Part shown: positions 1 to 64,000 of the stretch, in pieces
Numbering within the stretch: the first letter of the stretch is position 1
Layout: each line of letters starts with the position of its first letter
NCBI RefSeq assembly: GCF_902459745.1
Contig: NZ_CABPSJ010000005.1
Coordinates: 124,001 to 188,000 of the forward strand
DNA: 64,000 bases
DNA from: Pandoraea communis
GTDB lineage: Bacteria; Pseudomonadota; Gammaproteobacteria; Burkholderiales; Burkholderiaceae
Direction: 5' to 3'
The notes under the pieces: model-generated
Databases searched by the model: none
Told to the model about the DNA's origin: nothing
Seen by the model: the letters and a program-made list of their open reading frames with translations, nothing else
Translations under genes and position numbers: made by a program

Positions 1-300
1 GGTCGATATCCAGGTGCCCTCGGTGCCCGAGGCCCCGATCTGTCCTTGAATCTGCGGCAGTGCCGAGTTCGTGATCGAAATATCGAGCGTGGCCAGCAGT
101 GCGCCCAGCGCACCGGCGGCCACGGCGATCCAGTCCGACGCCGACGCGTTGCGGGGTGCAGCGGCGCTTACGGCGCCAACGTGTGCACCACCACTACCGC
201 CGTCGCCGCCCGCCGCCACGGTGCTGCGCGCCTGATCGCGCGTCGGCGTGACCGGCGAGAGCGACGGCGTCGACGCGCTCACAACGCGACCGTCAGCCAC
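1..300 (-). CDS. EmrB-type MFS drug efflux transporter (DHA2 family), N-terminal part only
   Basis: The gene runs off the left edge; only the first 100 codons are here. The reading frame opens with GTG at 300 and gives an Ala/Ser/Gly-rich leader of about 55 residues, then a first membrane segment with LLATLDISITNSALPQIQG. That is the typical first-helix motif of DHA2 14-helix proton antiporters of the EmrB/FarB group. The start GTG overlaps the stop of the upstream membrane-fusion gene by 8 bases (GTGGCTGA), so the two are translationally coupled. With that partner it should form an inner-membrane/periplasmic efflux pump for hydrophobic compounds. Substrate is unknown. An in-frame GTG seven codons... 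downstream, at about 282, is an alternative start. Confidence 0.85.
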   Translation of the reverse strand, partial: MADGRVVSASTPSLSPVTPTRDQARSTVAAGGDGGSGGAHVGAVSAAAPRNASASDWIAVAAGALGALLATLDISITNSALPQIQGQIGASGTEGTWIST

Positions 301-1588
301 ATTGCACTCCAACGTTCGTGGGCGACGGCGCCGTGCTCGCAAGGGGGCAAACGGTGGCATCGAGCGGCGCACTGAGCGAGAGCTGTTGGGCGGTGGCACT
401 GCTGGCCTGGCCCGAGCGGGCCGCCTGTTTGGCTGGCGCGGCCGGGGCGTTGCGATGCGTATCGACGTCTGCCGTGACCGACAGGCCCGGCAGCAACACT
501 GAACGCAGCGACGCCGGCACATCGAGACGGATGCGCACCGGCACGCGCTGCACGATCTTCGTGAAGTTACCGGTGGCGTTCTGCGCGGGCAGCAGCGCAA
601 ACTGCGCGCCGGTGCCGGGGGAGAGCGAATCGACCACACCATGGATCGGCTCGCCGGGCAAGGCGTCGACATGCACCGTCACCGGCTGGCCGGGACGCAT
701 GCGGCCGACCTGCGTTTCCTTGAAGTTTGCCGTCAGATAGAGGCTTTGCACCGGCACGACGGTGAGCAGTCGCGTACCCGGCTGCGCGAACTGGCCGACG
801 CGCACCGCCCGATCGCCAACGCGTCCGGCCAGCGTGCTCTTGACCACCGTGTCCGCGAGGTCGAGGTCTGCCTTGCGCGCGCTTGCCTGTGCCACCGTCA
901 ACTGCGCTTTGGCCTGCGCCAGCGCGGCGGTGAGCGTGTCCGTCTGCCGCTCGCTCGCTTGCAGGCTGGCCTCATTGCTCTTGAGCGAGGCGTCGGCGCG
1001 TGCGCTGGCATTGCGCAGTTCCGCGAGACGCTCGTCGGTTTCGGCGCCGGTCGCGACCAACGGTACGTAGCGTTTGACCTGACCGGACGAGTACGCGGCG
1101 TTCGCACGTGCGCTGTCGAGTTCAGCGCGTGCCTGTGCGATGGTCGCCGAGTGCTGGGAGAGTTCCGCCTGTGCCCGGGCCACGTCGGCTTCGCGGGCCA
1201 CGACGGTCGCTTGCGCCTCGTCGTAGGCAGCCTGGTACTGGCGCCCATCGAGACGCACGAGCGGCTGGCCGACCGTCACCGTTTCGTTGTCGCGCACCAG
1301 CACTTCGATCACATAGCCGCCCACTTTCGGTGCGACGGTCATGCTGTCGGCTTGCAGATAGGCGTCGTCGGTCGACTCGATGAAGCGCCCGGCAAACCAC
1401 CAGTGTCCGCCCCAACCCAGCGCTGCGACGACGCCCAGCGCCAGCGCGCCGAGCAGGATCTGTTTGCGACGCGGGTTGGCCGGGGCCTTCGTCTGGCTGG
1501 GCTCTGCGACCTTGCCGGCCGGCGCTTGCGCCTGACGTGCGGTGGGCGGCGCCGCTTCCGCCTGTTCGACCTGTGCTGCGTTGGTCAT
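293..1588 (-). CDS. EmrA/HlyD-family membrane fusion protein of an efflux pump
   Basis: A 431-residue periplasmic adaptor. It has a cytoplasmic Ala/Pro-rich N-terminus, one membrane anchor near residues 43-65, a biotinyl-lipoyl-like half (VAPKVGGYVIEVLV), a long coiled-coil hairpin rich in Ala, Glu and Gln, and a beta-barrel domain ending near residue 380. This is the EmrA/FarA layout. It is co-transcribed with the downstream EmrB-type gene, which overlaps its end, and faces a TetR-type regulator. The ATG at 1588 is preceded by GAGGAAG, a good ribosome site. The last about 45 residues are low-complexity and poorly conserved in the family. Family assignment is firm; the exported compounds cannot be read from sequence. 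Confidence 0.9.
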   Translation of the reverse strand: MTNAAQVEQAEAAPPTARQAQAPAGKVAEPSQTKAPANPRRKQILLGALALGVVAALGWGGHWWFAGRFIESTDDAYLQADSMTVAPKVGGYVIEVLVRDNETVTVGQPLVRLDGRQYQAAYDEAQATVVAREADVARAQAELSQHSATIAQARAELDSARANAAYSSGQVKRYVPLVATGAETDERLAELRNASARADASLKSNEASLQASERQTDTLTAALAQAKAQLTVAQASARKADLDLADTVVKSTLAGRVGDRAVRVGQFAQPGTRLLTVVPVQSLYLTANFKETQVGRMRPGQPVTVHVDALPGEPIHGVVDSLSPGTGAQFALLPAQNATGNFTKIVQRVPVRIRLDVPASLRSVLLPGLSVTADVDTHRNAPAAPAKQAARSGQASSATAQQLSLSAPLDATVCPLASTAPSPTNVGVQCG

Positions 1589-1601
1589 GGGAACTTCCTC
1601 A

Positions 1602-1629
1602 AATTATTCCATTCGGCACAATTATTCCA
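1602..1629. promoter_or_regulatory. Pair of 10-bp direct repeats in the efflux/TetR divergent promoter
   Basis: AATTATTCCA occurs at 1602-1611 and again at 1620-1629, an 18-base period. The repeats lie in the AT-rich 102-base gap between the divergent efflux adaptor and the TetR regulator, close to the efflux start. They may be regulator half-sites or promoter elements; the function is inferred from position only. Confidence 0.35.
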
Positions 1630-1690
1630 GTTGATCGATTTGTGTCAAGTGTTATATTTTTGACGAAAGTTTTGGCAAGCAAGGACATAC

Positions 1691-2440
1691 ATGACAGGGA
1701 CTTCACGTGCAGGGCGTGCTCGGGGCGTGGCAACGCGTGCGCGGCATGCAGTCGACACGGGGTATCAACGTGGCGAGGAAACGCGCGCGCGCATCGTCCT
1801 CGCGGCGATCAAGTGTTTCGGAGAGTACGGCTTTGCCGGCGCGTCTACGCGAGACATCGCGAACGAGGCAGGGGTGAACGCGCCGGCGCTGCAGTACTAC
1901 TTCGACAACAAGGAAGGGGTGTACAAGGCGTGCGTCGAGTACATCCTGGGTCTTGTGCTGGGCCAGATGGGAGAGGCCATCGAGTTGGCCGAGCGTGTGG
2001 TGGCCGATCCCGGCGCGACCGACAAGCAACTCATGGACGCCTTTTGCGAGCTACAGATCCGCAAGGCAGGCTTCATGGAGGAGGTCCCGGAGATCGATGG
2101 CTGGCACATGTTCATGGCTCGCGAGCAAGCGGGGCTCGGGCCGGAAGCCGGGTTCAAGGCGTTTCACGAGCGCTTTTCAAGCCGGCTCGCGGCGGTTGGC
2201 GCGAACATCGTGACCCGCCTCGCGGGGGTGGCGCCTGACAACGAGGAGATGCGCATTCGCGCCGTGTGCATCAGCACGCTGGGCATGGCATTTCGCGTGA
2301 TGCGCCGCTCCGTCGATTGTTCGATGGGATGGGCCAGCGAACCGGATGCCGATCGTAATCGGATGGTGCGTGAGGCGGTACTCGAGCAGACACGGCAATT
2401 GCTGGAGCGGATCGTCAAGCAGCGCAAGTCGGCCAAATAA
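1691..2440 (+). CDS. TetR-family regulator with CecR-type C-terminal domain
   Basis: A 249-residue repressor. After a basic N-terminal extension it has the TetR DNA-binding domain near residues 27-75, with the helix-turn-helix TRDIANEAGVNAPALQYYF. The C-terminal half matches the CecR/YbiH ligand domain (DUF1956 type), and CecR in E. coli controls an HlyD-containing exporter. It is divergent from the EmrAB-type pair, so local repression of the pump is the likely role. The ATG is preceded by AAGGAC at a good distance, and an intrinsic terminator follows the stop. Confidence 0.88.
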   Translation: MTGTSRAGRARGVATRARHAVDTGYQRGEETRARIVLAAIKCFGEYGFAGASTRDIANEAGVNAPALQYYFDNKEGVYKACVEYILGLVLGQMGEAIELAERVVADPGATDKQLMDAFCELQIRKAGFMEEVPEIDGWHMFMAREQAGLGPEAGFKAFHERFSSRLAAVGANIVTRLAGVAPDNEEMRIRAVCISTLGMAFRVMRRSVDCSMGWASEPDADRNRMVREAVLEQTRQLLERIVKQRKSAK

Positions 2441-2457
2441 GTTCAGGCAGGCAACGA

Positions 2458-2494
2458 ACTCGGGGGCACCTTTCGGTGCCCCCGAGTCGTTTTC
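2458..2494 (+). terminator. Rho-independent terminator after the TetR gene
   Basis: Perfect 13-bp stem (ACTCGGGGGCACC at 2458-2470 with its complement at 2475-2487), a 4-base TTTC loop, then CGTTTT. It begins 17 bases after the TetR stop. It could also act on the convergent porin gene, although the T tract favours the plus strand. Confidence 0.85.
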
Positions 2495-2564
2495 AATGAT
2501 GGAGTACGGCAGCAAGCGTCACGCTTGAGGCGGGCAACGCGAGTCTGCGTTTCGCGCCATCGGC

Positions 2565-3653
2565 TTAGAAGATGTGGCGGATACCCGTTGCCACGCCCAC
2601 TTGCGTCGCGTTACCCGGCAGTTCCACGCGTGCGGCGCCACTGACCTTGTTGTAGTCGACGGTGCCGTAGACTTGCGTGCGCTTCGACAGGGCGTACTCG
2701 GCGAGCAGCACGTACGTGTAGCGACGGCCCGAACCGGCATCGCTCGCCTGCGCGTTGATGTTCTTGATGTCGTCGAAATACGCGGCACCCGTGATCGCGA
2801 GGTTCGGCATGGCCTGGATCGTCGTGCCGAGATAGAACGTCATGTCCTTGCGCGGATTGTCGTTCAGGTTACCTGTGGTGACGGCGTGCGCCGGGTCGTT
2901 GAGCGTGCCGTCGAGCCAGCCGCTGCGATCGCGACCGCCCATGTAGCCGACGAACACCTTGGCGATGGAGACGCTGTAGATACCGCCCAGCCCCCACATC
3001 TGCTGCACGCGCTTGGCGGCGTCTCGCGCCTGCTGATACACGCCGGCGACCTGCAACGGTCCCATCGTGTAGGCAGCACGGGTGCCCCAGTAGTTGCTCG
3101 CGGCCATCGTGCCGGCGGTGTTGCCGAAACCGTAAGTCGCACCGACCGACAGGCCGCCGAACGTGCCGGCATAGCTCACGGCGTTGTCCACACGGCCACG
3201 CGTGATGTTGTACATCCACGAGTTGTTCGCATAGTTGCCGATCGTGAGCGGATCGAAGTCGCCGTAGACGTTGAACGCCTCGGTTGCCTGACGGCCGATC
3301 TTGATCGCGCCGTACTGGTTTTGCAGGCCGACGAAAGCATAGCGGTCAAACAGTCGGGGACCGTTCGTGAGTTGGCCGTTTTGCGGGTTGATGCCCGACT
3401 CCAACTGGAAGATCGCCTTCGTGCCGCCGCCGAGGTCTTCCGAGCCCTTGAAGCCGAAACGGCTGTTGGTTACGGCGCCGTTGGTCACTTGCCACAGGGC
3501 GTCGTTGTTGGCATTGGCGTTGGTCTGATACCGCACGCTTTGATCGACGATTCCGTACAGGGTGACGGCGCTTTGGGCGGTAGCGGTGGTGCTGAAGGCG
3601 AGGCCGCAAGCGGCCGAGAGGATGGCCAGACTGGCCGGAATTGCAGACTTCAT
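2565..3653 (-). CDS. Outer-membrane porin, Gram-negative general porin family
   Basis: A 362-residue outer-membrane beta-barrel, trimeric by family. The signal peptide covers about residues 1-23 and ends TTATAQS. The mature start VTLYGIVDQSVRYQ, the internal FGFKGSEDLGGGTKAIFQLE and the terminal GIRHIF with final Phe are hallmarks of Burkholderia/Neisseria-type porins. The ATG at 3653 is chosen because AAAGGAG lies just upstream and it starts the signal peptide; the frame stays open further upstream, but that part overlaps the divergent Lrp gene. It should allow passive uptake of small hydrophilic solutes. Confidence 0.93.
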   Translation of the reverse strand: MKSAIPASLAILSAACGLAFSTTATAQSAVTLYGIVDQSVRYQTNANANNDALWQVTNGAVTNSRFGFKGSEDLGGGTKAIFQLESGINPQNGQLTNGPRLFDRYAFVGLQNQYGAIKIGRQATEAFNVYGDFDPLTIGNYANNSWMYNITRGRVDNAVSYAGTFGGLSVGATYGFGNTAGTMAASNYWGTRAAYTMGPLQVAGVYQQARDAAKRVQQMWGLGGIYSVSIAKVFVGYMGGRDRSGWLDGTLNDPAHAVTTGNLNDNPRKDMTFYLGTTIQAMPNLAITGAAYFDDIKNINAQASDAGSGRRYTYVLLAEYALSKRTQVYGTVDYNKVSGAARVELPGNATQVGVATGIRHIF

Positions 3654-3796
3654 GGGTCTCCTTTCTCTTGTAGATGGGCTGCGGACTGAAAAACGGATCC
3701 GCTGCGCCTTCCGATGTAGACGGTCACGGATGCTTCTCGGTACGAATCGGCTTGTCATTTCTGCCGGGCAACTGGCGGCGAATCGAAGGATCTGCC

Positions 3797-3823
3797 AGAA
3801 TTCGTCAAAACTTGACGGATTCT
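3797..3823. promoter_or_regulatory. Inverted repeat directly upstream of the Lrp-type start codon
   Basis: AGAATTCGTCAA at 3797-3808 and TTGACGGATTCT at 3812-3823 are complementary at 11 of 12 positions with a 3-base spacer, ending 4 bases before the ATG at 3828. It may be an autoregulatory operator of the Lrp protein, or an RNA hairpin over the initiation region, which lacks a clear ribosome site. Confidence 0.5.
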
Positions 3824-3827
3824 GCCA

Positions 3828-4301
3828 ATGAACCTCGACCTTGCCGATCTGCGCATCCTCCGCCATCTGGAACTCAACGGACGCATCTCCAACCAGGAGT
3901 TGGCGGATGCCGTCGGCTTGTCGCCGTCGGCCTGCCTTCGCCGGGTGAAATTGCTCGAGGACCGCGGGGTGATTTCCGGATACCGCTGCATCGTGGACGC
4001 ACAGCATATCGGCCTGGAGTTCGAGGCGTTAGTGCAAATCACGCTCCGACCGGACGTCGATCAGTGGCATGAAAAATTTCTCGCATGTGTGCAGAACTGG
4101 CCGGAAGTCGTGACTGCGCGAATCGTCACCGGCTCGGCCAATTACATCTTGACGGTAAGAGCCCGTAACCTTGCGCACTACTCCGATTTCATCGTCAATG
4201 AGCTATACCGGGCGCCTGCCGTGATGTCGATTCAGTCGAATATCGTGCTCAAGACAATTAAACACACGCAGTCCCTCGTGGACCTCGTCAAGCCGAAGTA
4301 A
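3828..4301 (+). CDS. Lrp/AsnC-family transcriptional regulator
   Basis: A 157-residue protein of usual family length. The N-terminal winged helix (about 5-50: DLRILRHLELNGRISNQELA, then LSPSACLRRVKLLE) is followed by an RAM effector-binding domain (about 65-145). Such proteins sense amino acids or related acids. It lies 66 bases upstream of and co-directional with an FMN-dependent 2-hydroxyacid dehydrogenase and divergent from a porin; control of one or both is plausible. No Shine-Dalgarno sequence is visible; an inverted repeat covers the region just before the ATG. Confidence 0.92.
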   Translation: MNLDLADLRILRHLELNGRISNQELADAVGLSPSACLRRVKLLEDRGVISGYRCIVDAQHIGLEFEALVQITLRPDVDQWHEKFLACVQNWPEVVTARIVTGSANYILTVRARNLAHYSDFIVNELYRAPAVMSIQSNIVLKTIKHTQSLVDLVKPK

Positions 4302-4367
4302 AAATTATATAACATATTAACTAACCGCCAAAAGACGGTTGGAATTTCCCGGAAGAAGAGACACAGC

Positions 4368-5555
4368 ATGGCAGTGATTACCACCATCGAGGACTTACGG
4401 GTTCTCGCACAGCGGCGAGTGCCGCGCATGTTTTACGAGTATGTCGATTCGGGGTCGTGGACGGAGGCGACCTATCGGGCGAATGCGGCGGATTTCGGCG
4501 GTATCGAGTTCCGGCAGCGCGTTGCCGTGAACATCGAGCATCGCAGCACGCGCACGACGATGTTGGGAGAGTCGGTCGCCATGCCGGTGGCGCTGGCGCC
4601 GACGGGCATGACAGGCATGCAGCATGCGGACGGCGAGATTCTCGCGGCGCGTGCGGCTGAAGCGTTCGGTGTGCCGTTTACGCTCTCGACCGTGTCGATC
4701 TGCTCCATCGAGGACGTGGCGGCGCACACCAAGGCGCCGTTCTGGTTCCAGTTGTATGTGATGCGCGATCGCGACTTCATCGAGCGTTTGATCGACCGGG
4801 CCAAGGCCGCAGGGTGTTCGGCACTGATGGTGACGATGGACTTGCAGATCAGCGGTCAGCGTCATCGAGACATCAAGAATGGCCTGTCGGCGCCGCCGAA
4901 GCTGACGTTGCCGAACATTGCCAACATGATGACCAAGCCGCGCTGGTGCATGGGCATGTTGAGGACACGCCGACGCACCTTCGGCAACATCGTGGGTCAT
5001 GCCAAGGGCGTGGATGACATCGGTTCGCTTGCCACCTGGTCGGCGGCGCAGTTCGACCCGCGTCTGTCATGGAACGACGTCGAGTGGATCAAGAAGCGTT
5101 GGGGCGGCAAACTCGTGCTCAAGGGCGTGCTCGACCCTGAAGATGCGCGTGCCGCACGCGACACCGGGGCCGACGCGATCGTGGTGAGCAATCACGGCGG
5201 GCGTCAGCTTGACGGTGCGATCTCGACGATTCGCGCGCTGCCCGACATTGTGGCGGCGGTGGGGCGCGACACGGAGGTCTGGCTCGACGGCGGCATCCGT
5301 TCCGGTCAGGACGTGATCAAGGCGATGGCCCTGGGCGCGAAGGGGACGCTCATCGGGCGTCCGTTCCTGTACGGTCTGGGGGCGATGGGCGAGGTGGGTG
5401 TGCGCCGCGCGCTGGAGGTCATTGCGAAGGAGATGGATGTGACCATGGCACTGACCGGCCGCACGACCATTGACCGTCTCGATTCGTCGATGCTGATCCC
5501 GGGCAGTTATCCGACGGGCATTGGCCCGTACCTGCCGGAGCCAGGCGGACGGTAA
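4368..5555 (+). CDS. FMN-dependent alpha-hydroxyacid dehydrogenase (L-lactate dehydrogenase LldD-like)
   Basis: A 395-residue TIM-barrel flavoenzyme of the L-lactate/glycolate/mandelate oxidase family. It carries the active-site signature SNHGGRQLDG with His276 and Arg279, Lys252 in LVLKGV, the N-terminal YEYVDSGS, and the FMN phosphate site DGGIRSGQDVIKAMALGA. It should oxidise an L-2-hydroxy acid to the 2-keto acid, passing electrons to quinone or oxygen. The exact substrate is not determined. It follows an Lrp regulator by 66 bases and ends in a strong terminator, so the two form a small unit. Confidence 0.9.
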   Translation: MAVITTIEDLRVLAQRRVPRMFYEYVDSGSWTEATYRANAADFGGIEFRQRVAVNIEHRSTRTTMLGESVAMPVALAPTGMTGMQHADGEILAARAAEAFGVPFTLSTVSICSIEDVAAHTKAPFWFQLYVMRDRDFIERLIDRAKAAGCSALMVTMDLQISGQRHRDIKNGLSAPPKLTLPNIANMMTKPRWCMGMLRTRRRTFGNIVGHAKGVDDIGSLATWSAAQFDPRLSWNDVEWIKKRWGGKLVLKGVLDPEDARAARDTGADAIVVSNHGGRQLDGAISTIRALPDIVAAVGRDTEVWLDGGIRSGQDVIKAMALGAKGTLIGRPFLYGLGAMGEVGVRRALEVIAKEMDVTMALTGRTTIDRLDSSMLIPGSYPTGIGPYLPEPGGR

Positions 5556-5576
5556 TCGGCCGGCTGGAAAAACACG

Positions 5577-5611
5577 AAAGCCGCAGCGAATCGCGCTGCG
5601 GCTTTTTTTAT
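5577..5611. terminator. Strong intrinsic terminator, probably bidirectional
   Basis: AAAGCCGCAGCG at 5577-5588 pairs with CGCTGCGGCTTT at 5594-5605 (12 bp, 5-base loop), followed by more T on the plus strand. The A run on the left gives a T run on the minus strand, so it can serve both the hydroxyacid dehydrogenase gene and the convergent glycine-zipper gene. Confidence 0.9.
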
Positions 5612-5691
5612 TTCCGTCGGGGGCAACCCCATCCGGACAACGCCCTGCAATCACGGGACGCTTCGTTTCGGTGAAGACCGGCGCAGACCGA

Positions 5692-6123
5692 TCAATGATG
5701 GTGCTTGTGATGACCGCGGCGCTTTCCGCGGTAGTGGTCGTCGTCGTCGTACGAGTTCGAGCGCGACATGTTGCCGCCGAGCGCGGCACCCGCGCCGCCG
5801 CCGACGGCCGCGCCGATCAGGCCGCCGGAGCGCCCGCCCATCGCATTGCCTGCCGCCGTACCGGCACCACCGCCCAGCGCACCACCGACAATGGCGCCCG
5901 TGCGCTCGCGCCGGTTCGACGTGATTGCGCCGCCGGCGCCACCGCCAACCGCACCTCCCACCACAGCACCGGTGCTGCCCCCAAGCGCACCGCCCACGGC
6001 CGCGCCTGCCACGCCGCCCAGCGCGCCGCCAAGGGCATTGTTCATGTCACTGGCCGAAGCCGTCAGGGAAGTCGTTGCTGCCACGGCGGCGATCGCCACC
6101 ATCGGGAAAATTCGCTTGAGCAT
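5692..6123 (-). CDS. Secreted glycine-zipper protein with His-rich C-terminus
   Basis: A 143-residue protein of unknown function. Residues 1-25 form a signal peptide ending ASAS. Residues 30-115 are repeated GG-A-GG glycine-zipper segments interrupted by a basic patch SNRRERTG. The tail is acidic (SYDDDDHY), then basic and His-rich (KRRGHHKHHH). Glycine-zipper domains insert in or line the outer membrane; the D/H tail could bind metal ions, which is inference. It stands alone between two unrelated genes. Related small proteins are common in Burkholderiales as envelope or stress proteins. Confidence 0.8.
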   Translation of the reverse strand: MLKRIFPMVAIAAVAATTSLTASASDMNNALGGALGGVAGAAVGGALGGSTGAVVGGAVGGGAGGAITSNRRERTGAIVGGALGGGAGTAAGNAMGGRSGGLIGAAVGGGAGAALGGNMSRSNSYDDDDHYRGKRRGHHKHHH

Positions 6124-6215
6124 GAGTCTTGAAGTGGATTCGAATGAACGCGAGGCAAGTATAAAGACGCATCGTTCCGTCGCCGCTACCTCAATGTTTC
6201 ACTTCTCGTAAGGCC

Positions 6216-6232
6216 GGTAACGAAATGTTACC
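6216..6232. other. Short inverted repeat between a LysR gene end and the glycine-zipper promoter
   Basis: GGTAAC at 6216-6221 and GTTACC at 6227-6232 are perfectly complementary with a GAAAT loop, 24 bases beyond the LysR stop at 6257. It could be a weak terminator or a protein site; there is no clear T tract. Confidence 0.3.
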
Positions 6233-6256
6233 TTGCGTGCATTCGCTGCGATTCGG

Positions 6257-7183
6257 CTATACGGCCTCGCCGCCCGTGCGGCGCCGCGACGGCACCTTCA
6301 TCTCGGCCACGTAGCGATACAACTGGGCGGCCGCTGGCGAGAGCGGCCGCGCCTTGCTCCGGATCATGCCGACGCGGCGCGTCACCACGGGATCGACCAG
6401 CGGCACGCTCGTGAGCAACGGGTGGTCGCCGCCCGGCATCGCCATCGTCGGCACGGCCGCCACACCCAGGCCCGCTTCGACCAGTCCGAGCATCGTCGTC
6501 ACATGTTGTGTCTCGCAGATACTCGGCGGGCGTTGCGGCAGCGCCGTCAGCGCCTGATCGAGCAGCAGGCGGTTACCCGAGGCCTTCCCGACAGTGATGT
6601 AGTCGTACTCGTAAAGCTCTCGCCACGTCACCCGCTTCTTGCCCGCGAGCGGATGATCGCGCCGGCACGCCGCCACGTAACGCTCCTGCAGCAGGAGCTT
6701 GAACTCGATGTTCGGCTCCTGACTACCGATGAAATTCAACCCGAAATCGGCATCGCCGTTCACCACGGCGGCAAGCACCTCGTTGGCGCTGGCGTCGAGC
6801 ACCGAGATGCGGATGCGCGGATACGCCTGGTGGTAGCGCGAGATCACCTGCGGCATGAAGTAATACGCGGCAGACGGCACACAGGCGATGGTCACATGCC
6901 CGAGGCTCGACGACGCCACGTCTCGAATACCCAGTAGCGCGTTATCCAGATCGTCGAGAATCCGTTCGGCATCGCGTGCAAACGCGCGCCCGACGTTGGT
7001 GAGTGCCACGCGCCGCGTGCTGCGCTCGAAGAGCTTGACGCCCAGCGCCTCCTCGAGCTTGTCGATGCGGCGCGAGAGTGCGGGCTGCGAGAGGTGAATG
7101 GCTTCGGCCGCGCGGCGAAAGCTCGCGAGTTGCGCCACCGCGCGAAAGGCCTGCAAATCGTTCAGATCGAAATTGATCGCCAT
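6257..7183 (-). CDS. LysR-family transcriptional regulator
   Basis: A 308-residue LysR protein. The winged helix-turn-helix is at about 5-62 (FDLNDLQAFRAVAQLASFRRAAEAIH, split here by motif only) and the effector-binding periplasmic-fold domain lies at about 90-295. The ATG at 7183 gives the normal family N-terminus (MAINFDLND); an upstream GTG would add 12 non-conserved residues. It is divergent from an MFS carrier, a binding protein and an amidase, and a classic ATTGAT-N11-ATCAAT palindrome lies between them. It is probably the activator of that cluster. Confidence 0.92.
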   Translation of the reverse strand: MAINFDLNDLQAFRAVAQLASFRRAAEAIHLSQPALSRRIDKLEEALGVKLFERSTRRVALTNVGRAFARDAERILDDLDNALLGIRDVASSSLGHVTIACVPSAAYYFMPQVISRYHQAYPRIRISVLDASANEVLAAVVNGDADFGLNFIGSQEPNIEFKLLLQERYVAACRRDHPLAGKKRVTWRELYEYDYITVGKASGNRLLLDQALTALPQRPPSICETQHVTTMLGLVEAGLGVAAVPTMAMPGGDHPLLTSVPLVDPVVTRRVGMIRSKARPLSPAAAQLYRYVAEMKVPSRRRTGGEAV

Positions 7184-7490
7184 GACATTGGGGGGATGAG
7201 AGTCGGGCAAGCGCCGCACGCGGCACGGACACCGGGGGATAGCCGCGGGTTCGGGCGTGGCGCAGAGTGTAACGTGTTACCGATCGGTAGGCGCATTAGC
7301 ATCCTATGATTGATAGCGTATGCGCATCAATCTTTCCAAAACTTGCAATTCACAACCGGGGAACTTCCGGCGCACCATTGGCGGTTTCAAAAAAGCGTCC
7401 ACGACGGTTCGACACGTCCCTGGCAGAGACGCAATGCGACGATTCATTGGCGGCCCGCCCCCCGGGCTGCATGCAAAACGGAGACAGCGC
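7184..7490. other. Divergent intergenic region, LysR to MFS/amidase cluster
   Basis: 307 bases with no supported gene. The frame of the downstream MFS gene stays open back to 7320, but that stretch is not membrane-like and lacks a start with a ribosome site. The region carries the palindrome at 7308-7332 and presumably both promoters. Confidence 0.6.
7308..7332. promoter_or_regulatory. LysR-type binding palindrome (T-N11-A)
   Basis: GATTGAT at 7308-7314 and ATCAATC at 7326-7332 are perfect complements separated by 11 bases, the standard LysR recognition format. It lies in the divergent promoter region of the adjacent LysR gene and the MFS/amidase cluster, so it is the likely activator site. 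Confidence 0.65.
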
Positions 7491-8810
7491 ATGTCACAGC
7501 GCCCCCAAGACGCGGTTTCGCGTCGCCCATCGAAAGCCGGCGCGGTTCTGCGCGTGACGGCCGGCAACTTCCTCGAGCAGTTCGATTTCTTCCTGTTCGG
7601 TTTCTACGCCACCCAGATCTCTCGCGTCTTCTTCCCGACGGACAGCGAATTCGCATCGCTCATGCTGACCTTTGCCGTTTTCGGCGCGGGTTTCCTGATG
7701 CGCCCGCTCGGCGCCATCGTGCTGGGCGCGTACATCGATAACGTCGGCCGTCGCAAAGGGCTGGTCACCACGCTGGCCATCATGGCGAGCGGCACCATTC
7801 TCATCGCCTTCGTGCCGGGTTACGAAACCATCGGTCTGGCCGCGCCGGTGCTGGTGCTGATCGGCCGTCTGCTGCAAGGCTTCTCGGCCGGTGCCGAACT
7901 GGGCGGTGTGTCCGTGTATCTGGCGGAAATCGCCGCGCCGGGCCGTAAGGGCTTTTACACGAGCTGGCAGTCCGCGAGCCAGCAGGTCGCCATCGTGGTC
8001 TCGGCGGGCCTTGGCTTTGTGCTCTCGCTCACGTTGACGGCGCAAGAGATTGCCTCGTGGGGCTGGCGCCTGCCGTTCCTCGTGGGCTGCATGATCGTGC
8101 CGGTGATCTTCGCGCTGCGCCGCTCGCTTCAGGAGAGCGAGGAGTTCAAGCAACGCAAGCATCACCCGTCGGTCGGCGAAGTATTCCGTTCGATGGCCGC
8201 CAATGCCGGCGTGGTGCTCGGCGGCACGATGCTCGTGGCGCTGACCACGACGGCGTTCTACCTGATTACCGTCTACGCACCGACGTTCGGCAAGAGCGTG
8301 CTGCACCTCTCGAGCGCCGATGCGCTGCTCGTCACGCTGTGCGTGGGCGTGTCGAACTTCATCTGGCTGCCGATCGGCGGCACGCTCTCCGACCGCATTG
8401 GCCGTCGTCCGGTGCTGCTGCTCTTCGCGGGCCTCACGCTGGTGAGCGCCTATCCGGTTCTGTCGTTCCTCGTGCAGGCGCCGAGCTTTACGCGCATGCT
8501 GATCGCGTTGCTGTGGCTCTCGTTCCTGTACGGCATGTACAACGGCGCGATGATCCCGGCGCTCACCGAAGTGATGCCGCCAGACGTGCGCGTGGCCGGA
8601 TTCTCGCTGGCCTATAGCTTGGCGACGGCGGTTTTCGGCGGCTTCACGCCCGCATTGTCGACGTATCTGATCCATGCCACGGGCGACAAGGCTGCGCCGG
8701 GTTACTGGATGAGCTTCGCCGCGCTATGCGCAATCTGTGCGACGCTGGCGCTTTATCGTGGCCGCCCCGGCGGGCAAGGCCGCACCCGTACCGAACTTGC
8801 CGCAGGCTGA
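7491..8810 (+). CDS. MFS transporter, metabolite:H+ symporter (citrate/tricarballylate-like) family
   Basis: A 439-residue carrier with about 12 membrane segments. The N-terminal [16 protein letters not shown] and the loop motifs ([23 protein letters not shown]) are typical of the MHS family that imports citrate, tricarballylate, shikimate or proline/betaine by proton symport. The ATG at 7491 is preceded by GGAGACA and starts just before the first helix. It is followed after 11 bases by a solute-binding protein and then an amidase, suggesting import of an organic acid or amide. The substrate is not known. Confidence 0.9.
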
Positions 8811-8821
8811 GAGCGCGCGCC

Positions 8822-9637
8822 ATGAAAAACACTTCCATCTCTGTGCGCACGAGCGCAGCCCGACGCCTGTTTGCCACGCTCGGTGCGGGCGTCGCGATGA
8901 CGGCGCTGTTCGCTGCCACATCCGCTCACGCAGAAGACCTGCGCGTGATGAACTCCGGCGGCTTCACGGCCGCGTACAAGCTGCTGCTGCCCAAGTTCGA
9001 GGCATCGAGCGGCGACCACGTCGACACAGCCTGGGGGCCGTCGATGGGCAAAGCGCCGGAGGCGATCCCGAATCGTCTGGCGCGGGGTGAGTCGGCCGAC
9101 GTCGTCATCATGGTCGGTTACGCGCTCGACGATCTCATCAAGGCGGGCAAGGTGCGCCCCGATTCGCGCGTCGATCTGGCAGATTCGCGTATCGGTGTCG
9201 TCGTCAAAGCGGGCGACACCGTGCCGGATGTCAGCACCCCCGAGAAGCTGAAGGCGGCGCTGCTGGCCGCGAAGTCGGTCGCGTACTCCGACAGCGCCAG
9301 CGGCGTGTATATCGAGCGTGAGCTCTTCAAGAAACTGGGCATCGCCGAGCAGATGCAAGGCAAATCGGTGATGGTGCAGAAGACGCCCGTCGCCGAGAAG
9401 GTGGCCGCCGGCGACTACGCACTGGGATTGCAACAGGTGAGCGAACTGCTGCCGGTCAAGGGCGCCGTGTTCGCGGGCAAGATTCCCGAGTCGCTGCAAT
9501 CGGTCACGCGCTTCGCGGGCGGCGTACCGGTGAATGCGCCGCATCCTGACGAGGCGAAGAAGCTGCTGACGTACATGGCCGCGCCTGCCGTTGCAAAGGA
9601 TGTCGAATCGACCGGTCTCGATCCGCTGACGCACTGA
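8822..9637 (+). CDS. Periplasmic solute-binding protein, ModA-like, without ABC partner genes
   Basis: A 271-residue protein with a Sec signal peptide (about 1-35, ending TSAHAED) and the two-lobed type II binding-protein fold of the ModA/WtpA group (LRVMNSGGFTAAYKLLLPKF; SADVVIMVGYALDDL). No permease or ATPase gene is nearby; it sits between an MFS carrier and an amidase. Similar orphan proteins with one-domain ModA folds occur near LysR-controlled catabolic genes. The ligand could be an organic anion rather than molybdate. The ATG at 8822 is chosen because it begins the signal peptide. Confidence 0.85.
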   Translation: MKNTSISVRTSAARRLFATLGAGVAMTALFAATSAHAEDLRVMNSGGFTAAYKLLLPKFEASSGDHVDTAWGPSMGKAPEAIPNRLARGESADVVIMVGYALDDLIKAGKVRPDSRVDLADSRIGVVVKAGDTVPDVSTPEKLKAALLAAKSVAYSDSASGVYIERELFKKLGIAEQMQGKSVMVQKTPVAEKVAAGDYALGLQQVSELLPVKGAVFAGKIPESLQSVTRFAGGVPVNAPHPDEAKKLLTYMAAPAVAKDVESTGLDPLTH

Positions 9638-9790
9638 TGCGCCGGGCATCGCTGAAGATGAGAACTGACGTATTTCCACCGCCGTGGCGGACTTAATTTT
9701 CCCCTCGGCATCCTTGGCGGGTTTGACCGACAATGGCGTGACAGACAACGGCGTCGCACCGATCGACGCCACCGCCAAGGAGATAGACGC

Positions 9791-11326
9791 ATGGCCATCG
9801 TGCCAGACCTGCCCCCCATGGCTGCCCAAACGAGTGCAGCCGCAGCCAACACCACGGCTACCCCCGACACTCCCCTGAACGATATCGTCGCGCTCGACGC
9901 GCTCGCACTGTCCAGCGCCATTCGCACGCGTCAGGTTTCGTGCCGTGAGGTGATGCAGGCCTATCTCACTCATATTGCGCAGTACAACCCGGCGGTCAAC
10001 GCCATCGTGTCGCTGCGAGATGCCGACGCGTTGCTGGCGCAGGCCGACGAGCGCGACCGGCAACTGGCGAACGGTCAGTATCTTGGCTGGATGCACGGCA
10101 TGCCGCACGCGGTGAAGGATATGGCCGCCTGTGCCGGATTTCCCACACGCAAGGGCTCGCCTCTGACGTCGGCAGCCCCCGACACGCAGGACAGCATCAG
10201 CGTCGCGCGCATCCGCGCTGCGGGCGCGATTTTCATCGGCAAGACCAATGTTTCCGAGTTCGGACTGGGTTCGCACAGCTACAACCCGGTCTTCGGCACC
10301 ACGCGTAACGCCTACGACACAACGCGCATCGCCGGTGGCAGCAGCGGCGGGGCAGGCAGTGCGCTGGCGCTGCGCCTGCTGCCGGTGGCGGACGGCAGCG
10401 ACATGATGGGATCGCTGCGCAACCCGGCGGCGTTCGGCAACGTGTACGGCATGCGGCCGTCGCAGGGCCGTGTGCCGTATGGCCCGACACCCGAAGTCTT
10501 CGTCCAGCAACTGAGCACCGAAGGGCCGATGGGCCGAACGGTGGCCGACGTCGCCCAATTGCTCGCAACGCAGGCCGGCTACGACGCGCGAAGCCCGCTT
10601 TCGCTCGCTGGCGAGACGCCGCCGTTCGCGAGTGCGCTATCGCGTGACGTGAAGGGCGTGAAGCTGGGCTGGCTCGGCGACTACGGCGGTTATCTGCCGA
10701 TGGAAGACGGCGTGATGGCGTTGTGCGAAGCATCGTTGCGCGACTTCACGGCGATGGGATGCGAAGTGGCGCCGTGCATGCCCGACTTTGCACCGGACCG
10801 GCTGTGGCAGACGTGGCTTACGCTGCGTCACTGGCTCGTGAACGGTTCGCTGGGCGCGATGTATGCCGACCCGGCACGTCGCGACAAGCTCAAGCCGGAG
10901 GCGCAATGGGAAGTCGCGGGAGGCGACGCGTTGCGCGCTGCCGACGTGTTTCGCGCGAGCGTCGATCGCAGTGAGTGGTACCGCTCGCTCGCACGATTGT
11001 TCGAGCGTTACGACTTCCTGTTGTTGCCGTCGGCGCAAATGTTCCCGTTCGATGCGCAAATGCACTGGCCGACGTCCTTGGCGGGCAAGCCGATGGACAC
11101 CTACCACCGGTGGATGGAAGTCGTGATCGGGCCGACGCTGGCCGGGTTGCCGGCGATCAGCGTGCCGGTCGGGTTCGATGCACGCGGTTTGCCGATGGGA
11201 CTGCAAATCATCGGACCCGCGCAAGCGGATCTTGCCGTGCTGCAACTGGCACACGCCTACGAGCAGCAAACGCAGTGGGTACGCCGCCATCTGCCGCCGA
11301 TGCTCACTGGCGCCGTGCGGGCCTGA
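9791..11326 (+). CDS. Amidase-signature family hydrolase
   Basis: A 511-residue enzyme of the amidase-signature family, hydrolysing an amide to acid and ammonia. The Ser-cisSer-Lys triad is visible: Lys109 in HAVKDM, Ser184/185 in GGSSGG, and the nucleophile Ser208 in DMMGSLRNPA. The usual DxGGS is DMMGS here, a mild variation. Length is normal. It lies 153 bases after the binding protein and is probably in the same LysR-controlled unit, so its substrate may be the compound taken up by the MFS carrier. It is cytoplasmic, as no signal peptide is seen. Confidence 0.9.
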   Translation: MAIVPDLPPMAAQTSAAAANTTATPDTPLNDIVALDALALSSAIRTRQVSCREVMQAYLTHIAQYNPAVNAIVSLRDADALLAQADERDRQLANGQYLGWMHGMPHAVKDMAACAGFPTRKGSPLTSAAPDTQDSISVARIRAAGAIFIGKTNVSEFGLGSHSYNPVFGTTRNAYDTTRIAGGSSGGAGSALALRLLPVADGSDMMGSLRNPAAFGNVYGMRPSQGRVPYGPTPEVFVQQLSTEGPMGRTVADVAQLLATQAGYDARSPLSLAGETPPFASALSRDVKGVKLGWLGDYGGYLPMEDGVMALCEASLRDFTAMGCEVAPCMPDFAPDRLWQTWLTLRHWLVNGSLGAMYADPARRDKLKPEAQWEVAGGDALRAADVFRASVDRSEWYRSLARLFERYDFLLLPSAQMFPFDAQMHWPTSLAGKPMDTYHRWMEVVIGPTLAGLPAISVPVGFDARGLPMGLQIIGPAQADLAVLQLAHAYEQQTQWVRRHLPPMLTGAVRA

Positions 11327-11380
11327 CGGCCCTGCGAGGATGTGCCTGGACGTGCGGGCGGCGCTCCGGCCGATTCCGGC

Positions 11381-11623
11381 TTACCGGGCGCGCGCGGCCT
11401 GCGCTTTCGCGCGCAGCGGCCGCAGCAATTCACCCAAGGCGTTGTGATCGATCTCGTGCATGAGGGCGAGCAGGCGGCCGATCTCGCCCGGCGGGAAACC
11501 TTCGCGGGCGAACCAGCTCAGGTAGTTGCCCGGCAGATCGGCGATGTAGGTGCCTTTGTGTTTGCCGAATGGCATGGGCGTCGTGACGAGGCGCATCAGC
11601 GCGTCGGCGTCGAAGTCGAGCAT
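11381..11623 (-). CDS. DUF3820 family small protein
   Basis: About 80 residues. The motif MPFGKHKGTYIADLPGNYL followed by SWFAREGFPPGEIGRLLALM is the hallmark of DUF3820, short proteins found alone or next to nucleic-acid enzymes and of unknown function. The ATG at 11623 gives the family-like N-terminus MLDFDADAL; a GTG at 11650 would add nine residues and has no better ribosome site. It converges with the amidase gene. Confidence 0.8.
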   Translation of the reverse strand: MLDFDADALMRLVTTPMPFGKHKGTYIADLPGNYLSWFAREGFPPGEIGRLLALMHEIDHNALGELLRPLRAKAQAARAR

Positions 11624-11952
11624 GGCGAAAGGGCGCGGCGTGACGCGCACGCAAGTGAGACGGAAAGCGTCACGCTACCACAGGCGGCACTCGTCGCGCT
11701 GGCGGCCATAACCGCTACGCGATCATGTTTCGGATGCAGAACGCTAAAAAGCCCGAAACACGGGTGCGTAAAATCGAGGCGTTCAACAGCACGCTGAATC
11801 GCGGCGAAACCATTCATCCGTAGGCCAGGAAGGTCGATCGTTGTTGAAGGCCACCGGACGACGCCGCGCACTATTCGCTCGTGATTGGCTGCTACGAAAA
11901 CCCATTTGAGTGTCGGATTCTGGCTGTGGATTCCCCCGGTCAATGCAACACA
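11624..11952. other. Gap with no supported gene
   Basis: 329 bases between two minus-strand genes. Short open frames here show no recognisable family and no ribosome site. A distant 8-bp inverted repeat (11726-11733 with 11753-11760) is noted without a function. GC content falls here towards the AlaX-like gene. Confidence 0.5.
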
Positions 11953-12597
11953 CTAGGCTTGCACCAGCAAGATCTCAATTCGCTCCTTTCCTCGCCCCGT
12001 ATTTTTGCGTTTGAGTTTCACCGCACCAATCTCGCGAGTCGATTTTGGATGCGTGCCTCCACATGCCATCATCGCAAAGCCATCGACTTTCCAGTATCTT
12101 CGCTGTGTTTGGACGTCGCTGAAACCTGTGAGGATAGGGAGGTCGCGCGACGTCAAGTTCGCTGCCTCTAATTCGATCTCGGGAAACAACGGTGCCAGGC
12201 TGACATCGCTCGCGAAATCGATGCGCGCCTTATCTTGTGCGATGTGGGCGCCGATGCGCTCGATGCCCGGGCGTAGCCGATATACCAACTGCAAGACCAT
12301 TTCTGCGGCAAAGTGCAGGCGCATCAGACGATAGCGCCGCTCCCAGTCAATTCGCCATGTGGCGCAGTCCCCCACACGTAGCGAATGGTCGTGCGGCAAG
12401 GTATAAACGATTTCCAGACCAAGCTTTTCGGCCTTGATAACCGGGTATCCGCCAAGCGAACCATAATCGCTCTCCTGGCCGCCGGAGAACGCAAAAAATA
12501 TCGTCGACTCGACCTGGACTTGCTCACCGTCAACTTGACTGACGATGGTATCCAGCGTTGTTTTGTAAGGTTCGTCCCAGAAAATTTTTCGCATCAT
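11953..12597 (-). CDS. AlaX-like alanyl-tRNA editing protein with altered metal motif
   Basis: A 214-residue stand-alone editing domain related to AlaRS/ThrRS second additional domains, expected to hydrolyse mischarged tRNA. The glycine-rich motif is present as FSGGQESDYG (about 38-46), and the CxxxH zinc motif as Cys179-GGT-His183. The first zinc motif, normally HxxxH, reads His95-FAA-Glu99. Similar HFAAE-type proteins may form a natural subfamily, so this is not proof of inactivity. The ATG at 12597 is chosen by homology; the ribosome site is weak. One 60-base sample of the gene counts 31 G+C, well below the neighbouring genes, which suggests transfer. Confidence 0.78.
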   Translation of the reverse strand: MMRKIFWDEPYKTTLDTIVSQVDGEQVQVESTIFFAFSGGQESDYGSLGGYPVIKAEKLGLEIVYTLPHDHSLRVGDCATWRIDWERRYRLMRLHFAAEMVLQLVYRLRPGIERIGAHIAQDKARIDFASDVSLAPLFPEIELEAANLTSRDLPILTGFSDVQTQRRYWKVDGFAMMACGGTHPKSTREIGAVKLKRKNTGRGKERIEILLVQA

Positions 12598-12902
12598 GAT
12601 CTGACCGATCCTGTTCTTTCCCAAAAAGGTTCATAGGGTAATCGAGCCGGACTTGAGTGGCTTGTACGATCTTGCGATCGGCGTCCGTTCCTCATTGCAA
12701 CATCACCTGCGTGGTGTTCGTGGACTGCTGCCGGGATCGTAAGCACTTCTGGCCTATGGACTGCTGCCGGAATTAAGACACTTTCCAGCCTCACGCCGAA
12801 GCGCGTTCAAAGTCGATCTTAGACTGAGTATCCCAACAATTCCCGCGACGGCTCATGCGCTGGCGTGCATGGCGGAGCTTTCCCCGCCCTCCGCTGCCGC
12901 CA
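12598..12902. other. Gap with lower GC and a tandem repeat
   Basis: 305 bases without a convincing gene. A minus-strand frame of about 66 codons at 12594-12794 is not recognised. The main content is the 36-bp imperfect tandem repeat at 12721-12792; the rest shows nothing clear. Confidence 0.5.
12721..12792. repeat. Two tandem imperfect 36-bp repeats
   Basis: Both units start TGGACTGCTGCCGG (12721-12734 and 12757-12770) and continue with similar sequence around TAAG, CACTT and GCC. Such internally repeated ends are known from IS21-type insertion sequences, so this could be a relic of an IS end beside the lower-GC patch. That origin is inference; no transposase remains. Confidence 0.5.
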
Positions 12903-13871
12903 TCAGGCCTTGATGGGAAAGCGCCGGTCAAACGTAGTCTTCACGTCGAGCGGTTGCCGGAGCAAGCCGACTTGCGAGTAAAAGTCGGCCGTACGCTGTT
13001 GCTCTGCGACGAGCGCGTCGTCGATGTTGCGCCATTTCGTGGCACGTCGCGAGAACTGTAGTTTCGCGGCCTCGGGCGGGATGCCGACGATACGCGCCAT
13101 GGCCGCAGAGAATGCATCGACATGCTGATAGGACCAGACCTGGGCACGCACGGCACGCGCGAGGAAATCGCGCAGCACGTCCTGTTTGCTCGCGATGGCG
13201 GTGTCGGTCGCCGCGAGATAGCTCAACCCCGACCAGAGTCCGCGTCCGTTCACAAGCACGCGTCCGCGCCCGGTGGTCTCCGCCACGGCGGTGTAGGGCT
13301 CCCATGTCGCCCATGCGTCGACCGAGCCGCTGGCCAGCGCGGTGATGGTGTCGGCTGGCGGCAGGAAGCGGAAGTTGACGTCGTTCGGTGCCAGACCGGC
13401 GGCGGCGAGCGCCTTGAGCGTGACGAAGTGACCGATGGAGCCTCTCGTCGTGCCGATGTTTTTGCCCTTGAGGTCGGTGGCGGTGCGCAGCGTGGCGTCT
13501 GGCCGCACGATCACGGCGGTGCCGTACGCATCGGAGCGATTGGCCCCGATGATCTTGATGGCGGCACCCGCCGACAGCGCAAAGATCACCGGCGCGTCGC
13601 CGATCGGACCGCAATCGACGGCACCCGCATTGAGCGCTTCGGCCAGCGGTGCGGCGGCGGGGAACTCGGTCCACTGAATGTCGTAGGGCAATGCCTTGAG
13701 TTCGTCTGCGGCTTCGAGCAGCGCACGCAGACCGCCTTTCTGATCGCCAGCCTTGAGGATCGGGCGGCCGGACTGCGCGTAAGACACACCGGGCAGCGCG
13801 AGTGTGGTCAGCGCACCCGCCGCACCGGTGGTCGTGACGTATTGGAGAAAGCGGCGTCGGGAAATCGTCAT
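12903..13871 (-). CDS. ABC importer substrate-binding protein, aliphatic sulfonate (SsuA/TauA) type
   Basis: A 322-residue exported binding protein with a twin-arginine style leader (SRRRFLQ, about residues 4-10) and cleavage after SYAQS. The NMT1/SsuA-like fold is shown by FPAAAPLAEALNAGAVDCG and the internal DLKGKNIGTTRGS motif. It is the last gene of a minus-strand sulfonate-type cluster. It is the second binding protein of the cluster, with another at 17250-18293 beside the permease, so the importer may accept two ligands. Ribosome site is weak. Confidence 0.9.
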   Translation of the reverse strand: MTISRRRFLQYVTTTGAAGALTTLALPGVSYAQSGRPILKAGDQKGGLRALLEAADELKALPYDIQWTEFPAAAPLAEALNAGAVDCGPIGDAPVIFALSAGAAIKIIGANRSDAYGTAVIVRPDATLRTATDLKGKNIGTTRGSIGHFVTLKALAAAGLAPNDVNFRFLPPADTITALASGSVDAWATWEPYTAVAETTGRGRVLVNGRGLWSGLSYLAATDTAIASKQDVLRDFLARAVRAQVWSYQHVDAFSAAMARIVGIPPEAAKLQFSRRATKWRNIDDALVAEQQRTADFYSQVGLLRQPLDVKTTFDRRFPIKA

Positions 13872-13929
13872 GATGAATGCCTGTGGTGGATTGGAAAAGG
13901 GGAAGTCCGGTGCGGACGCTGAGCGATGG

Positions 13930-15177
13930 CTAGTGCACGAAGCCGCCTTTGACGAAGCGCACGGGGTCGTCGTCCATTTGGCGCAGCGCGGTGGTGAGCG
14001 GGTCTGCGCGAAGGGCCGCCAGAGCGCCGTCCGGCAGGGCGGTCGACGTTGTGCACATCAGGCCGCCGTCGGCCCAGCCCCGGCGGCCGGCGGGGGCGAG
14101 GGCGCGCAACCAGCCGTCACGGTCTGCCAGCCATTCGGTGCCTGCGACGCTTGACGGGGAAGCCCCGGCAATCTGTGCGAAGACCTGCCATGCCTCGGGG
14201 TCATCGGCCACGCAGTCGGCTCGCGCACCGAACAGGGTTGTGACATTGGCCGCCGGCGTGCGCTCCGGACGTTGCGCTGCCACCTTGCGAATGCCGGCCC
14301 CTTGATGTGGTGACGGGCTATTGCGCTCGACCAGCAGGGTGAGGAAACGCGGGTCTTCAAACGGGGGCGGATGATCGGCATCGACTGCGACGACGCGCAC
14401 CCGCTGATTGCCGCGCCACACGGCGATATTCCGGGTGGGGCCGTTGGCGCACCTCACTGCGAGGGAGGGCAATGCAATCGGCACGGGCCAACTGCCGCCA
14501 GCGGCCATACCGGCCGACGCCGAGAGCACGCGCATGTAATCGAGTGCGGCCCAGATTTCGCGATCGCTCAGCCGTCCGGCGAAGCCGGGCATCGTCATGC
14601 CCCCATCGTCGCGCATGCCATACAACACATGCCAGAACAGTTCACCGTCCGCGCGGCGGCTTAGTAAGGCGCTCGCCATGGTCGGCGGCCAACGGTGCAA
14701 CGTGGAGGCCAGCGGGCCTTCGCCGCGTCCGTCGGCGCCGTGACATACAACGCACTGGGCCGCATACACACGTGAGCCTCGCGAGATGCTCTGCACGGTG
14801 AAGCCCGTCGGGCTCGTATGGAAACTGGTCGGCACGGCGGCCGTCAGCCAAAGCGATGGAGACGGCCATGGGGCCAGCACAAGTGCGCCAAGGGCGGCGG
14901 CGAGCAGCCAGCGCCACGCGCGTCGCCAGAACAGCGCCAGCAGCACGCAGGCGAGCGCAAACGCGATGGCCGCGAGCATCCCGCCGAACTGACGGGCGAG
15001 GGCAACGTCGATGACGAGATTTTCCCCGGCGATGCGCACGTCCCACGGCCACGCCAGCGCGCCATGCGAGTCGCCGGTGATGCCGAGCGCATAGAGCGTG
15101 TCCAGCCCGGCGGACTGCACGAACTGAAGGGCTTGCAGCAGGGCGTTAAGCCAGAGATGCGAGGGGGGCGACGTCAT
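13930..15177 (-). CDS. Membrane-anchored c-type cytochrome inside a sulfonate ABC cluster
   Basis: A 415-residue protein. Two or three hydrophobic segments lie at about 65-115, followed by a monohaem cytochrome c domain: haem site Cys142-VV-Cys145-His146, with Met197 in MTMPGF the likely sixth ligand. The C-terminal 200 residues are not recognised. It should sit in the inner membrane with the haem in the periplasm, handing electrons from a periplasmic oxidation to the respiratory chain. It lies between the ABC ATPase and a binding protein, so a redox step on an organosulfur compound is plausible but not shown. Confidence 0.82.
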   Translation of the reverse strand: MTSPPSHLWLNALLQALQFVQSAGLDTLYALGITGDSHGALAWPWDVRIAGENLVIDVALARQFGGMLAAIAFALACVLLALFWRRAWRWLLAAALGALVLAPWPSPSLWLTAAVPTSFHTSPTGFTVQSISRGSRVYAAQCVVCHGADGRGEGPLASTLHRWPPTMASALLSRRADGELFWHVLYGMRDDGGMTMPGFAGRLSDREIWAALDYMRVLSASAGMAAGGSWPVPIALPSLAVRCANGPTRNIAVWRGNQRVRVVAVDADHPPPFEDPRFLTLLVERNSPSPHQGAGIRKVAAQRPERTPAANVTTLFGARADCVADDPEAWQVFAQIAGASPSSVAGTEWLADRDGWLRALAPAGRRGWADGGLMCTTSTALPDGALAALRADPLTTALRQMDDDPVRFVKGGFVH

Positions 15178-15276
15178 CGGGCGCGCTCCGCCGGGACGCG
15201 CTCCGATGACGCCGATAACGCCGATGACGGCCGGTACGTCGACTTCATTCGCTTCGTGACACCACGACCTGCGCGA

Positions 15277-16131
15277 TTACCAGCTTGCATCGAGCCCCAG
15301 GTGTCGGAGCGCTTCGTGGCGCAGTTCGGTAATGCGCGCGTCGCCGCGATGGCGCGGATAGGGCAGATCGACACGTAGCTCCGCCACGATCTTCGCCGGG
15401 CGCGGGCTGAACACGATTACGCGTTGCGCCAGGAAGAGGGCTTCCTCGACATCGTGCGTGACGAGCAGCGCCGAGAAACCGGCGCGTTGCCACAGATCGA
15501 CCAGTTCGCTTTGCATCGCCAGGCGCGTGAGCGAGTCGAGTTTGCCGAGCGGCTCGTCGAGCACCAGCAGACGCGGGTCGTTGACGAGCGCCCGGGCGAG
15601 TGCCACGCGCTGCGCCATACCGCCGGAGAGTTGATGCGGAAACGCATCGGCAAACTCCGAAAGGCCCACGCGTGCGAGCGCTGCGTCGACTCGCTGGCGT
15701 TCCTTGCCGAGCACGCCGCGGGCTTGCAGACCGAGTGCGACGTTATCGCGCACGCGCCGCCACGGGTAAAGCGTCGGGTCCTGAAACACCACGATGCGCG
15801 ACGGATCGGGACGCGTAATCGCCGTGCCGTCCTGCGTGATCGTGCCGCGTGTCGCGGTCTCGAGTCCGGCAACGAGGCGCAGCAACGTGGACTTGCCGCA
15901 GCCGCTTGGGCCGAGCAACGCCACGAACTCGCCGGGCGCGACGCTCAAGTTTACCCCGTCGAGCACTTGCAACGGCGCCTGCCGCGTGCCGAACCAATGA
16001 TCGACGCCGCGAATATCGATCCGCGCGCCGGTGTCGTTCGCGGAGGCGGCGCTGTCGCTCGCGGGATGAGACGCCGGAGCGCCGGCGTCCCGCGGGTCGA
16101 GTGTAGGAGAAGACGTTGCGGCGCTTACCAT
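15277..16131 (-). CDS. ABC importer ATPase, SsuB/TauB type
   Basis: A 284-residue nucleotide-binding subunit. Walker A GPSGCGKST, the signature LSGGMAQR and Walker B LLVLDEP are all present, with the switch His in VTHDVEEA. FQDPTLYPWRRV is typical of nitrate/sulfonate/taurine importers. The first about 40 residues are Ala/Ser-rich and not conserved. The ATG at 16131 overlaps the permease stop (ATGGTAA), indicating coupling. It energises uptake with the permease upstream. Confidence 0.93.
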   Translation of the reverse strand: MVSAATSSPTLDPRDAGAPASHPASDSAASANDTGARIDIRGVDHWFGTRQAPLQVLDGVNLSVAPGEFVALLGPSGCGKSTLLRLVAGLETATRGTITQDGTAITRPDPSRIVVFQDPTLYPWRRVRDNVALGLQARGVLGKERQRVDAALARVGLSEFADAFPHQLSGGMAQRVALARALVNDPRLLVLDEPLGKLDSLTRLAMQSELVDLWQRAGFSALLVTHDVEEALFLAQRVIVFSPRPAKIVAELRVDLPYPRHRGDARITELRHEALRHLGLDASW

Positions 16132-17243
16132 TTGACGGTTCCTTTCTGCCACGCAAGCGCGCGGTCACGCACGGTGAAGAGCAGCGTAATGACACCGGAG
16201 AAGAGCAATGCCATGACGATCAGGGCGGCGTACATGTTCACGTAGGAGGCCCAGCCCTGCGCCCACGTGAGGTACCAGCCGAGGCCGGACTTCACGCCCA
16301 TCATCTCGGCGGTGACGAGCACCGAGAACGATGCCCCAAGCCCCATGAAAAGACCGACGAAAACGTTGGGTAGCGCAGCGGGAATCGCGACGCGCAGCAC
16401 CAGAAATGCATCCGACGCGCCGAGCGTGCGGGCAACGTCGTAGTAACTCTTGTTCACCCCTGCGACGCCTGACCACGTGAGCACCGCGACAGGAAATGCC
16501 GTCGACAGCGCGATCAGGAACGTTGCGGCCGAATAGCTCGACGGAAAGAAGTAGAACGTGAGCGGCAGCAGGGCGGTGGCAGGCACCGGGCCCAGTACGC
16601 GCAGTACCGGATGGACCCAGTAACCGATCGCGCGAGACCAGCCGATCGACACACCGATCAGAAAGCCTGCGATGGCACCGAGTCCGAAGCCGATGCCGAG
16701 CAGCTTGAGCGTGTTCACGGCGCTGTCGCCGAGGCGTCGCCAATCGTCCGTATAGACCTCGATGAGGGCTTGCGGCGGGGCGAAGAACGGCGTGGGCAGC
16801 GATCCGGTCTTTGCGGTGAGGATTTCCCACGCGGCCAGCACGAGCGCGATGGCGACGAGCCACGGGCCCGCACCGGTAAGTGCTTCGCGCAAACGCAGCA
16901 ACGGCGGGGTGGCGCGGCCTGCGACCGACAGCACAGCGAGTATGGCGGCGGCGACGAGTGCGAACGCGCCCAGTTCGTCGGTAAAGGCCCAGTCGGAGAA
17001 GCCCACGATCTTGTTGGGCCAGCGCAGCGTGAGCGCGCCGAAGGCGGCCCATGCGAGCGCGGCGGCGAATCCGGTGCCCCACAAGGCGGGCGTGCGGGGG
17101 GCGGCGAAGCGTTGATCGATGTCGGTGTCGTCGAAGCGGGGCACGGGCACACGCAGCGTTGTGCCCGCCGTCTGTTCGGCGAGTTCCAGTGCGCCGGCAG
17201 GAGAGGCCCCGCGTAGCGCAGCGTTGTCGAGAATGGCACTCAT
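16125..17243 (-). CDS. ABC importer permease, SsuC/TauC type, with N-terminal extension
   Basis: A 372-residue inner-membrane subunit, about 110 residues longer than usual SsuC. The C-terminal 250 residues are the standard BPD_transp_1 domain, with the coupling-loop region ARTLGASDAFLVLRVAIPAALP. The extra N-terminal part has a hydrophilic stretch and about two additional membrane segments (near 55-75 and 90-112). It lies 6 bases after a binding-protein gene and overlaps the ATPase gene, so all three are one operon. Confidence 0.92.
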   Translation of the reverse strand: MSAILDNAALRGASPAGALELAEQTAGTTLRVPVPRFDDTDIDQRFAAPRTPALWGTGFAAALAWAAFGALTLRWPNKIVGFSDWAFTDELGAFALVAAAILAVLSVAGRATPPLLRLREALTGAGPWLVAIALVLAAWEILTAKTGSLPTPFFAPPQALIEVYTDDWRRLGDSAVNTLKLLGIGFGLGAIAGFLIGVSIGWSRAIGYWVHPVLRVLGPVPATALLPLTFYFFPSSYSAATFLIALSTAFPVAVLTWSGVAGVNKSYYDVARTLGASDAFLVLRVAIPAALPNVFVGLFMGLGASFSVLVTAEMMGVKSGLGWYLTWAQGWASYVNMYAALIVMALLFSGVITLLFTVRDRALAWQKGTVKW

Positions 17244-17249
17244 GGTCGT

Positions 17250-18293
17250 TTATCCCAGGACATTGGCGTAGACGTGCTGCGCCAGTTTCTGCGGGTCGGT
17301 GCTCTTCTTGAGCACACCGATGCGGCGGAAGTCGTCGGCGAAGAAGGCGATTTCATCGCGCAGGTCTGCGCCGGTCGGATGGTGCGAGTAGGTGAGCGTT
17401 GCGTACAGCTTGCGCAGGTCTTCGGGGCTGATCTTCGGCGAATACTTGGCGAAGATCTTCGCGGCCTCGTTCGGGTTCTCGTTCACGAACTCGGTGGCTT
17501 GCACGATGGAGCGTGCGAGCGCGCTAGCTGCTGCGCGGTCGTTGCGCACCAGTTCCCCGCGCGCGCCGATTACGCAGCACACCTTGCGGGCGTATTCGCC
17601 GCTCAGGTTGGTGGCCAGTTCGACGTACGCGCCCTTGGTGCGTTTCTCCAGCAGATACAGATTCGGGTCGCCGTCGGCAATCGCCTGAATCTCGCCCTTG
17701 TCGACGGCCACGCCAAGCAGGTCGGCCGGGTACTGACGCCAGGTGATGTCGCGCTCGGCGTCGATGCCGTTCTTGGCGAGCAGGATCTGGAAGAAGTGTT
17801 TGCCCGGTGCGGCAAGGTCGGAGACGCCGATGGTCTTGCCCTTGAGCGCGGCGAGCGACGTCACGCCAGCGGCCTTCGCGCCCAGCAAGCGCACGCAGCC
17901 GCCGTGCGAACTGCCGATGATCTTCACGTCGAAACCGGCTTCGAGCGGCTTGAGCCAGCGGTGGATCATGCCGACGGCGGCGTCTGCCTTGCCGGTGGCA
18001 ATCGATTCGAGCAACTGGTCGGTCGAGCCGCTGTAGTTGATCAGGTCGACTTGCAGGCCGTTCTTCTCGAAGAAGCCGCGTTCCTGCGCGGCGACGATCG
18101 GCGTGAGGCAGAACGAGTTCTGATTCCAGGCGAACGTGAGCTTGCGCGGTTGCGACCACGCACGGCGTCCGAGCAAGAGGGCCGGGGCGGCCAGTGCGGC
18201 GGCCGTGCCCGCGCGCAGCACCTTGCGGCGGCCGGGGTGAACTTCGTGTTGCGTCGTGACTTCCGAGCCGTTGGCGGTGTGACGAAACTTCAT
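17250..18293 (-). CDS. ABC importer substrate-binding protein, NitT/TauT family
   Basis: A 347-residue periplasmic protein. An Arg-containing leader (HPGRRKVLRAGTAAALAAPALL, cited here by its RRKVLRAG core) suggests Tat or Sec export. The mature start LTFAWNQNSFCLTPIVAAQE and the domain motifs LQVDLINYSGSTDQLLESIA fit the nitrate/sulfonate/taurine binding family. The ATG at 18293 has AGGGGAG upstream; the frame remains open further upstream through the aldolase gene, which is ignored. It is directly upstream of the permease, so it is the main binding protein of the importer. Confidence 0.92.
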   Translation of the reverse strand: MKFRHTANGSEVTTQHEVHPGRRKVLRAGTAAALAAPALLLGRRAWSQPRKLTFAWNQNSFCLTPIVAAQERGFFEKNGLQVDLINYSGSTDQLLESIATGKADAAVGMIHRWLKPLEAGFDVKIIGSSHGGCVRLLGAKAAGVTSLAALKGKTIGVSDLAAPGKHFFQILLAKNGIDAERDITWRQYPADLLGVAVDKGEIQAIADGDPNLYLLEKRTKGAYVELATNLSGEYARKVCCVIGARGELVRNDRAAASALARSIVQATEFVNENPNEAAKIFAKYSPKISPEDLRKLYATLTYSHHPTGADLRDEIAFFADDFRRIGVLKKSTDPQKLAQHVYANVLG

Positions 18294-18370
18294 GGATACG
18301 ACTCCCCTGATGATTTCTGATGTTTGTGTGCGGGTAGCGAAATGGGGCGCGTGAGGCACGCCCCGCGACG

Positions 18371-19255
18371 TCAGTCGAGCAGATCCGGCTCGGCGGCAAC
18401 CAGTCCTTCGTAGAGGCTTTCGAACGAGTACAGCGCGCCTTCCGGGCCGCCGACCTGACTGTGCGTGTGGCGCGCCGTCGCATCGTCGATCGGCTGCGGC
18501 GTGCCGGCGGCTTGCGCGAGCAACTGCGTGTGCGCGGCGTTCTCGAGGGCGATGTACCACCATGCGGCGGCCTCGACAGTCGGGCCCGCTGTGAGAATGC
18601 CGTGGTTCTTGAGAATGACGCCCTTGACCGTGCCGCTGCCGTCGGGCTTGTTCAGCGCGCGGGCGATACGGTTGCCTTCGCTGTCGTCGACCACCATGCC
18701 GGTGAAGTCGTCGAACAGTGCGTGGTCTTCGAAGAAACCGCACGAATCCTGCGTGAGCGGATCAAGCGCGCGTCCGAGCGTCGACCATGCCTTGCCGTAG
18801 GTCGAGTGCGTGTGTGCGGCGGCAACGAGATGCGGATGGGCCTCGTGAATGGCGGCATGGATCGCGAACGCCGCCTTGTTGAGCGGCTTGTCGCCCACGA
18901 CCGTCTCGCCCCTGGCATTGACAAGCAGCAGATCGGATACCTTGATGCGCGAGAAGTGCACGCCCAGCGGATTGACCCAGAAGTGGTCGGTCAGCTCGGG
19001 ATCTCGCGCCGTGATGTGTCCGGCCAGTCCGAGGTCGAAGCCGTGGCGCGCGAAGATGCGAAACGCGGCGGCCAGACGTGTCTGGCGGTGGCGGCGCTCG
19101 GCAAGCACATCGTTGCGCACCGGCGGCGCGTCGAACCAGAAGCGCTGCTGCGGCGCGGCGTTGAGCACGAGCCCGGTGGGCGTGGTGCGTGTCGGGGCGG
19201 GGGTGGACGTCGAGCGTGCGAACGTATGCGTGTCGACGGGCAGAACGGCAGCCAT
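18371..19255 (-). CDS. Class II aldolase/adducin family protein
   Basis: A 294-residue protein. The aldolase domain (about 60-260) retains zinc-site histidines in AAAHTHSTYG and LKNHGIL. Members carry out retro-aldol cleavage, epimerisation or decarboxylation of sugar phosphates and related acids. Here it lies between an SsuD-like monooxygenase and a sulfonate importer, so it may act on the carbon skeleton left after desulfonation. The ATG at 19255 is preceded by AAGGAGAG. The first about 30 residues are Thr/Pro-rich and probably flexible. Confidence 0.88.
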   Translation of the reverse strand: MAAVLPVDTHTFARSTSTPAPTRTTPTGLVLNAAPQQRFWFDAPPVRNDVLAERRHRQTRLAAAFRIFARHGFDLGLAGHITARDPELTDHFWVNPLGVHFSRIKVSDLLLVNARGETVVGDKPLNKAAFAIHAAIHEAHPHLVAAAHTHSTYGKAWSTLGRALDPLTQDSCGFFEDHALFDDFTGMVVDDSEGNRIARALNKPDGSGTVKGVILKNHGILTAGPTVEAAAWWYIALENAAHTQLLAQAAGTPQPIDDATARHTHSQVGGPEGALYSFESLYEGLVAAEPDLLD

Positions 19256-19272
19256 GGGCAGTCTCTCCTTAA

Positions 19273-20370
19273 TCAGGCCGCGCGGCGCGTGGCGTCGTTT
19301 TGACGATCGCGTTCGGCCACCAGGGTGCGCAGACGCGGAATGAGTTCGCGGCCATAGTCGATGGCGTCGCCCAGCGGATCGAAGCCGCGAATGAGGAACG
19401 TCGTCACACCGAGGTCGTAATAATCGAGCAGCGCGTCGGCGACTTGCTCGGGCGTGCCGACGAGCGCGGTCGAGTTCGAGCGTCCGCCGATGAGTTTGGC
19501 GATCTCCGTCCACAGCACCTTGTCGAGGCGCGCCCCCTTATCGGCGGCAGCGAGCAGGCGTCGTGCGCCTTCGCTTTGCAGCGCCGAACCTTGCGGCAGG
19601 CCAGCGGCTTCTCGAATGGCTTTCGCCTGTGCGAGAATTTGATCGGCGCGCGCCCAGGCCTTTGCTTCGGTCTCGCCGAGAATCGGGCGGAACGACACCG
19701 AGAAGCGCGGCACGCGGCCGTGCACTGCGGCGGCCGTGCGTACGCGCGTGGTGATGTCGCGCACCTGATCGAGCGATTCGCCCCACAGGGCATAGATATC
19801 TGCGTGCTTGGCGGCGACTTCCAGCGCGGCTTCCGACGCACCGCCGAAGAAGATCGGCACGTGTGGTTGTTGCACCGGCTTGACCTCCGAGAAGCCCTGC
19901 TTGAAGCGGTAATACGTGCCGTCATGGTCGAACGGGCGGTCTTCAGTCCAGATGCGACGCAGGATGCTCAGATACTCGTCGGTACGCGCGTAGCGCTCGT
20001 CATGCGAGAGAAAGTCGCCGTCGCGTTGCTGTTCGTCATCGGAGCCGCCCGAGATGAAGTGAACGCCGAGACGGCCGCCGCTGAACTGATCGAGCGTGGC
20101 GATCTGGCGCGCGGCCAGCGTCGGCGCGACGAAGCCCGGGCGGTGCGCGAGCATGAAGTGGATGTTCTCGGTCACGGTCGTCGCGTAGGCGATCGTGAGC
20201 GTGGCGGACGGGCTGGTGGAATGGTGCGGTACGAGAATGCGGTCGAAGCCGGACTGCTCGTGGGCGCGGGCGAAATTACGCACGTAGTCGCGGTCGACCG
20301 CCGGGCCGTTTTGCGGATGAATTTCGGATTGCTTACTGCTTTGAATCATGCCGATGATCTCGACGCTCAT
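19273..20370 (-). CDS. LLM-class flavin-dependent monooxygenase, alkanesulfonate monooxygenase (SsuD)-like
   Basis: A 365-residue luciferase-like TIM-barrel protein. RILVPHHSTSPSATLTIAYA, LDQFSGGRLGVHFISGG and the long insert ending HADIYALWGES are typical of the SsuD group. Such enzymes use reduced FMN from a partner reductase and oxygen to release sulfite from sulfonates. No flavin reductase is seen in the cluster. The ATG at 20370 has AAGGAGAG upstream. It is the first gene of the minus-strand arm and is 17 bases from the aldolase gene. Confidence 0.92.
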   Translation of the reverse strand: MSVEIIGMIQSSKQSEIHPQNGPAVDRDYVRNFARAHEQSGFDRILVPHHSTSPSATLTIAYATTVTENIHFMLAHRPGFVAPTLAARQIATLDQFSGGRLGVHFISGGSDDEQQRDGDFLSHDERYARTDEYLSILRRIWTEDRPFDHDGTYYRFKQGFSEVKPVQQPHVPIFFGGASEAALEVAAKHADIYALWGESLDQVRDITTRVRTAAAVHGRVPRFSVSFRPILGETEAKAWARADQILAQAKAIREAAGLPQGSALQSEGARRLLAAADKGARLDKVLWTEIAKLIGGRSNSTALVGTPEQVADALLDYYDLGVTTFLIRGFDPLGDAIDYGRELIPRLRTLVAERDRQNDATRRAA

Positions 20371-20495
20371 GAACGCTCTCCTTATTTGGGGCAGGACGCG
20401 TGCACGGCGACGTGGGTCGGTTTGCGCTACACGCCCATCGATCGGAAACAGACGGTGAACGTGAGTGAGCCTACGCAAACAATTCGCGGCCGTTA

Positions 20496-20520
20496 AATAA
20501 TCATTTCCGCAAAGATTATT
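20496..20520. promoter_or_regulatory. Palindrome in the divergent organosulfur promoter
   Basis: AATAATC at 20496-20502 and GATTATT at 20514-20520 are perfect complements with an 11-base spacer, in the 252-base gap between the two arms of the cluster. The spacing fits a LysR-type factor such as CysB or an SsuR/Cbl homologue, but no regulator gene is encoded in the cluster. Confidence 0.55.
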
Positions 20521-20622
20521 CGATATGGATGGTTGGGCGAGGCTGAGCCGGGCCTTACGCTATGGGCACTGCGTAAGAAGGCACGCGCTGTGCCAAACGC
20601 GTATTTGCTTATTCCAAAAGCC

Positions 20623-21936
20623 ATGTCTTCTCTTGGTCAATCGCCGTTGCTGTCCGACGCGTTGCCGTCGCCAGCGAACCAGGCGCCGTCCGGCGCGGTG
20701 CTACCTCTGCCGCGGGCCGATGGTCCGGCACGTCTTGCGCAACTGGCTGCCTTGCTGCCTCCCATTACACGCACGCTCGCCGAGCGTGCGGCGGCGCTCG
20801 ACCGCGAGGCACGCTTCCCGTTCGAGAACTTCGCCCTGTTGCATCGTCACGGGCTGATTGCCGAAATCGTGCCGCGTGCGCAGGGCGGCGGTGGTGGCGG
20901 GCTGGTCGCGGCGCGGCGCATCGTCGGCGCCGTTGCGGCGGGCGAATCGGCCACCGCGCTCGTGCTGACGATGACCTACCTTCAGCACCGCTCGCTCGTC
21001 CGGACGAGCACGCACTGGCCCGAGGCGCAACGACGTGCGGTTTTCGACAGTGCGGTGCGCGACGGCGCGTTGATCAATGCGCTGCGCGTCGAGCCCGATC
21101 TGGGCACGCCAGCCCGGGGCGGCTTGCCGTCCACAATTGCACGACGTACCGAGTCCGGCTGGCGGCTGTCTGGCCGCAAGCTCTACTGCACCGGCATTCC
21201 GGCGTTACGCTGGTTGTCGGTCTGGGCACGAACCGACGAACCGGAGCCGCGTGTCGGGGTATTTCTCGTGCCGCGTCCTGATGGTCCGCAGGCGCTGCCC
21301 GACCGGCCCGGTATTCGCGTCATTCAGAACTGGGATCACCTTGGGCTGCGCGCGTCGGGCAGTCACGAAGTCGTTCTTGAAGATGTCGACCTGCCTTTCG
21401 GCAATGCTGTCGATATTCGCTTGCCCCATGAGTGGGCGCCGGCGGGCATCGGTCAGCCGGATAACGACGCGCACATCGAACAACAGGCGTGGATGAGCGT
21501 GTTGCTGGGCACCCTCTATGACGCGGTGGCGCGCGCGGGTGTCGATTGGCTCGTGACGTTCCTGAACACGCGCGTGCCGGGTAATCTTGGCGCGCCGCTC
21601 GCCAGCGTGCCACGCATTCAGGAGACGGTGGGCGAGATTGCGACATTGCTGCATGTGAACCAGCGATTGCTCGATGGGGCGGCCGAGTCGGCTGACGCCG
21701 GCGTGCCGGATGACGACATCGCCAGCGGTGCGTTAAAGTTCACGGTAACGGGCAATGCCATTCGGGTTCTCGAACTCGCTTTGCAGCTCTCTGGCAATCA
21801 TGGACTTTCGCGCAACAATCCGCTTGAGCGTTACCACCGCGACGTGCTGTGCAGCCGCATTCACACGCCGCAAAACGACACCATTCTGGGCGCTGCCGGC
21901 CGGCGGGCGCTCGCTGCTTTCCGGGAATCCGTATGA
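20623..21936 (+). CDS. Acyl-CoA dehydrogenase-like flavoprotein (SfnB/DszC-like)
   Basis: A 437-residue protein of the acyl-CoA dehydrogenase fold, with N-terminal helical, central beta (WRLSGRKLYCTGIPA, VIQNWDHLGLRASGSHEV) and C-terminal helical domains. The family includes FMN-dependent monooxygenases for sulfur compounds (DszC, SfnC) and sulfur-starvation oxidoreductases (SfnB). The sulfur-related neighbours favour that role over fatty-acid oxidation. The ATG at 20623 is used; the frame is open to a TTG at 20533, and no strong ribosome site decides. It overlaps the next gene by ATGA. Confidence 0.85.
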   Translation: MSSLGQSPLLSDALPSPANQAPSGAVLPLPRADGPARLAQLAALLPPITRTLAERAAALDREARFPFENFALLHRHGLIAEIVPRAQGGGGGGLVAARRIVGAVAAGESATALVLTMTYLQHRSLVRTSTHWPEAQRRAVFDSAVRDGALINALRVEPDLGTPARGGLPSTIARRTESGWRLSGRKLYCTGIPALRWLSVWARTDEPEPRVGVFLVPRPDGPQALPDRPGIRVIQNWDHLGLRASGSHEVVLEDVDLPFGNAVDIRLPHEWAPAGIGQPDNDAHIEQQAWMSVLLGTLYDAVARAGVDWLVTFLNTRVPGNLGAPLASVPRIQETVGEIATLLHVNQRLLDGAAESADAGVPDDDIASGALKFTVTGNAIRVLELALQLSGNHGLSRNNPLERYHRDVLCSRIHTPQNDTILGAAGRRALAAFRESV

Positions 21937-22580
21937 CCGCCATTTTGGATGGCATCGCACTGAGCGGTGATGTGCCCGACCATGATTACGAAGCGCTCGA
22001 TCCGCTGCGCAACTTTGTTGCCGCATTCTCGCGACTGCTAGAACGCCGTCCGCACGAGACGACGCTCCTTGAAGAGGGCGCCGGGCTGCTCGCCCAATTG
22101 GTCGCTCGCGACGACTGGCTGCCCGAGGCGTTCGCGACCCCGCATCCCGATCACTATCAGCAATACCTGCTGCATTGCGATTCCGCACAGCGTTTTTCCA
22201 TCGTGAGTTTCGTATGGGGGCCGGGGCAGCGCACACCGATTCACGACCACACCGTGTGGGGCCTGATCGGCATGCTGCGCGGCGCGGAGGACTCCCTGCC
22301 TTACGTGCTCGACGCAAAGGGCGTGCCTGTCATTGCGGGCGAGCCGGTGCGTTTGTCGCCGGGCGACGTGGAGGTGTTGTCGCCGCGTCTGGGGGACATT
22401 CACCGTGTGACCAACGCCTACGCCGACCGGGTGTCGGTGAGCATTCACGTGTATGGCGCCAACATTGGTGCGGTGCATCGCAGCGTGTTCACCGAGTCGG
22501 GCGAGCGCAAAGGCTTCGTCTCCGGCTATGCGAACGCGCAGTTACCGAACCCTTGGGGCAGAGCGGCGCCACGCGTCTGA
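21933..22580 (+). CDS. Cysteine dioxygenase-type cupin protein
   Basis: A 215-residue protein with the type I cysteine dioxygenase cupin fold. The metal motif is visible as PIHDHTVWGLIGMLRG (two His) and a later GDIHRV (third His). Such iron enzymes add O2 to a thiol, converting cysteine or 3-mercaptopropionate to the sulfinate. Its ATG overlaps the upstream flavoprotein stop. With a rhodanese downstream it suggests handling of a thiol or persulfide product of organosulfur breakdown. The exact thiol is unknown. Confidence 0.88.
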   Translation: MTAILDGIALSGDVPDHDYEALDPLRNFVAAFSRLLERRPHETTLLEEGAGLLAQLVARDDWLPEAFATPHPDHYQQYLLHCDSAQRFSIVSFVWGPGQRTPIHDHTVWGLIGMLRGAEDSLPYVLDAKGVPVIAGEPVRLSPGDVEVLSPRLGDIHRVTNAYADRVSVSIHVYGANIGAVHRSVFTESGERKGFVSGYANAQLPNPWGRAAPRV

Positions 22581-22746
22581 GACCGGCGCGCCCATCAGCC
22601 GTACTGCACATGCCGCAGTGCACCACATGGTGTGCCACTTGTGCGGGGCCCTTCTGCGACAATGGCCGCTGGCATACGCAGACGGGGCACCTCGCCGTGC
22701 CGACACACGATACCGAAGCAACGTTCGACGAATTCAAGGAACCACC

Positions 22747-24405
22747 GTGTCCGCTCACTCGACTGACGCGCCGTCGCAGACGGCTGACCAGGCGCTCGCC
22801 GCCGCCGATTTCACCTTCCCCGAACTGACCTTTGCCGACGTGCGCGCCGCGTTGCTCGCGCGCGAGGAAATTGCTCTGCTCGACGTCCGTGAAGAAGATC
22901 CGTATGCGCAGACACATCCGTTGTGGGCTGCGAATCTTCCGCTCTCGCGTGTAGAAATCGACGCATGGGCGCGCATTCCGCGACGCGACACACGGGTCGT
23001 CGTGTACGGCGAGCACAACGCTCAGGATCTCGCGCCGTTCGCAGCGAGTGTGCTTCGCAAACTGGGCTACACGAACGTCAATTTGCTCGCGGGCGGCCTC
23101 GACGGCTGGATTGCTGCGGGCGGTGAAGTGTTCCGCGACGTCAACGTGCCGAGCAAGGCTTTTGGCGAGTGGGTCGAGGGATTGCGTCATACGCCGTCGC
23201 TGTCGGCGCAGGAAGTGCAGGCACTGCTCGATGCCGATGCCGATATGGTCGTTGTCGACGCGCGCCGCTTCGACGAATACCAGACCATGAACGTTCCCGG
23301 TTCGACGAGCGTGCCCGGTGCCGAATTGGTGCTGCGTGTTCGTGAACTCGCACCGGATCCGGCCACGCGCGTGATCGTCAACTGCGCGGGGCGCACGCGA
23401 AGCATCATCGGCACGCAATCGCTCGTCAATGCCGGATTGCCGAATCCGGTGGCGGCATTGCGCAACGGCACCATTGGCTGGACGCTGGCCGGTCAGACCC
23501 TCGAGCGAGGGGCGGATCGCCGTCATCCGTCCACCGTGCGTGAAGCGACACTGGCGGTTGCGCGGGAGGGGGCGAGAGCCGTTGCCGATCGTGCCGGGGT
23601 ACGCCGCATCGCGCTAGCCGACGTGGCGTCGCTGAATGCGCCGGGGCGCACCGTGTATCGCTTTGACGTGCGCACGCCGGAAGAATATGAAGCGGGGCAC
23701 TTGCCTGACTTTGCGAGTGCGCCGGGTGGGCAACTCGTGCAGGAGACCGACCATCAGGTGCCGGTGCGTGGCGCGTGGATCGTGTTGGCGGACGACGATG
23801 GCGTGCGTGCCGATATGACCGGTTCGTGGCTGGCGCAGATGGGCTGGACCGTGTACGTGGTCGAACCGCACAGCGCCGAGGCGCGCAGTGCGCGGGGTGG
23901 CTGGCCATTGCATACGCCGAGCGCGCCTGACGTGGCGACCGTCTCGCCCGCGTTGCTGGCGCGGTGGCTCGACGAGGCGGTGCCGGGGCAGGTCGCGATG
24001 CTCGACTTCACGTCCGGTGTCAATTACGTCAAACGTCACATACCGGGCGCGTGGTTCGTCATTCGTGCGCGGCTGGCTGAGGCGTTGCGCAAGATCGGAC
24101 CTGCACAGCGTTACGTGCTCACCTGCGGCTCGAGCTTGCTCGCGCGCTTTGCGGCTGCGGATCTGCGACGTCTGAGCGATGCCGAGATCGTGGTGCTCGA
24201 TGGTGGTACGCAGGCGTGGATCAATGCCGGACTGCCGTTGGAGTCGGGCGAGACGCGACTGGCCAGTGTGCGTGATGATCGATATCGCCGTCCGTATGAA
24301 GGCACCGATAACGCTGCTGAGGCGATGCAGGCATATCTCGACTGGGAGTTTGGGCTCGTCGATCAACTGCATCGAGACGGCACGCACCACTTTCAGGTGG
24401 TGTGA
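22747..24405 (+). CDS. Four-domain rhodanese-family sulfurtransferase
   Basis: A 552-residue protein of four rhodanese domains in tandem (about 25-130, 150-255, 285-385, 395-500). Only the second (Cys213 in VNCAGRTRS) and fourth (Cys460 in LTCGSSL) keep the persulfide-carrying cysteine; domains 1 and 3 have no Cys at that position and are probably structural. The GTG start at 22747 is chosen because AAGGA lies just upstream and the preceding frame is in the dioxygenase gene. It should move sulfane sulfur to thiols or cyanide in the cytoplasm and is co-directional with the cysteine-dioxygenase-like gene. Confidence 0.9.
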   Translation: MSAHSTDAPSQTADQALAAADFTFPELTFADVRAALLAREEIALLDVREEDPYAQTHPLWAANLPLSRVEIDAWARIPRRDTRVVVYGEHNAQDLAPFAASVLRKLGYTNVNLLAGGLDGWIAAGGEVFRDVNVPSKAFGEWVEGLRHTPSLSAQEVQALLDADADMVVVDARRFDEYQTMNVPGSTSVPGAELVLRVRELAPDPATRVIVNCAGRTRSIIGTQSLVNAGLPNPVAALRNGTIGWTLAGQTLERGADRRHPSTVREATLAVAREGARAVADRAGVRRIALADVASLNAPGRTVYRFDVRTPEEYEAGHLPDFASAPGGQLVQETDHQVPVRGAWIVLADDDGVRADMTGSWLAQMGWTVYVVEPHSAEARSARGGWPLHTPSAPDVATVSPALLARWLDEAVPGQVAMLDFTSGVNYVKRHIPGAWFVIRARLAEALRKIGPAQRYVLTCGSSLLARFAAADLRRLSDAEIVVLDGGTQAWINAGLPLESGETRLASVRDDRYRRPYEGTDNAAEAMQAYLDWEFGLVDQLHRDGTHHFQVV

Positions 24406-24598
24406 CGGGCCTTGTCGAGGGAAAACGGGAGATGCAGGCGGCGACGGGCGGGCGGCAAGGGAAGGGGTTGCGGTGCCGTTTTCGCGGACAGACGTGGCAT
24501 ACTCCCGAACTTCCGGCGCTGTCGCCTGACTCGCGGCGTGAGCTTATTTCACGGGCATGCGGGGGCGAGGCGGCGGCCCACCTGCTTTCGATTCGACC

Positions 24599-25723
24599 AT
24601 GCCATTGCAGCGCTTCATTGCCCGCCGTCTAGGCGCCCTTACCGAGCCGAGCACCCGCATTCCTTATGCGTGGGTGTATCACGAGCCCGACGTCTTCATG
24701 CAACGCACGTCGTCGTTGAGCGTTGCCAAAAAATATCTGCACCGGCGCTTGCGTCTCGCGATAAGCGGGCAGTCGAATCGAGAAGTGCGTCATGTGGCGC
24801 CGAATGCGCGGGTGTTGTGGATCTATGGCGGCAAGGCGTCGGTGGGCGATGCCGTGATGGACATGTCAGGCCGGGCGCTGTTGCGTGGACGTGAGGGGCC
24901 TGTCGATCTGCTGATTACGCCGGGGCTGAAGGCGTTGTTCGAGGGTGACGATATCTTCCGTCACGTCTACGACGATCCCGCGAGCGTGAATCCGGGCGAA
25001 TACGACGTCATCGTATTGCAGGAATTCAACTATCCGACTCTGCGGCTGAAGCGAAAATTCTTCCCGTCGCTGCCCTTTGCCTGCTTGTTCCGCTTCTTCC
25101 ACGGCCCGGATCGTAATCAGACACAGTTCAGCTTTGCGGCCGTCAACGATGTCTTCTCGTTGGGGCTGGCGTCCGACGACTTGTTTGCGCGTGCAAAGCC
25201 GTATCTGCGCAGGGAGTCGGAGTTACCGGAGGCTGTGGCGCAGCAACTGCCGGCGGGGCCGTTTCTGGTGCTTGCGATGGGGGGTGTGGAGCCGCGCCGC
25301 ACATATGCGCAATGGCGCGAGTTCTTGCAGGCATACGACATAGCGTACCAACCGGGGATGCCGGCGGGCATCGTGTTGTTGGGATCGGGCAATGGTGCTG
25401 AGGCGGCGAAGGCGTTGATGACGGCGAAATTCGTCAATCTGCAATTGGCGTCGTACGTGGGTCAGTTGACGTTGCGTGAAGCGAAGCGAGTGATTGCAAA
25501 CGCTGCACTTTTCGTGGGTGCCGATGGTGGTTTGATGCATGTGGCGCACACGACATCCACGCCGAGCGTGACGCTCTTTGCGAAGGCTGAACCCCCCTAT
25601 TTGCGACTGACGCCGCAGTGTCAATCGGTGCCGTTGCAGACAGATTCAGACGTGAGTGCGGTGGATCCGGAGGAGTTGGCGGAGACGGTCGTTGCCACCT
25701 TGGCATCGGTGCCGCTGCGCTAG
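24599..25723 (+). CDS. Glycosyltransferase family 9 (heptosyltransferase-like)
   Basis: A 374-residue GT-B protein. The C-terminal nucleotide-sugar site FVGADGGLMHVAHTTSTPSVTLF is the family signature (given here only by its core GADGGLMHVAH). The N-terminal half has VLWIYGGKASVGDAVM, an unusual form of the usual VRxxxxGDxxL. Members add heptose or other sugars to lipopolysaccharide core. It stands apart from any LPS cluster. An upstream ATG at 24557 would add 14 residues; neither start has a clear ribosome site. Confidence 0.82.
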   Translation: MPLQRFIARRLGALTEPSTRIPYAWVYHEPDVFMQRTSSLSVAKKYLHRRLRLAISGQSNREVRHVAPNARVLWIYGGKASVGDAVMDMSGRALLRGREGPVDLLITPGLKALFEGDDIFRHVYDDPASVNPGEYDVIVLQEFNYPTLRLKRKFFPSLPFACLFRFFHGPDRNQTQFSFAAVNDVFSLGLASDDLFARAKPYLRRESELPEAVAQQLPAGPFLVLAMGGVEPRRTYAQWREFLQAYDIAYQPGMPAGIVLLGSGNGAEAAKALMTAKFVNLQLASYVGQLTLREAKRVIANAALFVGADGGLMHVAHTTSTPSVTLFAKAEPPYLRLTPQCQSVPLQTDSDVSAVDPEELAETVVATLASVPLR

Positions 25724-25756
25724 CGTTAGGGGGGAGAACGGGGAAAGAGACGGATC

Positions 25757-25811
25757 GGGGCCCCTTTCCGAATCGAGTTGGGTTTATGTCTGAGAGGCGG
25801 AAAGGGGGCCC
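25757..25811. other. Long imperfect inverted repeat between convergent genes
   Basis: GGGGCCCCTTTCCG at 25757-25770 and CGGAAAGGGGGCCC at 25798-25811 pair at 13 of 14 positions with a 27-base loop, between the convergent glycosyltransferase and iron-alcohol-dehydrogenase genes. It may take part in termination for either strand; no T tract follows. Confidence 0.4.
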
Positions 25812-25899
25812 GGTCCGTCGGAGAGGTACTCTGGGCGGGGTGCAGCAACGGGTCGGCCGATCAAGCCGACCCGGGGTGCAGGGCAAGGGGCCTGTCGAT

Positions 25900-27063
25900 T
25901 TAGAACGCGGCGCTATAGATAGCGAAAGCGTCTGCCTCGGTGACTTCACGCGGGTTATTCACGAGAAGGCGCGTCTGGCGCATGGCGTCGCTGGCCATGC
26001 GGGCGATGTCGTCTTGCTTGACGCCAACTTCCCGCAGGGTACGGGGAATCGCGGTATCGACGATGAGTTGCTCGATGTGTTGAATGAGCGCGTTGGTTTT
26101 TGCCTCATCGCTGCCGGAGATCTTGGCGGGAAGGATGACATCGGCTAGCTCGGCGTAGTGCTTGCTCGCGGCAGGGGCATTGAAGCGCATGACATGCGAG
26201 AGCACGAGGGCGTTAGAGAGGCCGTGGGCGACGTGGAAGATGCCACCGATCGGGTAGGCGAGGGCGTGAACGGCGGCGACGGGCGAGTTTGCGAAAGCTT
26301 GTCCGGCGAACATGGCGCCGAGCAGCATAGCTTCGCGGGCCTCGCGGTGGTTGCCGTCGTTGCAGGCGGGCAGCAGATTGCGCGAGAGCAATTCGAGGGC
26401 TTTCACGGCGAGCGTGTCTGAAATCGGGTTCTTCAGATGCGCGGACGTATAGGCTTCGATGGCGTGCACCATCGCGTCGATACCCGTTGCGGCGGTGGCG
26501 ACGCGTGGCAGACCGAGCGTGAGTTCCGCATCGAGAATTGCGAGGTCTGCGTAAAGTTGCGGCGCTACGACACCCATCTTCGTCGTTTCGCCGGTTGTCA
26601 CGATCGACACGGCGGTCACTTCCGAGCCCGTACCGGCGGTCGTCGGCATTTGCACCAGCGGCAGGCGTGTGCCGGTGACATTCTTGACGCCGTACATTTC
26701 TTTGATCGACTGCGTGCCGGGCAGCAGTACGGCGAGTAGCTTGGCTACGTCCATCGACGAGCCGCCGCCCAGCCCCAGCACGATCTCTGCGTCGGCGGCG
26801 CGGGCGCGTTCGGCGGCTTCCAGCACCACATGCTCAGGCGGGTCGGCGATTACGTCGTCGATCACCGAGACCTGCCAGTCGTGCTTGGCGAGATCTGCCA
26901 GCGCCGGGGCCAGCAGACCGCTCTTGTGCAAAAAGCCGTCCGTCACCACGCACAGGCGTTTGCCCGCCGGATACTGCTCGCGCAACAGCGCGCCCAGACG
27001 GCGTGCTGCACCAAATTCCACGACGACCGTTGGAACCGTCTGGAAACGAAAAGCGTTCATCAT
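25900..27063 (-). CDS. Iron-containing alcohol dehydrogenase
   Basis: A 387-residue type III alcohol dehydrogenase. The NAD site GGGSSMDVAK (about 99-108) and the metal ligands Asp196, His200 (GIDAMVHAIEAY), His266 and His280 (FHVAHG) are all present. Family members oxidise alcohols, including 4-hydroxybutyrate, to aldehydes. It is the last gene of an apparent operon that starts with a semialdehyde dehydrogenase and contains a Liv importer, so it may turn an imported hydroxy acid into a semialdehyde. GAGGAAA precedes the tandem ATGs. Confidence 0.93.
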   Translation of the reverse strand: MMNAFRFQTVPTVVVEFGAARRLGALLREQYPAGKRLCVVTDGFLHKSGLLAPALADLAKHDWQVSVIDDVIADPPEHVVLEAAERARAADAEIVLGLGGGSSMDVAKLLAVLLPGTQSIKEMYGVKNVTGTRLPLVQMPTTAGTGSEVTAVSIVTTGETTKMGVVAPQLYADLAILDAELTLGLPRVATAATGIDAMVHAIEAYTSAHLKNPISDTLAVKALELLSRNLLPACNDGNHREAREAMLLGAMFAGQAFANSPVAAVHALAYPIGGIFHVAHGLSNALVLSHVMRFNAPAASKHYAELADVILPAKISGSDEAKTNALIQHIEQLIVDTAIPRTLREVGVKQDDIARMASDAMRQTRLLVNNPREVTEADAFAIYSAAF

Positions 27064-27084
27064 CGTTTTCCTCTTGAGACCTTC

Positions 27085-27732
27085 TCAGATTGACGCGACC
27101 ATCTGGCCGCGATCGATTCGGTAGACGCTATCGAGCACCGCGCCTGCGTGTTGCAGATCTGCGCCCGACAGAATCACCGCGAGACCGGCGCCGCGCATCT
27201 GGCCGATCACCTCGGCAATGCGCTTCGAGAGCGCCGGGGCCACGCCCTCGAACGGTTCGTCGAGCATCAGCAGACGCGAACTGGTCATGAGCGCGCGTCC
27301 GACAGCCACCAGTTTCTGCTGGCCTCCCGACAATTGCAAGGCACGGCGCGGCGCCCACTCCCGGGCTTCCGGAATGATGCGGTAAACCTTGTCCAGACGT
27401 TCCTGCACGTCCTTCGCCTTCAGTGCCCAGGCGGGCACACACAGGTTTTCCTCCACCGTCATGTCCGGAATCAGACGGCGATCTTCCGGGGCGTAGCCGA
27501 TACCCAGCGACGTGCGCTCGTGCGGCGGCGCCTTCACCAGATCCACGCCGTCGAACGTCAGCGTGCCGCCGTTCGGCTTCACCAGTCCCATGATCGCGCG
27601 CAACGTCGTCGTCTTGCCCGCACCGTTGCGGCCGATCAGACCGACAATCGCGCCCTTCGGCACCGAGAACTGCACCCCGCGCAGAATGTCCGTCGCGCCG
27701 AAGCGCACATTCAGATTTCCGACCTCAAGCAT
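27085..27732 (-). CDS. livF: Branched-chain amino-acid-type ABC importer ATPase, LivF
   Basis: A 215-residue ATPase of the high-affinity amino-acid importer family. Walker A GRNGAGKTT, signature LSGGQQ, Walker B LLMLDEP, and YAPEDRRLIPDMTVEEN typical of LivF. The usual switch His (SHD/VEQ region) reads ILSGADLQHAG, where LivF proteins normally have VEQ; this is a divergent H-loop. The ATG at 27732 overlaps the LivG stop by 8 bases. It works with the LivG-type ATPase and two permeases next to it. Confidence 0.92.
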   Translation of the reverse strand: MLEVGNLNVRFGATDILRGVQFSVPKGAIVGLIGRNGAGKTTTLRAIMGLVKPNGGTLTFDGVDLVKAPPHERTSLGIGYAPEDRRLIPDMTVEENLCVPAWALKAKDVQERLDKVYRIIPEAREWAPRRALQLSGGQQKLVAVGRALMTSSRLLMLDEPFEGVAPALSKRIAEVIGQMRGAGLAVILSGADLQHAGAVLDSVYRIDRGQMVASI

Positions 27733-28489
27733 GGGCCACCTCGCTTGCCACATTCCCGGCGCCCGGCACCGCAGCCACCGTCTCGCCAATGATCAACTCG
27801 CGCACCTGGGCGTTGGCCAGTACCACATCGGCCGTGCCGTCCGCCAGAATACGGCCGTCGCAAAACGCCAGCACCCGATCGCTGTAGCGGCGCACGATTT
27901 CCATATCGTGCTCCACGAAAAGCACCGTAATGCCCAGCGCGCGTGCTGCATCCAGCACACGATTCATCACGTCGAACTTCTCTTCCGCCGCCACGCCCGA
28001 AGTCGGCTCGTCGAGCAACAACACTTCCGGCTTGCAGACCATCGCCAGCGCAATATCCAGCAGCTTGCGCACGCCCTCGGGCAACGTGCCCGACATCATG
28101 TCCGCGAACTCCAGCACGCCAAGACGCGCCAGACTCTCGTTCGCCAGCTCGGCCGATAGCCCCGAAATCGCCAGCGCGATCTCGATGTTCTCGCGCGCCG
28201 TCTGCGAGCCGAAGAGCTGCGGAATCTGGAACGAACGTGCAATGCCAAGACGCGTAATCTTGCGCGGTGCGAGCCCCGTGATGCGCTTGCCGCGGAACAC
28301 GATCTCCCCGCGATCCGGCTTGATATAGCCCGTGAGCATGTTCACGAACGTCGTCTTGCCCGCACCGTTCGTGCCGATCAGCCCTACCACGCTTTGCGCG
28401 TCGATATTGACCGTAATGTCCTTCGCCGGCGAGACACTGCCGAACGTCTTGTACAGGCCCGTGGCCTCAATGATGTGTTTCGATGCCAT
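27725..28489 (-). CDS. livG: Branched-chain amino-acid-type ABC importer ATPase, LivG
   Basis: A 254-residue ATPase: Walker A GTNGAGKTT, LivG-type RSFQIPQLFGSQTARENIEI, Walker B VLLLDEP and FVEHDMEIVRRYSDRV. The signature loop reads LPEGVRK in place of LSGGQ, an uncommon form. The ATG at 28489 is preceded by AAGGGG at six bases; a further ATG at 28504 forms an ATGA overlap with the LivM stop and is an alternative. It is the second ATPase of the importer. Confidence 0.92.
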   Translation of the reverse strand: MASKHIIEATGLYKTFGSVSPAKDITVNIDAQSVVGLIGTNGAGKTTFVNMLTGYIKPDRGEIVFRGKRITGLAPRKITRLGIARSFQIPQLFGSQTARENIEIALAISGLSAELANESLARLGVLEFADMMSGTLPEGVRKLLDIALAMVCKPEVLLLDEPTSGVAAEEKFDVMNRVLDAARALGITVLFVEHDMEIVRRYSDRVLAFCDGRILADGTADVVLANAQVRELIIGETVAAVPGAGNVASEVAHA

Positions 28490-28500
28490 CTCGTGCCCCT

Positions 28501-29517
28501 TCATGCGGCGTCGCCCGAAGCGGTCGCCGTCGTCGTTGCCGTCTGCGTGACCGGATGCACAGCCCCCCGCTTGCGACGCACCAGCCCCAGACTCGTCAGC
28601 CCGCCCGGCAGGAACGCAATGATCGCCAGCATGATCGCGCCCATTACGATCTGCCACGTGTTCGGTGCGTAGCGATACGCCATCGCGCGCGCCACTTCCA
28701 GCAACAACGCACCGATGAACGGCGAGAAGGCGAAGCGCGTGCCCGAGAGCACCGCGATGAAAACGAACTCACCCGAGGTCGTCCAGAACGCCATGTCCGG
28801 ATCGATGTGACCGATGTTGAACGCCTGCAACGCGCCGCCCAGACCCGCAAGGGCGCCGGCAATCACATACGTCAGATGAATGTTCGCGCGCGCCGACGTA
28901 CCCAGATACTCCACGCGGATCTCGTTGTCCTTGATCGCGGGGCCGAGACGGCCCGGCGTCGAGCGCATATACAGCGCAACCGCCATCACACAGACAATCG
29001 CCGCGATGAAACCCACCGCGAACAGATTTGTGCCCGTGAGCTGCCACGGCTCAGCGCTGCTGCCCAGTGTCGGAGCGTTCACGTTGAAGCCGTCGCTGCC
29101 GCCGAGTTCCACGTTATTGAGCAACAGGCCGTAGCAGATCATCGACAGCGCCAGCGTGAGCATCGCGAAGAAAATGTCGCGGTAGCGTGCCAGCAGGAAA
29201 CCCAGCACCAGTGCGAGAACGGCCGAGACGATCATCGAGATCGCCAGCAGCGAGAACAGCGCCGTCAGCCCGTAATAGTTCATGCCGAGGCCCACGCAGT
29301 ACGCGCCGACTGCGAAGAACAACGCCTGCCCGAACGAGGCCAGCCCCGTGCGCAGCAACAGCGCCAGTCCCAACGCGACGATACCCTTCGACAGTGCCAC
29401 CGACACTAGAAACTGCCATTGCGGCAGCGCCAGACCTGCCGCACCGATGGCGGCGAAACCGATCACTGCGAGCCACGTGCCGGGCGCGCGCAGGTGAGAA
29501 CAGATTGCGGAACTCAT
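28501..29517 (-). CDS. livM: Branched-chain amino-acid-type ABC importer permease, LivM
   Basis: A 338-residue inner-membrane permease with about nine hydrophobic segments. The family motif FSPFIGALLLEVARAMAY and the GLASFGQALFFAVGAY region identify LivM. The C-terminal about 25 residues are Thr/Ala-rich and not conserved. Its start overlaps the LivH stop (ATGA), so the four transport genes are translationally linked. The ligand of this subfamily cannot be told from permease sequence. Confidence 0.93.
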   Translation of the reverse strand: MSSAICSHLRAPGTWLAVIGFAAIGAAGLALPQWQFLVSVALSKGIVALGLALLLRTGLASFGQALFFAVGAYCVGLGMNYYGLTALFSLLAISMIVSAVLALVLGFLLARYRDIFFAMLTLALSMICYGLLLNNVELGGSDGFNVNAPTLGSSAEPWQLTGTNLFAVGFIAAIVCVMAVALYMRSTPGRLGPAIKDNEIRVEYLGTSARANIHLTYVIAGALAGLGGALQAFNIGHIDPDMAFWTTSGEFVFIAVLSGTRFAFSPFIGALLLEVARAMAYRYAPNTWQIVMGAIMLAIIAFLPGGLTSLGLVRRKRGAVHPVTQTATTTATASGDAA

Positions 29518-30410
29518 ATCTTGCGAGCCTCCATCGGAGCGAAGATGCCTTTCGGACGCACAGCCAGCACCAGCGCCATGACGATGTAAATCGAGAACAG
29601 CTCGCCTTGCGGCCAGTAATGCACCGCACTCGCGCGCACCAGACCCACGAGCAGCGCGCCAAACGCCGCGCCGGGCAGCGAGCCGAGCCCGCCGATCACC
29701 ACCACCGCAAAAGTGAGCACCACGATCTCGACCCCCATGCCCGGCGCCACCGACACCGTCGGCGCTGTCAGCGCACCGCCAATGGCGGCCAGCACGGCGC
29801 CGGCCATGAACGTCACCACGAAATAGCGGCTCACGCGAATGCCCATCGCCTGACTGACCTCACGATCGTGAATCACCGCGCGCAGCAAACGGCCGCTGCG
29901 CGTGAACTTCAGGAACGACGTGAGGCCGATACCGGCCACGAGCGCCACGCCCACGATCAGGAAGTTGTAATTCGGGTACGAAAGATCGCCCAGATCGAAA
30001 TTGCCGAGGAAGCTGTACGGCTCCGACACCGTGTATGGGTCCACGCCCCATACCAGCTTGATCGCGTCTTCCATGATCAGGAAGAGCGCATAGGTCACCA
30101 GCAGCAGCACCACGGGGTCTTGCCCATAGAAACGCTTCAGCACCCCGCGCTCCATGATGAAACCGATGGCTCCGCCCGCGACAATGGCCGCCAGCACGAG
30201 CAACAGATAGCTCACGTAAAGGTTGCCGCCCTGGGCAACCCACGGGCCGATCAACGTCACGCCAGCGTACGCACCCAACGCGTACAGGCTGCCGTGCGCC
30301 ATGTTCAAGATTTTGAGCACGCCGTAGACGAGGGTCAGTCCCAGGGCAACCAGGAACAGCCACGCGGCGTACATCACCCCGTCCACCAGGACGGCGTAGA
30401 TCTGCGACAT
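29514..30410 (-). CDS. livH: Branched-chain amino-acid-type ABC importer permease, LivH
   Basis: A 298-residue permease with eight or so membrane segments. GLTLVYGVLKILNMAHGSLYALGAY near the N-terminus (core NMAHGSLYALGAY) and VVIGGLGSLPGAAFGALLVG near residue 240 are LivH hallmarks. The ATG at 30410 has AAGGAG upstream. A strong hairpin separates it from the binding-protein gene, which suggests differential expression of the binding protein. Confidence 0.94.
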   Translation of the reverse strand: MSQIYAVLVDGVMYAAWLFLVALGLTLVYGVLKILNMAHGSLYALGAYAGVTLIGPWVAQGGNLYVSYLLLVLAAIVAGGAIGFIMERGVLKRFYGQDPVVLLLVTYALFLIMEDAIKLVWGVDPYTVSEPYSFLGNFDLGDLSYPNYNFLIVGVALVAGIGLTSFLKFTRSGRLLRAVIHDREVSQAMGIRVSRYFVVTFMAGAVLAAIGGALTAPTVSVAPGMGVEIVVLTFAVVVIGGLGSLPGAAFGALLVGLVRASAVHYWPQGELFSIYIVMALVLAVRPKGIFAPMEARKI

Positions 30411-30428
30411 CTCGCATTCTCCTTGGAA

Positions 30429-30472
30429 CGCAAAGCGGCGGGCGGCACACAGTCCGCCACGCCCGCTTTGCG
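30429..30472 (-). other. Intercistronic stem-loop between binding-protein and permease genes
   Basis: CGCAAAGCGGCGGGCGG at 30429-30445 pairs with the complementary stretch 30454-30472, with two single-base bulges and an 8-base loop, giving about 17 bp. No T run follows. Such hairpins often protect the upstream binding-protein mRNA so that it is made in excess over the permeases. A second small dyad (GACTC/GAGTC) lies at about 30510-30522. Confidence 0.6.
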
Positions 30473-30539
30473 GGTACGACTCAAGGTCGTTGCAGCTTTA
30501 TTGCGCGGAAGACTCGTGAGTCCTCCTGAACGAGACGCC

Positions 30540-31844
30540 TCAGTGCTTCAGGCCGCCCTTGATCCAATCGGCCGACTTCACGCCCTCGGGCGGCGTGACT
30601 TCCGCGATCGAATACTGCTTCACGTCGGTCACGGTGACCTTACCGTTCACGTTTTTCACAATGCCGAACGCCGTGCCCTGCGCTGCCTGATGCCCCTTGC
30701 CCAGCGTCAGGCCGATCTTGCCGGCCGGTGCGTCGAACGCGAGGTGCTCGAACGAAGCGATAACCTGCTCGGGCGTGGGCTGCTTGCCGCCATTGGCCGC
30801 CTGCGCCTTCTCATAAGCCGCCTTGAGCGCGAGGATGCTCTGGTTCATCTTGTACGACGGGTAGCTCGGCGTATCGTTGAACTTCGCGCTGTAAGCGGTG
30901 CGCAGCCAACGGTTCAGTGCGTTGTCGGGCGCGAACATGCCGTACATGCCGCGTGCACCGATGATCACGCCGTCCGGCAGACGCGTCTTGCCGTGCGTGG
31001 CCGTCTCGCCTGCGGTGAGCACTGTCAGCGACTTCTTGAACAGATCGCGCGGACCGGCCTGTACCACGAGGCCTTCCAGATCGCCGCCCCAGAAGCTCGA
31101 ATGCAGCACGTCCGGGTGCGCGGACAACAGGCTCGAAATACCAGCGTTGTACTGGCCGGCGCCCAACTGCGGCATTTGCGAGCTGACAGCCTTCGCGTTC
31201 GGCTTAAGCGCCTTCAGCGTGCCTTCGAAGTCGGCCCAGGCGTCCTGACCCCAGGCGTAGTTCTGATTGATGCCGGCGTACGTTTGCAGATCCGGCTTGC
31301 GCTCGGCAACGTAGCGGGCTGCGCCTACGTTGTCCATCGTGGCCGTGGCGACTGGGCGGAAGACGTACTTGAAGCTGGCGTCTTCGAACACGCGCGGCGT
31401 GCCGCAATCGAAGAGCAGCGTGACCTTCTTCAGTTCTTCTGCGACCGGTGCGATGGCCAGGCAGTTGCCCGACGACGTGTAGCCCACCACATAGTCCACG
31501 CCCTGATTCAGCAGGTTGCGGTATTCGCTCACTTGCTTGCTCGTGCTGCCCGCTTCGTCGATGTAGACGAGTTCGATCGGTGCGCCGCCGAAGCCCTTCG
31601 TGGCGTACGGGGCCGGCACCTTGCCGGCGTTGAGTTCGGCTGCCGTGATTTCGGCGGCGTTCTTGGCGGGCACGCCGAACGGACCTGCGGCGGCGCCCGA
31701 CATGAACGTCACGATGCCGATCTTGATCGGCTTCGCGGCCGTTGACGTCTGCGCTTGCGCCGTCGTGGCAACCGAGGCGATGGCGGCGCCGGCCGCGAGT
31801 GCGAGAGCGAGCGGCTTCATGCCGCGCTGGATAACGCGCTTCAT
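30540..31844 (-). CDS. LivK-type periplasmic substrate-binding protein
   Basis: A 434-residue type I binding protein. The signal peptide is about residues 1-31 (ending AQAQT), followed by IKIGIVTFMSGAAAGPFGVPA. Conserved Leu/Ile/Val-binding core elements include DYVVGYTSSGNC and YAWGQDAWADF. It is longer than LivK and resembles proteins that bind aromatic or organic acids rather than branched amino acids. The ATG at 31844 has AAAGGAAA upstream. It delivers the ligand to the Liv permeases encoded next. Confidence 0.92.
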   Translation of the reverse strand: MKRVIQRGMKPLALALAAGAAIASVATTAQAQTSTAAKPIKIGIVTFMSGAAAGPFGVPAKNAAEITAAELNAGKVPAPYATKGFGGAPIELVYIDEAGSTSKQVSEYRNLLNQGVDYVVGYTSSGNCLAIAPVAEELKKVTLLFDCGTPRVFEDASFKYVFRPVATATMDNVGAARYVAERKPDLQTYAGINQNYAWGQDAWADFEGTLKALKPNAKAVSSQMPQLGAGQYNAGISSLLSAHPDVLHSSFWGGDLEGLVVQAGPRDLFKKSLTVLTAGETATHGKTRLPDGVIIGARGMYGMFAPDNALNRWLRTAYSAKFNDTPSYPSYKMNQSILALKAAYEKAQAANGGKQPTPEQVIASFEHLAFDAPAGKIGLTLGKGHQAAQGTAFGIVKNVNGKVTVTDVKQYSIAEVTPPEGVKSADWIKGGLKH

Positions 31845-31954
31845 ACTGGTTTCCTTTGGTGGTGTTGCGACTTGTCTGTCGATTTATGAACTTGCGGAGT
31901 TCTGATGCTCCGGCGCTTCGGTGCGATGGCGGGGCCTGTTTCCAGGCCCATCCA

Positions 31955-33403
31955 TCACACTTGCAGACACAGGTACTTCAGTTCGAGGTATTCCTCGATG
32001 CCGTAGTGCGAGCCCTCGCGGCCCACGCCCGATTGCTTGATGCCGCCGAACGGGGCGACTTCATTTGAGATCAAGCCGGTGTTCAGGCCGACCATGCCGT
32101 ACTCCAGCGCTTCGGCCGTGCGCCATGCGCGCGAGATGTCACGTGTGTACAGATACGCCGCGAGACCGAATTCCGTGTCGTTCGCGAGTGCGACGGCTTC
32201 GGCGTCGGCCGTGAAGCGGAACAAGGGCGCTACCGGGCCGAAGATTTCTTCGCGTGCCACGCGCATTTGCGACGTTGCGTCGGCAATCACCGTCGGTGCG
32301 TAGTAGGTGCCGCCCAGCGCATGCGCTTCGCCGCCCACCAGCACACGGCCGCCGCGCGACTTGGCGTCTTCCACAAGCGTGACCACCTTTTCCACCGCCT
32401 TGCCTTCGATCAGCGGGCCGATCAGCACACCGTCTTCCAGACCGTTGCCGACCTTCATGTCGGCCACGCGCTGCGCGAACTTCGCGGCGAACGCATCATA
32501 GACGCCGTCCTGAATATAGAAACGGTTCGCGCACACGCACGTCTGGCCGCCATTGCGGTACTTCGCCGCGATCGCCCCTTCGACGGCGGCGTCGAGGTCC
32601 GCATCGTCGAACACGATGAACGGTGCGTTGCCACCCAGCTCCAGCGACATGCGCTTGACGGTCGGTGCGCACTGCGCCATGAGCAGGCGGCCCACGCCGG
32701 TCGACCCCGTGAACGACAACTTACGCACGCTCGGGTGCGAAGTGAGCACGCCACCCACGGCACGCGCGTCACCCGTCACGACCTGAAACACGCCGCCCGG
32801 AATGCCGGCGCGGTGTGCCAGTTCGGCTAGCGCAAAGGCGGAGAGCGGCGTGAGTTCGGAAGGCTTGACCACGATGGCGCAGCCGGCGGCCAGTGCCGGG
32901 GCGACCTTGCGTGTGATCATCGCCGCGGGGAAATTCCACGGCGTGATGGCCGCGCACACGCCAACGGGCTGCCTGAGCGTGACGAGGCGCTTGTCCGAGG
33001 CGGGCGTGGCGAGCACATCGCCATCCACGCGTTTGGCTTGCTCTGCGAACCACTCGACGAAGCTGGCGGCATAGGCGATCTCGCCGCGCGACTCGGCGAG
33101 CGGCTTGCCTTGCTCACGCGTCATCAGATACGCCAGATCCTCCGTGTGGGCGATCATCAGATCGAACCAGCGGCGCAGCACAGCGGCACGTTCCTTGCCG
33201 GTACGGGCAGCCCACGGCTTTTGTGCGGCTTCGGCCGCCACCACGGCACGCGTGGTTTCCTCGGCGCCAAGTTCCGGCACCTTGGCCAGCACCTCGCCCG
33301 TGGCCGGGTCCAGCACGTCGAACGTCTTGCCGCTGTCGGCCGCGATCCATTGACCGTCGACCCAGGCGAGTGTCTTGAAGAGGGTAGTGTCTTTGAGTTG
33401 CAT
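31955..33403 (-). CDS. NAD(P)-dependent succinate-semialdehyde/aldehyde dehydrogenase (GabD-like)
   Basis: A 482-residue aldehyde dehydrogenase. The catalytic Cys289 lies in NGGQTCVCANR, the general base Glu255 in SLELGGNAP, and the cofactor motif in FTGSTGVGRLL. The sequence follows the GabD pattern, including LNTGLISNEVAPFGGIKQSGVGREG (core ISNEVAPFGG). It converts a semialdehyde to the acid, succinate semialdehyde to succinate being most likely. It is the first gene of the minus-strand operon that includes the Liv importer and iron alcohol dehydrogenase, and faces an IclR regulator. Confidence 0.93.
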   Translation of the reverse strand: MQLKDTTLFKTLAWVDGQWIAADSGKTFDVLDPATGEVLAKVPELGAEETTRAVVAAEAAQKPWAARTGKERAAVLRRWFDLMIAHTEDLAYLMTREQGKPLAESRGEIAYAASFVEWFAEQAKRVDGDVLATPASDKRLVTLRQPVGVCAAITPWNFPAAMITRKVAPALAAGCAIVVKPSELTPLSAFALAELAHRAGIPGGVFQVVTGDARAVGGVLTSHPSVRKLSFTGSTGVGRLLMAQCAPTVKRMSLELGGNAPFIVFDDADLDAAVEGAIAAKYRNGGQTCVCANRFYIQDGVYDAFAAKFAQRVADMKVGNGLEDGVLIGPLIEGKAVEKVVTLVEDAKSRGGRVLVGGEAHALGGTYYAPTVIADATSQMRVAREEIFGPVAPLFRFTADAEAVALANDTEFGLAAYLYTRDISRAWRTAEALEYGMVGLNTGLISNEVAPFGGIKQSGVGREGSHYGIEEYLELKYLCLQV

Positions 33404-33477
33404 GGCTGTTGACCGGGCTCGCCGGCTTTTCCTGTTGGCGAAACGGCGCGCGGCAGTCTCTCGGTTGCTGCTTGCCG

Positions 33478-33530
33478 TTCTATCTATTGAACGATATTCT
33501 ATGTATTGAACATGATTCTACGTATTGAAC
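33478..33530. promoter_or_regulatory. Three spaced 15-bp repeats, probable IclR operator array
   Basis: TTCTATCTATTGAAC (33478-33492), TTCTATGTATTGAAC (33497-33511) and TTCTACGTATTGAAC (33516-33530) recur with 4-base spacers, a 19-base period. Each contains a TTC-N9-GAA dyad. They lie in the divergent gap between the semialdehyde dehydrogenase operon and an IclR gene, so they are the likely regulator sites. Confidence 0.7.
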
Positions 33531-33649
33531 GTTTCGGGGGCAACTAAGGGGTTTTCCTAGGGCGGAATGAGAATGACTTGCCCGTACCATGCTCGCGCGT
33601 GGCCCGCCACCCGATCCATCCTCACGATTTCGAAGCCGACACCCCGTTC

Positions 33650-34480
33650 ATGCCCAAGCGCACACTCGACGTACCCGCCAACGCCTCTTCCGACGCCCTT
33701 GCCACCGAGCCGATCAAGACCACGGCGCCTGCCGTGGTGCGCGCGGTGCACGTCCTGGATGTGATTGCGGCCTCGTCCGAGCCGGTGGCGCTGGCCGATC
33801 TGGCGCGCGAGACGGGGGTGCCCAAGAGCACGTTGCATGGCCTGTGCGATACGCTGGTCAAGCTGCGGCTGGTCAAGCGCCATGCCAATGGCGGCATGAC
33901 GATGGGCTCTTACGTGATGGGATGGGCGAACGCGTTTCTGACGCAGACCAACATTACCGAGGAATTCCGGGCGGTCTGGGAGGCGTCGCGCGCGTTTGCG
34001 CAGGAAACCGTGACACTGTCCGTGCTCGACGGCGCGGAGGTGATCTATCTGGCCTGCCATAACGGCAACCGGCCGCTCGGCGTGACCTTCCGCATTGGCA
34101 TGCGGCTGCCCGCGCCCTACACCGCGACCGGCAAGGCCATGCTCTCGACACTGCCGCCCGGCGAGGCTGCCGATCTGCTGGCCGGTGTATGGCCTGCGCC
34201 GCTTACGCGGGCGAGCGTGAGCACTTATGCGGCGTTGGCCGAGGAAATGGCGCAGGTGCGTCGCGATGGCTATTCGATCGACAACGGGCAGATGCGCGAA
34301 GGCATGATCTGCTTCGGTGCACCGGTGTTCGATGCCAGCGGCGAGCGCGCCGTGGCCGGGCTTGCCGTCAGTTTTCTCACAAATGAGATCGATTCGGAGA
34401 CCGGTCGGCGCATCGGATGCCAGATGCGCGAACTGGCCGATCAACTCTCCGTGCGGCTTGGCGCACCGGCCCGCCGTTAG
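33650..34480 (+). CDS. IclR-family transcriptional regulator
   Basis: A 276-residue regulator. A 25-residue linker is followed by the winged helix-turn-helix (about 30-85, LADLARETGVPKSTLHGL) and the IclR effector domain (about 105-265, with GVTFRIGMRLPAPYTATGKAML). Such proteins bind small organic acids. The ATG at 33650 is chosen over an in-frame TTG at 33578; no strong ribosome site is visible. It faces the semialdehyde dehydrogenase/Liv operon across three repeats and is its probable controller. Confidence 0.92.
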   Translation: MPKRTLDVPANASSDALATEPIKTTAPAVVRAVHVLDVIAASSEPVALADLARETGVPKSTLHGLCDTLVKLRLVKRHANGGMTMGSYVMGWANAFLTQTNITEEFRAVWEASRAFAQETVTLSVLDGAEVIYLACHNGNRPLGVTFRIGMRLPAPYTATGKAMLSTLPPGEAADLLAGVWPAPLTRASVSTYAALAEEMAQVRRDGYSIDNGQMREGMICFGAPVFDASGERAVAGLAVSFLTNEIDSETGRRIGCQMRELADQLSVRLGAPARR

Positions 34481-34731
34481 CGCGTATCCGCGCGCGGTCA
34501 GCGTGGCGCCATCTTCCCGTCAGCTGGGTGCTGATTGACCGACAGCGTGGTGCAGCCATTGGATTGTTATCTTTGGCGGAACAGTCATGTCCAGTTATGC
34601 GGGCTATTCCCTAGGGGTTATCACTGGCATTATTTGGACTTGACTGATGTCCAGACAAGCCAGAGGAAGCGTAGGGAAGCGCGATCCCGGCGGTGCCATG
34701 GGGCGGACATCCATTCGGGAAGCACTACGCC

Positions 34732-35373
34732 ATGTCCAATATCGCAATCGTGTACTACTCGCAAGGCGGCGCAACCGCCATGATTGCCCATTCCGTCGCG
34801 CAAGGCGTGAACGACGCCGGCGCACACGCACAATTGCTCAGTATCGAGCCGCACCAACTCGTCGACGGGCAATGGCACGACGAAGCCATGCTCGCGCGTC
34901 TGGCGGCCGCCGACGCCATCATTTTCGGTGCTCCGGCCTATCAGGGCGGTATCGCCGCCCCGTTCAAGGCATTTGCCGACGCAACGACCGGCCTGTGGCG
35001 GGCACCCAGTTGGCGCGACAAGGTCGCTGGCGGATTCTCGTTCAGTTGCCGTTCGTCCGATGACAAGCGCAATACCCTCGACTACTTCGCGGCGCTTGCC
35101 GTGCAGCAGGGCATGGTGTGGGCCGATGTCGACGCATCCGGCATTGCACCGGGCGCATCCGCCGGCAAGCGTCACGCCAGCGATTTTCCGGCCGTCACGG
35201 CGTCGGGCATGGAAGTCGACGCCGCCTATGCACTCGATCCGGCGGATGTGATCGCCGGCAAGCAGTACGGCCGCAACGTCGCGGCGCTCGTCGCCCGTCT
35301 CGCGGGTGAGGTCCTCGAATCGCCCGCCGTGCTTGCGCGTCGCGCGCGCGAAGCGGCCGAGCGCCGTCTCTGA
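34732..35373 (+). CDS. Flavodoxin-like NAD(P)H:quinone oxidoreductase, WrbA-like
   Basis: A 213-residue flavodoxin-fold protein. The FMN phosphate loop is YYSQGGATAMIA (about 8-19) and the isoalloxazine loop GAPAYQGGIAAPFKAF (about 67-82). These proteins reduce quinones by two electrons and limit redox cycling. It stands alone after a 251-base gap and ends before a bidirectional terminator. The ATG at 34732 starts the first beta strand; an upstream start would add residues with no fold. Confidence 0.88.
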   Translation: MSNIAIVYYSQGGATAMIAHSVAQGVNDAGAHAQLLSIEPHQLVDGQWHDEAMLARLAAADAIIFGAPAYQGGIAAPFKAFADATTGLWRAPSWRDKVAGGFSFSCRSSDDKRNTLDYFAALAVQQGMVWADVDASGIAPGASAGKRHASDFPAVTASGMEVDAAYALDPADVIAGKQYGRNVAALVARLAGEVLESPAVLARRAREAAERRL

Positions 35374-35452
35374 GCCAGGGTTGATTCGGCAAGACGCGTG
35401 AGCGGCAGGCGGGCCCGCGAAAGCTCGCTAGAGACGAATCGCAGTACCAATG

Positions 35453-35496
35453 AAAAAGGCGTGGCGCCGGATAGGGTGCCCACGCCTTTTTGTTTT
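35453..35496. terminator. Bidirectional intrinsic terminator
   Basis: AAAAAGGCGTGG at 35453-35464 and CCACGCCTTTTT at 35480-35491 form a 12-bp stem with a 15-base loop and T tracts on both strands. It lies between the WrbA-like gene and the convergent GntR gene. Confidence 0.88.
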
Positions 35497-35508
35497 GGAA
35501 GTGCCGGC

Positions 35509-36225
35509 TCAGTTGCTCGGCGCGTCGCTCGCCGGTTCGGCGTGGATTTGCAGGACGGCGTCGCGCTTGGCCAGCAGGTGCTTGCGCAGGATCTCGCCGA
35601 GGCGTTTGCCATCGTGCTTTTCCAGCGCATCGATCATCTGCTCGTGCTCTGCAATAGCGCGGTCCCACTTGTCCGCATGGAAGTTCGAGCGAAAGCGCAG
35701 CGCCATGAGACGACGATTGATCGACACATAAGTTTGGCGCAACGCCCCGTTGCGCGCCGCTTCATTGATGCGATCGTGAATGGCCTGATTGCGCGCGTAA
35801 TAGCCCGGCAGGTCCTGTTGCGCGCGGCACGCGAGCATTGCGTAATGCAACGCTTTGATTTCCGCCAGCTCGATGGGCGTCATGCGCTCGGCAGCCAACT
35901 CGCCTGAAAATGCCTCGAGCCCACTCATCAACTCGAACATCTCCCGGATTTCCTTTTCCGTCATGCGGGCGACGCTCGCCCCGCGATTTGGCGCAATCTC
36001 GATAAGACCCTCGGCGGCAAGCACTTTGAAGGCTTCGCGCAGCGGGGTGCGCGAGATGCCGAGGGTTTCGCACAACTCGCGTTCGTTGAGTTTGACACCG
36101 GGTGAGAGAACCCCCTCGATGATGAGCTTGCGCAGATGCTCGACCACCGTGTCGTGCAAACGCAAGCGCTCCACGCGCGGAATGTCTGGGGCGGCAATCG
36201 TCGACGTGTTTTCCATTTTTTGCAT
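35509..36225 (-). CDS. GntR-family regulator, FadR/FCD subfamily
   Basis: A 238-residue regulator. The winged helix-turn-helix is at about 22-90 (KLNERELCETLGISRTPLREAFK, core ELCETLGISRTPLREAF), followed by an all-helical FCD ligand domain (about 95-220) with metal-binding type histidines. A second ATG at 36216 is an alternative start. The 15-bp motif at 36218-36232 covers its start region and recurs in the promoter of the divergent aminotransferase gene, indicating that it represses both itself and the glyoxylate cluster. Confidence 0.93.
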   Translation of the reverse strand: MQKMENTSTIAAPDIPRVERLRLHDTVVEHLRKLIIEGVLSPGVKLNERELCETLGISRTPLREAFKVLAAEGLIEIAPNRGASVARMTEKEIREMFELMSGLEAFSGELAAERMTPIELAEIKALHYAMLACRAQQDLPGYYARNQAIHDRINEAARNGALRQTYVSINRRLMALRFRSNFHADKWDRAIAEHEQMIDALEKHDGKRLGEILRKHLLAKRDAVLQIHAEPASDAPSN

Positions 36226-36232
36226 TCAAAAT
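36218..36232. promoter_or_regulatory. Copy 1 of a 15-bp GntR operator motif
   Basis: TTTTGCATTCAAAAT; its exact reverse complement is at 36352-36366. This copy overlaps the first codons of the GntR gene, a position suited to autoregulation. Confidence 0.65.
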
Positions 36233-36351
36233 CATCAAGCCTTCATGTCCGCGATTGTAACGTACGGTGTCAGGCACCCGTATCTCTAGGGTAAACGCCT
36301 GTATTGAAAGCGCTTCTCACCTATTGCGAAAGTCCTCGGCTCTGCTAAAGT

Positions 36352-36373
36352 ATTTTGAATGCAAAATTCAAAA
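36352..36373. promoter_or_regulatory. Copy 2 of the GntR motif, within a perfect dyad
   Basis: ATTTTGAATGCAAAA (36352-36366) extends to a perfect 8-bp inverted repeat, TTTTGAAT at 36353-36360 with ATTCAAAA at 36366-36373 around a 5-base centre. It lies 30 bases upstream of the aminotransferase ATG, a position where bound GntR protein would block transcription. Confidence 0.7.
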
Positions 36374-36402
36374 GAGAATTTTTGAACAGGAGAGAGACGT
36401 TC

Positions 36403-37623
36403 ATGCTGAAGCTCGATTTCCACCCCTCGGGTCGCCACTTCCTGCAAATCCCTGGCCCCAGCCCGGTGCCCGATCGCATTCTGCGCGCCATGAGTTACCC
36501 GACGATCGATCACCGTGGCCCGGAATTTGGCGCGCTCGGTCGCAAGGTACTGGCCGACATCAAGAAGATCTTCAAGACGGAGCAGCCGGTGGTGATCTAT
36601 CCGGCCTCGGGCACGGGGGCATGGGAAGCTGCGCTGACGAACACACTCTCGCCCGGCGATCACGTGCTCATGTTCGAGACGGGACACTTCTCCACGCTTT
36701 GGAAGAAGATGGCCGAGAACCTTGGCCTGAAGCCGGAGTTCATCGGCTTGCCGGGCACCGACGGTTGGCGTCGCGGCGTTCAGCCGGACATGATCGAAGC
36801 GCGCCTGCGCGCCGACACCGCGCATGACATCAAGGCCGTGTGCGTGGTTCACAACGAAACCTCGACCGGCGTGACCTCGGATATCGCGGCGGTGCGTCGC
36901 GCCATCGACGCTGCCGGGCATCCCGCGCTGCTGCTCGTCGACACGATCTCGGGCCTCGGCTCGGCCGATTACCGTCATGACGAATGGGGCGTGGACGTTA
37001 CCGTTTCGGGGTCGCAGAAGGGCCTGATGCTGCCGCCGGGAATGAGCTTCAACGCGGTCTCGCCCAAGGCGCTCGACGCCGGCCGCAGCGCCAAACTGCC
37101 GCGCGCTTTCTGGGGCTGGCAGGAAATCATCGAAGCGAACAAGAACGGCTACTGGCCGTACACGCCGAACACGAACCTGTTGTACGGCCTGTCCGAGGCG
37201 CTCGACATGATTCTCGAAGAGGGGCTGGACAACGTGTTCGCGCGCCACCAGCGTCTGGCCGAAGCCACGCGCCGCGCCGTGCGCGCTTGGGGCCTCGAGA
37301 TCCAGTGTCAGGACCCGGCGGTGTACAGCCCGGTGCTCACCGGTGTGGTCATGCCGCAAGGCGTGGATGCGGACGAAGTGCGCAAGCGTATCTACGAACG
37401 CTTCGACATGTCGCTGGGTCAGGCGCTCGGAAAGATTCGCGGCACGATGTTCCGCATCGGCCATCTGGGCGACTGTAACGACCTCACGCTCATGGCAACG
37501 CTCGCGGGGTGCGAAATGGGTCTGCAGATTTCCGGCGTCAAACTCGCCGGTTCGGGTGTCGTTGCCGCGATGGACTATCTGGCACAGGCAAAAGACACGC
37601 CGTCGCTCAAGGCCGCTGCCTGA
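36403..37623 (+). CDS. PLP-dependent glyoxylate aminotransferase (alanine/serine/aspartate-glyoxylate type)
   Basis: A 406-residue class V aminotransferase. The PLP lysine is Lys206 in VSGSQKGLMLPPG; HNETSTGV and LLVDTISGLGSADY mark the cofactor site. The family makes glycine from glyoxylate using alanine, serine or aspartate; the aspartate-using BhcA of the beta-hydroxyaspartate cycle also belongs here. The ATG at 36403 has AGGAGAG upstream. It begins a plus-strand cluster with a hydroxyacid dehydrogenase and a 3-hydroxyaspartate-type aldolase. Confidence 0.93.
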   Translation: MLKLDFHPSGRHFLQIPGPSPVPDRILRAMSYPTIDHRGPEFGALGRKVLADIKKIFKTEQPVVIYPASGTGAWEAALTNTLSPGDHVLMFETGHFSTLWKKMAENLGLKPEFIGLPGTDGWRRGVQPDMIEARLRADTAHDIKAVCVVHNETSTGVTSDIAAVRRAIDAAGHPALLLVDTISGLGSADYRHDEWGVDVTVSGSQKGLMLPPGMSFNAVSPKALDAGRSAKLPRAFWGWQEIIEANKNGYWPYTPNTNLLYGLSEALDMILEEGLDNVFARHQRLAEATRRAVRAWGLEIQCQDPAVYSPVLTGVVMPQGVDADEVRKRIYERFDMSLGQALGKIRGTMFRIGHLGDCNDLTLMATLAGCEMGLQISGVKLAGSGVVAAMDYLAQAKDTPSLKAAA

Positions 37624-37810
37624 CGAGCCGTTAGTTATCCTTAACAGGAGACGAAGGGCGCCGCCGCCGTTGCCGGTGCCCTTGCAGTGAACGCTTTACT
37701 TGTCATTCAGGCGGTAATGGACCCCACCACAGAAGGGCTCGTGCCGCAGCAACACCTTTTGCGCCATCTGCAGGCAGGGGCGCTTCACAGGATGTTTCAG
37801 GAGACATGCA

Positions 37811-39088
37811 ATGAAGCTTTTCAGAGCGACACGGGTCGTGCTGGTGATGCTATGCGTCATGTACTTCATCACTTATCTCGATCGTGTCAACGTCAGTACG
37901 GCTGCCGCCGGCTTCGGCAAGGAATTCAATCTCAACAAGACCGAAATCGGTCTCGTCTTCTCCGCTTTCGCTTATCCCTATCTGGTTTTTCAGATCATCG
38001 GCGGCTGGGTGAGCGACCGCTTCGGTGCGAAGCGTACGCTGCTCTTTTGCGGTGCGTTGTGGGCCGTTGCGACGATTCTCACCGGCATGGCGGGCGGTCT
38101 CGTCACACTGTTGCTGGCACGCCTGCTGCTGGGTCTTGGTGAGGGCGCAACGTTTCCGGCGGCAACGTCGGCCATGTCCCGTTGGATCCCCAAAGAAAAG
38201 CGCGGTTTCGCTCAGGGCATCACGCACGCGGCGTCGCGCATCGGCAATGCCGTTGCCCCGGCCGTGGTGGTGTTCATCATGACGACGCACGGCTGGCGCG
38301 AATCGTTCTATCTGTGCGGGATCGTGAGTCTGGTCTGGGTGGTGCTTTGGGGGCTCACGTTCACGGAGCGTCCGCAAGATCATCCGCGCATCACGACCGA
38401 AGAACTCGCCGTGCTGCCTGCCCTGAAGGCAAAGAGTGCGTCGGTGCCGTGGGGGCCGCTGTTCAAGCGCATGATGCCGGTCACGATCGTGTACTTCTGC
38501 TACGGCTGGACGTTGTGGCTCTTCCTGTCGTGGATTCCGCAATACTTCCTGCACAGCTACGACCTCGACCTGAAGAAGTCGGCGCTGTTCGCATCGAGCG
38601 TGTTCTTCGCCGGTGTGATCGGCGATACGCTCGGCGGGATCGTCACGGACAAGTTGTACGAGCGCACCGGCAACCTGAAGCGCGCACGTAGCTGGATGGT
38701 GTCCGTGTGCATGCTGCTCACGCTGATCTCGCTCGTGCCGATGATGTTCACGCACCATCTGTACGTGTCGATGGCATGTCTGGCGTCCGGCTTCTTCTTC
38801 GCCGAAATGACGATTGGCCCGATGTGGGCGATCCCGATGGACGTCGCCCCGGAATACTCGGGCACGGCCAGTGGCATGATGAACACCGGTTCGGCGCTGG
38901 CCGCGATCCTCTCGCCGGTGATTTCGGGCTATCTCATCGACCGCACGGGTAACTGGGAACTGCCGTTCGTGGGCAGCATGATCTTGATGGCCCTCGGTGT
39001 GGTGCTGGCTTTCCGCATGCAGCCCGAGAGCAAGTTTTCGATGGCCGGCGATGCCGCCAAAGCGAGCAACGCGCGCCAGCCGGCCTGA
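37811..39088 (+). CDS. MFS transporter, anion:cation symporter family
   Basis: A 425-residue carrier with 12 predicted membrane segments. TYLDRVNVSTAAAGF in the first helix and GWVSDRFGAKR in the loop are typical of the ACS family that imports hexuronates, galactonate, tartrate and other hydroxy acids. The ATG at 37811 has AGGAGAC upstream. Position between a glyoxylate aminotransferase and a 2-hydroxyacid dehydrogenase suggests import of glycolate-like, tartrate-like or hydroxyaspartate-like substrate. Confidence 0.92.
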   Translation: MKLFRATRVVLVMLCVMYFITYLDRVNVSTAAAGFGKEFNLNKTEIGLVFSAFAYPYLVFQIIGGWVSDRFGAKRTLLFCGALWAVATILTGMAGGLVTLLLARLLLGLGEGATFPAATSAMSRWIPKEKRGFAQGITHAASRIGNAVAPAVVVFIMTTHGWRESFYLCGIVSLVWVVLWGLTFTERPQDHPRITTEELAVLPALKAKSASVPWGPLFKRMMPVTIVYFCYGWTLWLFLSWIPQYFLHSYDLDLKKSALFASSVFFAGVIGDTLGGIVTDKLYERTGNLKRARSWMVSVCMLLTLISLVPMMFTHHLYVSMACLASGFFFAEMTIGPMWAIPMDVAPEYSGTASGMMNTGSALAAILSPVISGYLIDRTGNWELPFVGSMILMALGVVLAFRMQPESKFSMAGDAAKASNARQPA

Positions 39089-39284
39089 TGGGCGTGCGAT
39101 GTCCATGTGATGTGCGCCTGATCGTCGCGCGTGCCGGAGGCTCGGCGCGCGCGGCATCGGGCGGCATCGGCGACATCTCCTGCAAAACGTCAGCCGGACA
39201 CGCTCTACCTTTACGTTCGCCATATCTTCTGCCCGCCCGGGCGGGCCCGCGCAACGGCCCTGTCAGCTCAACGCCAGCAACGTC

Positions 39285-42200
39285 ATGAATGCCCAATCAA
39301 ACGCCCGCGAGACTTCCCACGCCGATCCCGTCGCCCAGCCCGTGCATCTGATGCCGATGCAGCGTGCCGGCGTGGCCCTCACGCCCTTGCAGGATCGTCT
39401 GCGTCGAGAGATGCGTGGCGATGTGTGCTTTGATCGCGCGAGTCGTGGCCGATATGCGACTGATGCCTCGATCTACCAGATATTCCCGATCGGCGTGGTA
39501 GTGCCGCGCGATCAGGAGGACCTGATTCGCGCCCTCGACATCGCACGTGACCAACAGGTGCCGGTGCTCGCACGCGGCGCGGGCACGAGCCAATGCGGCC
39601 AGACCATTGGCGAGGCGCTGGTCATCGACAACAGCAAGTGGCTCAACCGCGTGGTGGCGTTCGACGCCGAGGCGCGCACCGTCACCGTCGAGCCGGGCAT
39701 CGTGCTCGATCACCTGAACGCGTGGCTCAAGCCGCACGGACTGTGGTTCCCGGTGGACGTATCGACAGCGGCGCAATGCACCATCGGCGGCATGACGGGC
39801 AACAACTCGTGCGGTTCGCGCTCGCTCGAGTACGGCAACATGGTGCACAACGTACTCTCCATCGATGCGGTGCTGGCCGATGGCGCGCAATTGCACTTCG
39901 GTTCGCTGCGCACGCCGCCCACCGACGCTCGCATGCGGGCGATTCTCGAGCGCGTTCACGAGATTGCCGTGCGTGAGCGTGACGAACTGCGTGAGCGCGT
40001 GCCGCGCGTGCTGCGACGCGTGGCGGGCTACAACCTCGATTTGTTCGACTGCCTCAATCCGCGGGCGTACACACACGACGGTGTGGCCAATCTGTCGCAT
40101 TTGCTGGTCGGCTCGGAAGGCACGCTCGCGTATAGCCGTCAGATCACGCTCAGGCTGGCGCCGCTACCCGTGCACAAGACGCTCGGTGTGGTGAACTTCC
40201 CCACGTTCTATCAGGCGATGGATCTCGCGCAGCACATCGTCAGGCTGGGGCCGGTCGCGGTGGAACTGGTCGATCGCACGATGATCGATCTGGCGATGGA
40301 CAACCCGGCGTTCCGCCCGGTGATCGAGACGGCGCTCGCTGGCGATCCGCAAGCGATTCTGCTCGTGGAGTTCGCGGGCGACGACGCTAACGCGCTGCGC
40401 GCGAAGCTCGACGATCTCGCCTCGCTGATGGGGGATCTCGGACTGCCCGGCAGCGTGGTGAAGATGCCCGAAGCGGGGCCACAGAAGGCGCTGTGGGAAG
40501 TGCGCAAGGCGGGCTTGAACATCATGATGAGCATGAAGGGCGACGGCAAGCCGGTGTCGTTCATCGAAGACTGCGCGGTGCCGCTGGAACATCTTGCGGA
40601 GTACACGCGGCGGCTGACCGAAGTGTTCCATCGCAACGGCACGGAGGGTACCTGGTACGCGCACGCGAGTGTGGGCACGCTGCATGTGCGCCCGATTCTG
40701 GATATGCGTCGTGACGGGGCGGTGAAGATGCGTGCCATCGCCGAAGAGGCGGCGGCGCTCGTGCGCGAATACAAGGGCGCGTACTCGGGCGAGCACGGCG
40801 ACGGGCTGTGCCGCGGCGAGTGGGTGGCCTGGCAATACGGGCCGCGCATCAATGCGGCGTTCGGCGAGATCAAGCAACTGTTCGATCCGCAGAACCGTTT
40901 CAATCCGGACAAGATGGTGCGTCCGCCGAAGATGGATACGCGCGAGTTGTTCCGCTTCGCGCCGGGCTACGCGGCCAGGCCGATTACCCCCGCGCTCGAC
41001 TGGACGGCGTGGAACGTGACGCGTGACGCGCTGACTGGCGAGCAGAGCGCGCCCGATACCGGCACCGATGTCACGCACGGCCTCGCGTCGGCCGTCGAGA
41101 TGTGCAACAACAATGGACATTGCCGCAAGTTCGACGCAGGCACGATGTGCCCGAGCTATCGCGTCACCCGCGATGAACAGCATGTGACGCGCGGACGCGC
41201 CAACACGCTGCGTCTCGCCGTGTCCGGACAATTGGGCGACGAAGGGCTCGCGAGCGACGACGTCAAGGCGGCACTCGATCTGTGCGTGTCGTGCAAGGGC
41301 TGCAAGCGCGATTGCCCGACGGGCATCGACATGGCGCGCTTCAAGATCGAGGCGCGTCATGCGCGGGCCAAGCGTCACGGCGTATCGTTGCGCGACAAGC
41401 TGATCGCCTACCTGCCGCGCTATGCGCCGTGGGCCAGCCGCGTAGGCGGCCTGCTCGATGCTGCGCAGCGTCTGCCGGGCAGCAACGCCGCGAAGCGCTG
41501 GCTCGGTCTGGCGCTGGAGCGCTCGGTGCCGGCGTTGAAGCCGTCGTTCCTGGCGCGTCAGGCGCCGCTCGCTGCAACGCCGGTGCCGGAAGCGGCCGGG
41601 CAGCGTCAGGTACTGCTCTTCGTCGATACGTTCAACAACTACATGGAGCCGGAGAACGCGCGTGCCGCCAAGCGTGTGCTCGAAGCCGCCGGATATACCG
41701 TTCACGTGAACCAGCGCGCGGGCGAGCGTGCGCTGTGCTGTGGGCGCACGTTCCTCGCGGCGGGGCTGGTGGACGAAGCGAAAGCGGAAGCCCGGCGGTT
41801 GCTCGACGCCGTGATGCCGTTCGTCGAACGCGGCGTGCCGATTGTGGGGCTGGAGCCGTCGTGCCTGCTGTCGTTGCGCGACGAAGTGCTCGGCTACGGT
41901 TTCGGCGATGCGGCCCGCAAGGTGGCGGACAATGCGTTCCTGTTTGAGGAATTTCTGGTTCGTGAGAAGGCGGCAGGGCGTTTCGATGTGGCGTGGCGGG
42001 CCTTGCCAGACGGCGTGGGCGAGGCGCTCGTGCACGGGCACTGCCACCAGAAGGCGTTCGATGCCTACTCGGCCGTGACGGCCGTGCTTGGTTGGGTGCC
42101 GGGGCTGAAGGTATCATCGATCGAGTCGTCATGCTGCGGCATGGCGGGCAGCTTCGGTTATGAGGCCGAGCACTACGATACCTCTCGCGCCATGTCCGAA

Positions 42201-42347
42201 TTGACGCTGTTGCCGGCGATCCGGAAGCGCAAGGAGAACGCTATCGTTGTGGCCGACGGCACCAGTTGCCGGCATCAGATTCACGATGGTGCGCACACGG
42301 ATGCGCTTCACGTCGCGTGTGTGCTGGCCCGGGCGCTGCCTGTCTGA
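39285..42347 (+). CDS. Fused FAD/Fe-S D-2-hydroxyacid dehydrogenase (GlcD-GlcF-like)
   Basis: A 1020-residue fusion. The N-terminal part (about 50-560) is an FAD-linked oxidase: ARGAGTSQCGQTIG, IGGMTGNNSCGSRSLEYGN and the C-terminal flavin domain ending HGDGLCRGEW. The rest is a two-cluster 4Fe-4S ferredoxin region (MCNNNGHCRKF..., CVSCKGCKRDCPTG) and CCG domains (ALCCGRTFL, SSCCGMAGSFG). It should oxidise a D-2-hydroxy acid such as glycolate, D-lactate or 2-hydroxyglutarate and pass electrons to the quinone pool at the membrane. It is the largest gene of the GntR-linked cluster. Confidence 0.92.
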   Translation: MNAQSNARETSHADPVAQPVHLMPMQRAGVALTPLQDRLRREMRGDVCFDRASRGRYATDASIYQIFPIGVVVPRDQEDLIRALDIARDQQVPVLARGAGTSQCGQTIGEALVIDNSKWLNRVVAFDAEARTVTVEPGIVLDHLNAWLKPHGLWFPVDVSTAAQCTIGGMTGNNSCGSRSLEYGNMVHNVLSIDAVLADGAQLHFGSLRTPPTDARMRAILERVHEIAVRERDELRERVPRVLRRVAGYNLDLFDCLNPRAYTHDGVANLSHLLVGSEGTLAYSRQITLRLAPLPVHKTLGVVNFPTFYQAMDLAQHIVRLGPVAVELVDRTMIDLAMDNPAFRPVIETALAGDPQAILLVEFAGDDANALRAKLDDLASLMGDLGLPGSVVKMPEAGPQKALWEVRKAGLNIMMSMKGDGKPVSFIEDCAVPLEHLAEYTRRLTEVFHRNGTEGTWYAHASVGTLHVRPILDMRRDGAVKMRAIAEEAAALVREYKGAYSGEHGDGLCRGEWVAWQYGPRINAAFGEIKQLFDPQNRFNPDKMVRPPKMDTRELFRFAPGYAARPITPALDWTAWNVTRDALTGEQSAPDTGTDVTHGLASAVEMCNNNGHCRKFDAGTMCPSYRVTRDEQHVTRGRANTLRLAVSGQLGDEGLASDDVKAALDLCVSCKGCKRDCPTGIDMARFKIEARHARAKRHGVSLRDKLIAYLPRYAPWASRVGGLLDAAQRLPGSNAAKRWLGLALERSVPALKPSFLARQAPLAATPVPEAAGQRQVLLFVDTFNNYMEPENARAAKRVLEAAGYTVHVNQRAGERALCCGRTFLAAGLVDEAKAEARRLLDAVMPFVERGVPIVGLEPSCLLSLRDEVLGYGFGDAARKVADNAFLFEEFLVREKAAGRFDVAWRALPDGVGEALVHGHCHQKAFDAYSAVTAVLGWVPGLKVSSIESSCCGMAGSFGYEAEHYDTSRAMSELTLLPAIRKRKENAIVVADGTSCRHQIHDGAHTDALHVACVLARALPV

Positions 42348-42387
42348 ATGCTGCAATTTTCTTGCAAATGCCCTCCAGGGGATTGTG

Positions 42388-43557
42388 ATGCCCGATTCAC
42401 TCAATACGGTTTTGACGTCTGCCAATGTAGCGGTACCCCCGGTTGCCCGCGTGGGCGATTCGCTCGCGCAGGTGGCAACGCCTTCCTTGCTGCTCGACCT
42501 CGACGCCTTCGACGCGAACGTCGCCCGCATGGCGAGTGCCGCCGCCGTGCGGGGTGTCGCGGTGCGTCCGCACGCCAAGGCGCACAAGTCCGTCACGATT
42601 GCGCGAGCGCAGATCGCGGCGGGCGCCGTCGGCATCTGCTGTCAGAAGGTCACGGAAGCGATTCCTTTCGTCAATGCGGGGATCGGCAACATCCACATCA
42701 GCAATGAGTTCGTGGGTGAAGCGCGCGTGGCGCTCGTCGTGGAGATGGCGTCGCGCGTCACGCTGTCCGTCTGTGTGGACGACGTACGTCAGGTCGCGCC
42801 GCTCGGTAAGGCGGCACAGCGCGCCGGTGTGCGTATCGCGGTGCTACCTGAGGTCGACGTGGGGCAGGGGCGTTGCGGGGTGGATTCGACGGACGCCGTG
42901 GCGCAATTGGTCGATGCCATCGATCATTACGAAGGGCTGCGCTTTGGCGGGTTGCAGGCGTATCACGGCAGTGCGCAACACATCGATAGCTGGGACCGGC
43001 GTCGTGACGCGGCGCGGCTTGCCGCCGACCGCGCGTCGACCTACGTGCGCTTTCTCGAGGCACGCGGGATTGCCTGCCCGGTGGTGACGGGCGGCGGCAC
43101 GGGCACGGCCGAGTTCGATATCGAGAGTGGCGTCTATACCGAGATTCAGCCCGGCTCGTATGTGTTTCTCGACGGTCACTACGGCTCGCTCGAGTGGCGC
43201 GACGAGTGGCGCTTCCGCCATGGCCTGTTTCTCGCGTCGACGGTCATGAGCACGGCGCGCGCGGGCATCATCGTGTGCGATGCGGGGCTCAAGAGCGTGG
43301 CGACGGATTCGGGGCTGCCGCGTTTCTGGTCGTCGCAACAGGCGGGCAAGCCGTACTATCGCACAGCGTCGGATGAGCATGGCGTGCTTGAGCTGGGGGC
43401 TTCCGGCGAGGACAGCGCACCGTGGCTCGGCGAGCCAATTCTGCTCGTGCCTGGGCATTGCGATCCGACAGTCAATCTCTACGATCGGTATGTGGCCGTA
43501 AGGCATGGCCGTGTCGAAGGGCTGTGGCCCATCGAAGCGCGCGGCCTGAGTCAGTGA
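42388..43557 (+). CDS. D-threonine aldolase/3-hydroxy-D-aspartate aldolase-type protein
   Basis: A 389-residue fold-type III PLP enzyme of the DSD1 family. The PLP lysine is probably Lys64 in RPHAKAHK. The metal site His-Cys-Asp is in PGHCDPTVNLYD near the end. Relatives cleave D-threonine to glycine and acetaldehyde, or erythro-3-hydroxyaspartate to glycine and glyoxylate (BhcC). The ATG at 42388 has AGGGGA upstream. Its neighbours (glyoxylate aminotransferase, glycolate-type dehydrogenase) favour the glyoxylate-linked reaction. Confidence 0.9.
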   Translation: MPDSLNTVLTSANVAVPPVARVGDSLAQVATPSLLLDLDAFDANVARMASAAAVRGVAVRPHAKAHKSVTIARAQIAAGAVGICCQKVTEAIPFVNAGIGNIHISNEFVGEARVALVVEMASRVTLSVCVDDVRQVAPLGKAAQRAGVRIAVLPEVDVGQGRCGVDSTDAVAQLVDAIDHYEGLRFGGLQAYHGSAQHIDSWDRRRDAARLAADRASTYVRFLEARGIACPVVTGGGTGTAEFDIESGVYTEIQPGSYVFLDGHYGSLEWRDEWRFRHGLFLASTVMSTARAGIIVCDAGLKSVATDSGLPRFWSSQQAGKPYYRTASDEHGVLELGASGEDSAPWLGEPILLVPGHCDPTVNLYDRYVAVRHGRVEGLWPIEARGLSQ

Positions 43558-43593
43558 AGGCTAACGGCGTCGAAAAATTTTCGCGCAGGGGGC

Positions 43594-43622
43594 TTCACAA
43601 CTTTCGAAAACCACGTTATAGT
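43594..43622 (+). promoter_or_regulatory. Sigma70-type promoter of the tRNA pair
   Basis: TTCACA at 43594-43599 and TATAGT at 43617-43622, a 17-base spacer, each one base from the consensus TTGACA/TATAAT. The first tRNA starts 19 bases after the -10 box, as expected. Confidence 0.75.
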
Positions 43623-43640
43623 CTCGTTTCTTCGCCGTAC

Positions 43641-43716
<76 letters not shown>

Positions 43717-43732
43717 AAACGGAAGACTTTAT

Positions 43733-43808
43733 GTCCCCTTCGTCTAGAGGCCTAGGACATCACCCTTTCACGGTGAGTACAGGGGTTCGAATCCCCTAGG
43801 GGACGCCA
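43733..43808 (+). tRNA. tRNA-Glu (anticodon TTC)
   Basis: A 76-base cloverleaf, 16 bases after tRNA-Ala and probably one transcript with it. The acceptor stem GTCCCCT pairs with AGGGGAC, followed by encoded GCCA. The anticodon loop CTTTCAC contains TTC, reading both glutamate codons. The sequence is nearly that of E. coli tRNA-Glu. Confidence 0.97.
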
Positions 43809-43866
43809 GATTCATCGGCGTGATTCTCGGAAATGTCCGAAAACACGACGACAATCGGTTGTCGAC

Positions 43867-43906
43867 AAACGCGCTTGGCTTCACCGCCAAGCGCGTTTTG
43901 TTTTTT
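43867..43906 (+). terminator. Intrinsic terminator of the tRNA transcript
   Basis: AAACGCGCTTGGC at 43867-43879 pairs with GCCAAGCGCGTTT at 43886-43898 (13 bp, 6-base loop), followed by TGTTTTTT. It lies about 60 bases after tRNA-Glu. It may also serve the convergent YciI gene. Confidence 0.9.
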
Positions 43907-43978
43907 CCGCGACGGAATTCTCTTCTCGGCGTGGCATGGCAGGCGGCGTCCTGTGCCGCATATCCTCATGCGTCTCGC

Positions 43979-44275
43979 TTAGCGCACCGGCGAACTCGCT
44001 GTTTTGCCCACGACGGTTTTCCACGGCCGCACGCGCCACGCCTTCACCAGACCATTCACGACATACGGATCGGCTTTTGCGAACGCTTCGGCCGCTGCGG
44101 GAGATTCGCCTTCAAAGAGCAATGCCGCCGCGTCTACGGGGGATTCGAGCGCACCGGCGAGCAGCAGTTCACCGCGATCGGCAGCTTGCCAGGCGAGCGC
44201 CAAATGGGCGTTACGGTATTGGGCACGACGCTCGAGATAATCGTCGACGAGGTCGTAAGTGAGCAGGTAATGCAT
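43979..44275 (-). CDS. YciI-family protein
   Basis: A 98-residue ferredoxin-like-fold protein: MHYLLTYDLVDDYLERRAQY, then YRNAHLALAW with the family His, and DPYVVNGLV near the end. YciI proteins are small enzymes of uncertain reaction, related to muconolactone isomerase. The ATG at 44275 has AAAGGAGA upstream. It is 49 bases from the AraC-type gene and transcribed in the same direction, possibly as one unit. Confidence 0.9.
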   Translation of the reverse strand: MHYLLTYDLVDDYLERRAQYRNAHLALAWQAADRGELLLAGALESPVDAAALLFEGESPAAAEAFAKADPYVVNGLVKAWRVRPWKTVVGKTASSPVR

Positions 44276-44324
44276 GGGGTTGTCTCCTTTGAATTCGCTA
44301 CGGTATCGACGGCGTACCCCTGCA

Positions 44325-45113
44325 TTATCGGTAAAACGCCGACGGTGGTACGCCGAAATGACGCTTGAACATGGCGGCAAACGCGCTCTGGCTTGCATAG
44401 CCGTGATCGAGCGCGACATTCACGATTTTCTCACCCCGCGCGAGCGCTTCCAGGGCCTGAAGCAGGCGGGCTTGTTGACGCCAGCGGCCGAACGTCATAC
44501 CCGTCTCCCGGGCAAAGCGTCGCTGGAAGGTCTTCGCCGACAGGCCGGTGTCGCGAGCCCAGTCGTCGATGGTTGCGTCGTCGCATGGGGCCTGCATCAG
44601 GCGGTCGCATGTGCGCGCCAAACGCGTGTCGCGCGGCCACGGAAGATACAGCGGGAGCACTGGCAGGGCGATCAGTTCGTCGAGCAGCAGACGCATGAGG
44701 CGTGCGTCGCGCGAGTCGTCCGCGTAATCGATCGGCACATGAATGGCCGCGAGAATCAGTTCGCGCATGAGTGGCGTGATTTCCACCACGCAACTCTCAT
44801 TGGGTAAGGGTTCCGTGCCGGGCTCGACGAACACCGTGCGCATCTTGACGTTGCCGCTCATCTGGACCGTATGTTCCAGCCCGGCTGCCAGCCAGACGCC
44901 GCGCGTGGGCGGCACCACCCAGCGACCCGACGCCGACGCGATGATCATCACGCCCTCGATGGCGTAGAGCAGTTGCGCGCGGCGATGAGAATGCGACGCG
45001 ATGAACTCGTTGTGCGCATAGTCGACCGCCATCGCCGCCATTGGCATGGGCGTATTTTCGAAGCGAAGGTGGTCGGTCAAGCGAGTCTCCCGAGGCCGGT
45101 GGACGGTGTTCAT
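44325..45113 (-). CDS. AraC-family transcriptional regulator with N-terminal cupin
   Basis: A 262-residue protein. The cupin sensor is at about 35-110 (SHSHRRAQLLYAIEG), the double helix-turn-helix at about 160-260 (SAKTFQRRFARETGMTFGRWRQQ, core LSAKTFQRRF; VALDHGYASQSAFAAMFKR). The ATG at 45113 has AAGGAC upstream; a TTG five codons earlier is less likely. It is divergent from an EamA exporter and likely controls it. Confidence 0.92.
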   Translation of the reverse strand: MNTVHRPRETRLTDHLRFENTPMPMAAMAVDYAHNEFIASHSHRRAQLLYAIEGVMIIASASGRWVVPPTRGVWLAAGLEHTVQMSGNVKMRTVFVEPGTEPLPNESCVVEITPLMRELILAAIHVPIDYADDSRDARLMRLLLDELIALPVLPLYLPWPRDTRLARTCDRLMQAPCDDATIDDWARDTGLSAKTFQRRFARETGMTFGRWRQQARLLQALEALARGEKIVNVALDHGYASQSAFAAMFKRHFGVPPSAFYR

Positions 45114-45214
45114 GAGTGTCCTTTTCAAGACAGGTTATGGAATTTTAGCGTGAGACACCCCATTGCGGCATGCCCGACGATGACGCTTCCTTTTCATACT
45201 TGCGGAAAATCGTC

Positions 45215-46120
45215 ATGGGGTACCTCCTGTATCCGCTGGGCGCCATGCTGTTGTGGGCCGGCAATGTCATCGTCTCGAAGCTCTCGGCCACGACCATCGC
45301 GCCGTCGGCCATCACGTTCTACCGGCTGGTGCTGGCGCTTGCCGTCATGACGCCATTCGTCATTCGCCCGCTGGCGCGCAACTGGGGGCACATTCGCCCT
45401 CAACTGGCGAAACTCGGCTTCCTCGGTTTCCTGAGCATGTCGTTCTATCAGAGCCTGTCGTATCTGGCGGCGCACAGCACGACGGCGACGAACATGGCCA
45501 TCGTGACGGCCCTCGCGCCGCTGCTCACGTTGCTGTGGAGCGTCGTGCTGCTGCGTGAGCCGCCAACGCTCGGCATGCTCGTCGGTGGCCTGTTGTCACT
45601 GGCGGGACTGGTGTATCTGATCGGGCAGGGGCATCCGTCACAACTGCTCGACGGCGGCGTACATCTGGGCGACGTGCTCATGTTGATCGCGTCGGCATCC
45701 TACGGGCTGTACAGCGTGTTGCTGCGACGCTGGCACGTGGCCGTGCCGCCTGCGCAGTCGACTTACGTGCAGGCCTGGGCAGCACTCGTGACGATGATCC
45801 CGATGCTTGCGCTCGTGCCCGCCGGTCAGGCACAACTCAACACCGCCACGGTGCCGCTGGTGTTGTACGCGGGGCTGGGGGCGTCGATTCTGTTGCCGAT
45901 CCTCTGGATTCAGGGCATTCGCCATCTGGGGCCGAATCGGTGCAGCATGTTCATCAACGTACTGCCTGTCATGACGGCGGCGATTGCGGTGGTGTTGCTG
46001 GGTGAGCGCTTGCACACGTTCCACCTGATCGGCGGCGGTGTGGCGCTTGCCGGGGTGTTCATTGCGCAGCGCTGGCAGCGGCCGTTGCCTGGTTTCGGTA
46101 CAGCCCCTGAGGCGGCGTAA
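45215..46120 (+). CDS. EamA/DMT-family inner-membrane transporter
   Basis: A 301-residue protein with ten predicted helices in two EamA repeats (about 5-140 and 150-290; PLGAMLLWAGNVIVSKLSA, then LIASASYGLYSVLLRRW). The family exports amino acids, metabolites or drugs. The ATG at 45215 starts just before helix 1; an in-frame ATG at 45170 would add 15 hydrophilic residues. It is divergent from the AraC-type gene, which likely regulates it. Confidence 0.88.
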   Translation: MGYLLYPLGAMLLWAGNVIVSKLSATTIAPSAITFYRLVLALAVMTPFVIRPLARNWGHIRPQLAKLGFLGFLSMSFYQSLSYLAAHSTTATNMAIVTALAPLLTLLWSVVLLREPPTLGMLVGGLLSLAGLVYLIGQGHPSQLLDGGVHLGDVLMLIASASYGLYSVLLRRWHVAVPPAQSTYVQAWAALVTMIPMLALVPAGQAQLNTATVPLVLYAGLGASILLPILWIQGIRHLGPNRCSMFINVLPVMTAAIAVVLLGERLHTFHLIGGGVALAGVFIAQRWQRPLPGFGTAPEAA

Positions 46121-46124
46121 GCCC

Positions 46125-46151
46125 GCTGCCGCGCGGCGATGCTGCGGCAGC
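46125..46151. other. Inverted repeat between convergent genes, possible terminator
   Basis: GCTGCCGC at 46125-46132 and GCGGCAGC at 46144-46151 are perfect complements, directly after the EamA stop and before the convergent VOC gene stop. No T tract follows, so a terminator role is uncertain. Confidence 0.35.
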
Positions 46152-46170
46152 AAGGGAAGGGGGCTACGCG

Positions 46171-46488
46171 TTACGAACCACGTACCGCGACCCCGTAAGT
46201 GCTCACTATGCGACGGTCCTGCTCTGCTGCGCAGAACGCTTCCCAGAGCAGGCCGTTGCAGTCGGTGCTGCTGGAATATTCGGGGACGCTGTCGTCTTCG
46301 AAGCCGATGTGCCGCAGCGTACCGGCTTGCGCGGGCGACTGGTTGATCGAGAAGTTCAGCAGGTCGGTGCGCCACATGGCGTAGGCGCCGGGCACGACCG
46401 CCGCAGGCGGCTGACCGAGACGCGTCGAATAGTCTTGAATGGACTCGTCGAGATCGCGCACGGCGAGCGCGATGTGAAAGCGTTTCAT
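46171..46488 (-). CDS. VOC-family (glyoxalase/bleomycin-resistance fold) protein
   Basis: A 105-residue single VOC domain: MKRFHIALAVRDLDESIQDY at the start, with metal-type His in FHIAL and Glu in GLLWEAF. The role is unknown; relatives include glyoxalases and organoarsenical lyases. The ATG at 46488 is selected because AGGAG lies ten bases upstream. It stands alone. Confidence 0.85.
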   Translation of the reverse strand: MKRFHIALAVRDLDESIQDYSTRLGQPPAAVVPGAYAMWRTDLLNFSINQSPAQAGTLRHIGFEDDSVPEYSSSTDCNGLLWEAFCAAEQDRRIVSTYGVAVRGS

Positions 46489-46746
46489 GGGGGCTCCTGA
46501 CATGGGTATGGCAATGCATCGACGCAGGGCGATGTGAGTGCCCGCTCGCGATGCGAGCTATCGAGGTCGATCAGATCGATAGGATCGACGAGGCCTATCC
46601 TAGATGTCGTCAGGACGCTCTGCCAGACGGCAGGTTATCCCGGTATCCGGCGTAACTGGATGGCGCGGATGGCCAGCCGATTTCGCTGGCGTCGTGCTGG
46701 AATCGAGCCGGCGTCGTGACAGGGGGAGGCGTGAGTGAGCGGGCGC

Positions 46747-47247
46747 TTACTGGGGGCGCTGGAAGTCGTTCTCGACCCACGCGCGGGCGCTGTTGCGTGA
46801 GAGCTTGAACGTGGGTGGCACCTTGACCGAGGCGAGCGTTTCACCGAAGCGGTCGATGGCGCTCAGCATGGCGTACGGATCGTAGTCGTCGGGCACGATG
46901 TCGAGCGTGACGTCGATGTCGCCGTCGGGACCGTCGACGCTCACACGTTTGTGCAACTGCGCGCGCAATTGCTGTTCGTGACGCCGCAGCACTTCGTCAG
47001 CCGTCTTCACGAGCGTGTGAAACGCGTTGACGTCGAGCGGTTTCGGATTCTTCTTGTCGCGCCCCATCGTCCACGGCCCGACGAGCGCCGGTTCCGACTC
47101 CCCATCCCGGTACATGGCGACGGCCCATCCGTCGTCTTCCTCGTTCTTGACGACCTTGGCCGTCCATCCGTCGTCGCGCCACAGGCGATCTTCGTGGATG
47201 GCATCGGTGTCGTCGGTCGGATGAAGGTCGGTGGAGGTGGCAGTCAC
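46747..47247 (-). CDS. Conserved hypothetical protein
   Basis: A 166-residue soluble protein with no recognised domain: an acidic N-terminus (DLHPTDDTDAIHEDRLW), a Trp-rich segment (DDGWTAKVVKNEEDDGWAVAM), and a charged helical middle (LVKTADEVLRRHEQQLRAQLHK). The GTG at 47247 is the only start that includes this region; no strong ribosome site. Codon use is like the neighbours, and the residue composition is coherent, so it is likely real. Function unknown. Confidence 0.72.
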   Translation of the reverse strand: MTATSTDLHPTDDTDAIHEDRLWRDDGWTAKVVKNEEDDGWAVAMYRDGESEPALVGPWTMGRDKKNPKPLDVNAFHTLVKTADEVLRRHEQQLRAQLHKRVSVDGPDGDIDVTLDIVPDDYDPYAMLSAIDRFGETLASVKVPPTFKLSRNSARAWVENDFQRPQ

Positions 47248-47463
47248 TGTCGGAAATCTGGGCTTGGGGAGATGAGTGCGGTATGCGCAAGGCGCGTCGG
47301 GACGTGGGCTTGCGAAAGCGGTGATTTTACCGCGTCCGGCCGAGGCGCGGACGGGTTCGCCGTATTGCGTAGGGAGACCCGGGCGTCAACGCTTGACCCG
47401 CCTGCCGCCGGCGAACGCGTCGGGCGGGCCTCGCTTCGCGCGAAGACGGCGGGCACCGGCAAG

Positions 47464-48198
47464 TCACTCGTTCGCCACCGCCAGTGCGATGAGCAATACC
47501 ACCGGCAGCATCACGCACCAGAAGCCCGCGCCGTGATACGCGAAGCCGCCGAAAACGGCTCCGACCGCAAACGCGGCAAGCGCCGGAATCATCTTGCGCA
47601 AACGGGCGCGTGCGGCCTTGTCGTCGCCGCAACTGCCGCTTGCCAACTCGACCATGTCGATCACGATCTGCGTGGTGTTACCGGTCATGATCGTCGTTGG
47701 TGCGAGGTCGGCGAGCACGAGGCGTCCGACGGCGTTCTGGATGGCGAGGGCGGCCACGCCGAACATGCCCGACAGAATTGCGAGCGGTGCGTCTGCCGAG
47801 ACGATGGGCTGTGCCGCCATGCCCACGATCATGAAGCCGAGCAGCAGTAGCGTCTGCACCGCGAGCAGCAGGCGCAGCGGTCGGCGCTCGGTGCGCGAAA
47901 AGCCTTGCACGACCAGCTTCACGAGCGCGACGAAGACAACGAACACGGGCAGCGCCAGCAGTTTGGCCAGCACGCCCACATGCGTGCTGGCGACCAGTTG
48001 TACGCCGATCATCACGAAGTTGCCGGTCACATGCGCGGTGAAAAGCCCGAAGAGTGCAATGAAGCCCACGACGTCGATGTAACCCGCCACGAACGCGAGC
48101 GCCATGCCGATGGCGGCCGGTTTGGAAAAATGACTGACCCATGCGCGGGCGAAACTGGAGGCCTCGGTCGGTGTGGGGATGTGGCGCGGGGTACCCAT
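47464..48198 (-). CDS. DUF1275 (YoaK) family membrane protein
   Basis: A 244-residue protein with about six membrane segments: MALAFVAGYIDVVGFIALFG and FTAHVTGNFV are the DUF1275 signature, with PTTIMTGNTTQIVIDM in the middle. The function of the family is not established. The ATG at 48198 is preceded by GAGGAG. It is single and divergent from the NifQ-like gene. Confidence 0.9.
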   Translation of the reverse strand: MGTPRHIPTPTEASSFARAWVSHFSKPAAIGMALAFVAGYIDVVGFIALFGLFTAHVTGNFVMIGVQLVASTHVGVLAKLLALPVFVVFVALVKLVVQGFSRTERRPLRLLLAVQTLLLLGFMIVGMAAQPIVSADAPLAILSGMFGVAALAIQNAVGRLVLADLAPTTIMTGNTTQIVIDMVELASGSCGDDKAARARLRKMIPALAAFAVGAVFGGFAYHGAGFWCVMLPVVLLIALAVANE

Positions 48199-48411
48199 GA
48201 TGGCTCCTCTGACGACTGCTGTTGTGTGGATCTTGTCCCTGTGGAGCGGCGTGCGGGAGCGGCTCCGGGCGCTGATGGAGCATATCATCGCCCCGTGACG
48301 GGCGGCGTTGCACCGACCCGCTATACTTCGGCATGCTACTGGGCGCCATTGCTGCCTGACGACGCCCCGTCTTGCCTCATCCCCTACCCATTCGACGTGT
48401 CGAGGGACTGA

Positions 48412-48987
48412 ATGGCCATGAGCGTTTCGCTGACCCCATCGCATTCGCGCACCGAGGCGGCGCTGTTCGCGTCGCTATTGCGCGCGAATGCGACGCCCGA
48501 GCGCGTGGCGCGTCTGGGGCTCTCGGGCGCGGCAATGGCAGCGTTGCTGCGTCGCCATTTCGCACCGGTGCCCCAGGCGTGGCACGCACTCGCGGCCGAT
48601 TTGCCGACGCCCGCCTGGGCATCGCACGCCACCTTCGTCGCGGAGATGCGCGAGATGCTGCGCCGCCGGGCCGATCCGATCCTGCACCCGGCGGATGCGG
48701 CCGATATGGCGACGATTCTCGCCACGGCGTGTCTGCGTCCCGATCATCTGTGGCGAGACCTCGGCCTGACCGGTCGTGAAGATGTGACGGCCCTGCTCAC
48801 GCATTGCTTCCCGTCGCTGGTGATTGAGAACACCGCCAACCTGCGCTGGAAGCGCTTCCTCGCCGAGGCGTGGGCCAGAGCGTATGGCCGTGCGCCCGCA
48901 CCCGCGCCGGGATGTCCGGGGTGCGAGGCTTACGGCGAATGCTTCGCGCATTTGCGCCCGGCGAGCGCTCCTGTCGAGTTTCCGTAA
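48412..48987 (+). CDS. NifQ-like protein (molybdenum-related), solitary
   Basis: A 191-residue protein similar to NifQ, which delivers molybdenum for the nitrogenase cofactor. The C-terminal half (LWRDLGLTGREDVTALLTHCF, then NLRWKRFLAEAW) and the Cys motif match. Canonical NifQ has C-x4-C-x2-C-x5-C; here Cys168, Cys171 and Cys177 are present and the first Cys is Ala. GAGGGA precedes the ATG. No nif gene lies in the window, so a role in general Mo handling is inferred. Confidence 0.8.
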   Translation: MAMSVSLTPSHSRTEAALFASLLRANATPERVARLGLSGAAMAALLRRHFAPVPQAWHALAADLPTPAWASHATFVAEMREMLRRRADPILHPADAADMATILATACLRPDHLWRDLGLTGREDVTALLTHCFPSLVIENTANLRWKRFLAEAWARAYGRAPAPAPGCPGCEAYGECFAHLRPASAPVEFP

Positions 48988-49085
48988 GCCGTCCGGTGCA
49001 CGGCGAGAATTCCCGGGCGCTGATAGCATGGGCGTCTGCGCGACTTGTGCGCATTACCCGCAACGCCATCCCCCCGAGGAGTTTC

Positions 49086-49610
49086 ATGATGTCGATTTCA
49101 CTCTATCGCGCCACCATCCCCGTCTATCTACGTGGTCTGACCGTGATGGCCGACTACATCAAGACGGCCCGTGCCCATTGCGAGGCGAAGTCACTCGACC
49201 CGCAAACGATTCTGAAAGCGAAGCTCGCCCCCGACATGCTCGACTTCGTCGCGCAGGTGCAGCGCGTGAGCGACACGGCGAAGTTTGCCGTGGCTCGGTT
49301 CACGGGCGTGGAGTCGCCGAAGTTCGACGACAACGAGACGACCTTCGATCAATTGCGTGATCGCATCGCAAATACCGAGGCGTTCATTGCCGGTATGCTC
49401 GAAGACCGCTTCGACGGCGCCGAATCGCGCCAGATCACGCTGAAGTTCAAGGAATATCAGACCACGATGGATGCGGTCGATTATCTGTTCAAGTTCGCGC
49501 TGCCGAACTTCTATTTCCACGTGACGACCACGCACGACATCCTGCGTGCACAAGGGGTGGACGTGGGCAAGAAGGATTATCTCGGCCCGTACGAGATGGA
49601 AAAGATCTGA
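49086..49610 (+). CDS. DUF1993 family protein
   Basis: A 174-residue helical protein. SLYRATIPVYLRGLTVMADYI at the start and LPNFYFHVTTTHDILRAQGV (core YFHVTTTHDILR) near the end are typical of DUF1993, a DinB-like four-helix family. Function is unknown; the bundle could bind a metal through the His residues. The first ATG of a tandem pair has GAGGAG upstream. Confidence 0.88.
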   Translation: MMSISLYRATIPVYLRGLTVMADYIKTARAHCEAKSLDPQTILKAKLAPDMLDFVAQVQRVSDTAKFAVARFTGVESPKFDDNETTFDQLRDRIANTEAFIAGMLEDRFDGAESRQITLKFKEYQTTMDAVDYLFKFALPNFYFHVTTTHDILRAQGVDVGKKDYLGPYEMEKI

Positions 49611-49627
49611 CTTGCGCGATGTACGAT

Positions 49628-49667
49628 GCGCGGCGGCGCGGCGGCGCGGCGGCGCGGCGGCGCGGGG
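49628..49667. repeat. 8-bp tandem repeat, GC only
   Basis: GCGCGGCG is repeated four times exactly (49628-49659), plus a partial fifth unit with one change. It lies in the gap between the convergent DUF1993 and GNAT stops. Simple repeats of this kind tend to vary in copy number; no effect on a gene is expected except possibly on transcript ends. Confidence 0.8.
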
Positions 49668-49686
49668 GCCCGGAGGCTCCCGCACG

Positions 49687-50217
49687 TTAGCGCGTGGCGA
49701 TGGGGAGGTACATGCGCAGTTCGTCCTGGAAACCGTTGCCGGCGCGCATGGCGTCGGGCTCGCGCCCGATTTCGACGAAGCCGAACGATTGATAAAGCGC
49801 GATCGCAGGGCGATTGTCGGCGCTCACTTGCAAGGTGACGTGACGTAGCCCCGGCTGCGAGCGCGCGAGCGCGAGCGCCGCTTCGACCAGCGCACGCCCG
49901 ACGCCGCGCCCCGCTGCGTCCGAGTGCACATACATTCCCCACAAAAAGCCGACGTGCGCGAAGTTCGTGCGCTCCCCGCGTCCCAGACCCAGCACGCCAA
50001 TCAGCCGTTCGTTCTCGAACGCGCCGAAGACACCGCCATCGGTGCGCGCCACCAGCCGTTCACGCACCCGTTCGACCGGCAAGTCCTTCTCTTCCTCGTA
50101 AGTCGATCCGAACGCCTCGGGGTGGGCTTGCAGACCTGCGAGCCGCAATGCCTGAAATGCGAGCGCATCGCTCGGCACGAGACGCCGCACGTCGACGGAT
50201 GGCGCCCGCGAATTCAT
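49687..50217 (-). CDS. GNAT-family N-acetyltransferase
   Basis: A 176-residue acetyltransferase. The acetyl-CoA motif lies at about 110-120 (GRGVGRALVEAAL), followed by LQVSADNRPAIALYQSFGF. The family acetylates amines, peptides or antibiotics. Its ATG overlaps the stop of the DJ-1/PfpI gene (ATGA), so they are co-expressed. Substrate unknown. Confidence 0.9.
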   Translation of the reverse strand: MNSRAPSVDVRRLVPSDALAFQALRLAGLQAHPEAFGSTYEEEKDLPVERVRERLVARTDGGVFGAFENERLIGVLGLGRGERTNFAHVGFLWGMYVHSDAAGRGVGRALVEAALALARSQPGLRHVTLQVSADNRPAIALYQSFGFVEIGREPDAMRAGNGFQDELRMYLPIATR

Positions 50218-50903
50218 GGCAGACGAGGCTCCATCATTGCAAGTACGGTACGCGCCGCTTCTTCCGACGAGGCGGGATTCTGGCCCGTCACGAGCCGTCC
50301 GTCCCCGACCACATGCGATTGCCAGTTGCCGGCTTTCTCGTACAGACCCCCCAGACGTTTGAGTTCGTCTTCGACGAGGAACGGCACCACATCGGTGAGG
50401 CCGACCGCCGCCTCTTCGGCGTTGGTGAAACCGGTCACATGACGGCCACGTACGAGCGGCTCGCCGTTCTCGCTGCGCACCTGTCGCAGCACTCCCGGTG
50501 CGTGACAGACGAAGCCGGTCGCCTTGCCCGCGCGCTCGAAGGATTCGATCAGATGGATGGAGTTCGGGTCTTGCGCCAGATCCCACAGCGGGCCGTGGCC
50601 GCCGGGGTAGAAGAGGGCGTCGTAGTCGGTGGCTTTGACGTCGGCCAGCCGGAGGGTGTTGGCAAGCGCCTTCTGGGCCTCGGGATCTTCACGAAAGCGC
50701 CGCGTTGCGTCGGTCTGCGCATCGGGCTCGTCGCTCTTCGGATCGAGCGGCGGCTGACCGCCTGCGGGGGATGCCAACGTGACATCCAGCCCTTCGTCGA
50801 TGAATACGTAGTAAGGCGCGGCGAATTCTTCGAGCCAGAAGCCGGTCTTCTTGCCCGTGTCGCCAAGGCGGTCGTGCGAGGTCAGAACCATCAGGATGTT
50901 CAT
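50214..50903 (-). CDS. DJ-1/PfpI-family protein (Hsp31/glyoxalase III-like)
   Basis: A 229-residue protein with the class I amidotransferase-like fold. The nucleophile elbow is Cys133-His134 in GFVCHAPG, with Glu25 in GFWLEEFAAPYY, the pattern of Hsp31/YDR533c-type glyoxalase III and deglycase-like proteins. The role is detoxification of methylglyoxal or protein repair. The ATG at 50903 has AGGGAG upstream. It is followed with overlap by a GNAT gene. Confidence 0.9.
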   Translation of the reverse strand: MNILMVLTSHDRLGDTGKKTGFWLEEFAAPYYVFIDEGLDVTLASPAGGQPPLDPKSDEPDAQTDATRRFREDPEAQKALANTLRLADVKATDYDALFYPGGHGPLWDLAQDPNSIHLIESFERAGKATGFVCHAPGVLRQVRSENGEPLVRGRHVTGFTNAEEAAVGLTDVVPFLVEDELKRLGGLYEKAGNWQSHVVGDGRLVTGQNPASSEEAARTVLAMMEPRLP

Positions 50904-51173
50904 GAGATGTCTCCCTGTCGAGTCGGCCATGCGGCACATTCTACCTGTCATGCGACGCGCTCGCAGGTGTCGGCAAGCGGTGCGACAGGTTTCCGGCCCG
51001 GTGTCGCGCCACAGGCCGCTTGTGAGCCGGATTCACAGAAAACCGCAATCGAATTCGATTTGCGCGGCGTTGGACGTCCGCTATGCTTGTGCGGATGCGG
51101 GCGCTGCCCGTCGCATGACAACCGAACCGATCACATGAGCACCGGCAGAGACTGCCGACCACAGGAGCAAGAC

Positions 51174-51788
51174 ATGCAATTGATTGGAATGCTGGATTCC
51201 CCGTACGTGCGCCGCACGGCGATCTGTCTGAAGCTGCTGGGGTTGCCGTACGAACATCGCTCGCTGTCCGTCTTTCGAACGTTCGACGAATTCTCGACGA
51301 TCAACCCGGTCGTGAAAGCCCCGACACTTGTGACCGACGACGGCACGGTGCTCATGGACTCGACGCTCATCCTGCAATACGCCGAGACGCTGGTCGAACC
51401 GGCGCGGCGGCTCGTGCCCGTCGACCCCGCCGAACACCTGCGCGCGTTGCGCCTCACGGGGCTGGCACTGGCGGCATGCGAGAAGTCGGTGCAACTGGTG
51501 TACGAGCGCGAGCTGCGCCCGAGCGAGAAGCGCCACACGCCCTGGACGGATCGCGTTCGCAAACAGGTGCACGCGGCGTTCCGCGAACTGGAGACCGAAC
51601 TGGCGCGCAAGCCCGTGCTGGCGACGCCGGACGGTATCGGCGAGCATGGTGTGGCGATTGCCGTGGCGTGGCGCTTCCATCAATTGATGTTGCCGGAAAT
51701 CGACTTCGGCAACGACTTTCCGGAAGTCGCCAAGTTCTCCGCGCAGGCCGAGGCGCTGCCTGCATTCCGGGAAACGCCGCCGCTCTGA
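51174..51788 (+). CDS. Glutathione S-transferase family protein
   Basis: A 204-residue GST. The N-terminal thioredoxin-like domain is at 1-80 (MQLIGMLDSPYVRRTAICLK), with the glutathione site around Ser9 and in MDSTLILQYAE. The C-terminal helical domain follows. It conjugates or reduces toxic electrophiles. The ATG at 51174 has AGGAGCAAG upstream. It is single, after a 270-base gap in which no gene is supported. Confidence 0.9.
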   Translation: MQLIGMLDSPYVRRTAICLKLLGLPYEHRSLSVFRTFDEFSTINPVVKAPTLVTDDGTVLMDSTLILQYAETLVEPARRLVPVDPAEHLRALRLTGLALAACEKSVQLVYERELRPSEKRHTPWTDRVRKQVHAAFRELETELARKPVLATPDGIGEHGVAIAVAWRFHQLMLPEIDFGNDFPEVAKFSAQAEALPAFRETPPL

Positions 51789-51869
51789 TGCGGATGGCCG
51801 GAGCGCAGGGCCGGTGCAGGGAGGGGAGGGATGGGCGGTGCCGGACGATTCACCGTCCGGCACGCAGCA

Positions 51870-52643
51870 TCAGTTCTTGAGCCGGTAGCCTGTCTTGAAC
51901 ATCCAGGCAACGATGGCGAGGAAGACGGCAAGGAAGACGATCGTCATGCCGAGACTGACACCCACGCTCACGTCTGCCAGCCCGTAGAAGCTCCAGCGAA
52001 AACCGCTGATGAGATACACGACCGGATTGAACAGCGTGACCGTGCGCCAGAACGGCGGCAGGATGCTTGTCGAATAGAAGCTGCCGCCGAGGAACGTGAG
52101 CGGCGTGATGATGAGCAGCGGCACCAGTTGCAGCTTCTCGAATCCGTCGGCCCAGATACCGATGATGAAGCCGAGCAGGCTGAACGTCACGGCGGTGAGC
52201 ACCAGAAACAGCACCATCCAGAGCGGATGCTCGATGCGCAGCGGCACGAACAGCGCGGCGGTGCCGAGCATGATGACACCGAGAATGATCGACTTGGTCG
52301 CCGCGGCCCCCACATACGCCACCACGATCTCCATATACGACACGGGCGCGGAGAGTACCTCGTAGATCGTGCCGGTAAATCGTGGGAAATAGATGCCGAA
52401 CGAGGCGTTCGTCACGCTCTGCGTAAGCAGCGAAAGCATGATGAGGCCCGGCACGATGAACGCGCCGTACGGCACGCCCTCGATCTCGGGAATGCGCGAG
52501 CCGATGGCTGCGCCGAACACCACAAAGTAAAGCGACGTCGAGATGACGGGCGAGATGATGCTCTGCATCAGCGTGCGACGCGTGCGAGCCATCTCGAAGT
52601 TGTAGATCGCCCTGACGGCGTAGAAATTCATGGCGCGGCTCAT
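51870..52643 (-). CDS. ABC-2-type exporter permease
   Basis: A 257-residue inner-membrane protein with six membrane segments, of the ABC-2/NodJ group (family motif at about 100-125, [20 protein letters not shown], core [11 protein letters not shown]). Together with the ATPase it should export a small lipid, sugar or drug. The ATG at 52643 overlaps the ATPase stop (ATGA); an ATG at 52631 is also possible. The gene ends before the convergent GST. Confidence 0.9.
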
Positions 52644-53569
52644 CCTTCTTTTTTGTGTACGAGCGAGACGAAGATGTCTTCGAGCGAGCTTTGCGTCGTG
52701 TGCAGATCCTTCACCGAGAGACCGGCATGCTCCATGTCGCGCAGCAGGGTCGCGATGGAGGTTTGCTCGATATTGGCGTCGTAGTTGAAGGCAAGTTCGG
52801 TGCCGTTGTTGCCGAGCGCAAGGCCGTAGCGGGCCAGCGATTCGGGCACGGCAGACAATGGCTCGGCGAGTTGCATCGTGAGCTGCTTGCTGCCCATGTG
52901 CCGCATCAGCTCGGTCTTCTCCTGCACGAGCGTGATCTGACCGCCGGTGATGATGCCCACGCGGTCGGCCATTTCCTCGGCTTCTTCGATGTAGTGCGTG
53001 GTGAGGATCACGGTGACGCCGGTCTCGCGCAGCGATTGCACGAGACGCCACATGTCGCGGCGCAGCTCGACGTCGACACCCGCCGTGGGCTCGTCCAGGA
53101 ACAGCACGCGCGGTTCGTGCGAGAGCGCCTTGGCGATCAGCACGCGTCGCTTCATGCCGCCCGAGAGCTGCATGATGCGACTGTCCTTCTTCTCCCACAG
53201 CGAGAGCGAGCGCAGCACCTTTTCGATGTATGCGGGATTCGCGGGCTTGCCGAACAGGCCACGCGAGAAAGAGACGGTGGCCCACACCGATTCGAACGAG
53301 TCGGTGGTCAGTTCCTGCGGTACGAGGCCGATGGCTTCACGCGCGGCGCGGTAGTCCGTGACGATGTCGTGACCGTCGACGGTGACCGTGCCCGAGGTTG
53401 GGCGCACGATGCCGCAGATGGTACTGATGAGGGTCGTTTTGCCGGCACCGTTCGGGCCGAGCAGGGCGAAGATTTCGCCGCGCTGGATTTCCAGGTTGAT
53501 GTTCTTGAGTGCCTGGAAGCCGGTCGCGTACGTCTTCGACAGATTCTGGATTGAGATCACGGATGGCAT
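52640..53569 (-). CDS. ABC-2-type exporter ATPase
   Basis: A 309-residue ATPase. Walker [10 protein letters not shown], signature LSGGMKRR, Walker [13 protein letters not shown], and the switch His in TTHYIEEAE. The C-terminal about 90 residues are the regulatory part of NodI/CcmA-like exporters. It is coupled to the permease downstream. Substrate unknown. Confidence 0.94.
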
Positions 53570-53620
53570 GGCGGCGACGATAGCACAGGCGTGCGGAACT
53601 TGTTGGGTAGGCTGCGCAGG

Positions 53621-53670
53621 CAAAAGAACGGCGGGCATCGGGGGGTGTCGTCTGTCCCCGCATGCCCGCC
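53621..53670 (-). terminator. Terminator-like hairpin after the PhnB-like gene
   Basis: On the minus strand GGCGGGCATGCGGGG (53670-53656) pairs with the complementary stretch 53643-53630 with a one-base bulge, followed by GTTCTTTTG. It lies about 50 bases beyond the PhnB-like stop at 53718. Confidence 0.6.
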
Positions 53671-53717
53671 CGCAGGCAGCCAAGCAACCGCGTTGGCCCC
53701 CGGTGCATCCTGAATCT

Positions 53718-54146
53718 TTAGCCCTTCGGCATTTCCTTCGGCACGATCACCATCCAGTTCATGCCGAAGCGATCCTTGACCATGCCGAACGTCTTTGCGA
53801 AGAAGGTCTCGGCGAGCGGCATGTTGACTTCACCGCCGTCCGCGAGGGCGTTGAAGGCCTTTTCGGCCGCGCCCACTTCCGTAAAGTCGACCGACAGCGA
53901 GAAGCCGTCGAACTTGGGCTTGCCGCTCACCCTGCCGTCCGAGGCCATCACCATCGATTCGCCGATGGTGAATTCGCCGTGCATGATCTTGTTCTCGCTT
54001 CCCGGCGGGAGCATCCCCTCCGGGCAACGCTCGGGGCTCTCGCTGTAGCGCATGAGCATGCCGCGCTTCGCCCCCAGCGTTTTCTCGTAAAACGTAATGG
54101 CTTCTTCGCAACGACCTTCAAAAAACAAATAGGAATGGACTTGCAT
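53718..54146 (-). CDS. VOC-family protein, PhnB-like
   Basis: A 142-residue protein of the 3-demethylubiquinone-9 methyltransferase-like VOC group (PhnB-like). [22 protein letters not shown] and [14 protein letters not shown] are the hallmarks. The function of the group is not known, although it often appears near stress genes. GAGGAG precedes the ATG. It is followed on the minus strand by a hairpin terminator. Confidence 0.9.
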
Positions 54147-54168
54147 GGAGCGCTCCTCTCGATGTCTT

Positions 54169-54191
54169 AAAAAGGGGCATGACGACGCCCC
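54169..54191 (-). terminator. Intrinsic terminator after the SnoaL gene
   Basis: On the minus strand GGGGC (54191-54187) pairs with GCCCC (54178-54174), followed by TTTTT. It lies 13 bases past the SnoaL-like stop at 54204 and just upstream of the PhnB-like start. Confidence 0.55.
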
Positions 54192-54203
54192 GGCAGGAAA
54201 GTG

Positions 54204-54623
54204 CTAAGGCGCGAACGACATGGGTACCGAGGCATGCTCATGCACCACACGCCAACGGCCTTGTGTCTTGCGATAGCACACCGTCGCACGCACGGTGGCG
54301 CCGTATGTCTGTCCGTCGGCACCGGTGTTGCGCACGATATTCACGCTGTGGCTGAACGCCAGATCGCCGGCGTGCTCGAGATGCCATTGCGTGACTTCGA
54401 AATGGATCGGCCCGGCCGTATGGCCGAACCAACCCTCGAGCAAACGGCGATACGCCTCAAGGCCGCGATGCTCGACAGGCGGCATCACGTCGAACACCAC
54501 GACATCGGGGTCGTAATGATCGAGCAATGTGCCGACCTTCTTGTTGCGCACGGCGTCGAGCCATGCCGCATTGATCGCACAAATGGCCGCTTCGTCGCCA
54601 TGTGCCGGATATGTCTCCACCAT
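54204..54623 (-). CDS. SnoaL-like/DUF4440 family protein
   Basis: A 139-residue NTF2-fold protein. ICAINAAWLDAVRNKKVGTLL, then YDPDVVVFDVMPP and a beta sheet ending WRVVHEHASVPM, typical of the SnoaL/DUF4440 ketosteroid-isomerase-like group. Enzymatic role is unknown. GGGAGG precedes the ATG at 54623. It is divergent from a TetR regulator, with a long inverted repeat between them. Confidence 0.88.
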   Translation of the reverse strand: MVETYPAHGDEAAICAINAAWLDAVRNKKVGTLLDHYDPDVVVFDVMPPVEHRGLEAYRRLLEGWFGHTAGPIHFEVTQWHLEHAGDLAFSHSVNIVRNTGADGQTYGATVRATVCYRKTQGRWRVVHEHASVPMSFAP

Positions 54624-54670
54624 AGTGCCTCCTCCCGTGTTGCGCTGATATGTCGCGCTGCAACTTGCCT

Positions 54671-54721
54671 TTGTGGACAGTGTACACAAACAATAGCAGA
54701 CATAATGGACACTGTCCACAA
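54671..54721. promoter_or_regulatory. 13-bp inverted repeats, TetR operator candidate
   Basis: TTGTGGACAGTGT at 54671-54683 and ACACTGTCCACAA at 54709-54721 are exact complements, separated by 25 bases, in the divergent gap of the SnoaL and TetR genes. The left arm also belongs to a smaller dyad (TTGTG...CACAA, 54671-54689). This suits one TetR dimer on each arm, repressing both genes. Confidence 0.7.
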
Positions 54722-54730
54722 GGAGTTGTC

Positions 54731-55381
54731 ATGACAGAACAAGACGCAGCGACCGGGCCGGCACGCACGACATACCGGCATGGCGACCTTCGCCGGGCGT
54801 TGCTGGAGGCGGGGATAGCGCTGGCACGCGATGGGGGGCCGGACGCTGTGATTCTGCGCGAGGCCACGCGTCGCGCCGGGGTGGTGCCCAATGCGGCGTA
54901 TCGTCATTTTGCGAATCGTCAGGATTTGCTCGATGCTGTGCGCTCGGCGGCGTTGGCCGAACTGGCGCTGGCGATTGAGCACGAGATGGCGGCACCGGGG
55001 ATGGCGGCGCTCGACGCCGCCGGCCGTGCCCGTGCGGGCTTGCGGGCTGTCGGCATTGGCTATCTGCACTTTGCGCGTGCGCAGCCGGGGCTGTTCCGTA
55101 CGGCGTTTGCACCGTCGGAGAATGTGCGTTCGGCGGCGACGCCGGAGAAAGCGGGAACGAGCGGGCTCAATCCCTTCCAGCTTTTGGGGGCGGCACTCGA
55201 CGGGATGGTTGCCGCCGGCATTATCGGCGCGGCGCAGCGGCCCGGCGCGGAGTATCTGGCGTGGGCCGCCGTGCATGGCCTGGCGGTGCTGGTGATCGAC
55301 GGCCCGCTGCGCGATCTGCCCGGCGATCAGGTCGACGTGCTGGGGCAGCGGCTCGTCGCCATGGTCGAGCGCGGGCTGTAG
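54731..55381 (+). CDS. TetR-family transcriptional regulator
   Basis: A 216-residue repressor. The DNA-binding domain lies at about 15-60 (YRHGDLRRALLEAGIALARDG, then REATRRAGVVPNAAYRHF), with a helical ligand domain following (WHG-like region near AWAAVHGLAVL). The ATG has AAGGAG upstream. It faces a SnoaL-like gene across a 13-bp inverted repeat and is its probable repressor. The ligand is unknown. Confidence 0.92.
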   Translation: MTEQDAATGPARTTYRHGDLRRALLEAGIALARDGGPDAVILREATRRAGVVPNAAYRHFANRQDLLDAVRSAALAELALAIEHEMAAPGMAALDAAGRARAGLRAVGIGYLHFARAQPGLFRTAFAPSENVRSAATPEKAGTSGLNPFQLLGAALDGMVAAGIIGAAQRPGAEYLAWAAVHGLAVLVIDGPLRDLPGDQVDVLGQRLVAMVERGL

Positions 55382-55412
55382 ACGCCCAAGTGCGGGGCGC
55401 GTCCCCGCCGCC

Positions 55413-56318
55413 TCAGAGATGGGTCAGACGGGGTGTCAGCAAGTCGGTGAGCCAGTTCATGAACGCGTGTACGCGCCGCGGCAAGTGACGCCGGTTCGCA
55501 TAGAGCAGCGTCACGGCCAACGGCTCTGCCTGATGCTCGGGCAGCACTTCCTGGAGCGCGCCGATGGCCAAATGCTCGCGCGCGCCGCTCTCCGGCGCCT
55601 GAATCAGCCCGAGCCCGGCGAGGCACGCCGCCTGATAGGCGTCGGCATTGTTCACGGTGAGCACGCCTTCCATCGGCCATTGCGTGTAGCGCTCGCCATC
55701 GAAGTACTCCCAGCCGACCGGGCGAGTGCCCAGTGTCGTCGTGTAGTGAATCAACTGATGCTTGCGCAGATCGTCGAGCGTGTGTGGCACGCCGTAACGT
55801 TCGAGGTAGGCCGGGCTTGCGACGTTGATCTGACGCATGTGACCGAGCGGACGCGCAATCAGCGTCGAGTCTGCGATGGCACCCACGCGCAACACGCAGT
55901 CGAACCCTTCGCGCACGAGGTCGACGCGCCGGTCGGTGCTCGACAATTCCACGCGTAGCGCCGGGTGCTGTGCCAGAAACCCGGGCAATTGCGGAATGAC
56001 GGTCGTACGCGCGAGCGTGGCGGGCAGATCGATGCGCAGGCGGCCCGTGAGTGCTTCGTCGCGCGCGGCGAACATCGTCTCCCACTCTTCCATGTCGGCG
56101 AGCAAATCCATGCATCGCTCGAGACACGCCTGACCGTCCTGCGTGAGCTGCACACGCCGGGTGGTCCGATGCAGCAGGCGCGTGCCCAACTTGGCTTCGA
56201 GTTGCTTGATGGCGTTGGAAACGCTGGCGCGCGGCAGGCCGAGACTGTCGGCGGCCTGCGTGAAGCTGCCCGTTTCGGTGACGCGCACGAAGATGCGCAT
56301 GGCGTCGAGCTGATGCAT
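55413..56318 (-). CDS. LysR-family transcriptional regulator
   Basis: A 301-residue LysR protein. The helix-turn-helix is at about 3-60 (MRIFVRVTETGSFTQAADSLG) and the ligand-binding part at about 90-290. It is divergent from a short-chain dehydrogenase gene; an 8-bp palindrome lies in the gap. No ribosome site is clear before the ATG at 56318, and an ATG six codons later is possible. The likely target is the SDR gene. Confidence 0.92.
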   Translation of the reverse strand: MHQLDAMRIFVRVTETGSFTQAADSLGLPRASVSNAIKQLEAKLGTRLLHRTTRRVQLTQDGQACLERCMDLLADMEEWETMFAARDEALTGRLRIDLPATLARTTVIPQLPGFLAQHPALRVELSSTDRRVDLVREGFDCVLRVGAIADSTLIARPLGHMRQINVASPAYLERYGVPHTLDDLRKHQLIHYTTTLGTRPVGWEYFDGERYTQWPMEGVLTVNNADAYQAACLAGLGLIQAPESGAREHLAIGALQEVLPEHQAEPLAVTLLYANRRHLPRRVHAFMNWLTDLLTPRLTHL

Positions 56319-56364
56319 GGAGAGAGAGGATCGGCGCGTTGATCGGCCGATCCATTGTTATTTG

Positions 56365-56387
56365 AATTTGATCAGTTTAATCAAATT
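56365..56387. promoter_or_regulatory. Palindrome between LysR and SDR genes
   Basis: AATTTGAT at 56365-56372 and ATCAAATT at 56380-56387 are perfect complements with a 7-base centre, 47 bases upstream of the LysR start in the divergent gap. It suits a LysR binding site. Confidence 0.6.
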
Positions 56388-56591
56388 AGACGGGTTTATT
56401 GGTTAAATTCGTTGCAATAGCATGTTGAACATATCGCAGCACCTGAAGCGCTCTGTCGGCAATCGATGACCAAGCGCGCAGGCGAGAGCCGGCAGGTGCG
56501 GGGATGAAACGGCCCGGATAGAACGGGCAGCCGACATTGTTCGACGGGGTGCTGCCAGCGTGCACTGCCCTCAGCATTCAGGAGAATTACC

Positions 56592-57350
56592 ATGACCCGC
56601 AAAATCGTTCTCATCACCGGTGGCAGCCGCGGCCTGGGCCGTGCTTCGGCACTGGCTGCCGCCCGTCGCGGTATCGACGTCATCCTCACCTATCGCAGCC
56701 AGCACGCAGAAGCCGATGCGGTCGTGGCCGAGATCGTCAAGCTTGGGGCGAATGCCGTGGCGCTGCCGCTCGACGTGTCGGACGCGTCGCAGTTCGCCTC
56801 GTTTGCTGCAGAGATCAAACGCGTGTTGAGCGACGTGTGGAAGCGCGACACGTTCGACTTCCTGCTCAACAATGCCGGCACGGGCTTGCACAGCGCATTT
56901 GCCGAAACGACGCAAGCTCAGTTCGACGACCTAGTGCGTGTTCATCTGAAGGGGCCGTACTTCCTGACGCAGGCGTTGCTGCCGCTGATCGCCGACGGCG
57001 GGCGCATTCTGAACGTGTCGAGCGGTCTGGCACGCTTCTCGCTGCCGGGCGCTTCGGCCTACGCGATGATGAAGGGCGGTATCGAGGTGTTCTCGCGCTA
57101 TCTGGCGAAGGAACTGGGGGCGCGCGGCATTCGGGCCAACACCGTCGCGCCGGGGGCCATCGCCACGGATTTCAACGGCGGTACGGTGCGTGACAATCCG
57201 GGCGTCAATCAGATGGTCGCGGCGAATACGGCACTCGGCCGCGTGGGCGAGGCTGACGATATCGGCGGCATGGTGGCGGCACTGCTGGCAGAGGAGACGG
57301 GCTGGATCAACGCCCAGCGCATTGAAGCGTCGGGCGGTATGTTCGTCTGA
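56592..57350 (+). CDS. Short-chain dehydrogenase/reductase (SDR)
   Basis: A 252-residue NAD(P)-dependent oxidoreductase. Cofactor loop TGGSRGLGR (9-17), NNAG at 93-96, catalytic Ser143/144, Tyr157 and Lys161 (SAYAMMKGG). It reduces a carbonyl or oxidises an alcohol; substrate unknown. A Shine-Dalgarno AGGAG lies before the ATG. It faces a LysR regulator across a palindrome. Confidence 0.92.
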   Translation: MTRKIVLITGGSRGLGRASALAAARRGIDVILTYRSQHAEADAVVAEIVKLGANAVALPLDVSDASQFASFAAEIKRVLSDVWKRDTFDFLLNNAGTGLHSAFAETTQAQFDDLVRVHLKGPYFLTQALLPLIADGGRILNVSSGLARFSLPGASAYAMMKGGIEVFSRYLAKELGARGIRANTVAPGAIATDFNGGTVRDNPGVNQMVAANTALGRVGEADDIGGMVAALLAEETGWINAQRIEASGGMFV

Positions 57351-57362
57351 GGGGCGAGGGCA

Positions 57363-58319
57363 TCAGTGAGGGCTGCGGCGCGAGCGCATCGAACCGGACC
57401 AGGCGACGGCACCGACGATGCACACGCCACCCACCGCCATCTTGAGCGTGGGCGAGGTGCCGAACAGCACCCAGGCGAAGGCAATGGCATACACCGGTTC
57501 GAGGGCGATGACGACTGCCGCCCGACTGGCTTTGACCGTGCGCAGTGCGTGAATGAAAAGGGTGTACGCCAGCGCGGTACAGACAACGCCAAGGCACGCG
57601 AGCCATCCCCATTGGGGGGCGGGCAGTGTGAGTGCCTCGCGCCATGCAAACGGGCCGAGCACGAGAAGGATGCCCAGGCACTGCCACCAACTGGCCTGCA
57701 ACGGCGACGCTTGCGCACCCAGCACACGATTGGACAGCGCGATTACTGCGTAGATGGCGCCGGAAAGTACGCCCCATGCGAGGCCCACTGTGGCGCCTGC
57801 CTGCCAGTCGAACGCCGGTGTGACGAGCGCCAGTCCGATGCACACGAGTCCGATGACCCAGGCGTCGCCAAGCGTTGGACGTTCGCGGCGCAGGGGCCAT
57901 TCGAGCAGGATCACGAACGCGGGGAAGCACGCGAAACCGAGCGTGCCGACGGCGACGCCGCCCGCTTTGATCGCGAGGAAGAAGGCGAGCCAGTGCACGG
58001 CGAGCAACACGCCAGCCACGATGAGTCGCAACGCCGATGCGCAGGAAAGTCCCCGCCACGGTGCCCCGCCTGAGAGTCGTGACGCGCTGCGCATGCCCGC
58101 CAGCCCGGCAAGGGCGATGGCGCTCAGCGCAAGCCATGAGAAGAGGCCGCGACCGAAGACGATCAGGGTGCTGCTCGCGGCGATGTGTTCGCCGAACAGT
58201 GCCGACGCGCCGAACAACATCGCTGCGACATGCAGTGCGATCTGCTGGCGGGCCCCGCCATGCGGGGGCTGGCCGGCTTGGGGTGTCGCGGGTTTGCCGG
58301 CAGCGGCCGCCTCAGGCAT
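57363..58319 (-). CDS. EamA/DMT-family transporter
   Basis: A 318-residue protein with ten membrane segments in two EamA halves; N-terminal about 25 residues are Ala/Gly/Pro-rich. Motifs include AMLFGASALFGEH and VVIALEPVYAIAFAWVLFG. The start overlaps the stop of the Lrp-type gene by 8 bases, so the regulator and exporter are coupled, as in Lrp/LysE-like amino-acid export units. The substrate is likely an amino acid, by inference. Confidence 0.9.
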   Translation of the reverse strand: MPEAAAAGKPATPQAGQPPHGGARQQIALHVAAMLFGASALFGEHIAASSTLIVFGRGLFSWLALSAIALAGLAGMRSASRLSGGAPWRGLSCASALRLIVAGVLLAVHWLAFFLAIKAGGVAVGTLGFACFPAFVILLEWPLRRERPTLGDAWVIGLVCIGLALVTPAFDWQAGATVGLAWGVLSGAIYAVIALSNRVLGAQASPLQASWWQCLGILLVLGPFAWREALTLPAPQWGWLACLGVVCTALAYTLFIHALRTVKASRAAVVIALEPVYAIAFAWVLFGTSPTLKMAVGGVCIVGAVAWSGSMRSRRSPH

Positions 58320-58791
58320 CGCCTGAGGTGTCCGGCACCGGGACTGCCGTGGTGTACATGACCTGCTTGAGCGCGAAGCTCGAGCGGATGTTGCGGATGC
58401 CGGGGATGCGGGACAGACGATCGGTAATCAGCGTTTCGTAAGCGCTCATGTCGCTCACCATGACGCGCAACAGATAGTCGGCGTCTCCCGACATCAGGTA
58501 ACACTCCATGACGTTCGGCAGTGCGGTGACGGCTGCTTCGAAGGCATCCAGGCGGTCACGATTCTGGTTCTCGAGCGTGACGTGGATGAAAACGTTGATA
58601 TGCAGCCCGAGCCGGGACGGGTCCAGCAGCGTGACGCGCTGGCGAATATAGCCCGCCGCTTCGAGCGCCTTCACGCGCGCCAGACAGGGCGACGGCGAAA
58701 GGCTGACTCGCGAGGCGAGTTCCACATTGGTGAGGCGGGCGTCGGCTTGCAGCTCCCGCAGAATCTTCAAATCAATGGCGTCGAGTTCCAT
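58312..58791 (-). CDS. Lrp/AsnC-family transcriptional regulator
   Basis: A 159-residue protein with N-terminal helix-turn-helix (about 4-50: DAIDLKILRELQADARLTNVE, core LKILRELQADAR) and RAM effector domain (about 65-150). It is upstream of and overlapping an EamA exporter, so it should activate export when the effector amino acid accumulates. The ATG is at 58791; no strong ribosome site is visible. Confidence 0.93.
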   Translation of the reverse strand: MELDAIDLKILRELQADARLTNVELASRVSLSPSPCLARVKALEAAGYIRQRVTLLDPSRLGLHINVFIHVTLENQNRDRLDAFEAAVTALPNVMECYLMSGDADYLLRVMVSDMSAYETLITDRLSRIPGIRNIRSSFALKQVMYTTAVPVPDTSGDA

Positions 58792-58940
58792 ACCACATTG
58801 CGCACGCGCCCCGGATGGGGGCCGGCGTTCCAGTCGATTAGCCGCTCGGTAGGCGACAGTGCCGCAATACTAGCTTATTTATCGGTTCGCCAATCGACAG
58901 GCATGCTTTCTCGCCAACGACGTGCTTGGCTGCGGTCGCT

Positions 58941-58993
58941 AAAAAAACGCGGGGCCCACCGATACCGAAAGCGATGCCGAAGGTATCGGTGGG
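58941..58993 (-). terminator. Intrinsic terminator of the second porin gene
   Basis: On the minus strand CCCACCGATACC (58993-58982) pairs with GGTATCGGTGGG (58966-58955), a perfect 12-bp stem with a 15-base loop, then CCCCGCG and a run of seven T (58947-58941). It begins 23 bases after the porin stop. Confidence 0.85.
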
Positions 58994-59015
58994 GGAGAGC
59001 ACGTATCGCAAACGA

Positions 59016-60272
59016 TCAGAACCGATGACGCAGACCCGCGAGCACAGCCACCTGATTCTTCACGCCGGCCCCGGCGGGGCCGAACGCGTTGATGGCGGCC
59101 ACTGTCGCGTCGCCTGCGGCACGCTGATAGATCACTGACGCATGCAGGTCGGTGCGCTTCGAGAAGTAGTACGCCGCTCCCGCGTCGATCTGATGCCAGC
59201 GCGGGCGCGTGCCCGAGGCGAACGACGTCGCCCCCGTACCGGTGTAACCCGATGCGTCGGTAAAGATGTAGCCGATCCCGGCAACGACGGCCGGCGAGAA
59301 TTGATAACGCGTATTGATTTCGTAGTTGTCGACACGCAAGTCCTGCCCGTTCTGATAACGAAGCCGTGTGTCGGTGAAGACCGCACTCACGCGCGCGTTA
59401 CCGAAGCTGTAACTGCCGGCGACACCGATGACGTCCTGACGCGAAACGAAGGCCGAGTTGTAGAACAGGCTCGTCGACAACGTGTATTCGTCGCCGATGG
59501 CGCCGCCCGGATTGGTCGAGTTGGCCGCCGATGCCGACGGATTGCTCAGATGCAGGAAGGTCGCCGCTGCACCGATCGGCCCGCGCTGATACTGAATACC
59601 AAGACCGAGCGCCCGGTTATTCGAGAAGCCGGTGCTGCCGCTGGTCGCGCTCTGATTGCTGAACGCGTACAGGGCGCCGAGCGTGAGGCCCGCCATCGGT
59701 GAGTATTCGTACTTCACAGACTGGTTCAGCCGGAACGTCGAGAAGGTGTTGTCGACGTCGCCGATGTGAGCGCCGTAGATGCTGCCGAACTGTGTCCACG
59801 ATTCGAACGGCGACAGATAGACGAAGCCGAACTCGTACTGGCGTCCGAAGGTGAGGGTGCCCCAGCGCGGATTCGACAGACCGGCAAATGCTTGCCGTCC
59901 GAACATGCGCCCGCCTTGACCGAGTGATCCGGTGATGCCGCTGAAACCGTTCTCGAGCGTAAATATGGCCTTGTTGCCATCGCCGAGATCTTCGCTGCCC
60001 GTCAGACCGAAGCGGTCGCCGCTGCCGAAGCCGGTGGCCAGGCCCACACGGCTCGCGCCCTTGCCGCCGACCGCAGACGCGACGTTGTTGGTATAGCTGA
60101 TGCCGTTGTCGATGATGCCGTAAAGCTGAACCGAGCTTTGTGCGAGGGCGGGCAGTGACGTAATGGCGAGGGAAATGCTCAGCAAGGCCCGGGTCGAAGT
60201 ACGGGCGGATCGGCGTTTGTGCAAACGCGGGGACGAGAAGGGCCGTCCCGCGCGCGAATGGCGTTGGATCAT
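59016..60272 (-). CDS. Outer-membrane porin, Gram-negative general porin family
   Basis: A 418-residue porin. The N-terminal about 45 residues are a long basic leader (Arg/His/Ser-rich) with a signal segment ending ALPALAQS; the mature barrel begins SVQLYGIIDNGISYTN. FGLTGSEDLGDGNKAIFTLEN and the terminal GLRHRF are family hallmarks. The ATG at 60272 has TGGAGA upstream. It is 70 bases downstream of a MFS carrier and likely in the same transcript, supplying its substrate across the outer membrane. Confidence 0.93.
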   Translation of the reverse strand: MIQRHSRAGRPFSSPRLHKRRSARTSTRALLSISLAITSLPALAQSSVQLYGIIDNGISYTNNVASAVGGKGASRVGLATGFGSGDRFGLTGSEDLGDGNKAIFTLENGFSGITGSLGQGGRMFGRQAFAGLSNPRWGTLTFGRQYEFGFVYLSPFESWTQFGSIYGAHIGDVDNTFSTFRLNQSVKYEYSPMAGLTLGALYAFSNQSATSGSTGFSNNRALGLGIQYQRGPIGAAATFLHLSNPSASAANSTNPGGAIGDEYTLSTSLFYNSAFVSRQDVIGVAGSYSFGNARVSAVFTDTRLRYQNGQDLRVDNYEINTRYQFSPAVVAGIGYIFTDASGYTGTGATSFASGTRPRWHQIDAGAAYYFSKRTDLHASVIYQRAAGDATVAAINAFGPAGAGVKNQVAVLAGLRHRF

Positions 60273-60342
60273 GTTGTCTCCAGAATGTCTTGTAATGATT
60301 AGGCGGTGTCTTGTGTTCCCTGGCAGGCTCAGATCAACCAGG

Positions 60343-61713
60343 TCAACTTTTTGCGGCCGCCGAGGCCGGGTGCGGCCCCGCGCCGTCGTCCGGGTTGGCA
60401 CGGCGTGTCGTGCGCCCCAGCACGAGCGCCAGCAACACGACGACAGCCACCGGCACGGCAGCCGCGACGAACAGCGTCGACACCGGTAGCGAGAGCGAGA
60501 GCAGCAGGCCGCCGATCATCGGCCCCGAGATGGACCCGACCTTGGCCACGCCGATGGCGATACCCGTGCCTTTGCCCCGGATCGTACTGGGGTACACGGT
60601 CGGTGCCACGGCGTTCAGACCTGACTGCGTCCCGGCCACGCAAAATCCCACGAGAAACACCGCGGCGGTCAGCAGCATGGCGGGCATGCCACTGCCTAGC
60701 AGGGCAACGAGCGGGCATCCGAAGAGCGGCAGAAACACGATCATGCGGGCGCCGTAGCGGTCGATGAAACGCATCAGCGCAAGGCCGCCCGCCGTGCCGC
60801 CGATGGAGAACATGGCCGACACCAGCGCGGCTTGTCGTGCGGGCACCCCCACGGCTTCGACCAGGATCGGCAGCCAGTTCTGCAACGCGAACAGAGCCAT
60901 CGAATTGGCGATGTAGGCGAGCCACAGCACCGGTGTGAGCGTGCGCAGGCGTCCTTCGAACAGCATTGCCCAACGAAACGGCGACGGCGCGGGTTCGTCG
61001 CCGGCGTAGAAGCGAGTGGACGTATCCACATTGGCCGCCGGATCGATTTTGCGCACCAGTCGCACGACCTCTGCGGGACGCCAGCCCTTGAGCACGAGAA
61101 AGCGCAGCGACTCGGGCATCACGAGCGCCAGCACGGCCGCCACCGCGAGCGGCGCGATGCCGCCGATCAGGAAGATGACGTGCCATCCGTACGACCCGAT
61201 GAGCGTGGCCGCGACGGCACCGCCGAGACTCGCGCCGATCGTGTAGCCGGTAAACATGAGCGTCACCCAGGTTGCGCGCAGGCGCTTGGGGGCGAACTCC
61301 GAAATGAGCACGAACGCGTTGGGGACGGCGCCGCCGATGCCGATGCCAGCGAGAAACCGCAGAACCAGCAGATGATCGATGGTGGTTGCCTTCACCGTCA
61401 CCAGTGTGAGAACGCCATACCAAACCGTGCCCCAGAGCAGCGCGCGCTTGCGTCCGTAGCGATCGCCGAGGAAACCGAACAGGATCGAGCCGACCATGAT
61501 CCCGAACACGTTGATGCCGAAGGCGGGGCCCAGCGCCGCGCGAGGAATCTGCCAGTCTCGCACCAACGATGGGGCCGCATAGGCGAGGGCCGTGAGCTCG
61601 TACCCATCAGTGAGCATGAGAATCCAGGCGCAGAAGATCGTCAGAAATGCGAAGCGCCCGGGCTTTTGCGCGTCGATGAGACGCGAAATGTCCATCGTTT
61701 GCAGCGTTGCCAT
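60343..61713 (-). CDS. MFS transporter, aromatic acid:H+ symporter (AAHS) family
   Basis: A 456-residue carrier with 12 helices. LMLTDGYELTALAYAAPSLV in the first helix (core LTDGYELTALAYAAP) and FLGDRYGRKRALLWG in loop 2-3 are typical of PcaK/BenK-like AAHS symporters; RFLAGIGIGGAVPNA follows. The ATG at 61713 has GGAGGAGA upstream. It lies between an FAD oxidoreductase and a porin of the same direction, and may import an aromatic or heterocyclic acid. Confidence 0.92.
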   Translation of the reverse strand: MATLQTMDISRLIDAQKPGRFAFLTIFCAWILMLTDGYELTALAYAAPSLVRDWQIPRAALGPAFGINVFGIMVGSILFGFLGDRYGRKRALLWGTVWYGVLTLVTVKATTIDHLLVLRFLAGIGIGGAVPNAFVLISEFAPKRLRATWVTLMFTGYTIGASLGGAVAATLIGSYGWHVIFLIGGIAPLAVAAVLALVMPESLRFLVLKGWRPAEVVRLVRKIDPAANVDTSTRFYAGDEPAPSPFRWAMLFEGRLRTLTPVLWLAYIANSMALFALQNWLPILVEAVGVPARQAALVSAMFSIGGTAGGLALMRFIDRYGARMIVFLPLFGCPLVALLGSGMPAMLLTAAVFLVGFCVAGTQSGLNAVAPTVYPSTIRGKGTGIAIGVAKVGSISGPMIGGLLLSLSLPVSTLFVAAAVPVAVVVLLALVLGRTTRRANPDDGAGPHPASAAAKS

Positions 61714-61834
61714 GTCTCCTCCATATGCCGAATCGCCCGTGAGCGCCGGCTTCAGGAAACCGGGACGCCGCGCAGATTCGCGTGCGTTCCCGGCAAATGT
61801 CGTTATGTAGTCCTGCCGCGATGCTCGCGCTGTT

Positions 61835-63139
61835 TCATGACAAATGCGGTGGATCGATCCGGTCGACGTTGTCGGCAATTCGCTGGCGCAACGCCGCACG
61901 GTCGATGTCGTGAACGCTGCCCGTATCGGCCAGATCGAGCGCGTGCGCGGCGGCGGCGCCCATCGCAATGCACGGCCCCATCACGCGCACGCTCGACAGC
62001 GCACTGGAGTCTGCGTCGATGCAGCGGCCCGCGGCCACCACGTTATCGGCGTCGGCAGCGAGCAGGCTGCCCAGCGGCACGGTGTGCAGGTGGTCGTCGC
62101 CGAACGGCTGCCACACGTACCCTTCCGGACGATCGTGCAGCTCGATGGGCCAGGCGGTGCGCGCCACCGCGTCGGGGAACGATTTCGCGGCAATCACTTC
62201 TTCGGAAGTGAGCGTGTGGGTACCGACGATCCAGCGCGTTTGCCGGATACCCGGCAGCCCGTAGCTGCGAATGCGTGCGTTGCGATACACCTCGGGGTAT
62301 TCCGCCTTGAGGAATTCGAAGGCGCGGTCTGCCTGGTCGCGCCCCACCAGCGCCGTGTGCGATGCGGCCACCGGCTCCAGCGGCGTTTCGATGTGCGTCA
62401 TGTTCGCGATACCGATGTTGCGGCCGCGGAAATAGAAGACGAGACCGTCCTTGCGCTCCAGTCCGTAAGTGTTCGCGCGGCTCGCCACGCGTTCCTTGAA
62501 CTCGGCCTGGGTTGGCGCGTGCGTCTCGTCGAGCCCCTCGATCACGACCATTTGCGTGCCGTGCACGGGCGTGATCGGTTCGCGGCACGACAGTCCGGCG
62601 TTCCAGGCAAGCGCTGCGTCGCCGCTGGCGTCCACAAAGCCCTTGGCATCGACGTGCACGTCGCCGTACCGCGTGGCGAGCGTCACGCGCTGCACACGGC
62701 GGCCTTCGGTGGCCACATGCCCGATGACGGCGCCGAGAATCACGGTGATCCCCGCGTCGAGAATCTTCTGCTCGATCCAGCGCGAGAGCGCGACTTCGTC
62801 GTACAGCACCACCGTCGTGAGCGGGCCTTCCTTGTAGTGCAATGCGCCTTGGACGCCCAGGTCGCGCAGAATGCCGTCGGCGATGCCGTGCGTGACCTGA
62901 AAGCGCTTCGGGCCGTTGGAGAACAGCCCGCAGAAGGTGCCGATGATGGAATTGACGGCCTGACCGCCAAGCGAGGGAAGGCTGTCGACGAGAACGACCT
63001 TGCGGCCGAGCGCAGCAGCTTCCAGCGCGGCGGAGGTGCCCGAAATACCGGCGCCCACGATGCAGATATCGGCATCGACGTGCCACGCGGGGGTGTGGGT
63101 CGCGCGGCGTACCACGCGAGTATTGGTGTCCAATTGCAT
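61835..63139 (-). CDS. FAD-dependent oxidoreductase, fumarate-reductase-like (PF12831 type)
   Basis: A 434-residue flavoprotein. Dinucleotide motif IVGAGISGTSAALEAA (about 27-42), then SLGGQAVNSIIGTFCGLFS, and the second FAD contact VVAAGRCIDAD...SVRVMGPCIAMGAAAAHALDL (cited by its cores AAGRCID and GPCIAMGAAAA). Family members oxidise or reduce small acids; the exact reaction is unknown. It is flanked by aconitase-X subunits upstream and an AAHS carrier downstream, all on one strand. Confidence 0.9.
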   Translation of the reverse strand: MQLDTNTRVVRRATHTPAWHVDADICIVGAGISGTSAALEAAALGRKVVLVDSLPSLGGQAVNSIIGTFCGLFSNGPKRFQVTHGIADGILRDLGVQGALHYKEGPLTTVVLYDEVALSRWIEQKILDAGITVILGAVIGHVATEGRRVQRVTLATRYGDVHVDAKGFVDASGDAALAWNAGLSCREPITPVHGTQMVVIEGLDETHAPTQAEFKERVASRANTYGLERKDGLVFYFRGRNIGIANMTHIETPLEPVAASHTALVGRDQADRAFEFLKAEYPEVYRNARIRSYGLPGIRQTRWIVGTHTLTSEEVIAAKSFPDAVARTAWPIELHDRPEGYVWQPFGDDHLHTVPLGSLLAADADNVVAAGRCIDADSSALSSVRVMGPCIAMGAAAAHALDLADTGSVHDIDRAALRQRIADNVDRIDPPHLS

Positions 63140-63182
63140 CTCCAGTAAAGCTAGGTCAGGGAAATAAGACGGGCAACGATTC

Positions 63183-63217
63183 GCGCATGGCGGGGGCGGA
63201 AGCCCCTCGCCATGCGC
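63183..63217 (-). other. Strong stem-loop between the aconitase-X and FAD genes
   Basis: GCGCATGGCGGGGGC at 63183-63197 pairs with the complementary stretch 63202-63217 (one bulge), with a 4-base loop GGAA on the plus strand, TTCC on the transcribed strand. No T run follows. It may stabilise the upstream mRNA or partly stop transcription between the genes. Confidence 0.6.
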
Positions 63218-63227
63218 ATGGAAACGC

Positions 63228-63701
63228 TTAAGCGCCGGCGACGCGCCGGGTCACTTCGACCACGCCGCGATCGGCATCGACCACCACCCAGTCGCCCGTC
63301 TGGATGAGCGAAAGCGGGTCGCGATCGAAGTCCGTCAACGCGGGGGCGTGTGTGACCACGGCACCGAGCGCCATCTTGGTCGTCATCTCGTTGAACAACA
63401 TGGCGATCGGCGCGGTGCCCGCCAGTCGTGCGATGTGAAACTGGCTCGACCATCCCGACGAACCCTTCGCGCCGGGGAACACCAGCACCTTGCCCGCGAA
63501 GCTCACGCCGCGAAGTTCGTGACGCGTTTCGATGACCGTGCCGGTGCGCGGGTCGATGCCGCCCCAGCCGGAGATGCGGTCATGGGTGACGAGCGCCTCG
63601 CCCTCGGTGCGCCCGCCGACAACGCGCCGGCCGTGCAGCACGAAGGTCTGCGTGGCGCTTTGCGGGGTGTCCTGCCGTTCGATGTGTGTCGTGGCGTTCA
63701 T
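63228..63701 (-). CDS. Aconitase X small (swivel) subunit, DUF126 type
   Basis: A 157-residue protein with the swivel domain of the aconitase superfamily: RRVVGGRTEGEALVTHDRISGWGGIDPRTG (core EGEALVTHDRISGWGGID) and VLVFPGAKGSSGWSSQFHIARL (core FPGAKGSSGWS). AcnX forms with the large subunit; characterised members are cis-3-hydroxy-L-proline dehydratases. Its ATG overlaps the large-subunit stop (ATGA). Confidence 0.93.
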   Translation of the reverse strand: MNATTHIERQDTPQSATQTFVLHGRRVVGGRTEGEALVTHDRISGWGGIDPRTGTVIETRHELRGVSFAGKVLVFPGAKGSSGWSSQFHIARLAGTAPIAMLFNEMTTKMALGAVVTHAPALTDFDRDPLSLIQTGDWVVVDADRGVVEVTRRVAGA

Positions 63702-64000
63702 GCCAGTGCTCCTGTCCAGCGACCGCTGACGGCGGCCGAAATGCACTCGGCCGTGGTGCCGCACCAGGCCTGAATGTTCATGATGGCCGGCAGGTAATGC
63801 GCCTGCTTGGCCGAGTCGACAGCGGCCACTCGCGTCCCCTTGGGCATGACTCGCCCGAGCGCGGAACATGTGTCGCTCATGAGATGCGCGCCGGCGGCTT
63901 CGATGATGCGTGTGTAGCCCGCCTGATCGGCCAGGTGACGTGTGGCGCGCGGGGTGAAGATCCAGAGTTCGGTGTTCTCATGCACCTTTTGGCCTTCGAG
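63698..64000 (-). CDS. Aconitase X large (catalytic) subunit, C-terminal end only
   Basis: The gene enters from the right edge; only the last 101 codons are seen, including LWIFTPRATRHLADQAGY, SDTCSALGRVMPKGT and AWCGTTAECISAAVSG. The Cys residues are candidates for the Fe-S ligands of the AcnX catalytic domain (DUF521). It overlaps the small subunit gene by ATGA. As a pair they should dehydrate a hydroxy acid or hydroxyproline, the actual substrate being undetermined. Confidence 0.9.
   Translation of the reverse strand, partial: LEGQKVHENTELWIFTPRATRHLADQAGYTRIIEAAGAHLMSDTCSALGRVMPKGTRVAAVDSAKQAHYLPAIMNIQAWCGTTAECISAAVSGRWTGALA

Follow-up and report, generated by a model that had tools for sequence, protein, structure and literature searches.

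For soil and plant-associated bacteria, organic compounds are the main source of sulfur, and many of them have yet to be identified. Among the closest described counterparts of the locus analysed here is the Pseudomonas aeruginosa region PA2594-PA2603, which is probably one locus in this order. By the gene names given in the available parts of three reports, this region resembles the Pandoraea cluster in having a sulfonate-type binding protein (PA2594), a 'methanesulfonate monooxygenase' (PA2598), a flavin-dependent oxidoreductase (PA2600), 3MDO (PA2602) and a TST rhodanese (PA2603) (PMC8466066, PMC4731081, PMC12947264). In a PA2504 mutant, transcripts of PA2594 and PA2598 drop along with those of sulfur genes (PMC8466066), and a state resembling sulfate starvation shows enrichment of PA2594 protein (PMC7760384). 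Group D enzymes of A. baylyi produce DMSO and dimethyl sulfone (PMC13352529). Oxygenation of DMS and DMSO by group D enzymes, action of 3MDO on 3-MPA, and expression tied to sulfur in some of the P. aeruginosa counterparts are established for homologues elsewhere. Within the literature searched, as far as the available portions of the sources go, the matching PA2594-PA2603 genes have been published piecemeal, some as sulfur-regulated and some as subjects of biochemical study, and the first-pass annotation's remark that the combination is not a described pathway still holds.

The cluster occupies positions 12903 to 24405 of the window, the 64,000-nucleotide stretch of Pandoraea communis DNA that was analysed. 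Ten genes in two divergent arms, forming a single organosulfur locus with an importer, two flavoproteins, a thiol dioxygenase and a rhodanese, had been proposed between these outer coordinates, which proved right; the assignment as one organosulfur locus is supported. All ten are open frames with family matches on the strands given below, where the minus arm is ordered from the divergent promoter outward and is followed by the promoter region and the plus arm.

19273..20370, minus: LLM (group C) flavin monooxygenase, SsuD-like without the sulfonate-binding arginines (Bac_luciferase 6.3e-72)
18371..19255, minus: class II aldolase-fold protein, PRK06208 subfamily, NovR/TqaM-like (NF004855, 431.7 bits, over the cut-off of 255)
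17250..18293, minus: second substrate-binding protein S2, NMT1 type (NMT1 4.8e-20)
16125..17243, minus: ABC permease, NitT/TauT type (BPD_transp_1 5.4e-16; below cut-off for named permeases)
15277..16152, minus: ABC ATPase, NitT/TauT type (ABC_tran 1.4e-35)
13930..15177, minus: monohaem cytochrome c, anchored in the membrane and carrying an additional C-terminal domain (Cytochrome_CBB3 8.3e-13)
12903..13871, minus: Tat-signal substrate-binding protein S1, SsuA family (TIGR01728, 219.8 bits, over the cut-off of 163.5; NMT1_2)
20496..20520, no strand: inverted repeat AATAATC-N11-GATTATT (83 distinct intergenic regions: 37 have it with three mismatches or fewer, none after shuffling)
20533..20561, plus: conserved promoter-like element preceding the plus arm, TTGGGC-N17-TACGCT (TACGCT[AG]TG present in 52 of these 83 regions, and in one after shuffling)
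20623..21936, plus: acyl-CoA-dehydrogenase-fold (ACAD, putatively group D) flavoprotein, DszC/SfnB/MsuC-like S-oxygenase candidate (Acyl-CoA_dh domains)
21933..22580, plus: predicted 3-mercaptopropionate-type thiol dioxygenase, a cupin (CDO_I Pfam 4.9e-06; 4-base overlap with the end of the ACAD frame)
22747..24405, plus: four-domain rhodanese (four PF00581 stretches; PDB 1yt8 2.1e-218)

Starts were refined by alignment and reading (LLM 20370, aldolase 19255, second binding protein 18293, ACAD 20623, CDO 21933, rhodanese about 22747). Third-position GC of the ten frames was 0.71-0.80, which is weak evidence by itself because overlapping opposite frames reach 0.75; the reality of the ten genes is confirmed by family matches and conservation. 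The flanking genes, encoding an amidase, a tRNA_SAD protein, a glycosyltransferase 9 and an Fe-ADH, are by family unrelated to the cluster.

All ten genes recur together in 58 of the 113 distinct loci bearing the cluster's LLM flavoprotein, making the grouping more than chance, and the DszC-like flavoprotein, thiol dioxygenase and rhodanese occur together in 95, with absences depending on the identity thresholds and flanks taken, such that a diverged or displaced copy counts as absent. Links between gene pairs among the 113 loci were not significant when kinship was taken into account. The first-pass annotation had staked its proposal on conserved gene order, and the divergent order does recur in Pandoraea, Burkholderia, Ralstonia, Variovorax and Cupriavidus, the clusters of the last mostly without the aldolase and S1. 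Across 200 sampled family genomes, the LLM enzyme scored above 640 bits in 80, most of which contain the rest of the cluster, suggesting that its substrate is probably common in nature. Both arms begin at a shared intergenic stretch some 250 bases long, whose inverted repeat has the LysR-type T-N11-A layout; a strict sigma-70 scan gave no site at the promoter-like element of the plus arm. Co-regulation of the two arms is plausible given this shared, conserved divergent promoter.

On balance, the evidence leans towards a jointly controlled sulfur-scavenging system, in which a thioether or sulfone would undergo S-oxygenation, cleavage of a C-S bond and dioxygenation of a thiol. The NitT/TauT-type importer and its two binding proteins would take up a small, negatively charged organosulfur compound. 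Its sulfur would be oxygenated by the group D flavoprotein, converting a thioether to a sulfoxide or sulfone, and the group C LLM enzyme, with its sulfonate site lost and two invariant arginines gained, would cleave the C-S bond, presumably with a partner flavin reductase (no flavin reductase, SsuE included, is among the cluster's genes). The 3-mercaptopropionate-like thiol so freed would be converted by the thiol dioxygenase to a sulfinate, from which sulfite would be obtainable. The two conserved cysteines of the rhodanese may serve to transfer sulfane sulfur, the NovR-like protein may oxidatively trim the leftover alpha-keto or alpha-hydroxy acid, and the cytochrome could carry out electron transfer outside the inner membrane. 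The LLM, ACAD, S2 and permease genes are kept without dioxygenase and rhodanese in 4 of the 113 loci, and also in Pararhizobium, which speaks against this reading in that not every locus can require the thiol as an intermediate.

The cupin, first described as cysteine-dioxygenase-like, stands as a thiol dioxygenase and is better put as a probable 3-mercaptopropionate type, as indicated by its matches to PDB 4qma (8.6e-95) and to 3uss/4tlf (7.2e-80), which are P. aeruginosa 3MDO (PMC8050391), and by the alignment of S170, H172, Y174 and R183, invariant in 7/7 sequences, to the Ser155-His157-Tyr159 triad and Arg168 of Pa3MDO. The four domains attributed to the rhodanese were likewise borne out, with a 1yt8-type match spanning residues 125-649 of the 650-residue frame; the conserved Cys occurs in domains 2 and 4 only, and both are present in 117/117 sequences. 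These two genes could instead form a module for disposal of 3-mercaptopropionate that only happens to have its promoter in common with unrelated importer and oxygenase genes, as the rhodanese is found in 100/100 loci that have the dioxygenase, the two modules lie apart in Pararhizobium and Pseudorhodoferax, and the same Pandoraea genome has a second thiol dioxygenase next to a related four-domain rhodanese. In P. protegens, the available part of one report describes higher 3-MPA on deletion of the 3mdo homologue, with no significant effect on 3-MPA from deletion of the rhodanese homologue, the latter counting against the sulfur-scavenging reading (PMC12947264). Such a separate module is nevertheless unlikely, as the conserved promoter region is shared and the parts remain close together despite reshuffled gene orders in Paraburkholderia and Klebsiella, the latter having LLM-ACAD-S1-S2-permease-ATPase next to LysR and CDO-rhodanese.

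The sulfur-scavenging reading places C-S cleavage with the LLM enzyme, for which SsuD-like substrate use had originally been suggested; this was not upheld. Among solved structures, MsuD and SsuD come closest, but the protein scored 237.5 bits against the SsuD profile TIGR03565, below the cut-off of 518.2. In MsuD numbering, R225 is replaced by S and R296 of the RGGA loop by I or T in 150/150 cluster sequences (a redundant set), all of which keep W195 as Trp, and new invariant Arg residues occur at H227 and two positions ahead of the Y330 site. Since two arginines that MsuD needs for sulfonate binding are missing, the enzyme is probably not an alkanesulfonate monooxygenase; the R225A, R296A and W195A variants of MsuD are reported to give no measurable sulfite (PMC8234197). 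Elsewhere in the same genome, a true SsuD (610.7 bits, over the cut-off) with Arg at both R225 and R296 adjoins SsuE, which sets the cluster LLM apart as another enzyme. A cluster for SsuD-type desulfonation of alkanesulfonates, where the LLM would free sulfite from sulfonates and the other genes would be accessory, is consistent with the nearest structures, with an S1 score over the SsuA-family cut-off and with PA2600 having been called organosulfonate-converting after KEGG (PMC4731081), but is rendered improbable by the replaced ligands, the low SsuD profile score and the separate full-scoring SsuD.

The ACAD-fold protein fell below the cut-off of every NCBIfam family matched, including SfnB TIGR04022 (82.8 bits; cut-off 430.9) and its best match, the 3-sulfinopropionyl-CoA desulfinase NF042439 (99.8 bits; cut-off 600). 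Its nearest PDB structures are 5gj7/5z8t, with DszC and methanesulfinate monooxygenase also matching, and it scored 263.4 bits against 5gj7 versus 89.8 bits against 5af7, which is presumably the desulfinase. The HMMER alignment to SCAD stops at residue 366; beyond this point, judged by eye, eight cluster ACAD proteins appear to have Thr or Ser at the position of Glu368, the catalytic Glu of acyl-CoA dehydrogenases, whose loss would be expected of a group D flavin monooxygenase. An Advenella-like route from 3-mercaptopropionate via 3-sulfinopropionate and its CoA ester to propionyl-CoA and sulfite, with the ACAD-fold protein as the desulfinase, is very improbable given these scores and no CoA transferase among the ten proteins, despite the NF042439 match, the adjoining thiol dioxygenase and the adjacency of mdo and acd reported in Advenella (PMC5373536).

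Among the importer components, S2 scored 94.2 bits against TIGR01728, below the cut-off of 163.5, and the best NCBIfam matches of the ATPase were sulfonate/taurine/nitrate ATPases, all below cut-off among the matches listed. The cytochrome has a CXXCH motif at residue 142 and a TM-like stretch at 64-82, and its family occurs in 68/200 family genomes, each time in this cluster (for one of them the link spans a contig break and is inferred); it is therefore cluster-specific within the genomes checked, a new observation. The protein at 18371..19255, thought initially to act as an aldolase on the carbon part of the substrate, does have the class II aldolase fold (1.5e-45), and its nearest PDB entries are 4xxf, NovR (a decarboxylase) and TqaM. 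Five of five cluster sequences aligned with E. coli FucA keep the three metal-binding His residues (92, 94 and 155), and have Lys (3) or Gln (2) in the column of Glu73, the catalytic residue of FucA. The gene is absent from 30/113 loci and, together with S1, from 16 otherwise complete clusters, so the fold stands and the aldolase role is weakened.

More tentatively, and with some doubt, the cluster may represent an undescribed sulfur-acquisition route, comprising a new class of C-S-cleaving LLM enzyme that would bind a carboxylate or sulfinate end by its two new invariant arginines and act between the group D S-oxygenase and the thiol dioxygenase, together with a dedicated membrane cytochrome with a redox-type C-terminal domain, which might act outside the inner membrane, as the sulfur compound is being imported or beforehand, to condition it or to take electrons from it. 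The locus offers a testable pathway setting for two proteins of solved structure, the 3-mercaptopropionate dioxygenase and the four-domain rhodanese, and reveals a cytochrome tied to one cluster in the genomes checked.

Compared with known systems, the cluster shares a NitT/TauT importer and an LLM flavoprotein with SsuEADCB, but its LLM is without the sulfonate-binding arginines, SsuE is missing, and ACAD, dioxygenase, rhodanese and cytochrome genes are added. The P. aeruginosa region has a LysR gene, PA2601, inside it (PMC8151288), whereas no regulator gene lies within the Pandoraea cluster. The mercaptosuccinate dioxygenase cluster of Advenella and Variovorax likewise has a thiol dioxygenase beside a rhodanese, but differs in its cystathionine beta-lyase and amino-acid ABC importer, with no LLM or ACAD protein named in the available part of that source (PMC5373536); the same Pandoraea genome also carries a cluster with this gene set. 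The 4S (DszABC) and DMS (Dms/Sfn/Msu) pathways, as far as the accessible portions of the reports describe them, similarly combine group D S-oxygenases with group C C-S-cleaving enzymes on reduced flavin (PMC13352529, PMC8234197), whereas the Pandoraea proteins score below the SfnB and SfnG profile cut-offs and occur with an importer of their own, besides a thiol dioxygenase and a rhodanese.

The cluster is real and conserved, and its ten genes in two divergent arms at 12903-24405, as called by the first-pass annotation, were borne out by open reading frames and family matches in the 5.7 Mb source genome.

12903-20370, minus arm: SsuD-like group C flavin monooxygenase (LLM), aldolase-fold gene, NMT1-type binding protein (S2), permease, ATPase, cytochrome c, Tat-signal SsuA-family binding protein (S1)
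20623-24405, plus arm: ACAD-fold flavoprotein, CDO-family cupin (3-mercaptopropionate-type dioxygenase, 3MDO), four-domain rhodanese
20496-20520: inverted repeat AATAATC-N11-GATTATT, in the inter-arm region of approximately 250 bases
11953-12624: AlaX-like tRNA_SAD protein adjoining the cluster
43641-43808: paired tRNA-Ala(ggc) and tRNA-Glu(ttc), giving the sole above-threshold Rfam matches in the window

Overlaps of 28 bases (ATPase/permease) and 4 bases (ACAD/CDO) represent an operon-like arrangement, and the neighbouring amidase, tRNA_SAD protein, glycosyltransferase 9 and Fe-ADH belong to families unrelated to the cluster. The nearest named relatives of the LLM are from Pandoraea species (95% identical), and in Pandoraea commovens (L019) amidase-like and glycosyltransferase-like frames, identified by reading, again border the cluster.

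A profile built from seven LLM proteins (E <= 1e-100) matched 23/32 genomes in the genus draw, 83/200 in the family draw (80 of these at >640 bits), 8/300 in the order draw and only the window's own genome among 369 in the class draw. The ten genes were placed by tblastn on 80 named loci, these being the best 80 of 544 relatives and thus overweighting close relatives, and on the family-draw loci. Of 156 loci considered, 113 were retained (LLM at least 65% identical, stop-free and non-duplicate, with at least 7.5 kb on each side). All ten genes were present at 58 of the 113 loci; individually, rhodanese was found at 104, ACAD at 103, CDO at 100 (the three jointly at 95), S2 at 90, permease and ATPase at 86 each, S1 at 85, aldolase at 83 and cytochrome at 81. 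Sixteen loci lacked only aldolase and S1, and 11 were without S2, permease, ATPase and cytochrome. Of the named loci, 62 extended 8.5 kb to each side, and at 45 of them ACAD, CDO and rhodanese lay opposite in strand to the LLM. Non-conservation of gene order, which the first-pass annotation had named as one refutation, was not what these loci displayed. Paraburkholderia retains most cluster genes, but in a single direction and a different order, and Klebsiella has LLM-ACAD-S1-S2-permease-ATPase adjoining a LysR gene and CDO-rhodanese, with aldolase and cytochrome unmatched within the 12.7-19.5 kb of locus examined. Among L016, L017, L055 and other loci, those of Variovorax carry an additional SsuA-like binding protein (~34% to S1) between ACAD and CDO, and those of Burkholderia an unassigned gap of ~1.2 kb there. 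Locus L201 (G785, 8337-16972) lacks aldolase and LLM at its divergent junction and retains the other eight genes. In Pararhizobium gei (L013, 12322-15235), an ACAD-LLM-importer set is followed by copper-type YcnI and CopD genes, this CopD being unrelated to the cluster cytochrome.

Across 83 distinct intergenic regions (97 before duplicate removal), the inverted repeat occurred with up to three mismatches in 37 regions versus 0/83 shuffled, and TACGCT[AG]TG in 52 versus 1/83, the control shuffling single bases and kinship among regions being uncorrected. The exact repeat was found in 13 regions, all Pandoraea-like (LLM identity at least 90%); the remaining 24 were Burkholderia-like, with the first half exact in 23 and the second half altered in all 24, and in 46 of the 83 regions the match was no better than shuffled. 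This shows a conserved element that is, as an operator, only a candidate. Its layout is that of LysR-type regulators; there is no regulator gene within the ten-gene cluster, and scanning strictly for sigma-70 promoters gave no hit.

The SsuD-like designation of the LLM stood in part: its closest PDB structures are MsuD and SsuD, but it scored 237.5 bits against an SsuD cut-off of 518.2, and the window's own genome encodes a separate SsuD (610.7 bits) adjoining an SsuE. MsuD binds methanesulfonate through R225, R296, W195 and the S299 backbone, with sulfite unmeasurable in each alanine variant of the three side chains (PMC8234197). Among 150 aligned cluster LLM sequences (a redundant set, with some loci present twice), the R225 column is Ser in all, the R296 column Ile in 63 and Thr in 87, and W195 is retained throughout; every sequence has new arginines in the H227 column and two residues N-terminal to the Y330 site. 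By these replacements the sulfonate site is lost, and another ligand would be bound, perhaps a carboxylate or sulfinate. A paralogue (46% identical) with an SBP-like neighbour lies elsewhere in the same genome (C5:370961-372046).

The ACAD-fold protein had no above-cut-off NCBIfam family. Its profile matched 5gj7/5z8t best in the PDB, as well as DszC and methanesulfinate monooxygenase, both outscored by many true acyl-CoA dehydrogenases, and the dehydrogenase catalytic Glu is likely lost, the alignment ending two residues before it. The protein reads as a putative S-oxygenase, since group D enzymes of the same fold in Acinetobacter baylyi convert DMS to DMSO and sulfone, one flavin reductase driving the monooxygenases of that pathway (PMC13352529). 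The aldolase-fold protein is nearest to 4xxf (named fuculose-1-phosphate aldolase), the decarboxylase NovR and TqaM, and retains the three metal-binding His with Lys or Gln in the FucA Glu73 column. NovR/CloR are described as three-His iron oxygenases of oxidative decarboxylation (PMC13111500). A reaction that trims a keto or hydroxy acid by oxidation would fit as well as aldol cleavage. The gene's absence from 30 of the 113 loci, including the 16 otherwise lacking only S1, indicates that it is dispensable for the route.

By alignment, the cupin retains the Ser-His-Tyr triad and Arg168 of P. aeruginosa 3MDO (PMC8050391). In P. protegens, deletion of the 3MDO homologue raised 3-MPA and deletion of the adjoining rhodanese homologue had a non-significant effect (PMC12947264), which counts against a simple rhodanese role in 3-MPA breakdown. 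The rhodanese Cys is conserved solely in domains 2 and 4 (117/117 sequences). A second locus in the same genome (C1:988000-1007000, ~7570-14235) pairs a related four-domain rhodanese with a second CDO-family protein, alongside cystathionine beta-lyase and an amino-acid ABC importer. This gene set is that of the Advenella mercaptosuccinate dioxygenase cluster (PMC5373536), by which likeness the protein is putatively of mercaptosuccinate type, and the pairing thus recurs with two different dioxygenases.

Overall, the most likely role is organosulfur import, S-oxygenation, C-S cleavage and thiol oxidation under sulfur limitation: a sulfur-limited cell would take up an anionic organosulfur compound, its sulfur would be oxygenated, the C-S bond cut, and the freed thiol oxidised to sulfinate and then sulfite. 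A candidate substrate that would employ all the enzymes is a short carboxylic acid bearing a thioether or sulfone group. Four of the 113 loci keep ACAD, S2, permease and LLM without dioxygenase and rhodanese, which means that the thiol step is not shared by all loci. Expression under sulfur limitation is suggested by putative P. aeruginosa counterparts, matched by gene descriptions and 3MDO structure: in a PA2504 mutant, transcripts of PA2594 and PA2598 drop alongside those of sulfur genes (PMC8466066), and a block on bacterioferritin iron release enriches PA2594 protein together with the sulfate-starvation set (PMC7760384). The sulfur-scavenging reading does not account for the failure of a PA2600 mutant to form biofilms under anoxic conditions (PMC4731081). 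Specialists may be surprised by an SsuD-like enzyme without the sulfonate site, and by a cytochrome confined to the cluster among the genomes sampled. Known only piecemeal in the literature searched, the cluster is a variation on known systems that scavenge sulfonates and sulfones.
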